Shown one piece after another: positions 1-27,712 of a stretch of 27,712 nt of DNA; position 1 is the first letter of the stretch, and each line of letters starts with the position of its first letter. Below the pieces are notes generated by a model, which did no database searches, was not told the DNA's origin, and saw nothing but the letters and a program-made list of their open reading frames with translations. Both the position numbers and the translations under genes were made by a program. Source of the stretch: Streptomyces sp. NRRL S-350 (lineage in GTDB: Bacteria; Actinomycetota; Actinomycetes; Streptomycetales; Streptomycetaceae); the NCBI RefSeq assembly GCF_000719705.1, contig NZ_JOHO01000073.1, forward strand, positions 1 through 27,712. Direction: 5' to 3'.

Positions 1-788
1 GCCCGCCATGCCCGAGGATGCCGTCGGCCCGGCTGGTGATCGGCGCCGTACCGGTGCCGCATCTGACGGCTCGAAGATCATTTACGGGACAACCCTTAGC
101 ATTCCCGCACGGCGGCCCACCAGAGCACCACCGGGCCGCCGGCCGGCGCAGCCACGCCACCCCCACGGCGCGGCTGGCCTCCCACCGGCCGGGCCCCGCG
201 GACCCCCCTGCTTCCGCGGAGCCCGGCCGGGCCGCGCTTCCGCTCCGGGCCCGCATGCCAAGCGAACCGGGTGACAGACTCTCAGCCATGACTGATCACT
301 CCGGCCGTCCGGTGCGACGCCCACTGTCGCAGCCCTTCTCCCACCACGACGCAGCGGCCGACCAGCCGCTCGGCGAACGCCTGCTGCCGGTGGAACGCTC
401 CCCCTTCTCCGTTCCTGAAGACCACGCCCCTGCCGCCCCCGACCCGGTAGGCCAGGACCCGGCGGAGCACCCCGCGGGCCCAGGGCGCCGGCCATTGGGT
501 GACGGCGGGCTCGCCCACACCGGCGGCACCGCACCCCGGTGACCGCCACGCTGGCCTGGCGCTTGTCCGCTGAGCGATCCTTCGTCAGCCCGATCCCGTG
601 CCGTCTGGGCGCGCCGACCGCGACCGCGCTGCCCACAGCGGCAGGGCCGGGGGCTGGCTGAGGTTCATCCCTGGGGATCCGGATCGTAGTGGCCGGACGA
701 CCATGCTGTCCCCGACTCGGAGGATCGGAGGCGCCGGTTCGACTGGGGGCGCGAAAATCGAACCTCGCATTCGCAAGAGGAGGTTTTG
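1..788. other. Left-end stretch without a supported gene
   Basis: Several overlapping open frames exist on both strands here, but none has a convincing ribosome binding site or a recognisable product. The least implausible are a plus-strand frame from the ATG at 288 to 542 and a minus-strand frame at 518-282. Both are short, they overlap each other, and neither has a Shine-Dalgarno sequence. I saw no tRNA, terminator or clear repeat. The stretch ends with the ribosome binding site of the gene at 789. Confidence 0.4.
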
Positions 789-968
789 ATGACCAGCAGG
801 GCTGAGGGGATCAGGTCGGTGGTGGCCTACCTGTACGAGCTGGCGGAGAGCATCGAGGCGGGCGTGCGGATCGACACCGGACAGCTCCGGGCGGTGGCGG
901 GCACCCTGCGACTGAATGCCGACGCAGGCCTGTACGACGACCTCGATCGCCCGGAGGTCGAGGGATAG
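789..968 (+). CDS. Small hypothetical protein (59 aa)
   Basis: This is a short acidic protein of 59 residues that I do not recognise. The ATG at 789 is preceded by a perfect AGAGGAGG (776-783) with 5 nt spacing, which is the strongest translation signal in this part of the window and sets the start. A TTG directly before it is less likely. The sequence is amphipathic and probably helical, with the segment VVAYLYELAESIEAG near the start and a C-terminus rich in Asp and Glu. It has no membrane segment, Cys residues or signal peptide. It is monocistronic, with about 290 nt of empty sequence before the next (convergent) gene. Confidence 0.6.
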   Translation: MTSRAEGIRSVVAYLYELAESIEAGVRIDTGQLRAVAGTLRLNADAGLYDDLDRPEVEG

Positions 969-1258
969 AGCGCGAAGGACGGTCTCGGCCCCACGTCCAT
1001 TGCCCGTCAAGGGATGGGGCGGATCAGGCGTTGCCAGGGATGCCGGTGATGGCGGGCGGAGCGACGGACTCGCCGTTCAGGGCGGTCCCCGTGGCAGGAT
1101 CGTGCTTGCGACCCACGCTCAGCAGACCCTGAACGAGGTCAGCTCACGGCTGGTGTGCGGCGCTCGGCCTCCACCTTCTTCCCGGCGTCTGATGGGGTGC
1201 CGGCATCAGGAGCCGTTGGTGTTTCATCACAGGCCGCCGCGACTCCTAGGCTCCCCGT

Positions 1259-2488
1259 TCAGCTGGCGGCTGGCCCTCCCGCGCTCCCAGGGTGCTCTGG
1301 TAGTTGCAGCCCGGCGGGTGGATGCAGAAAGGCCTCATTGTCGAACACGGGCGGCACCGCCCACGACATCACGAGCCTCAGTTTCACTGTGCCGCCGGTG
1401 AACTCGGCACGGTGGAAGGTCACGAGGCTGCCGGCGAATTTGGCGCTCTTGAAGTCCACGAGGCCGCCCGCAAACTTGGCATCTCCGAAGGTCACCATGC
1501 CGCCGGTGAACTCGGTGCCGCGGAACTTCACGATGCCGCCGGTGAACTTGGTGCCGCCGAAGTTCACGATGCCGCCGGTGAACTTGGTGCCGCGGAAGCG
1601 CATCATGCCGCCCGCGAGCTCGGCGGAGTCGAAGAGCACCAGGCTGCCGGTGAACTTGGCGAAGTCGAAGAGCATCGTGCCATCGGCGAGCTTGCTACGG
1701 AAGAAGGTCACGGTGCCGCCAGTGAACTCGGCGCGGTGGAAGGTCACGGTGCCGCCGGTGAACTCGGCGTTGTCGAAGGTCACGGTGCCGCCGGTGAACT
1801 TGGCGTTGTCGAAGGTCACGGTGCCGCCGGTGAACTCGGCGTTGTCGAAGCTCACGGTGCCGCCTGCGAACTCGGCACCGTTGAAACTCACGTTGCCGGT
1901 GAATCGGGTTCGACTGAAGTCTCCGCCGTCGAAAACGGTGCCGGTGAAGTCGTAGTCGTGTCCGTCCCAGGATGTTGCGGACCGGGGTTGTTGGTGGTCT
2001 CGGATGACTCTGATGACTGTGTGGCGGATTTCGCGGTTGGCTTGCCAGTCCAGATGCTGTTCGGCTGGTGCGTCGTCTTCGGGTGGTGGCGAGTAGGGCA
2101 TGCGGAGGTAGGCGCAGAGGACGTCAAGGCAGGTTTGTCGGCGTTCGGCCCAGTCGTCGGCGAGTCCGGCCATGGCGTGGACGCCAGCGAGGCGGCAGGC
2201 TGCCTCTCGATGGCCGAGGAGTTCGGCTGCAGTGTTGAAGCGCTCGTTGAGTAGACGGGTTCGTTCGTGTTCCAGGGTGTTTTCGGTGTTCTGGCGGAGG
2301 GCTCGTGAGGAGCGCCAGGCGCCGGCGAATGCTCCGGCACCGCCGAACAAGGCACCACCGAGGCCCACGAGGAGTACAGCCCACAGCGGGCTGCCCGGGC
2401 TGGTGCTCTGACTTGGTGGTTGTGAGGGTGAGGCACTTGGGCTGGGGACGAGGCTGGCGTAGTCGAGGAGGCTGGCCAGTGTCGTCAT
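1259..2488 (-). CDS. Membrane-anchored pentapeptide-like repeat protein
   Basis: The protein has 409 residues. A Pro/Ser-rich N-terminus of about 35 residues leads into one Gly/Ala-rich transmembrane segment (about 36-57). A charged region follows (about 60-160, with RTRLLNERFNTAAELLGH), of the kind that precedes repeats in many Streptomyces pentapeptide-repeat proteins. From about residue 185 to 390 there are roughly 14 tandem repeats of the form F-T-G-G-T-V-T-F-D-N-A-E. The period is 12 residues (36 bp in DNA), not 5, although each unit contains the A-x-F/L-x-G core typical of pentapeptide proteins. A right-handed beta-solenoid on the membrane is likely (inference). The ATG at 2488 has only a weak ribosome binding site. 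No partner gene is adjacent. Family identity is good; function is unknown. Confidence 0.8.
   Translation of the reverse strand: MTTLASLLDYASLVPSPSASPSQPPSQSTSPGSPLWAVLLVGLGGALFGGAGAFAGAWRSSRALRQNTENTLEHERTRLLNERFNTAAELLGHREAACRLAGVHAMAGLADDWAERRQTCLDVLCAYLRMPYSPPPEDDAPAEQHLDWQANREIRHTVIRVIRDHQQPRSATSWDGHDYDFTGTVFDGGDFSRTRFTGNVSFNGAEFAGGTVSFDNAEFTGGTVTFDNAKFTGGTVTFDNAEFTGGTVTFHRAEFTGGTVTFFRSKLADGTMLFDFAKFTGSLVLFDSAELAGGMMRFRGTKFTGGIVNFGGTKFTGGIVKFRGTEFTGGMVTFGDAKFAGGLVDFKSAKFAGSLVTFHRAEFTGGTVKLRLVMSWAVPPVFDNEAFLHPPAGLQLPEHPGSAGGPAAS
1383..1915 (-). repeat. 36-bp tandem repeat array inside the solenoid gene
   Basis: About 14 imperfect copies of a 36-bp unit encode the 12-residue repeats. The best-conserved units (about 1733-1875) are nearly identical and share the plus-strand phrase gtgccgccggtgaactcggc. 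Units toward the 5' end on the plus strand (the C-terminus of the protein) are more diverged. The near-identical central block suggests recent unit duplication. Confidence 0.8.
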
Positions 2489-2905
2489 GGCGGCACGGTA
2501 GGTGGGCTGCCAGGCACAATCCGGGCGGCGTGCCGGGTTGAGTTTCCGCTGTCATTCAGATCGAGGAGTATCGCCAGCACATATGCCCGGCACACCGACC
2601 GGCGCCGGGACTTCCGCCTTGCGGTCTGGGTCTGGCAAAGGGCCCCCGGTCTTATCGCTCCCGGATCGCGGTGGACGCGTTTGCGGCGCGCGTCTGCCGG
2701 GAGACGACCTTGGCCATGGGGTGGTCGGTGAGTTCGCGGCGGTCGCGTTCGTACTCTCGCCAGTGGGGTCGGCGACCAGCGGCCGTGCCGGTCCGGCCGG
2801 CGGTGCGGTCGTGACGACCCTGGCGAGCGGACTCACCCACGCCCTGCTGCATCTGCTGCGCCTCGGCTGAACAAGGCCTGGAAGTCTCCGTGCCGAAGAA
2901 GCGGG
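2489..2905. other. 417-nt gap without a firm gene
   Basis: No gene here can be defended. A minus-strand frame at 2852-2652 (66 aa) reads fairly protein-like near its end, including LTDHPMAKVVSRQTRAANAS. It may be the remnant of a small gene, but it has no ribosome binding site and its N-terminal half looks random. The shared upstream region of the solenoid gene's minus-strand start also lies here. Confidence 0.3.
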
Positions 2906-3136
2906 TCAGGGCGCCGGCTGCTGGTCGGTGTCCGTCCGGGCGGCCCGCTTGAGCTTCATCTCCGCCTCGTGCCGGTTTCCCGCCGCGGCCCAGTACGGGT
3001 GGGCGTAGAGCTCGGCGCTGACCGTGGCGAACGCGGCCCGCTTCTCCTCGGTCGGGTCGGCGGCCCAGTCGGACTCGGCGGCGTACCAGCGGCGCTGGAG
3101 GTCGAGCAGGTCGGCGGGGAAATCGGTGTCGGACAC
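2906..3136 (-). CDS. Small hypothetical protein (76 aa)
   Basis: A 76-residue charged protein starts with GTG at 3136. The sequence looks like a real small helical protein: Trp and Tyr are frequent (LLDLQRRWYAAESDWAAD, then AHPYWAAAG), and a basic stretch follows (EAEMKLKRAART). It resembles a commonly annotated Streptomyces hypothetical protein of this size (recollection, not a search). There is no signal peptide or membrane segment. It lies downstream of, and on the same strand as, the gene at 3195-3527 with a 58-nt gap, so the two may be co-transcribed. The ribosome binding site (GATGGG) is weak. Confidence 0.6.
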   Translation of the reverse strand: MSDTDFPADLLDLQRRWYAAESDWAADPTEEKRAAFATVSAELYAHPYWAAAGNRHEAEMKLKRAARTDTDQQPAP

Positions 3137-3194
3137 CGGCCCATCGTAGAGCGCACGCCCGGGCGGCCGACGCCCCGGGACGGCGTCCGCGCTT

Positions 3195-3527
3195 CTATTC
3201 CTGCGGGCGCAGGCGGACGTAGCGGACGGTGCTGTGTCGGCCGCTGCCGACGGTGACCTCGACGAGCGGGGGTTCGCCGGTGACGGTCCACGTGGAGGCG
3301 GTGTCCGGCGGGCCCGGCTCCAGCCGTCCGGCGAGCACGTCGGCGATCGGCAGGGCCTGGACGGGGGTGAGGCGGGGTGTGGTGACGGCGGTGTTGCCGT
3401 CGGGCAGGCGCACCAGCAGGGCCTGGGGGCGCCGGGGGGTTCCGGTGACGGCGAGCAGCTGGGCGTTGGTGGTCTCGCTGTGGCGGATCTTCTGCCTTAA
3501 CTGCACCAACGCGCTGAGATCAAGCAC
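3195..3527 (-). CDS. Hypothetical protein (110 aa)
   Basis: This 110-residue protein is not recognised. The C-terminal half alternates polar and hydrophobic residues (STWTVTGEPPLVEVTVGSG, then TVRYVRLRP) and is probably beta-rich. The N-terminal 25 residues look helical. GTG at 3527 is the first start in the frame but has no clear ribosome binding site. The gene precedes the small gene at 2906-3136 on the same strand, and its start is divergent from the DUF4240 gene on the plus strand, only about 46 nt away. Confidence 0.5.
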   Translation of the reverse strand: MLDLSALVQLRQKIRHSETTNAQLLAVTGTPRRPQALLVRLPDGNTAVTTPRLTPVQALPIADVLAGRLEPGPPDTASTWTVTGEPPLVEVTVGSGRHSTVRYVRLRPQE

Positions 3528-3573
3528 CGGCGCTGGCGCAGGTCTGTCAGATCCCTACGTCATGCTCGGCAGC

Positions 3574-4002
3574 ATGAACGAAGACGCCTTCTGGCAGCTC
3601 ATCGAGGACTGCAGGCCCACGGAGGACAACCCTGATGCCGTGCTCCTTGCAGCTGCGCTGACCGAGCGGCTTGCCCAGTCCTCGGTGTCTCTGGTGATCG
3701 GCTTTGCCGAACAGCTGTCCTGGGCGCTCTACCGGCTGGACCGCAAGGAGTACGGACACGACCTGTCCGATGACGCCTTCCTCTACACCCGTGCCGCAGT
3801 TGTCGCTGCAGGCCGCACCGTATTCGACAGCGTCCTCCAGGACCCTGCGGTCTTCACTCCTTACGCTACGGACCTCGTCTGGGCCGAACCGATCCTCTAC
3901 GCACCAGACCAGGCATACAGACGCATCACTGGTGAGGAGTGGGACCGCGATACCCGCTACTCCTACGAGTCCTGCTCGAACACAGAAGGCTGGGCTGATT
4001 GA
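3574..4002 (+). CDS. DUF4240 domain protein
   Basis: The 142-residue protein begins MNEDAFWQLIEDC, the hallmark opening of DUF4240 proteins (M-x-E-x-x-F-W-x-L-I). It continues with the family's conserved middle (SLVIGFAEQLSWALYRLD) and the ITGEEW...SYESCSNTEGW ending, so it appears full length. The frame is open upstream to about 3229, but homology begins only at this methionine. An ATG at 3562 would add four residues. The domain's function is not known; it is often found alone in actinobacteria. No operon partner is evident. Confidence 0.8.
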   Translation: MNEDAFWQLIEDCRPTEDNPDAVLLAAALTERLAQSSVSLVIGFAEQLSWALYRLDRKEYGHDLSDDAFLYTRAAVVAAGRTVFDSVLQDPAVFTPYATDLVWAEPILYAPDQAYRRITGEEWDRDTRYSYESCSNTEGWAD

Positions 4003-4152
4003 GGCTTGCACCGGAGTCGGTGTCGGCACCAGCATCGGTGTCGGCGTACGAGCGAACGTGCAGAGCTGCTTGCGAAGGATATCGCCGAGAGCCGGAAGCA
4101 GAGCACCGTGTGGGTCGGGGAACACGTTTCCCGTGGCACCCGATCGTGAGGG
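4003..4152. repeat. Short imperfect repeats after the DUF4240 gene
   Basis: Just downstream of the DUF4240 stop, a phrase close to tcggtgtcggc occurs twice within about 35 nt (about 4016-4050), each followed by an accagca- or gtacga-like segment. No gene is supported in this 150-nt stretch, and I see no terminator hairpin of convincing strength. Confidence 0.3.
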
Positions 4153-4482
4153 ATGATCGCGGGCATGGCAGAAGCGAAGCTAGATCAGCTGACCCGGCTG
4201 TGGGACGAGTTCAGGGCCATGCGCTTTCCTCCGGGCTTCTACCAGCGAGAGCCCGAGGGTGAGTGCATGGTGATGATGGACTCGACGCTCGCCGGCTGTA
4301 TCGCGTCGGCCTTGGACGGTCCCCTGGATGACCGGCGCCGCGACATCCTGCGGGCACGCACTGGGGTTCTTGGAAAGATCCTTCCGTCCATTGCTGATGA
4401 CGAGTACGCAGCCAAGTACTTCGCTCACTTGCACGGGACAGCCGTGCGGGCGGCCGAGCTCGACAGGGCTCGAAGCGAGTAG
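4153..4482 (+). CDS. Hypothetical protein (105-109 aa)
   Basis: A small, mostly helical protein of unknown function. Two starts are possible: ATG at 4153, or ATG at 4165 (MAEAKLDQLTRLWDEF). The second gives a better spacing to the GAGGG at 4148-4152 and a more natural N-terminus. The C-terminal part (YFAHLHGTAVRAAELDRA) is amphipathic. There are no Cys clusters or membrane segments. It ends 14 nt from the convergent gene at 4497, with a palindrome between them. Confidence 0.6.
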   Translation: MIAGMAEAKLDQLTRLWDEFRAMRFPPGFYQREPEGECMVMMDSTLAGCIASALDGPLDDRRRDILRARTGVLGKILPSIADDEYAAKYFAHLHGTAVRAAELDRARSE

Positions 4483-4496
4483 TGCCTATCAGGCCG

Positions 4497-4514
4497 TCAG
4501 GCGGCGCCGCCTGA
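4497..4514. terminator. 18-nt perfect palindrome at a convergent junction
   Basis: TCAGGCGGCGCCGCCTGA is perfectly self-complementary and includes the stop codon of the minus-strand gene. It lies between two convergent genes and could act as a weak bidirectional terminator, although there are no loop bases and no U-tract. Confidence 0.35.
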
Positions 4515-4931
4515 TCGGTCCTCCACAGATAGCTCTAGCTCCTCGCCCGGCGGGATGAATGTGTCGGCGCTGTCGGCATCCTCGACATGCCCGAACCCAT
4601 CGACCGTGATGGCTGTCGCCCGCCCGTTTGATGTGATCAGCCACGCGAGGACCTGCTCGGTCAGCGGCGTCCCGCCAGGGCCTTGGTCCGTCCAGTGAGC
4701 CCGCCATCCTCCGCCGGGCACTGCGGCGACGACCTGGTCCGCCGGCTCCAGATGGGAGAAGTCCTCGTAGTCGGTGACCAGGCGCAGGGCACCTCGCTTC
4801 CGGTCGACCACCAAAGCTGTTCCGGTAGTCGGGTCCCAGCCCTCCACACGCACCATGCGGCCGATCTCGGTCTCGGTGCCGTTGAAGATGGCCGTCCAAC
4901 CGGTCTGATTGAAATAGCGAAGATCCACCAC
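4497..4931 (-). CDS. Hypothetical protein (144 aa)
   Basis: A 144-residue acidic protein, probably beta-rich in its first half (GWTAIFNGTETEIGRMVRVE, then TALVVDRKRGALRLV). Its composition and codon use are those of a real Streptomyces gene, but I do not recognise a family. Two consecutive GTG codons (4931 and 4928) are the likely starts, with a purine-rich GATGATGGG just upstream. It is convergent with the gene ending at 4482. No membrane segments or catalytic motifs were seen. Confidence 0.6.
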   Translation of the reverse strand: MVDLRYFNQTGWTAIFNGTETEIGRMVRVEGWDPTTGTALVVDRKRGALRLVTDYEDFSHLEPADQVVAAVPGGGWRAHWTDQGPGGTPLTEQVLAWLITSNGRATAITVDGFGHVEDADSADTFIPPGEELELSVEDRSGGAA

Positions 4932-5005
4932 CCCATCATCTCGAAAGGCGAGCCGCAGCCATCAGGGCCCCGCGATGCTCTGCACGCGAGTACGCCGACA
5001 TCGGT

Positions 5006-5563
5006 TCAGTCGACGGCCTGATCGCCTCTCCCGAGGCCCGCGGGCCTCGGGGTTGGGATGCCCAGGTCAACCGGTCGGGGTACCTCGGCCAAGCGCACTG
5101 CTTCTGCGTGCTTCTGCCGTAGCAGTGTGAGCGTCAGCTCGATGCCTTCGATCTCGCCGAGCCAGCCTTCGGCCTTGGCGCGGGCACGGCGGGCGAGGAG
5201 GTCGGTCTCGATCTCTTCCAGGCGCGTGATCATCTGCGGGTTCACACGCAGGACGGGACAGCGGATGCACGCGTGTTCATGGCGGCAGCTGCTCGCGTAT
5301 GGGCGGCCGCAGGTGCCGAGCTCGACCTTGCGAGTGTCGAAGTGTTCCTCGAACTCGCTCCACTCGGTGCTGGTGGGCGACCGGTATTCGCCCTCGGGAC
5401 GCAGTCTGCGGCGGTTGTCGAGGAAGTGCTGGTAGTGCCGTACGACGTCGTCGTTGAACACCGCGACGTAGCCAGCGGTGGTCTGGAGGCTGAGGTGCCC
5501 GAGCAGTGCCGCCCCGATGTGGATGGGCACGCCGTTGTTGACCAGGTCGGTGGCGAACAAATG
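5006..5563 (-). pseudogene. C-terminal remnant of a tyrosine recombinase
   Basis: Recognisable integrase sequence begins abruptly at LFATDLVNNG (about 5560). It continues through the IGAALLGHLSLQTTAGYVAVF box, which holds the catalytic-type GH and Tyr, and a long helical tail with a Cys cluster (GTCGRPYASSCRHEHACIRC). This tail is typical of large actinobacterial integrases. The N-terminal domain, the first catalytic Arg and the His-x-x-Arg box are missing: the expected PHDFRR before LFATD is replaced by unrelated residues. The gene is therefore a 3' remnant of roughly 185 codons, not a functional recombinase. It is unrelated in position to the three-recombinase element at 9-18 kb but belongs to the same broad class. 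Confidence 0.8.
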
Positions 5564-5725
5564 GCTTGTGTCCGCAGAGGCCGTGTGCGGATCAGCCCGT
5601 GTTGCTTTTGGGCTGGCGGGACTCGGAGGGGGCATTCGCCACGCTTCTTCCGGGCCGTGTTGCATTGCGGCCACCCAGATGTGAGGCAGGCCACACTTCT
5701 GGGTGACGCCCCTGAACCGTGCTGA

Positions 5726-6013
5726 TCACGCTTCCTCGACGCCCTCGACGAGCCGCTGATGTTCCCTCAGCTCGGTGGTCCGGGCTGCACTCGTGAGTAC
5801 GATCTCCTTCGCCATCCCGAGGGATCCTTGGCCTGCGCCGAGCAGTTCGCGGGTGATGACGATGGAGTCGATGACGCTGGCCTCCTGACTGTGCAGAAAG
5901 CGTTGGACGGCCTCCATTCCGTGCTCCTGGTCGAGCAGTGGAAGGCTCTGCTCGACCAGAGAGGTGAGGAGGGCGGCTCGGTCAGGGGTGAGGCCGTGAA
6001 CGTCGTCGAACAT
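5726..6013 (-). CDS. Hypothetical protein (95 aa)
   Basis: A 95-residue, all-helical-looking protein starting at ATG 6013 behind a very good ribosome binding site (TCCAGGAGGGATCCC). It contains heptad-like hydrophobic spacing (LLTSLVEQSLPLLDQEHGME, and later IDSIVITRELLGAG). It is the last gene of a minus-strand operon after 6474-6926 and 6046-6411, with a gap of 32 nt to its upstream neighbour. I do not recognise the family. Its stop lies upstream of the recombinase remnant. Confidence 0.65.
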   Translation of the reverse strand: MFDDVHGLTPDRAALLTSLVEQSLPLLDQEHGMEAVQRFLHSQEASVIDSIVITRELLGAGQGSLGMAKEIVLTSAARTTELREHQRLVEGVEEA

Positions 6014-6045
6014 GGGATCCCTCCTGGATACTGGTGCTTTGATGC

Positions 6046-6411
6046 TCAGGTGACCTGGGTTTCTTCGTTGTTCTCGCGGTCCGCAAGGAACTCGTCGAGC
6101 AGTTGGAAGAGAACCTCGATCGCGCGGGCTTCGTCCTCGGGCGGAAGGTCCCAGGGATTGTCCCAGCCATGGGGAAGGGCGATGTGCAGGACCTGACCGG
6201 GCCATGCGTGGTTGCAGTCCTGTCCTCGCCGGGCGACAAGCCACTCGCGCCATCCCGCCAGTCCTGGAGACCGGTGCCGTGCCGCGTTCTGGTCGTATCC
6301 GGTGAGGAACGCGGTCAGCGCGTGGAAGGAAGGGCGGCCGACGAACATCCCGGGCCGCTTGCCGACGTTGGAGAAGTACTCGCGTTCGCTCATTTCGATG
6401 AGACTGGTCAT
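6046..6411 (-). CDS. Hypothetical protein with an RPGMFVG motif
   Basis: This 121-residue protein contains the phrase YFSNVGKRPGMFVGRPSF at about residues 12-29, then FLTGYDQNAA and WREWLVARRG. The R-P-G-M-[YF]-x-G motif followed by a GYD segment and a W-L-V segment marks a widespread bacterial hypothetical family with no assigned role. It is often seen near SMI1/KNR4-like or immunity-type genes (general recollection). ATG at 6411 is the first start; the internal MSEREYF methionine is an alternative. It is the middle gene of a three-gene minus-strand operon. There is no signal peptide. Confidence 0.7.
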   Translation of the reverse strand: MTSLIEMSEREYFSNVGKRPGMFVGRPSFHALTAFLTGYDQNAARHRSPGLAGWREWLVARRGQDCNHAWPGQVLHIALPHGWDNPWDLPPEDEARAIEVLFQLLDEFLADRENNEETQVT

Positions 6412-6473
6412 GAGTCCGTTCTCTCTCGTGATCGGGGTCGCGGTCTCGCGGGCCTGTCCGGGCGGCGACGGGG

Positions 6474-6926
6474 TCAGGGGCAGATCCAGCAGTAGAGGTG
6501 GGCATTTCGGGCGACCGCTCGGCCGGCAAGTTCGGACAGCTGTTCCAGGAAGCTGGCGAGATTCTCGGGATCAGCCGGGTAGGAGAAGACGCCCTCGGTG
6601 CTCGACCAGCTGGAGGCGATGTCGCGCAAAGACGTGGCTTCGCAGGTCGCGAGCGCGTCCCGGAAGGCATCCGTCAGCGACACCGCCACCAGTTCGCCGT
6701 CCCCCAGCATCCCGATGAGGCTGCCGTGTCGGGGGTCGGACTGGACATCGGCGGCGGACCGTCCTGTCATGAGTGCCTCGGCGGGCGTCAGCTCCACCAC
6801 TGGATCGATGCCCTTGATCACCAGTTGGTCATAGCCGGTCCCGCTGGGCTCACCGTCGTCTCGGACGACGGCTCGAACAGCGTCGTCGTCATCAGCGGCG
6901 GCGAAGTAGCCATAGAGAACACCCAT
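6474..6926 (-). CDS. Hypothetical protein (150 aa), operon head
   Basis: A 150-residue acidic protein beginning MGVLYGYFAAADDDDAV. This opening (MGVL-x-x-YF-x-A) is recurrent among Streptomyces hypothetical proteins of similar length (recollection). The middle holds PVVELTPAEALMTGR and the end holds LEQLSELAGRAV. It heads a minus-strand operon with two further small genes, the next being 62 nt downstream. The start at ATG 6926 lacks a strong ribosome binding site. Function is unknown. The small acidic proteins in tandem recall immunity-gene clusters, but no toxin gene is visible, so this is only a possibility. Confidence 0.65.
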   Translation of the reverse strand: MGVLYGYFAAADDDDAVRAVVRDDGEPSGTGYDQLVIKGIDPVVELTPAEALMTGRSAADVQSDPRHGSLIGMLGDGELVAVSLTDAFRDALATCEATSLRDIASSWSSTEGVFSYPADPENLASFLEQLSELAGRAVARNAHLYCWICP

Positions 6927-7157
6927 GGGCAGATCATCGCATCCGCTGCTGACGGCGCCGCAGGTCGGGACGATTGCCTAACTGCAGGATCCGATCGTCG
7001 TGGTTCGGGCTGTTGGGAGGCGTGTCACGCCGCTGACCGTCGCCGCCGACCTGCGGAGGTGGAGGATCTCCTCGTGCTGGGCGGCGAGCCGGGCCAAGGC
7101 CTGCCTTCCTCACTGAAGACCACACCATGGGCAACGAGTTAGTGCAGTCAACTAACC
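6927..7157 (-). other. Unrelated sequence beyond the ligase break
   Basis: This stretch separates the hypothetical operon from the broken ligase. The ligase frame stays open to 6934 but is not ligase-like here. In another minus frame, about 7095-6975 reads ARLAAQHEEILHLRRSA, which looks coding and has a stop just before it. It may be the remnant of a small regulator whose promoter carried the operator-like palindrome (inference). Confidence 0.35.
7138..7156. promoter_or_regulatory. Operator-like inverted repeat at the ligase break
   Basis: GTTAGT (7138-7143) and ACTAAC (7151-7156) are perfect 6-bp arms around a 7-nt centre. The ligase homology is lost at exactly this point. The palindrome looks like a MarR- or TetR-type operator (inference). 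It may have been brought in with whatever sequence truncated the ligase gene. Confidence 0.4.
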
Positions 7158-7770
7158 AGGCGCTGGCGCCGTGGGTGGGGCGGTAGGGGGTGTCCAGTCC
7201 CTTGGCGACGATCCCCTCGATCCCGAGGGGCTGGAGGCCGCGGTACCAGTCGGCGGCCTCGGTGCGGCTGGTGGTCGCCATGCAGAGCTGCAGGGGCGGC
7301 CGGGCTCCGGTGAGTGCCATCTCCAGCGCTTGCCACCTCTCTCGCAGGGGCCGGTCCCGGATGTCGCGTCCCGGCAGCGCCAGGGCGTCCCAGGCGACGT
7401 ACAGCACCTGCGTGCCGGCGGCGGCCCGCCCCCTGGGGGAGCGCAGCAGCGCGGTGAAGTCGAGCCTGCCCGGGCCGGCGCCCGTGCGCTCGTACGCGAC
7501 GATCTCCCCATCGAGGACCAGGCCGACGGGGAGCACGGCCAGCGCCGGCGGCAGCTGGGGGAACCGGTCGCCGAGCTCGTTGCCGCGCCGTGACACCAGC
7601 CGGACCTCATGGCCCTCCAGTATGTGAGCGGTCGCCCGGATGCCGTCCAGTTTGATCGTGTACTGGGTGCCGCCCGGCAGCGCGTCCTCCGCCGGCAGCA
7701 CCGGGACCGGCACGGGCTGCATCACCTCCACCGGCGGGCGCAGCAGCACGGGGCTCCTGGTGTGCGGCAT
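7158..7770 (-). pseudogene. Truncated ATP-dependent DNA ligase
   Basis: The frame opens at ATG 7770 and encodes the adenylation domain of an ATP-dependent DNA ligase of the LigC/LigD-ligase type. The nucleotidyl-acceptor motif I is IKLDGIRA (Lys40), motif III-like is VLDGEIVAY, and motif IV is EGIVAKGLDTPY. Homology stops after GASAWL (about 7158), where K-Y-R and the whole OB-fold domain should follow. The frame then runs on through unrelated residues to a stop at 6934. Without the OB domain and motif V/VI the protein should not seal nicks. It follows a small Cys protein by 12 nt in the same operon and sits divergent to the imuA'-like locus, suggesting a former DNA-repair island. Confidence 0.8.
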
Positions 7771-7782
7771 GCATCCACCGCC

Positions 7783-7986
7783 CTACTGCCCGCCGTCGTC
7801 CACGAGTCGGCCCGGACCGAGGCCGAGGAAGTACGCGAGCGCCTCGGGAGCGCTGGCGACCATGGCCTGCTGCTCCTCCTTCGTGGGGCGTTCCCGGTCG
7901 AAGCATTCGAACGAGCACGCGCCCCAGGGGTTCCAGGCCGTGGTGCGGCCACAGGCCTCGCAGGCCATCGTCACGGTCTCGGCCAT
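7783..7986 (-). CDS. Small Cys-rich (zinc-ribbon-like) protein
   Basis: A 67-residue protein starts at ATG 7986, directly behind GGAGGT. Four Cys form two pairs, CEAC and CSFEC (CEACGRTTAWNPWGACSFEC), which is suited to one structural zinc site. The rest is a short helical tail ending LGPGRLVDDGG. It is the first gene of a minus-strand operon with the DNA ligase, 12 nt apart. The upstream side faces the divergent plus-strand genes of the imuA'-like locus. The product is not a known enzyme; a nucleic-acid or partner-binding role is plausible but unproven. Confidence 0.7.
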   Translation of the reverse strand: MAETVTMACEACGRTTAWNPWGACSFECFDRERPTKEEQQAMVASAPEALAYFLGLGPGRLVDDGGQ

Positions 7987-8136
7987 GCTGCACCTCCGGC
8001 CGGCGGGTTTCTCTCCTCCACGGTAGGCCGCGTCGGCGGTGGGCGGAGCTGACGTTTGATCACTCGAACCGCTTGTCGAGCAATTGTTCCCAAGACGTCC
8101 GCTGTCCCGCTCTCCCGCTCCGTACGCACGGCCGGC

Positions 8137-8727
8137 ATGCCGGGCGATGCCGAGTACGCGCCCCGCGAGCTGATGTCTCTGCCCGGCCCCTCCCGGGACA
8201 TCCGGCGCTGGAGGCTGGTGGAGATCCGGCGGGGCGGCCGGTGGCGGCCGGCGATGCTCACAGTGTGGCGGCGCCCGCCCGGTTCCGCCGTGTGGGTGGT
8301 CCACGTGCGCTGGGCGCCGGATGAGGGCGACGCCGAGGCCTGGGGCTGGTTCGTCTTCTCGGAGACGGCCATCCGGCCACTGCCCGAGCCGGACGACCCG
8401 GCCCCCGCCCGGGCCCCGTTCCACGGCGTCTGGCGGGACGCGATCACAGTGCCGCGCGAACTCACGGGCACCCCCGATCCCGATGGGGCGGACCGGTGCT
8501 GGCGCCTGGCCTGGCTGCGGATCGAGGGCACCTGGAGTTCGGCTCTGGTCACCGCCCGCCGGCGCCCGGGCCCGGACGTGCCCTGGATCGCCGACGTGCG
8601 CTGGGGCGAGGATCGCCAGCGCGCCTGGGCGCTCTACGACCCGGCCGCGGTGCGCGTCGTGCCCCGGGAAGAAGACCGCGCCGCCGTGTCCCCGGAGCCG
8701 CCGGCCGGGAAGGGAGAGGGCGCGTGA
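8137..8727 (+). CDS. Hypothetical protein with tandem duplicated domain
   Basis: The protein has 196 residues from ATG 8137; a TTG at 8056 is another candidate start. It contains two copies of a roughly 60-residue unit. Each has R-x-W-R-L, then G-x-W-x-x-A, then a T-x-x-R-R segment, then V-R-W, and ends in A-[IV]-R-x-x-P. Copy 1 covers about residues 20-85 (RRWRLVEIRRGGRWRPAML) and copy 2 about 118-178 (CWRLAWLRIEGTWSSALV). The Trp-rich units are probably small beta domains. Its stop overlaps the GTG of the next, imuA'-like gene (GTGA), so the two are translationally coupled. That links it to the DNA-damage mutagenesis context, though its function is unknown. Confidence 0.7.
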   Translation: MPGDAEYAPRELMSLPGPSRDIRRWRLVEIRRGGRWRPAMLTVWRRPPGSAVWVVHVRWAPDEGDAEAWGWFVFSETAIRPLPEPDDPAPARAPFHGVWRDAITVPRELTGTPDPDGADRCWRLAWLRIEGTWSSALVTARRRPGPDVPWIADVRWGEDRQRAWALYDPAAVRVVPREEDRAAVSPEPPAGKGEGA

Positions 8728-9035
8728 GTGTCGCCGCTGTCTCGGGCACCTCTCAGGCCGCAGCGCTGCCCGCTCCCGATGCGGACACGCAACGCCGGCT
8801 GAGGCTGGCCGGTCTCCTGGAGGAAACCAGTCCGGCCGCCCGACGCGCCCGGGTCGAATCCGCGACCCGGCCGGTCCTGCCCGCCCTGGAGCCGCTGCTG
8901 CCCGACGGCCGCCTACCCAAGGGCGTCGTCGTCGAGGTCCTGGACGCCGGCCTGCTCCTCGCGACCGCGGCGGGACCGGCCACCACGTCCGACACCCTCT
9001 GGACGGCGATCATCGGCTGGCCCGATGCAGGTTAG
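8724..9035 (+). pseudogene. imuA'-like (RecA-fold) gene, 5' half
   Basis: GTG at 8724 overlaps the preceding stop by 4 nt and has a good AGGGAGAGG ribosome binding site. The 103 codons give a typical N-terminus of the actinobacterial RecA-like ImuA' protein. This includes AGLLEETSPAARRAR, then LLPDGRLPKGVVVEVLDAG, which is the degenerate Walker-A region, and TLWTAIIGWPD. Homology ends at the element's left end, and a stop (TAG, 9033) is contributed by the element. The remaining half resumes at about 18109 in a compatible frame. In intact loci this protein works with ImuB and DnaE2 in damage-induced mutagenesis. Confidence 0.75.
9029..9034 (+). repeat. Left element end, AGGTTA
   Basis: AGGTTA at the left junction is matched by TAACCT (18105-18110) at the right junction, giving a 6-bp terminal inversion. 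The left sequence continues GGTCCACTGTTCA and the right side reads GAACTGTTCA just before TAACCT. The octamer ACTGTTCA is thus present near both ends in the same orientation (9040-9047 and 18097-18104). Confidence 0.55.
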
Positions 9036-9051
9036 GTCCACTGTTCACCGG

Positions 9052-9126
9052 TGTCTCAGGCCGCCGTAAGGGTGGTCTTGGGCGGGGTTCGTTGGCCGCT
9101 ATGGTGCCCGCGTTGTGGATGTCTCA
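9052..9126 (+). repeat. Left subterminal TGTCTCA repeats
   Basis: TGTCTCA occurs at 9052-9058 and again at 9120-9126, between the left end and the first recombinase start. The first lies in GGTGTCTCAG, a 10-mer that is repeated in inverted orientation at the right end (18009-18018). These are candidate recombinase-binding sites. Confidence 0.6.
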
Positions 9127-9139
9127 CGGAGCGTGGCCG

Positions 9140-10597
9140 ATGGACTACTTCTTCACATCAACCGACGTGGTGCGCCGGTTTTACGAGCCGGTGCCGGGTG
9201 TTGATCTCGACGCGGTGGCGTACGTGACCCGTCCCGGGGCGTTGCCGGAGGGAACCCCGTTCTTCGTGGACGAGGGGATGCGGCCAGCGGAGCCGTTGTC
9301 GTCGTTCTTCCGCTCGGAGGCGAAGACGCTGGCCGCGTCGTCGCTGAGGGACTACACCTACGATCTGCTGGACGTGGCCGACTTCCTGGGCGGGCTGGAC
9401 CCGGCGGTGGATCTGCTGTCGGCGTGCGAGGACGACCTGGTCGCCTACCGGGACGACCGCACCCGCCATCAGGAGGCGCCGCTGAGTCCAGCGTCGTGGC
9501 GCCGCCGCCGGACGGCGATCGGCAACCTCTACTCCTGGGCGGTGGAGGAGGGACTGCTGGAGCGGCGTCCCTATCACCGGCGCCGGGGCGGGCGGGACGT
9601 GCTGGCGTGGGGTGCGGTGTCGCAGTTGGACGTGCGGCACCTGACGTTCGAGCAGTGGCGGTTCCTGAAGGACGTCGGGCTGCGGGGGCTGCTGCCCGAC
9701 GGGGGGCTCGACCCGTCCTTCCGGGGCCGTAACCCGTTGCGTGATTCGTGCGCGGCGGAGCTGGCGATCAGCACGGGAATGCGCCTGCGCGAGTTCAGCA
9801 GCCTGCTGGACATCGAGGTCGGCCGGCCGAGGCGGGACGCCGGAGCACGGCTGGTGGACCTGGAGGCGGCCGCCAAGTACGGGCTGCCGCGGACAGTGGA
9901 GATCCAGGACGCCACGCTTCGCGAGATCGACCTGTACCGACGCACCGAGCGCGCCCAGGCGGTGCGGCGCGCGGCGCCAGCGCTGGCGCGGCACCGGGCG
10001 GAGCTGTTCGTCGTCGACGACATCGACCTTCGCCACATGCGCCTGAGCGGGGTGCTGCACGGGCGGCGCCGCTCGTTCGCGGTGCGGCTGATGAGCGCGC
10101 CGCTACGGCGGATCACGGTGATGGAGGGCACACGAGGGCTGGAGCCGATGGCCCTATTCGTCGGCCGCCATGGGCGGATGATCGGCCGCCAGCGCTGGGA
10201 CCAGGTCTTCGACACCGCACAGGACCGCTGCGAGGCGGTGATCGCCGAGTGGGGGCTGGAGCTGGAGATGCCGTCCAACATCCGCATCCACGACCTGCGC
10301 CACACCTTTGCGGTCTTCATGCTGGAACTGCTCACCCAGCTCGTCCTGGAGCAGGCCGCCGAGCAGCTGCGCTCCGGCGGACGGGCGCCGGTGCTCCTGG
10401 GCGAGCACATGAACCGCAACGCCTTCCTGCGCGTGCAGCTCCTGCTCGGTCACCGCCGTCCGGAGTCCACGATGCGGTACCTGCGCTACATCCGCCGCGC
10501 CAGCGAGCTGGTCGCCCGCGCACTTCGTGAGTGGAACGACCAGGACACCACGTTCGCGGACTACGCCGCGCGCGAGGCCAGCCGGGCGGTGGCCTGA
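9140..10597 (+). CDS. Tyrosine recombinase 1 of the element (485 aa)
   Basis: This is the first of three overlapping recombinase genes. An N-terminal SAM-like core-binding domain lies at about residues 40-150 (SLRDYTYDLLDVADFL, then RRRRTAIGNLYSWAVEEG). The catalytic domain has Arg215 (STGMRLREF), His384-x-x-Arg387 (HDLRHTF), His438 (LLGH) and Tyr447 (TMRYLRY), so all expected active-site residues can be seen. ATG at 9140 (MDYFFTS) is chosen because CGGAG lies 9 nt upstream; ATGs at 9101 and 9119 are in frame but poorer. The stop overlaps the next gene's ATG (TGATG). It probably catalyses strand exchange during excision and insertion. It corresponds in position to Tn554 TnpA but is longer. 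Confidence 0.85.
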   Translation: MDYFFTSTDVVRRFYEPVPGVDLDAVAYVTRPGALPEGTPFFVDEGMRPAEPLSSFFRSEAKTLAASSLRDYTYDLLDVADFLGGLDPAVDLLSACEDDLVAYRDDRTRHQEAPLSPASWRRRRTAIGNLYSWAVEEGLLERRPYHRRRGGRDVLAWGAVSQLDVRHLTFEQWRFLKDVGLRGLLPDGGLDPSFRGRNPLRDSCAAELAISTGMRLREFSSLLDIEVGRPRRDAGARLVDLEAAAKYGLPRTVEIQDATLREIDLYRRTERAQAVRRAAPALARHRAELFVVDDIDLRHMRLSGVLHGRRRSFAVRLMSAPLRRITVMEGTRGLEPMALFVGRHGRMIGRQRWDQVFDTAQDRCEAVIAEWGLELEMPSNIRIHDLRHTFAVFMLELLTQLVLEQAAEQLRSGGRAPVLLGEHMNRNAFLRVQLLLGHRRPESTMRYLRYIRRASELVARALREWNDQDTTFADYAAREASRAVA

Positions 10598-12519
10598 TGC
10601 CGCGTCGCGGTGAGCGCCTTCGCCGGCCGCCGGCCGGTACCACCGGCTGCCAGGAGCGGGTCACGGCGATCGGGGTGCGGATCAGGACCGAGTTCGGCAA
10701 GGGCGAGCGCGAGCGCCAGGTCCGGATCGACCCGGCCGCGTTCGCCTGCCCCCTGCTGGCCGCCCAGCTCGCGGACGCCTGGCTCGACTACGCGAAGACG
10801 TACGCGCTGGTCGCCAGCTACGACCACCGCACCGCCGTGGCCAGCTTCTGCGACTTCGCCGGCCCCTACCTCGCCTCGCTCGGCCAGGATCCGGCCGCGG
10901 TGGCTCTGGAGAGCACCGACGTGGACCTGGCCGAGGCCGTCTATGCGTGGGAGCGGCAGTTGCCGGGCCGCTATCCGCCGTCGTCCAATCGCCCCTACCA
11001 CCTGGCCTGTGCCCTGCTCAACGTGGTCAACCTCGCTGCCTCCCGCAACCCGCGAGTCTCGGATCGGCTGCGCGAGCGGGTCCGCGGTGTGAGCGTGCTG
11101 CGTAAGCGCGCCGACCAGGTGCTGGACGAGTTCTCCAACGCCGAGCGCCTGGCCATGCGCACCGCGGCCATGGACGACATCCGCGCGCTGGAGAAACGGC
11201 TGGCCGCGGGCCGGGAGCTCCTCTCGGCCGGCCACGACCCCCACGAGGCCGGCTGGGACGCGACGGCGAACCTACTGTGGGCGGCGCGCCACGGCCTGCT
11301 CAGCGTGAAGGCCCTCGTCGACCACTTGCCGGGCCGCGTTCACCGCTGGCCCGACGAGCTGCGCGAGCTCCTGACTGAGACCTCGGGCGGACGCCCACCC
11401 GGACGACGGCGCCTCGCCCTGGCCGCGGCCCGCATGCTCTACCCCCGCGAGATCGACCTCCACCCCTTCCGTGTCTTGCTCCTGCTGGCCATGACCGACT
11501 GCACCCCCGAGGAACTGCACCGCCTGCACCTGGACGATGTGGAGTTCAGTGCCGACGGCGTCCGGGTCGTCCAACGCAAGGCGCGCGCCCGCCGCATCCG
11601 CGCCGACTTCCACCCCGCCGGTACCGTCGGCGGCGAGTCTGTGCCGACGGCGGTCTTCGACGGTGCCGGGCAGTGGGACGTGCCGGGGCTGATGCGCCGT
11701 CTGGTGGAAGTCAACGCTCTCACGCGCGAGGCGTTCGGCGCGCCGTTCCTGTTCACCGCAGTCGAGGTGGACCAGAAGGGAAGCCTGCGGGCGGGGCTGG
11801 CCTCGTTCGACACCGACGGGCGCAGGTTCTCCGACTGGCTGCACGCCCGCAGCCTCCAGGTGAGCGTCCCGTACGATGTGCGGCGGCTGCGTAAGACCGC
11901 CAAAACCGCGAAAGCCGCCGTCCTCGGCGGGACGCTGTCGGACCTGGCGAGCGACGACCACCACGTGCGGGTGTTCGCCGGGCATTACGCCCACGGCACG
12001 ACCGCCCACGTGCTCGCGGCCCGAGCGGTCAACGCGGCCCAGCAGAAGGTGTTCGACCGCCTCGGCGCCGGCCCGGTGCTGGTCGCCGAGCAGGCCGAGC
12101 CGCTGCTGGGCGAGCCGCAGGTCGCTGAGGCGCTGGGGGTGAGCGAGCGGGTGGGCCGGGAGCTGCGCGACGGCGAGCTGGACATGGGGCTCACCAACTG
12201 CCGGGAGCCGGAGAACTCGCCGTTCACCGGCCCGGGAAGGCCCTGTCACGTGGCGCCGGCGATGTGCCTGGTGTGCCCGAACGCGGTGGTTTTCACCTCC
12301 CAGCTGCCCCGCCTGCTGCTGTTCGCCGACCACGTGGAGCGCCTGCGCGAGCGTCTGGACCCGCCGATGTGGCAGCGGCACTGGGCTGCCAAGGCCCGGG
12401 TGCTGGCCGAGCTGTTCGAGGAGTGCGCGCACCTGCTGCCCGCCGCCCGCGAGCAGATCGCCGCCGGCACCGTGGACCTTGATCTTCCGCTGGGGATGCG
12501 AACGGAGTACGACCGATGA
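10597..12519 (+). CDS. Tyrosine-recombinase-like protein 2 (640 aa), degenerate active site
   Basis: This is the middle protein of the operon, starting at ATG 10597 within TGATG. The C-terminal half has the recombinase pattern, but key residues differ. At the TGxRxxEL box it reads TDCTPEEL (Thr303 in place of Arg). At the HxLR box it reads YDVRRLR (Tyr426 in place of His). After GH (GHYAHGTTAHV, His463) the nucleophile position is Val472. A Cys cluster follows (C535, C550, C557, C560), similar to the zinc-binding tails of large actinobacterial integrases. By my alignment it is probably catalytically inactive and acts as a structural or DNA-binding partner (inference). It parallels Tn554 TnpB in place and length. 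It ends in ATGA, overlapping the third gene. Confidence 0.8.
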   Translation: MPRRGERLRRPPAGTTGCQERVTAIGVRIRTEFGKGERERQVRIDPAAFACPLLAAQLADAWLDYAKTYALVASYDHRTAVASFCDFAGPYLASLGQDPAAVALESTDVDLAEAVYAWERQLPGRYPPSSNRPYHLACALLNVVNLAASRNPRVSDRLRERVRGVSVLRKRADQVLDEFSNAERLAMRTAAMDDIRALEKRLAAGRELLSAGHDPHEAGWDATANLLWAARHGLLSVKALVDHLPGRVHRWPDELRELLTETSGGRPPGRRRLALAAARMLYPREIDLHPFRVLLLLAMTDCTPEELHRLHLDDVEFSADGVRVVQRKARARRIRADFHPAGTVGGESVPTAVFDGAGQWDVPGLMRRLVEVNALTREAFGAPFLFTAVEVDQKGSLRAGLASFDTDGRRFSDWLHARSLQVSVPYDVRRLRKTAKTAKAAVLGGTLSDLASDDHHVRVFAGHYAHGTTAHVLAARAVNAAQQKVFDRLGAGPVLVAEQAEPLLGEPQVAEALGVSERVGRELRDGELDMGLTNCREPENSPFTGPGRPCHVAPAMCLVCPNAVVFTSQLPRLLLFADHVERLRERLDPPMWQRHWAAKARVLAELFEECAHLLPAAREQIAAGTVDLDLPLGMRTEYDR

Positions 12520-14903
12520 CCCAGCACGCCCCCGCCCACACCAGGCTGGTGTCCCGGTTCTTCGCGGACGACGAGCCCGTCTACGCCTCCATGCCCGGCC
12601 GGCTGATGGATGGCTTGGACATGGTGTTCGGCCGCACCGATGCGTGGCCGGCCGACTGCCTTCCGAAGCCCGCGAACCTGGTCCGGGCCCGCTGGAAGTG
12701 CGTCCTGCCCACCGATGCGGTGTGGAACCTGACGGCGCGGGAGCTGGCCTTCGCGATGCTCAACCCCACCCACACGGCACTACGGGAGGCGGGGCTGTTC
12801 CTGCGCATCGAGCAGTGGTCACCGCGGACGGTGTTCGCCACGTGCGAGAAGCTCCGCTACCTCGTCCGCTGGGCGAGTACCCGAAACCTGCCGGGTGACC
12901 TCGGGGCCTGGCAGCAGAGCGACTGGCAGGATTTCATCGACGAACGCGTGGTCCAGGTGAGGCCCGCGACGGTGCGCCAGTACGTAGAGGTCGCCAAGCG
13001 CCTGGCCCAGCTCGCGCCCGTCCTCACCTTCGCCCAGGGCCTTCAGGACCCGTGGCCCGGGATGACGCTCGACCAGGTCGCCGCGTTCTCCAAGCCGAAG
13101 GCCCTGTCGACCGACACGATCCCGCCCGCCGTCTGGTGGCCGCTGCTACGGGCCGCCTGGGCCTACATCGACCGGATCGGCCCACAGGTCTTGGACCACC
13201 GAGAAGCGGAGGCCGAACGCATCGCCGCACTCCCGCCTCTGGAGCCGGCCCGCCGGAATCCGGAAGCGACGGACGAACTCCTGGAGCGGTGGCTCGCCGA
13301 CCCGGCCAACCTCGTGCCCGTCCACGCCCGGCCCCACAGCGGGGCCGCGGTCGGCACCCCGGCCTGGGGACCGCTGAGCCTGGCGGTCACCGGCGGAAGG
13401 ACCATCCAGATCTTCACCGAACCTCAATCCGGCTCCCCCCGGGCCCGCTCCCGCAAGGCCAAGGTGCAGGCCGTCGTCGCCCAGGGCCGCACCGTGGTGC
13501 TGCCGGCGCGCAGGATCAGCACCGTCCTCGGCGTGGACTACACCGAGCACAAGGCCCGCGCCGGACAGGCCCAGGCCGAGCACCGCCGGGCCCTCGACGA
13601 GCGGCTGGACGCCTGGCTCGCGAACCGCGGCAACCTGATCCCCGTCCACACCCGCCCCTTCCGCGGCCGCCCGACGGGCGAACCGGTCTGGGCCGTGCTG
13701 GAGACCCTCGTCTACGGCGGCTACAGCGAACGCGCCTTCCGCACCGACGGACCCGCCGCCCTGCAACGCGTAGACAAGGTCCGCACCGTGGCCCAGGACC
13801 CGGCCCGCCGCACCCCGCACCACCACCGCCAGCTCCATGAACTGCGGACGATCCGCGCCGCCTGCTACATCTTCATCACCGCCCTGTCGGCGATGCGCGA
13901 CAGCGAAGTCCAGGAGATCCAGCGCGGAGCCCTTATCCAGCACTACGGCGCGCCCGCGATCGCCTCCACCCAGATCAAGGACCAGCGCGGCCGGCCACGA
14001 CGGCACTGGTGGATCATCGAACCCGTCGCCCGCGCCGTCGCCCTGGCCGAACGCCTCTCCTGGCACGAGACCCACATCTTCGCCGCCCTCCACCCCGGCT
14101 TCGTCCGCCACGACGACGGCCAGGGCTTCCACGCGGGCCAGGACATCGACCACTTCATCGCCGCCGTCAATCGCGACGCCCGGGCCCTCGGCCTCGACCC
14201 CATCCCCGACGCCCTCGTACGCCCGCACATGTTCCGCCGCACCATGGCCGTCATCACCCGGCTCGAACCGGACGGGGAGATCGCCAACGGCCTCCAGCTC
14301 AAGCACGCCTCCCGCCGGGCCCTCGCCAACGCCGTCACCGCCGCCTACGGACAGACCGACAAGCAGTGGGCCAAGGAGTTCAACACCGAACTGGCCACCG
14401 CCGCCGCCGAACGCCTCGTCGCCATGCTCCGCGCCCGCCGTGACGGCCAGCAGGTGGCGATCGGTCCCGGCGCCCACCGCCTCCACACCGGCCTCGACAA
14501 GGTCAATAACCAGCTTGAAGCTGCCGGCACGGTCCTACGGGCCACAGCCGCCGACCAGCGCCTGGAAGTCAGCCTCCTGCGGGAGGAGTTCGCCGACCTG
14601 CACCTCGGCACCATCAATCACTGCCTGTGGAACCAGGCCACCGCCGAGTGCCAGAACGCCCTGCCCGCAGACCGGCGCGGCAACCAGCCCCTGATCGGCG
14701 CCTGCCAGCCCGCCCGATGCCGCAACTCCGTCCTCACGATCAAGCACGCCCCGATCTGGCGCCTCGAAGAGCAGGACCTCACCCAGCGCCTGGCCGGCAA
14801 GCTACCCGCCCCGCGCCGCCGGCTCATCGAGGACCGCCTCGCCGACGTCCGCGCGGTCACCGCCCAGTTCGACCGGCTTGACCACACCGAGGAGAACGTC
14901 TGA
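12516..14903 (+). CDS. Tyrosine recombinase 3 of the element (795 aa)
   Basis: A very large recombinase-like protein whose ATG sits in an ATGA overlap with the preceding gene. An N-terminal core-binding-type region covers about residues 85-175 (ATCEKLRYLVRWASTRN, then RPATVRQYVEVAKRLAQL). A long insertion (about 240-440) is unique to this type and contains an apparent pair of related segments (ERWLADPANLVPVHARP and DAWLANRGNLIPVHTRP). The catalytic domain shows Arg461 (SAMRDSEV), His571-x-x-Arg574 (HMFRRTM), His597 (KHAS) and Tyr611 (TAAYGQ). A C-terminal Cys set (C703, C712, C730, C735) resembles a zinc-binding tail. It is predicted to be active, and its stop overlaps the coiled-coil gene by 1 nt. 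Confidence 0.85.
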   Translation: MTQHAPAHTRLVSRFFADDEPVYASMPGRLMDGLDMVFGRTDAWPADCLPKPANLVRARWKCVLPTDAVWNLTARELAFAMLNPTHTALREAGLFLRIEQWSPRTVFATCEKLRYLVRWASTRNLPGDLGAWQQSDWQDFIDERVVQVRPATVRQYVEVAKRLAQLAPVLTFAQGLQDPWPGMTLDQVAAFSKPKALSTDTIPPAVWWPLLRAAWAYIDRIGPQVLDHREAEAERIAALPPLEPARRNPEATDELLERWLADPANLVPVHARPHSGAAVGTPAWGPLSLAVTGGRTIQIFTEPQSGSPRARSRKAKVQAVVAQGRTVVLPARRISTVLGVDYTEHKARAGQAQAEHRRALDERLDAWLANRGNLIPVHTRPFRGRPTGEPVWAVLETLVYGGYSERAFRTDGPAALQRVDKVRTVAQDPARRTPHHHRQLHELRTIRAACYIFITALSAMRDSEVQEIQRGALIQHYGAPAIASTQIKDQRGRPRRHWWIIEPVARAVALAERLSWHETHIFAALHPGFVRHDDGQGFHAGQDIDHFIAAVNRDARALGLDPIPDALVRPHMFRRTMAVITRLEPDGEIANGLQLKHASRRALANAVTAAYGQTDKQWAKEFNTELATAAAERLVAMLRARRDGQQVAIGPGAHRLHTGLDKVNNQLEAAGTVLRATAADQRLEVSLLREEFADLHLGTINHCLWNQATAECQNALPADRRGNQPLIGACQPARCRNSVLTIKHAPIWRLEEQDLTQRLAGKLPAPRRRLIEDRLADVRAVTAQFDRLDHTEENV

Positions 14904-15307
14904 TGCCCGTCTCGCGCGCCACCGAGGCCAAACTCCGAGCGGCGATGGCCCGGCTGCTGGAGGGCCGGGCCGAGCGCACCAACGGCGCCCTCACCAAGGA
15001 GAACCTCGCCCGCGAGGCTGGCGTCAGCCACGCCACCGTCCACCGCGCCGACACCGTCCTCGCCGACTGGCACGCCCGTGTCGACCGGCCCCTGCTGCGG
15101 ACCCCGGGCGAAATGCGTCGCGACGAGGAGATCACCGAGCTCCGCCGCCAGCTGCGCGAGTCGAAGCAGAACGTCACCCTGCTGCAGAACAAGCTCGACG
15201 CCCTGGCCACGGTGACCGCCAACCTGTACCACGAGAACCAGGCGCTCAGGAACGAACGGGCCCGGCGCACGGGCCGAACGCTCAGCGCCGTCCCGAAACC
15301 CGGCTGA
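14903..15307 (+). CDS. TnpC-like HTH/coiled-coil accessory protein
   Basis: A 134-residue protein ends the recombinase operon, with its ATG at 14903 overlapping the previous TGA. Residues about 31-50 (TKENLAREAGVSHATVHRAD) form a helix-turn-helix. Residues about 70-120 (EEITELRRQLRESKQNVTLL and following) form a coiled coil, and the end is a basic tail. Size, order and architecture match the small accessory protein TnpC of Tn554-type elements, which helps direct insertion and orientation. The assignment is by architecture, not by a search. A diverged relic of this gene's 3' end recurs at 16686-16723. A strong hairpin follows downstream. Confidence 0.75.
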   Translation: MPVSRATEAKLRAAMARLLEGRAERTNGALTKENLAREAGVSHATVHRADTVLADWHARVDRPLLRTPGEMRRDEEITELRRQLRESKQNVTLLQNKLDALATVTANLYHENQALRNERARRTGRTLSAVPKPG

Positions 15308-15392
15308 CCCCTCCCGGAGGGCGGCGGGGCGCTCACCGCCGGCGCGGGCAGCCTCGGCCGCCACAGGTGTCGCGCCGTCGCCTCCACGCCGC

Positions 15393-15428
15393 GGCCGGCT
15401 GGTCCGCGGCTTCGCGGACCAGCCGGCC
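15393..15428. terminator. Strong bidirectional hairpin between operon and cargo
   Basis: GGCCGGCTGGTCCGCG (15393-15408) pairs perfectly with CGCGGACCAGCCGGCC (15413-15428) across a 4-nt GCTT loop. The 16-bp stem lies between the convergent recombinase operon and the hydrolase gene and would terminate both. Confidence 0.8.
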
Positions 15429-15440
15429 GGGCACCGGACG

Positions 15441-16661
15441 CTAGGGGAGCCTTTCGAGGAGCCAGGTACAGAGTTCCTCCGTGACCTTGCCGTGTTCCTG
15501 GTTGCGGGAGGAGAGCTTGAACTCGTGCAGTTCACTGTCGGCGGACGAGGGGTCGATCTCGCCGTACAGGGCGTCGTCGGAGTCGAGGTCCCGGAGGGCG
15601 ACGGCGCTGACCGCCGGGACGAAGCAGTGCGAGCGGGTCGGGTTCTCGACGGCGAGGGCGGGGATCTGGTTGAGCGCGTCGGCGAGGATCCCGAAGCCCT
15701 CCAGGGTGCCGCCGGGGGCGCCGTCGACGGCGGGCAGGCCCGGGGCGTGGGCCTCGTGCCGTTCCTCGGTGACGACCCGCAGCGTGGCGACCAGGGAGTC
15801 GTCGCCCGTCGGCTGGGTGCGCAGGGTGGTGCCGGTGACGGACTCCCCGGTGCCCAGGACGGCGGTCGCACCGGATTCGATGCCGTTGCCGGTGCCCGAG
15901 CCGACGCCGTTGGCGACACCGATGAGGCGGGGCACGCGTGGCCAGTCGCCCACCCCGGCCAGCTTCGCGAGGAAGTCGGCCCGTTGCTTGTCGACTCCGG
16001 GCTTGTCCTGCCAGTGCTCGATGTGGCGCCACAGCAGCTCGCGGGAGGCCGAACTGTTCATCTGCTCCGAGAACCGGGGGTCGAGCGGGGCGATGTAGTG
16101 CGCGAACGCCTGGAGCGAGATGGGGATGTAGGCGCCCCGGTGCGGGCTGTCGTAGGACCAGTACACCGCCGTCTGATGGTCGAAGTCCCTGTCCTCCTTC
16201 TCCAGCTTGGCGAGGGCGTACCGGGTGACCAGACCTCCCATGCTGAAGCCGCCGACCGCCAGCGGGCCGTCGCACCGCGCGACCGTCTCCCTGATCGCCG
16301 CGATCGCGGCCTCCGCGTTCTCCAGGATCGACGCGCTGCGCTCGTCGAAGCCGAGGAGGATGAAGTCCCTGCCGCGCCGGCGCAGTTCGCTGATGAACGG
16401 GTAGTCGCCGAACTCCAGGTGGGTCCAGGAGAACTCCAGGCTGCTGGGCCCGGTGTTGAAGCCGTCCGAGACGATGACGGGGCGGGTCAGGGCGCTGTTG
16501 CCGTCGCCGTAGTAGACCCAGGCGGTGCCGCCGGGCAGGCTCCATTTCTCGTCGGGCGGCGGCGGGAGGCGGGTGGGGGGCTCCTTGGGGCCGGGAGCCA
16601 GGATGATGGGCGGCGCGGCCCGCAGTGCTTCCGCGGCCTGCCGTTCGGTGGGTGCACTCAT
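15441..16661 (-). CDS. Alpha/beta-hydrolase (lipase/esterase-like), cargo
   Basis: The protein has 406 residues, with ATG at 16661 behind GAAAGGGA. It has an alpha/beta-hydrolase fold. The nucleophile elbow is GGFSMGG (Ser140), a candidate acid is Asp171 in SYDSPHRGAYIP, and a candidate histidine is His345 in TRSHCFVPAV. The strand before the elbow (RDFILLGFDERSAS) and the GPLAVGGFSMGGLVTRYAL run resemble PGAP1/DUF676-like lipases. There is no signal peptide, so it is probably cytoplasmic or released otherwise. It is a passenger gene of the mobile element, transcribed toward the recombinase operon and ending at a strong hairpin. The substrate is unknown. A relic of the coiled-coil gene's 3' end lies just upstream of it. 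Confidence 0.8.
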   Translation of the reverse strand: MSAPTERQAAEALRAAPPIILAPGPKEPPTRLPPPPDEKWSLPGGTAWVYYGDGNSALTRPVIVSDGFNTGPSSLEFSWTHLEFGDYPFISELRRRGRDFILLGFDERSASILENAEAAIAAIRETVARCDGPLAVGGFSMGGLVTRYALAKLEKEDRDFDHQTAVYWSYDSPHRGAYIPISLQAFAHYIAPLDPRFSEQMNSSASRELLWRHIEHWQDKPGVDKQRADFLAKLAGVGDWPRVPRLIGVANGVGSGTGNGIESGATAVLGTGESVTGTTLRTQPTGDDSLVATLRVVTEERHEAHAPGLPAVDGAPGGTLEGFGILADALNQIPALAVENPTRSHCFVPAVSAVALRDLDSDDALYGEIDPSSADSELHEFKLSSRNQEHGKVTEELCTWLLERLP

Positions 16662-16685
16662 GTCGGTCCCTTTCAGGAGGCCAAG

Positions 16686-16723
16686 GCGCCGGGCGCTCAC
16701 CGCAGTGCCCAAACCCGGCTGAC
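16686..16723 (+). pseudogene. Relic of a second tnpC-like 3' end
   Basis: These 38 nt match the last codons of the coiled-coil gene (15271-15308) at 31 positions, on the same strand, 1415 nt downstream. The encoded ends are LSAVPKPG-stop and LTAVPKPG-stop. In the last 28 nt there are four mismatches, and three of them are synonymous. The copy therefore diverged as coding sequence before it was broken. Confidence 0.6.
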
Positions 16724-16731
16724 AGCGGCGA

Positions 16732-16766
16732 AGTCCGCCTACGGACCACCCGTCCGGAGGCGGACT
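16732..16766. terminator. Hairpin downstream of the secreted-protein gene
   Basis: AGTCCGCCT (16732-16740) pairs with AGGCGGACT (16758-16766). After one mismatch, CGGAC (16742-16746) pairs with GTCCG (16752-16756) around a 5-nt loop. It sits just past the stop of the minus-strand gene at 16783-17172 and would end its transcript. Confidence 0.7.
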
Positions 16767-16782
16767 CCTTCGTCCCCGCCCT

Positions 16783-17172
16783 CTACAGGACGGCGATGGT
16801 GAACGAGGCGGGAGTGGGGTGACCGTCGTTGACGGGGACGACGGTGATCGCGTCCCGGCGGTTGTCACACGAGCTGGTGGGCCGTCCTGCCGCCTCGACG
16901 CTCGTGGTGCCGACCCCGCCGTTGGCGAGGATCAGGGCGCTGGAGAGGTCGATGCCGGCAGCGGGGTCGACGATGACGCAGTAGACGCCCCGGTGGGTGC
17001 TCTCGAAGCTGTCGATCACGTTCTTTTGCCTCTGCAGCTCACCGTGGAAGTCCACCTCGGCGGCAGCCCTGGCGTTGGGGGCGATGATCTCCGCCGGCGC
17101 GGCGGCGGCCTGGAGGGTGAAGGCGACCGACAGGGCAGCGGATCCTGCGAGCACAACGGCGGTACGGCGCAT
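16783..17172 (-). CDS. Small secreted protein, cargo
   Basis: The 129-residue precursor has a clear Sec signal peptide: MRR, then the hydrophobic run AVVLAGSAALSVAFTLQAAA, with cleavage likely near residue 25. ATG at 17172 is preceded by AAAGGAAC. The mature part has two Cys (YCVIVDP and SSCDNRRD), probably a disulfide, and a C-terminal beta-like run (PASFTIAVL). I do not recognise a family. It is one of three cargo genes on the minus strand of the mobile element, with its own ribosome binding site and hairpin, lying between the hydrolase and beta/gamma-crystallin genes. It should be exported to the cell wall or medium. Confidence 0.75.
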   Translation of the reverse strand: MRRTAVVLAGSAALSVAFTLQAAAAPAEIIAPNARAAAEVDFHGELQRQKNVIDSFESTHRGVYCVIVDPAAGIDLSSALILANGGVGTTSVEAAGRPTSSCDNRRDAITVVPVNDGHPTPASFTIAVL

Positions 17173-17370
17173 GACAGTTCCTTTGCGATCGAGACACAGG
17201 CGTGGCGTGCTGCGTTGCCTGATAGTTCGTTGACAACCATATGTCGCGGGAACGAGCAATCGCCCTATCCGTCGGCGAGGCCATTCGAATGGGTGGTGTC
17301 ACGAGCGCGCGTTGACTGCCTGGTATTTCGATATGCGCTGCACTACGGGGGGATGTTCGCTCTCCAGGAC

Positions 17371-17411
17371 ACCGTCGAGCCCCGCCGCAATCGCCGGCGG
17401 GGCTCGACGGT
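17371..17411. terminator. 17-bp perfect hairpin after the crystallin gene
   Basis: ACCGTCGAGCCCCGCCG (17371-17387) is perfectly complementary to CGGCGGGGCTCGACGGT (17395-17411), with a 7-nt loop. It lies 15 nt past the stop of the beta/gamma-crystallin gene on the minus strand and is a strong terminator. Confidence 0.8.
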
Positions 17412-17426
17412 GAGCGGCCGGATCCC

Positions 17427-17867
17427 CTACAGGGGCTGGTCGATCGTCATGGTGAAGCTCAGGACCATGACCTGCTCGAACTTCGGAGGGAACCGCTGGG
17501 TCAGCTTGAGCAGGGACTTGGCGTCGACGTCCACGTCGTTCTGCTCGATCGTGATCGATCCGCCTGAGCCGTCCTTGTAGGTGTCGCCGACCTTGACGAC
17601 CGCCTCCTTGTCGGGGTTGGAGACGGTCAGGGAGGAGGTGATGTTGTCGAAGTCGTCGCCGACGTCGCCCGTCGCGGTGAGGGTCTTGCTACGGCCGCCG
17701 AACTTGGAGTCCTCGTACAGCGTGACCGTCCACCCCTTCGGGATGGTCACCGAGCTGATGAAGTCGTTGTCATCCAGCGCGCTGGTGTCGTAGGCGCCGG
17801 GCTTCAACGTCTGGCTTTTGCCCTTACAGCCGCGCTCACCGTGAACGATCACGTGGTCGTTGGCCAT
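17427..17867 (-). CDS. Beta/gamma-crystallin-type calcium-binding protein, cargo
   Basis: This 146-residue protein starts at ATG 17867 behind GAGGGG. Residues about 4-82 form one beta/gamma-crystallin domain of two Greek-key motifs, with GW/Y-type turns (VTLYEDSKFGGRSKTL). Both calcium-binding signatures (N/D-N/D-x-x-S/T-S) are present: NDFISS (residues 34-39) and DNITSS (74-79). The remaining 60 residues form a second, unassigned beta-like region ending FTMTIDQPL. There is no signal peptide. Bacterial domains of this type bind calcium and are linked to stress or surface roles. It is the outermost cargo gene, about 240 nt from the right end of the mobile element, with its own terminator. Confidence 0.85.
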   Translation of the reverse strand: MANDHVIVHGERGCKGKSQTLKPGAYDTSALDDNDFISSVTIPKGWTVTLYEDSKFGGRSKTLTATGDVGDDFDNITSSLTVSNPDKEAVVKVGDTYKDGSGGSITIEQNDVDVDAKSLLKLTQRFPPKFEQVMVLSFTMTIDQPL

Positions 17868-18104
17868 GATCCCCTCGACTTTCTTCAGTCGGAACAAAGA
17901 CGGAATTGACCTTAGAGGCCAAGGATTCTCGTGGTGATGGAAACACCTGATCATTCACTCATCCGGGTCTTGGGCGGCCCGGCAGACTCACGAACTTGCA
18001 ACGAAAATCTGAGACACCAGGCGCCACCAATCCAACCCCGCCTCCGCTACCCACGGCGTTTGAGAACTGAGACAGATACACACGTGAGACAGCCGAACTG
18101 TTCA
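17868..18104. other. Right non-coding end of the mobile element
   Basis: This holds the promoter side of the crystallin gene and the right end of the element. It has lower GC than its surroundings (for example gaacaaagacggaattgacc near 17895) and no open gene. Three TGAGACA repeats lie in its last 100 nt. Confidence 0.6.
18010..18091 (-). repeat. Right subterminal TGAGACA repeats
   Basis: TGAGACA occurs at 18010-18016, 18068-18074 and 18085-18091, all in one orientation. It is the reverse complement of the two TGTCTCA copies near the left end. The first is part of CTGAGACACC, matching the left GGTGTCTCAG exactly. The array is a good candidate for recombinase or accessory-protein binding. Confidence 0.6.
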
Positions 18105-18108
18105 TAAC

Positions 18109-18576
18109 CTCGGCCTCGCCGCCGCCCGCGCCTACGGCCTGCCCTGGGAGCGCACCGTCCTGGCCGACGAACCCGGCGACCAGTGGGCCGAAGTGGCCTC
18201 CGTCCTCGCCGACGCCTGCGAGACGATCATTCTGCGTCCCACCAGCCGCCCGGTCCCGCGCCAGCTCGCCCGCCTCGAACAACGCCTGCGCACCACAGGG
18301 ACCACCCTCCTGACCGTCGACGCCTGGCCCGGCACCGCCGAGCTGCGCCTGACCGTCGGCGACTCGTCCTGGCAGGGACTTGGCGACGGCTACGGTGCCC
18401 TGGAGCGTCGGACGGTCACCGCCCGGTGCACCGGCCGGGGCCGCGCCGTCCGCCCGCGCGAGGCGCGCCTGTGGCTGCCCGATGAGAACGGCTGCGTGAG
18501 CACGGCGACGGCCATACCCGCGGAGCGTCTTCCGCAGGAGGACGGGGACCTCGCAGTCGTCGCCGCGCTCGCGTAG
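18109..18576 (+). pseudogene. imuA'-like (RecA-fold) gene, 3' half
   Basis: Coding sequence resumes as LGLAAARAYGLPWERTVLAD, a motif expected right after the PD that ends the 5' half. It continues through GDQWAEVASVLADACETIIL, ELRLTV and VTARCTGRGR..RPREARLWLP to a TAG at 18576. This is about 155 codons and gives roughly 257 residues for the restored protein. The overlapping imuB gene normally found next is absent; unrelated sequence follows. The protein is inactive as it stands because it is split by 9 kb. Confidence 0.75.
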
Positions 18577-18782
18577 CCGCTGACCCGGTCGGTCATGCGC
18601 TCGCGCGGGGATAGCGGACAGGCCCATCACGCGGCCCGGTGGCCGCCTGCGTGCTCGCCCGAGGACATGCAGGCCGCTCAGTCCTCGGCGGCGCGGCAGT
18701 GGGGCTGAGGCCCTGTCACTTCCTGTCCCGGGCTGTCGCTGGGTGTGCGACGATCCGCAGACCGACAGGTTGGAGGACGGCT

Positions 18783-19852
18783 GTGGAGCAGCGGGGACGG
18801 GTGTACGAGCGGGCGCTGGAGATCGCCGCGACGGATGCCCGGGCGGAGGTGGTCGATGTCGTGGCGCTCGCACTGGAGACCCTCAGCGGCAACGGGCCGG
18901 ACGAGGTGCCGCTGGGGCGGCTGCTGTGGCACCTGGACGGCGGACTGCACGGGCGGATGCGCGGTGGCGAAGGCGTGGACGTGCTCATGGGTGCGGTCGA
19001 GGCGGTCTCCCTGACGCTGGCAGCCGAGCGCGGTGCTCTGGGGCGGGACGACGTCGTCCGGATCACCGGCGGGGAGTACGCGGGCCGGGCGGGACTGGTC
19101 GACGTTCCATCCTGGGAGCCGGACCACGACGCCCGGGACGTCCAGCCCGGTCTGCCTCGCGCTTACCAGGTCCGGCTGGATGGGGCGGTGACCGTGACGG
19201 TGCCAGCCGGGGACCTCCGCATCGCGACGCCCACAGGGGACCCGGAGGTGTTCATGGACATCGCGTTCCCCTCCGTGTGGTTCGGCTGTGTGGTGTGGGG
19301 CGACCGGCTGGTTCGCTGGCACGCCGAGTGCCGCCGCCGGGAGTGGGAGCCGTTGGACCTCGGTCCGGACCCGGGAGACACCGTGAGCAAGGCCGCGCTC
19401 CTGGTGTCGGCGGCGCTCCTGGATGCCGCTACGACGGAGGGGCTGGACGAGCCGGCCGACGGCACCGCGCTCCTCGACCTCCCTTTGCTCTCCGTCTCCG
19501 CGCTGCTCAACGGCACCTACGACGAGACGATCGCCGCCATGCTGGAGCGGACCCGCCCGTCCTTCTCCGCCACCGACCAGGTGCTGGAGAACCTGCGGGA
19601 GCTGTGGAGCCTGCGCGCCAAGGTTGAGGAGCTGCGCCAGCGCGGCCGGGTCCGGCGGCTGGCCCACACCATCGTGTGGGCCACCACGTGGCAGGGCAGC
19701 GCCGGGGAGTCGATCCGGTCGAGTACCTTTCAGGCCGGGAAGTTGTGCTACTGCGGGACCGCCTGGACGACGTCGCCCCCTGGGTCCAGGAGCAGCGCGC
19801 CATCGCCTGGGCCGAGGACATCGCCGCGCAGCCCGGAGGAGAAGCCCTGTAG
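18783..19852 (+). pseudogene. Frameshifted hypothetical gene
   Basis: GTG at 18783 follows GGAGG at 18772-18776. The frame encodes about 308 credible residues (VYERALEIAATDARAEVVDV, then VVRITGGEYAGRAGLVDV, which resembles a KOW-like beta segment, then MLERTRPSFSATDQVLENLR). It then turns into random sequence. A natural ending, YLSGREVVLLRDRLDDVAPW..AIAWAEDIAAQPGGEAL, lies in another frame that stops at 19852. The switch is at about 19706-19709 and is best explained by one missing base. The gene is therefore a recent pseudogene or carries a sequencing error. I do not know the family. No partner gene is nearby. Confidence 0.7.
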
Positions 19853-20177
19853 ACGAGGCTTCGCGCCCGCGCGCTCCGGCTCGGCGATCACACGGTAGGA
19901 GGGTTGGCACTCTCCGCACTTTTCTACAAGCGCGGCGGCGGCTTGCCGCCGGCGACGAGGACATTCGCCGGCTACGCCCGCCCCGTAGTTCACGTATGCC
20001 GCCGGACCTGGGCGGACACGGGGAGCCGCACCATCGTGGTGCAGCGTGCGCTGATCGATCCGATCGCACAGTCCGGAGGCGGAACGCCCGGGGTGGCTTG
20101 GCGGCGTCACGAGGCCGGAAGCGCGCCTTGCCGTGTTGAGGGAGTTCGTGAGCGTTATCGACGCAGTCTCGGTGCCT
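19853..20177. other. 325-nt stretch without a firm gene
   Basis: A plus-strand 91-residue frame (19904-20179) and a minus-strand frame (20110-19748) overlap here. The minus frame contains the credible-looking phrase EKCGECQPSYRVIAEPERAG, which may be a degraded remnant of a small protein, but it has no proper start. I see nothing else before the left terminal repeat of the IS. Confidence 0.35.
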
Positions 20178-20214
20178 GAGCTTGTCGTTTAACGTCCGGC
20201 GTCGAACAAACGGG
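20178..20214 (+). repeat. Left terminal inverted repeat of the IS
   Basis: It begins GAGCTTGTCGTTTAACGTCC and ends CAAACGGG. It matches the reverse complement of 22508-22544 at 36 of 37 positions, with one A/G difference near the inner end. It lies 17 nt upstream of the passenger gene. Confidence 0.85.
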
Positions 20215-20231
20215 CCCCGAAGTGGCAGGCT

Positions 20232-20915
20232 GTGGTCGTGGAAATCGCGAGGGACGACCTGCCAAGGCCGCTGTCGACGTGCTGGCTCTACTGGATCGCC
20301 GTACCGACCGGCGACCAAGCGGGCGTCATCGCGTCCCTGGGCCTTACCCGCACCGTCCCTGTGACGTTCGCCGAGGCTGAGGCTGTCATCGACGAGGACG
20401 GCCACGGAGAGGCTGAGGACAATCCGGACGGGATGGCCCGGGTGTACGTGAGTCCCGAGATCGACGGATGGACTCTGGTGATCGGCCCGTGGTGCGATCC
20501 GTGTAACAGCGACAGAAGCGACGAGGTCCTGCGACTGTGTGTCGACCTCAGCGCCCGCTACGGAGTGGCCCAGGCGTACTACTTCGGAACACAGAACGAC
20601 GGCTCGGCCTGGCTGATCGCGGAGCACGGAGTCGTGGTGCGGCGGTACTGCGAGACCGGCGAAGTCGACGACGGACTCCTCACGCTGGGACAACCCCTCG
20701 TGCAAGAACAGGCCGAACGGGAGCGGATGGGTCTGCCGGCCGCCTGGGACGAGAGCGCACGCAACGACGATGCCGAGGAGGAGTGGAAGTGGCGGGCGTT
20801 CGACATGGCCCCCGAGATCGCCTCGGCCCTGGGCATCAGTCCGCTCGCACTGACCGCGGCGATGCGAGTTCGCGGCGTCGGCGTTCTTGCTGAGACACCT
20901 GTTCCGGTGCACTGA
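20232..20915 (+). CDS. Hypothetical protein carried inside the IS
   Basis: A full-length-looking 227-residue acidic protein starts at GTG 20232 (or GTG 20238) behind GGCAGG. It reads as a normal Streptomyces gene (LYWIAVPTGDQAGVIASLGL, then DGWTLVIGPWCDPC, then AQAYYFGTQNDGSAWLIAEH) and ends with a small helical region (MAPEIASALGISPLALTAAM). The GWTLVIGPW and GSAWLIAEHG segments resemble a recurrent Streptomyces hypothetical family (recollection). It is convergent with the transposase, whose stop is only 9 nt away, and it is enclosed by the IS terminal repeats. It is therefore either true cargo or trapped between the repeats of merged elements. Function is unknown. Confidence 0.7.
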   Translation: MVVEIARDDLPRPLSTCWLYWIAVPTGDQAGVIASLGLTRTVPVTFAEAEAVIDEDGHGEAEDNPDGMARVYVSPEIDGWTLVIGPWCDPCNSDRSDEVLRLCVDLSARYGVAQAYYFGTQNDGSAWLIAEHGVVVRRYCETGEVDDGLLTLGQPLVQEQAERERMGLPAAWDESARNDDAEEEWKWRAFDMAPEIASALGISPLALTAAMRVRGVGVLAETPVPVH

Positions 20916-20924
20916 GCAGTGCGT

Positions 20925-22405
20925 TCAGCTTTCCATAGCCGTCCTTCTCGGTTTGGGGCCCTTCTTGTAGTGGGCGGGCCGCACATATGCCTCGCCGGTG
21001 GCCAGGACTCTTCCGACCTCGTGGTGGGCGGCGGGCCGCTGGTTCTTCGAGCCGGGCGGCCGGCCCGGGCCGGAGCGGGTGGGTTTCGGTGCACGCGCTG
21101 GTGAGGGGGCCTTCGTGTGCAGGTTCCTGAACCCGACGCGGGCGGGGGTGAGCTTGTTCGGTTCCGCCGGCTTCTCCCAGGGGTGGCGGAGGTCGGCGAC
21201 GAGCGGGCGGGCGAGGCGGAGCTGGGTGTGGGCGGCGATCACCAGCCAGGTCCAGCGGTCGGCCGCCGCGGAGTCGCGCAGGCGGGGCCGGGTCCAGCCG
21301 AGGGTCTGCTTGAGCAGGCGGAAGGTGTGCTCCAGGTCGAAGCGGCGGAGGAACGCCTGCCAGCAGCGGTCGACCTCGGCCGAAGTGGCGCCGGTGCGCG
21401 ACCACCAGAGCCAGACCGGCCGGTTCACCCCGCCGCTGGGCAGCTTCTCGACGGCCAGCCGGATCACCGTGCCTTCGAGGAGCGGCAGGTCGCCGTCGTG
21501 GTCCAGCCAGGCCGCGCGGCGGGTCAGCCGGGGGTGGAGCCGGTCCCAGGCCCGGGCCTGGGCGGTGCCGTAGTGGCGAGTCGCGGTGGTGGTGACCGCC
21601 TGTTCGGTGCCCCAGGTGTCGGGGTCGCCGAAGACGAACTCGCTGCCGTGCTTGGGCGGCCGGCCGCCAGCCGGGTTCGCGGCGGCGAACTCCGCCCGGC
21701 TTGGGGCCGGGCGGCGCATCACCCGGTCCGAGCGGAGCCGGCCCAGCACCTGCACCGGCAGATCCGCGAGCAGGTGGGCGATGCGCGGGGCGTCGTAGCC
21801 GGCGTCCATCACCACCAGCACCTCCGGATCACCCGCCCGCCACTGCCCCGCGCCGATCAACCGCACTACCACGTTGCGGAGTTGGACGGCAGTGACGGCC
21901 GCGACGTCGGCGCCGGGCTCCAGCCGCGTCGCGTCCAGCACCGCCGTCCAGGAAGTCCGCCCAGTCTCCAGCGCGACCACGAACGAGTACGGCCAGCCCG
22001 GGGATCATCTGGTGCTTGGCGTCGCCGCGGCCGAAGGTGTGGCAGAAGGATCGGTCCGGGCAAGTCTGTGCGTCCGGCCGCAGGAACGGCGAGACGTCCA
22101 CCGCGAGCACCAGGCGGCCGTCGGCGGCCCGCGGCAGCGGCAGGCCGGCCAGCGCGGTCCGCAGCCGCTCGAACGTCTACCCGCCCCCGGTTCAGCGCGG
22201 CGTACGGGGCCCCGTGCCCGCGCCGGTGCTCGGGGGCCAGCGCCAGGCCCACCAGGGTCTTCACCGGCCCGTCGGTGCACAGCAACGCATCGGTCAGCTC
22301 GAACAGCGCGTCGCGCCGCCCGGTCAGGCAGTCGTAGAAGACCCCCCGGAAGCGTGACAGTTCAGCGAACGGCTCGCCCTGCACACCCTGTTCCACCACA
22401 CTCAT
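20925..22405 (-). pseudogene. IS transposase with two frameshifts (DDE type)
   Basis: The N-terminus begins MSVVEQGVQGEPFAELSRF (ATG 22405, GTG 22408 possible) and runs to ALNRGRVDV. There an extra base at about 22172 breaks the frame, as the expected VERLRTALAGLP is in the next frame. The middle part (AVDVSPFLRPDAQTCPDRSF) ends at KHQMIPG, where another extra base in the run at about 21997-22003 shifts the frame again. The rest (VVALETGRTSWTAVLDATRL) is intact to 20925. DDE-type residues are visible: the Asp of VDVSP, the Asp of VVMDAGYDAP and the Glu of FDLEHTFRLLKQ. The family is an IS701/IS4-like Streptomyces transposase (family name uncertain). As read it cannot be made in one piece. Confidence 0.8.
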
Positions 22406-22409
22406 CACA

Positions 22410-22468
22410 GCGGCCTTCGCATCAAATCCTGTACCTCTTGGTCGAGTTCAGGATCATGCGAAGGCCGC
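22410..22468. repeat. 13-bp inverted repeat upstream of the transposase
   Basis: GCGGCCTTCGCAT (22410-22422) and ATGCGAAGGCCGC (22456-22468) are perfectly complementary arms around 33 nt, with an inner CCTG/CAGG pair. It lies directly upstream of the transposase start, so the transposase mRNA leader could fold on itself. Confidence 0.6.
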
Positions 22469-22507
22469 ACCGCCGTCCCGGGAACACCCGAACGAGTGAT
22501 CACCGGA

Positions 22508-22544
22508 CCCGCTTGTTCGACGCCGGACGTTAAACGACAAGCTC
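22508..22544 (-). repeat. Right terminal inverted repeat of the IS
   Basis: This is the partner of the repeat at 20178-20214, in inverted orientation. It lies about 100 nt upstream of the transposase start. Confidence 0.85.
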
Positions 22545-22630
22545 TGAACTGGTTCCTCTTCTCGCGGCGAGCTAAGGGCTGTCCCGTATAAGCGGGTGAG
22601 CCGGGACGAGGACGACGGTACGGTGCCCGG

Positions 22631-23060
22631 ATGGAGCCCTCGAACCCCGTATGTCCAGCCCACGGACCTGGCATCGATCCCGCGTCACTGATCGGTCGTC
22701 GGCTGGCGCGGCTGGTGGCGTCCTGGCACGTATATGAGGGACGAGAATCTGACACCCCTGTCGATCTGTGGCTCATCGATGACCAGGGGGTGTCCACCCA
22801 CATCATGAGCGGGACGGACTGGTGCCTTGTGGTTGAGGCGTCCGAGCCGTACGAGAGCTACGACATGGGCAACCGGGGCCGGATTGACGTGCGACCCGTT
22901 GACGAGGGATCCCGCTGGCGAGCCGTGTTGGGGAAGTCGTGCTCGGAGTCCGAGAGGACTGGGAGCCGCTGACGGGGCGGATGGGCCTTGAGTTGGACTT
23001 CGCATCAGGAAGCGTCCGTTGCGAGAGCTGGTCCGGTGACCTCCGCGACCGCTGCGACAG
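22631..23060 (+). pseudogene. Frameshifted hypothetical gene
   Basis: ATG at 22631 starts a credible protein (SLIGRRLARLVASWHVYEGR, then VDLWLIDDQGVSTHIMSG, then DMGNRGRIDVRPV). At about 22903-22910 the frame breaks. The natural continuation IPLASRVGEVVLGVREDWEP..GLELDFASGSVRCESWSGDL is one frame over, consistent with one missing base. Homology ends near GDLR (about 23045), where the tail of a transposase gene is joined, so the original stop is lost. The sequence resembles a Streptomyces hypothetical family (recollection) of about 140 residues. It is not functional as read. Confidence 0.65.
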
Positions 23061-23252
23061 TTCACCCTGGCGAACTCGAACCACCCGAACCACCCCGCCC
23101 AGACCCGCGCCCTGCACGCCTACCTGCGGTGGCGCAACGCCAACGCCCGCCATCATCCCTATGTCCTCGCGGCCCAGCGCAAGGAACGAGCCCGCATTCG
23201 CAGCGAGAAGGGCATCCGCTGGGGAGGGCGACCCGGAACCCGAGCGGCGTGA
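23061..23252 (+). pseudogene. 3' fragment of an IS630-like transposase
   Basis: A frame without a start reads FTLANSNHPNHPAQTRALHA, then YLRWRNANARHHPYVLAAQR, then RARIRSEKGIRWGG, and stops at 23252. This is the C-terminal tail seen in IS630-type Streptomyces transposases (recollection, moderate certainty). It is joined directly to the end of the frameshifted gene before it, so an IS insertion followed by deletion probably removed the rest. Confidence 0.55.
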
Positions 23253-23307
23253 AAGACGCCACGAGCACAGCCCACTTGCACAGCACGAACCTCACGAGGA
23301 GTTCCGC

Positions 23308-23877
23308 ATGGACCATCGGGACGTCGACACGGCCTTGGCAGAGTTGCTGAAGGTACTCAGACCGCATGCCGACAAGGATTGGACGGTGCCAGCAGGTCCG
23401 CTGAAGTGGAGCTGCTGGGAGACGGCGGCGCACATCGGGCACGACCTGCTGGCCTACGCGGGGCAGGTGGCAGCACGTCCCACCGACTCCTACCTCCCGT
23501 TCGACCTGAACGTCAGCCCCGCTGCCTCCCCGACCGAGGTACTCCAGACGGTCACCGCCTGCGGCCGGCTCCTCAGCTGCGTGCTGACCGCAGCCAGTCC
23601 GACCTTGCGGGCCTGGCACTGGGGTCCCTGCGATCCCGAGGGCTTCGCAGCAATGGGCGTCGCTGAAGCCCTGCTGCATACACACGACATCACGCAGGGT
23701 CTGGCCGTGGACTGGCAGCCGCCCGCACCCCTATGCGCGGCCGTGCTCGGTCGTCTGTTCCCCGATGCCCCTCCTGGAGACCCCGTCCAGGTGCTTCTCT
23801 GGTGCACCGGCCGCCAGGAACTGGATGGCCTTCCCCGCCGAACCTCGTGGGTATGGAAAGCAGCGCGCTCCGACTGA
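23308..23877 (+). CDS. DinB/MDMPI-like (maleylpyruvate isomerase N-terminal type) protein
   Basis: The protein has 189 residues; ATG at 23308 has GAGGAG 7 nt upstream. It shows the four-helix DinB-like layout of mycothiol-dependent maleylpyruvate isomerase N-terminal domains. A first helix with LLKVLRPHADKDWTVPAG is followed by a metal-ligand region (TAAHIGHDLLAYAGQVA). A second His motif lies near the end of the helical part (LLHTHDITQGLAVDWQPP). The three His could bind a divalent metal. Such proteins are thiol-transfer or detoxification enzymes that use mycothiol in actinobacteria; the actual substrate is unknown. It stands alone, downstream of IS debris. Confidence 0.75.
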   Translation: MDHRDVDTALAELLKVLRPHADKDWTVPAGPLKWSCWETAAHIGHDLLAYAGQVAARPTDSYLPFDLNVSPAASPTEVLQTVTACGRLLSCVLTAASPTLRAWHWGPCDPEGFAAMGVAEALLHTHDITQGLAVDWQPPAPLCAAVLGRLFPDAPPGDPVQVLLWCTGRQELDGLPRRTSWVWKAARSD

Positions 23878-24139
23878 TCGCACCACCCGGTAAACGTTCC
23901 CGGTCACAGCACTAGCCTGACTGAGGGAACCGGCAGCCTGGTGTGGCCGGGACGCGCTGATCGCCGACGGGAAGATCCGCACCGCCTGACCGAGCACCGG
24001 GCCCGAGACAGCAGCCCCCCTCGGGCCCGCCCCGGTCGACGTGCCGCCCGGCTGTGCACGCCCACTCTTGACGGCCTGTCAGTCGAGCGGAACGGTGGAG
24101 GCGCAAGGATCCGCAACCGGCTTGGCACAAGGAGCGGTC

Positions 24140-24421
24140 ATGGCACTACGGTTCAGGGGCATCGACCCGGACACGCCCAACGGCGGCTCTCCGACCGTGT
24201 GGTTGGAGGACGAGAAAGCGGAGATCGTCATCCAGGGCTGGCTGCCCGACATGGAGATGTACCGCGTGATCAGCGAAACCGAGTGGGTGGAGGGCCACGC
24301 CACCGGCGTCCCGGACCACGAGGGCGTCGTCCGGATCCCGGTCCGGATGATCCCGTTCTTGAGGAAGGTGTGCGATGAAGCCGAGCGTGCCGGACTTTGG
24401 CGCCCTGCTGAGGAGCGCTGA
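24140..24421 (+). CDS. Small hypothetical partner of the DUF6879 gene
   Basis: A 93-residue protein; ATG at 24140 is preceded by AAGGAG. It is acidic with beta-like strands (GGSPTVWLEDEKAEIVIQGW, then HEGVVRIPVRMIPFLRKV). Its 3' end overlaps the DUF6879 gene by 47 nt, in a different frame, so the two are co-translated. Small proteins of this kind commonly precede DUF6879 in Streptomyces (recollection). Together with the DUF6879 and XRE genes it forms a regulatory cassette of the type often linked to development or signalling. Its biochemical role is unknown. Confidence 0.75.
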   Translation: MALRFRGIDPDTPNGGSPTVWLEDEKAEIVIQGWLPDMEMYRVISETEWVEGHATGVPDHEGVVRIPVRMIPFLRKVCDEAERAGLWRPAEER

Positions 24422-24902
24422 GCGCTCCGCGTGCCACCTGGAGATGCGCGACTCCTACATGGACGACCCGGTGTTCGCCGACTGGCGCGCCGGCCTCCCG
24501 GTCGACCGGCCCGAGGCCTACGACCTGCCCGAGGAGTACACCGCCTGGGCCGCCCTGGTGCGGGAGACGGTCGGCCGCGGTGTGGCGATGCGCCGCGCTC
24601 GGATCGTCTCGGAGCCGGTGACCGCCTACATCCGCTGGGAGCACGCGATCACCGAGCGGCACAACGTCGCGCTCGGCGAGCAGGTCCGCTGGCTGCCCCG
24701 GTCGAAGGCCTCCGACCTCGCGCTGCCGGGCAACGACCTCTGGCTGGTCGACGAGCGCCTAGTCCTGTTCCACTGGTTCACCGGTGACGGCGAGTGGGCC
24801 GGGCACGAGACCACCGAGAATCCGGCCGTGGTGAAGATGGTGACCGGCGCCTTCGAGGCGGTGTGGGAGAGGGCCGTTCCCCACGCGCAGTACACCGTCT
24901 GA
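24375..24902 (+). CDS. DUF6879 family protein
   Basis: The 175-residue protein has the hallmarks of DUF6879. It opens PDFGALLRSAERSACHLEMR with DSYM following, continues RRARIVSEPVTAYIRWEH, then ERHNVALGEQVRWLPRSKAS, and then the DLWLVDERLVLFHWFTGDGEW core. The last helix is AVVKMVTGAFEAVWERAVP. It starts inside the preceding gene (47-nt overlap) and is followed 41 nt later by an XRE-type regulator. In Streptomyces this family is nearly always paired with XRE/DUF5753 regulators and probably acts as their partner or effector, but no activity has been shown to my knowledge. Confidence 0.85.
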   Translation: MKPSVPDFGALLRSAERSACHLEMRDSYMDDPVFADWRAGLPVDRPEAYDLPEEYTAWAALVRETVGRGVAMRRARIVSEPVTAYIRWEHAITERHNVALGEQVRWLPRSKASDLALPGNDLWLVDERLVLFHWFTGDGEWAGHETTENPAVVKMVTGAFEAVWERAVPHAQYTV

Positions 24903-24943
24903 GCAACCTGTCCACCACCACCACCCGCCGGGCAGCCAGCACC

Positions 24944-25792
24944 ATGTCGTCGTCCCCGTCATCCAGCGTCATCGAGGCGCGCAAGGCGCTCGCCAACCGT
25001 CTGGTCGGCCTGCGCAAGGACGCCGGCCTGACCGGCGACGAGCTGTCCACCCGGTGCGGGTGGCATCCGGCCAAGACCTCCCGGATCCAGAGCGGCAAGT
25101 CCGCCCCGTCCGAGGACGACCTGCGCGCCTGGTGCGCCGCCTGCGACGCAAGCGACCAGGTCCCCGACCTGATCACCGCCGCCCGCGCGGTCGACTCCAT
25201 GTACACCGAGTGGCGCCGCATGGAACGCGGCGGGCTGCGCGCCGCCCAGGAGTCGGTTGCCGCCCTCTACCGCCGCACCGGCCTGTTCCGCGTCTACGCC
25301 AGCCGCGTCCTGCCGGGCATGGTGCAGACCCCCGAATACACCACCGCCGTCCTGCGCTCGATTCAGCGCGCCCGGGTCGAAGTCGACGACGTCGCCGACG
25401 CCGTGGAGGCGCGGCTGGAGCGGCAGCGGATGCTGTTCTCCGGCCGGCACCGCTTCGGCCTGCTCATCGAGGAGTGGGTGCTGCGCGCCGCGGTGTGCGA
25501 CCCGGAGGCGATGGCGGCCCAGCTCGGCCACCTGCTCGCCGTCTCCGCCAGCCCGTTCGTCAGCGTCGGTGTCGTCCCGACGGGGCCAGGCCGTCCACAC
25601 CTGCCGGTCGAGGACTTCTACCTGTTCGACGAGGCCGAGGTGGCTGTCGAGCTGACCTCCGGCTATCTGCGGATCACCCAGCCACGTGAGATCGCCGACT
25701 ACGTGCGCACCTTCACCGACCTGGCGTCCATGGCCGTGCACGGAACCGGAGCCCGTCAGCTGATCACAGCGGCGATAGCCACTCTCGGGTGA
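24944..25792 (+). CDS. XRE-family HTH regulator with DUF5753
   Basis: This 282-residue protein starts at ATG 24944. The helix-turn-helix (about residues 12-65) reads LANRLVGLRKDAGLTGDELS, then CGWHPAKTSRIQSGKSAPSE. The DUF5753 domain (about 95-275) contains VYASRVLPGMVQTPEYTTAV, RLERQRML and GLLIEEWVLRAAVCDPE. Many Streptomyces proteins of this kind act with DUF397 or DUF6879 partners in development and antibiotic control. No DUF397 gene is present; the partner here is DUF6879. The start has a weak ribosome binding site, which fits coupling to the gene before it. The gap is 41 nt, so one operon is likely. Confidence 0.9.
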   Translation: MSSSPSSSVIEARKALANRLVGLRKDAGLTGDELSTRCGWHPAKTSRIQSGKSAPSEDDLRAWCAACDASDQVPDLITAARAVDSMYTEWRRMERGGLRAAQESVAALYRRTGLFRVYASRVLPGMVQTPEYTTAVLRSIQRARVEVDDVADAVEARLERQRMLFSGRHRFGLLIEEWVLRAAVCDPEAMAAQLGHLLAVSASPFVSVGVVPTGPGRPHLPVEDFYLFDEAEVAVELTSGYLRITQPREIADYVRTFTDLASMAVHGTGARQLITAAIATLG

Positions 25793-25972
25793 CGTCCCGC
25801 AAGTAGGCGCAACCTCATTGAGGGCCCGGCCGGTCACTCCCTACCGTCGATCCGTCGCCCGCCGTGACGGACCGGACACCCGGCCCCGGCGGGCGAGCTG
25901 GGCTGCTGCGCCCGCCCGTCCCACGTCGGGTGAGCGCAGCCGTCACCGCCAACGAGAGAGCGGAGTTCCGCC

Positions 25973-26485
25973 GTGGCAGCGCACCCCGTAACCCGCCCAC
26001 CGGCCACGGCTGCAGCCGCGCGAGGGGTTGCACCGACGGGTGCGAGGCGCACGGTGACGACCGTCGAAGCCTCGACACGGCCCCCGAGCGCCGACGCCGT
26101 GAAGGTGCTGCTGCCCTACGAGCCGCAGTCCGCCGCCGAGGCCCGGCGCCTCGTGCGCACCACGCTGCGATCTTGGGGGCTGGAGGACCTGGTCGAGGCT
26201 GGCGAGCTCATCGTCAGCGAGCTTGTCGGCAACGCCGTGCGGACCGGATGCCGCCGCCGGATGACGGTCACCGTCGAGCGGATCACCGGCCGGTGCGTGC
26301 GGATCAGCGTCAGCGACGGCTCCCGCGCACTGCCCTGCCTGATCGAGGCCGGCACGTCGGCAGAGTCGGGCCGGGGACTTGCCCTGGTCCACCATCTGAC
26401 CGGCGGGCACTGGGGCGCGAGCCTGGAAGGGCTCGGCAAGACCGTCCACGCGGATCTGCACACTCATGCCCCCAGCCAGGCGTAG
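25973..26485 (+). CDS. RsbW-like ATP-binding (HATPase) protein
   Basis: A 170-residue protein starts at GTG 25973 with CGGAG 7 nt upstream. After about 40 disordered residues it has the GHKL/HATPase fold of the anti-sigma-factor-kinase type. The N-box is ELIVSELVGNAV (Glu83, Asn87), the G1 box is VSDGSRALP (Asp115, Gly116) and the G2 box is ESGRGLALVHHL (Gly133, Gly135). It lacks a partner sigma factor or anti-anti-sigma gene here. Small stand-alone proteins of this type commonly lie beside XRE/DUF5753 genes in Streptomyces and may link ATP binding to that regulator. A hairpin follows the stop at 26524-26541. Confidence 0.85.
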   Translation: MAAHPVTRPPATAAAARGVAPTGARRTVTTVEASTRPPSADAVKVLLPYEPQSAAEARRLVRTTLRSWGLEDLVEAGELIVSELVGNAVRTGCRRRMTVTVERITGRCVRISVSDGSRALPCLIEAGTSAESGRGLALVHHLTGGHWGASLEGLGKTVHADLHTHAPSQA

Positions 26486-26523
26486 CCCACGAGTGCCACG
26501 GTGCGCCGGGGCGGCCCTCTACG

Positions 26524-26541
26524 CCTCCCGCCTCCGGGAGG
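26524..26541 (+). terminator. Hairpin after the ATP-binding protein gene
   Basis: CCTCCCG (26524-26530) pairs with CGGGAGG (26535-26541) across a 4-nt loop. It lies 38 nt past the stop of the HATPase gene. The stem is short but GC-only. Confidence 0.45.
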
Positions 26542-26675
26542 GCACCACACAGCGACGACGAGGAGGTCGGCTGGAACTGTCCGAATGTCTGGGTCTGGAC
26601 GTCGGGTGAGATGCTCAACGCGGGCCTGGCCTCTGGTCGGTGGTGGTTCCTGGTGGGGACAGCGCGGTGCTGTCG

Positions 26676-27644
26676 TCACGTAGAGGGTGTGCCTTGCGTT
26701 GCTCGGTAGCGCGATGGCGGTGTTCCGTAGCGGCTGACGAATGCCTGGCGGAGCGTTTCAGCGGTTCTGAAGCCGCACTGTGCCGCCACGCTCGCCACGG
26801 GTAGTGAGGTGGAAGCCAGGAGGTGAGCGGCGGCTTCGGTGCGCGCGTCGCGGACGAATCGGCCCGGCGCCTTTCCAAGGTCGTCGATGAACAAGCGGGT
26901 CAGGTGGCGTTCGCTCACCCCGGCGTCGGCTGCCAGTGCGGTTGCGGTCAGGTCGCCGGTCAGGTGGCTGGCGATGTAGTTGACGGCTCGCCTGACCAGG
27001 CTGTTGGTGGGTGCTGGGGTTGCTGTGAACATGCTCATCTGTGCCTGGTTGCCGGGCCGTTGCAGATAGGTGACCAGGCCGCGGGCCACGGAGCGCGCCA
27101 ACTCCGCGCCGTGGTCCTCCTCGATGAAGGCCAGGGCGAGGTCCAGGGCGCTCGTGACGCCCGCCGCGGTGGACACGCCTCCGTCGCGGATGTAGATCGG
27201 CGCCGGATCCACGGTGATCTCCGGGTAGGCCGAGGCCAACTGCTCGGCGTACCACCAGTGAGTCGTGACGCGTTTGCCGTTGAGCAGGCCGGCGGCAGCC
27301 AGGACGGTCGCCCCTGTGCAGACCGAGGCCACTCTGCGGCTCTCCCTGGCCAGGCGGCGGACATGGCCGACGATCCGCGGGTTGCCTGCCGCGGCCTCGT
27401 GGCCGAACCCTCCCGAGACGATCAGCGTGTCCAGCGGCCCCCGCAGCCGCTCCAGGGATCGCTGGCCCTGCAGCGTCAGCCCCGAGTCGCAGGTGATCGC
27501 GCGGCCTCCCGGCGTGGCCACGCTCACGGCATAGGCGGGGCTGGCACCGAGCCGGTTGGCGGTGGTCAAGCTTGTCGTCACGCAGGCGATGTCCAGCAAC
27601 TCGGCCTCGTCGTATCCGACGAGGACCACCACTCGTTCCTCCAT
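26676..27644 (-). CDS. GlxA-family transcriptional regulator (DJ-1/PfpI + AraC HTH)
   Basis: The protein has 322 residues, starting at ATG 27644. Residues about 1-180 form a DJ-1/PfpI class I glutamine-amidotransferase-like domain (RVVVLVGYDEAELLDIAC, LDTLIVSGGFG, and the nucleophile-elbow ASVCTGATVLAAAGLL with its Cys). About residues 215-315 form an AraC-type double helix-turn-helix (LTATALAADAGVSERHLTRL, then SVAAQCGFRTAETLRQAF and YGTPPSRYR). GlxA-type regulators sense a metabolite through the first domain; the ligand and targets cannot be read here. An earlier TTG at 27680 is unlikely. It is the last gene in the window on the minus strand. A partial inverted repeat lies upstream. Confidence 0.9.
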   Translation of the reverse strand: MEERVVVLVGYDEAELLDIACVTTSLTTANRLGASPAYAVSVATPGGRAITCDSGLTLQGQRSLERLRGPLDTLIVSGGFGHEAAAGNPRIVGHVRRLARESRRVASVCTGATVLAAAGLLNGKRVTTHWWYAEQLASAYPEITVDPAPIYIRDGGVSTAAGVTSALDLALAFIEEDHGAELARSVARGLVTYLQRPGNQAQMSMFTATPAPTNSLVRRAVNYIASHLTGDLTATALAADAGVSERHLTRLFIDDLGKAPGRFVRDARTEAAAHLLASTSLPVASVAAQCGFRTAETLRQAFVSRYGTPPSRYRATQGTPST

Positions 27645-27659
27645 GACCAGGACCCTATG

Positions 27660-27689
27660 TCGGAATGACTGGTATCCCAAGAATTCCGA
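27660..27689. promoter_or_regulatory. Inverted repeat upstream of the GlxA-type gene
   Basis: TCGGAAT (27660-27666) and ATTCCGA (27683-27689) are 7-bp inverted arms with a 16-nt spacer. The repeat is 15 nt upstream of the regulator's start codon. It is a candidate operator, perhaps for autoregulation (inference). Confidence 0.4.
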
Positions 27690-27712
27690 CCTGGTCGCTG
27701 TCTGCCCTTGGC

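What the first reader, a model, noticed from the sequence alone, without database searches (positions are those of the whole stretch)
9031..18108. Nine-kilobase mobile element with three recombinase-like genes and cargo, bounded by a split imuA'-like gene
The sequence shows four overlapping plus-strand genes (485, 640, 795 and 134 aa). Three are tyrosine-recombinase-like and the last is an HTH/coiled-coil protein of TnpC type. Three cargo genes follow on the other strand. The whole block is inserted in one host gene whose halves rejoin in frame. Known relatives are Tn554 (two recombinases plus TnpC) and RIT elements (three smaller recombinases). A combined four-gene module with large recombinases and a defined integration site looks like a distinct, possibly undescribed family of actinobacterial transposon.
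Basis: partly seen in the sequence, partly recalled or inferred. Interest (0 to 1): 0.9.

Follow-up and report, generated by a model that had tools for sequence, protein, structure and literature searches.

The report
Actinobacterial three-recombinase mobile island (GInt-like)
A 9-kilobase mobile DNA island has cut a DNA-repair gene of a soil bacterium in two; it belongs to a known but little-studied kind of element that uses three recombinase-like proteins, and several of its relatives sit inside one conserved motif of a common enzyme family.

Summary
Window 9032-18107 (9,076 bp) is an integrated element that splits an imuA'-type gene; three genomes of the same genus carry that gene uninterrupted. 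Four overlapping genes encode a complete tyrosine recombinase (A), a recombinase-fold protein without the first catalytic Arg (B), a very large complete recombinase with a duplicated domain (C), and a small TnpC/GinD/Srap-like protein (D). The order A-B-C-D is full length in 30 of 52 fetched actinobacterial loci (not all independent), and cargo differs. Relatives share ends: left TTA[G/T]...TGTCTC, right GAGACANNNGAACTGTTC[A/C]TAA. The right-end pattern occurs once in each of 13 of 394 family genomes, its reversed control in none. At least 5 of these 13 right ends lie in Nudix genes, at the GG of the Nudix box. Profiles of all four proteins match, position by position, four-gene operons of proteobacterial GInt type. 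So it is not a wholly new kind but an actinobacterial branch of the GInt/SE class, with its own clade, ends and targets, which my searches of open papers did not find described. Circular form, transfer and current activity are untested.

The parts
8727..9031 (+). left part of the split imuA'-type host gene
   Evidence: NF058630 positions 1-45, below cut-off; aligns with uninterrupted genes in L101-L103
9026..9031 (+). left 6-nt core TGCAGG
   Evidence: 6 nt before the conserved TTA of the left end; uninterrupted allele L058 has TGCCGG here
9032..9058 (+). left end: TTAGG...TGTCTCA
   Evidence: aligned in relatives about 110 bp before gene A; TGTCTCA at 9052
9120..9126 (+). second TGTCTCA box, just before gene A (possible arm site, inferred)
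   Evidence: similar inner box in relatives
9140..10597 (+). gene A, tyrosine recombinase with R, HxxR, H and Y (485 aa)
   Evidence: Pfam, catalytic columns
10597..12519 (+). gene B, recombinase-fold protein without the first catalytic Arg (640 aa)
   Evidence: catalytic columns, Y464 and H455 invariant in 27 rows, fold
12516..14903 (+). gene C, large tyrosine recombinase (795 aa) with an internal duplicated domain
   Evidence: R461, K488, H571, R574, H597, Y611 invariant in 34 rows, fold, internal repeat
14903..15307 (+). gene D, small TnpC/GinD/Srap-like protein with a coiled-coil-like C-terminal part (134 aa)
   Evidence: profile matches to GinD-position proteins and SE Srap
15441..16868 (-). 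cargo: alpha/beta-hydrolase-like protein; the start is probably nearer 16661
   Evidence: sub-threshold Pfam hydrolase matches only; start judged by eye
16783..17259 (-). cargo: small protein, by eye with a signal peptide
   Evidence: ORF; no Pfam match
17427..17954 (-). cargo: beta/gamma-crystallin-like protein
   Evidence: sub-threshold Pfam match E 0.034
18068..18107 (+). right end: TGAGACA (18068) and TGAGACA (18085) followed by GCCGAACTGTTCATAA
   Evidence: a third TGAGACA at 18010
18108..18113 (+). right 6-nt core CCTCGG
   Evidence: uninterrupted allele L059 has CCTCGG here
18114..18576 (+). right part of the split imuA'-type host gene
   Evidence: NF058630 positions 44-153 over cut-off (query from 18106)

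Best explanation
Window 9032-18107 is an integrated site-specific mobile island of the GInt/SE class. Inferred mechanism: A and C are the two DNA-cleaving tyrosine recombinases; B binds DNA or scaffolds the complex but is impaired in cleavage, because the first catalytic Arg is missing; D is a TnpC/GinD/Srap-type accessory factor. The proteins recognise the end motifs (TTA... and ...TAA, with TGTCTCA/TGAGACA boxes as possible arm sites) and exchange strands across a 6-nt core, so that a circular form integrates into a core inside a gene, here imuA'. Shown here: gene content, order and catalytic residues; recurrence with different cargo; conserved ends; 6-nt cores; empty sites in relatives. Inferred: circular intermediate, the roles of A-D, current activity, and whether exit is cut-out or copy-out.
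For: Empty site at DNA level in three same-genus genomes. A-B-C-D full length in 30 of 52 loci, usually with 1/4/1-nt overlaps in the close relatives. Conserved left and right ends; right-end pattern in 13 of 394 family genomes, control 0. Profiles A, B, C and D match the same-position proteins of three GInt-type operons. Catalytic columns and folds. Cargo differs among 9 elements examined, except that L011 and L013 are alike.
Against: No circular form or movement is shown. The published GInt of Pst DSM 4166 was not available for comparison, and PMC5385486 says that GinC lacks the first Arg, while here and in L113-L115 it is the second gene. Of 8 family genomes with C only 6 have the right-end pattern; 7 of the 13 genomes with the pattern have no C match at 1e-100. 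The window's two cores differ, so it has no simple direct repeat. The pattern was built partly from genomes that are among the 13.
Confidence: 0.85

Rival explanations
1. It is a Tn554-type transposon (TnpA, TnpB, TnpC), of the actinobacterial group described in 2012 (PMC3414803), that has gained an extra gene.
For: PMC3414803 (passages) describes actinobacterial elements with one very long (611-828 aa) and one shorter (about 350 aa) recombinase plus TnpC; C is long and D is TnpC-like.
Against: A is 485 aa, and B is present in the fetched loci where the module is whole. Profiles match four-gene proteobacterial operons at every position. The sequences of the 2012 families were not compared here.
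Confidence: 0.08
2. It is a true SE (strand-biased circularizing integrative element) in Actinobacteria, moving by copy-out.
For: Order complete recombinase, altered recombinase, large recombinase, small protein is that of intA-tfp-intB-srap; imperfect inverted ends and 6-nt cores that differ between left and right, as in SEs (PMC10214605, PMC9345347). The D and A profiles score 25.6 and 20.5 bits on Srap and IntA of the pAQU1 SE.
Against: B and C profiles do not detect Tfp or IntB of that SE (-1.0 bits, about -0.5), while they detect the GInt-type proteins. IntB is linked only through proteobacterial third genes. Only one SE was compared.
Confidence: 0.2
3. The island is a fixed remnant that no longer moves.
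For: A single copy of C in the genome apart from one 33% match elsewhere; the host gene is still split; a short weak integrase-like match lies nearby (window 5459-5575).
Against: All four genes are full length, catalytic residues are kept in A and C, and both ends fit the family motifs.
Confidence: 0.2

Closest known systems
[quoted passage not shown] Tn6571 family), PMC5385486, PMC10121019
   Same: Four-gene operon at one end, three recombinase-type proteins plus a small TnpC-like one, variable cargo, insertion at specific gene sites; all four profiles match same-position proteins of GInt-type operons.
   Different: Actinobacterial clade; C enlarged by a duplicated domain; second rather than third gene lacks the first Arg; common target is the Nudix box rather than ssb or an ABC-transporter gene; Actinobacteria not among the phyla named in the parts of the paper that I read.
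SE, strand-biased circularizing integrative element (intA-tfp-intB-srap), PMC10214605, PMC9345347
   Same: Same order of complete, altered, large complete recombinase and small accessory protein; imperfect inverted ends; 6-nt cores.
   Different: B and C have no detectable similarity by profile to Tfp and IntB of the one SE compared; SEs were reported from Gammaproteobacteria only (abstract); strand bias untested here.
Tn554 and the Tn554-like actinobacterial transposons of PMC3414803
   Same: A long and a shorter recombinase plus a TnpC-like protein; site specificity.
   Different: Two recombinases, no counterpart of B (from the passages read; sequences not compared).
RIT elements (ritA, ritB, ritC), PMC3414803
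   Same: Three adjacent overlapping recombinase genes.
   Different: All three RIT families show a possible catalytic motif and no fourth gene is mentioned in the passages read; here B lacks the first Arg and D is present.

Membership tests
GInt | operon of three recombinase-type genes plus a small helix-loop-helix/TnpC-like gene in the order ginA-B-C-D | tested here: met
   profiles match same-position proteins of three GInt-type operons L113-L115; the reference GInt of Pst DSM 4166 itself was not compared
GInt | tripartite layout: operon at one end, cargo, short AT-rich other end | tested here: met
   operon starts about 109 nt from the left end; cargo 2,800 nt including the right end; last 300 nt 55% GC against 70.5% for the element
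GInt | GinA and GinB with catalytic core, GinC without the first Arg (PMC5385486) | tested here: not met
   B, the second gene, lacks the aligned Arg and C keeps it; L113-L115 behave likewise, with an Arg one column earlier in two of these three
GInt | flanking imperfect direct repeats of 10-17 nt | tested here: inconclusive
   6-nt cores identical in 9 of 13 rows with both ends, different in 4 including the window
GInt | excision as a circle, all four genes needed | not testable with these tools
   needs a culture and mutants
SE | gene order intA-tfp-intB-srap with complete recombinases first and third | tested here: met
   catalytic columns
SE | homology to Tfp and Srap, by which SEs were surveyed | tested here: not met
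   D against Srap 25.6 bits, but B against Tfp -1.0 bits; one SE only
SE | imperfect inverted end repeats with 6-nt spacer and one-sided footprint | tested here: inconclusive
   TTA.../...TAA ends with inverted TGTCTC/GAGACA boxes and differing cores in the window; the donor is unknown
SE | circle formation without an empty site, strand bias | not testable with these tools
   needs PCR and sequencing of a culture
Tn554 | two recombinases plus TnpC, no third recombinase-like gene | tested here: not met
   B is present and has the recombinase fold
RIT | three recombinases each with a catalytic motif, no fourth gene | tested here: not met
   B lacks the first Arg; D is present

The most novel reading that the evidence does not exclude
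Actinobacteria host a separate old branch of four-gene recombinase islands with their own end sequences. They home to DNA that encodes a conserved protein motif, the GG of the Nudix box, so that any of a cell's many Nudix genes can serve as landing site. The window's sub-branch has moved on to mutagenesis genes: imuA' here, and a DNA polymerase III alpha-type gene in the closest relative. It moves by copy-out, leaving a one-sided 6-nt footprint.
Probability: 0.3. Interest if true: 0.7.

Novelty: new variant of a known kind. Interest (0 to 1): 0.55.

Why it matters
GInt and SE elements carry resistance, defence and biosynthesis genes in proteobacteria, and how they move is unsettled. A well-delimited actinobacterial branch (members of 7.9 to 15.7 kb with both ends found) in genera related to workable Streptomyces offers small models for testing what a recombinase without its first Arg does in a three-recombinase machine. 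The 22-nt right-end pattern lets annotators find and delimit such islands.

Tried and rejected
Chance or annotation artefact: rejected because of empty sites, conserved ends and co-linear relatives. Whole block native to imuA' loci: rejected; none of the 52 module loci showed an imuA' match on its flanks and the three empty-site loci showed no module. Defence cargo: no PADLOC match for the three cargo proteins. PDB sequence searches with A, B and C found no recombinase; structure comparison did. NCBIfam and PHROG scans gave no family for B; C had none in PHROGs and one match far below cut-off in NCBIfam. pAQU1 was read in four stretches to find its SE. A first left-end pattern picked an inner copy of the motif in some loci and was corrected. 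In one search the frame chosen by length was wrong for the window and, as I judge, for L095 and L096, and L026 stays unassigned; those genes were read by eye or by other calls. L016 was paired there with a doubtful right end; L030, with the same left flank, has a second candidate at 20471 that restores a Nudix reading. For L093 no right end was found in 20 kb. The tree of C has long branches (seIntB, KC, L044); I use it only for the sister pair window + L093 (100/100) and for the window-type group (100/99), whose 14 rows I had chosen beforehand; 27 of 48 rows had no group, and 6 of these lie inside it.
Full report
WHAT IS THERE. The window lies in an 8.78-Mb genome in 253 contigs. Its genus is probably Kitasatospora: genome G053, 'same genus', has a contig of 63,581 bases with an element of the same size and ends as the named record of Kitasatospora sp. 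GP82, whose contig has that length. Four + strand genes A 9140-10597, B 10597-12519, C 12516-14903 and D 14903-15307 overlap by 1, 4 and 1 nt. Minus-strand cargo follows. On either side lie parts of one imuA'-type gene: model positions 1-45 on the left (20.1 bits, below the cut-off) and 44-153 on the right (87.8 bits, above it).

EMPTY SITE. The right part was sought in 70 genomes of the genus (own genome included): 55 of 70 match at 1e-8, three others than the own at 72-78% identity. In these three (L058-L060; longer stretches L101-L103) the gene is uninterrupted. Window 8789-9028 and 18111-18580 map to adjacent bases of L101; the pieces overlap by 1 nt in L102 and lie 3 nt apart in L103. DNA upstream, between about 8050 and 8650, aligns too. 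The own genome has a second match at 54% identity on another contig.

THE MODULE RECURS. One scan of genome contigs with a profile of C gave 45 loci; seven more came from family genomes (L094, an extension, was not counted). By a length rule 30 of these 52 have all four genes full length. The others are cut by contig ends, frameshifted or shortened, fused (L011), or without a D match (L050-L055). Several rows are near-copies or the same genome. Frequency: C at 1e-100 in 2 of 70 genus and 8 of 394 family genomes; the B profile at 1e-30 in 9 of 394 class genomes. Cargo stretches of 9 elements run from 1.6 to 9.4 kb with different ORFs, except that L011 and L013 are alike. In 1 of these 9, L015, the cargo encodes a 200-aa protein 33% identical to the split Nudix gene.

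ENDS AND CORE. Relatives share TTA[G/T]...TGTCTC about 110 bp before gene A. Downstream they share GAGACANNNGAACTGTTC[A/C]TAA. This 22-nt pattern occurs once in each of 13 of 394 family genomes and its reversed control in none. It was built from loci of which some are among the 13, so the count is not independent. Of the 8 family genomes with C 6 have the pattern, G113 and G125 do not; 7 of the 13 have no C match at 1e-100, so they may hold remnants or more distant elements. A second TGAGACA lies 17 nt further in, exact in 10 of 13 and with one mismatch in 3 (both boxes counted by eye). Between end and host lie 6 nt. Of 13 rows with both ends (one element twice, near-copies included, L016 and L026 doubtful) 9 have identical cores and 4 differ. 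The left core ends in GG in 17 of 26 rows. The window has TGCAGG left and CCTCGG right. Uninterrupted imuA' alleles show TGCCGG, CGCCGG and CCTCGG here, so both window cores look like imuA' sequence. A one-sided footprint from an earlier imuA' site would leave that picture, but it is not proof.

TARGETS. Joined flanks of L011, L012, L013, L015 (L100), L025 and L097 read through as Nudix-like proteins split at the GG of the Nudix box. Pfam gives NUDIX for joined L012, L015 and L097, for the hybrid of L016/L030, and for the right parts in G256, G200 and G178, whose match starts at profile position 35. Of the 13 right ends, five are Nudix by Pfam (L121, L126, L127, L128, L129; the first two as joined L015 and L097), a sixth (L124) by eye. 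The others are imuA' (window), a type II/IV secretion ATPase (L123), a GP88-like protein (L125, E 1.8e-10) and four unassigned (L118, L120, L122, L130). The closest relative, L093 (A 79%, C 61% identical), has a DNA polymerase III alpha finger domain on its left flank. Its right end was not found, so that target is half shown.

PROTEINS. One search shows 9 or 10 actinobacterial and 7 other rows per protein. A keeps R, HxxR, H and Y in all 16 rows. B lacks the first Arg in the aligned column in all 16; two of the three GInt-type rows have an Arg one column earlier. B keeps the second Arg and a Tyr in the aligned place in all 16; H455 and Y464 are invariant in 27 actinobacterial rows. C keeps R, K, HxxR, H and Y; they are invariant in 34 rows. 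In L050, the Klebsiella and the two alphaproteobacterial rows the His of HxxR is replaced. The model of B (mean pLDDT 82) has tyrosine recombinases (Cre and variants, XerH, Tn1549 integrase) as its ten best PDB hits, best E 2.8e-4. The model of C (76.5) likewise, but none under 1e-3, best XerA at 4.4e-3. C holds two copies of a domain of about 83 residues, 40% identical; relatives of about 690 aa align over about half of C.

KIN. Profiles of the actinobacterial families (37, 38, 41 and 41 rows) were run on 26 proteins: alphaproteobacterial operons L104 and L106 (no D annotated), a Klebsiella plasmid operon L110, three GInt-type operons L113-L115 and the SE of pAQU1 (L112). A scored 214 to 48 bits on the six A-position proteins, B 137 to 35, C 267 to 53, and D 32 to 17 on its four. 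The best off-position score was 8.3 bits. On the SE only A (20.5) and D (25.6) scored; IntB of the SE reaches C only through proteobacterial third genes. These are few reference operons, picked from BLAST hits, and 'GInt-type' is my label from their layout; the published GInt of Pst DSM 4166 was not available. PMC5385486 says that GinC lacks the first Arg, whereas in L113-L115 it is the second gene; this is unresolved.

LITERATURE. PMC5385486: parts 1-3 of 6 of the text and passages. PMC10214605: passages, outline and abstract, part 1 of section 3, sections 6 and 10. PMC9345347, PMC3414803, PMC8138268, PMC10121019: passages. Five searches of open PMC papers listed no report of GInt- or SE-type elements in Actinobacteria, but three lists were capped (40 of 297, 20 of 54, 20 of 9,355). 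PMC5704250, which holds 'GInts' once, was not opened. Subscription papers and preprints are not covered, so novelty is provisional.

VERDICT. Known in kind, because four-gene tyrosine-recombinase islands are published; apparently new as an actinobacterial branch with defined ends and a motif-like target. Filing it as a GInt is likely but not closed: homology, order and layout are met, repeats are inconclusive, and the stated GinC feature is not met. It works like GInt and SE elements.

Noticed in passing
L015 12789-13391 (minus): The cargo of an element that splits a Nudix gene encodes a 200-aa homologue of that gene (33% identity): possibly a replacement copy. Seen in 1 of 9 elements.
   Followed up: partly
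L104 1800-7200 and L106 1710-7068: Alphaproteobacterial plasmid operons have A, B and C counterparts but no annotated D. Whether D is missing or unannotated was not tested.
   Followed up: no
L113-L115: In these proteobacterial operons the second gene, not the third, lacks the first catalytic Arg in the aligned column, at odds with the statement on GinC in PMC5385486.
   Followed up: partly
window 5006-5674 (minus): ORF with a short weak Phage_integrase match at 5459-5575 (23.4 bits, below cut-off); by eye it resembles the end of a large recombinase, perhaps a remnant of another element.
   Followed up: no
window 20925-22408 (minus): Two overlapping ORFs that by eye look like pieces of a DDE-type insertion-sequence transposase; no family search was made.
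   Followed up: no
window 1259-2488 (minus): ORF of 409 aa whose second half is made of repeated FTGGTVTF-like units, by eye a pentapeptide-like repeat protein.
   Followed up: no
G052, G089, G178, G200, G285, G292, G389: Seven family genomes carry the right-end pattern but no C match at 1e-100: remnants, elements with other recombinases, or distant members.
   Followed up: no
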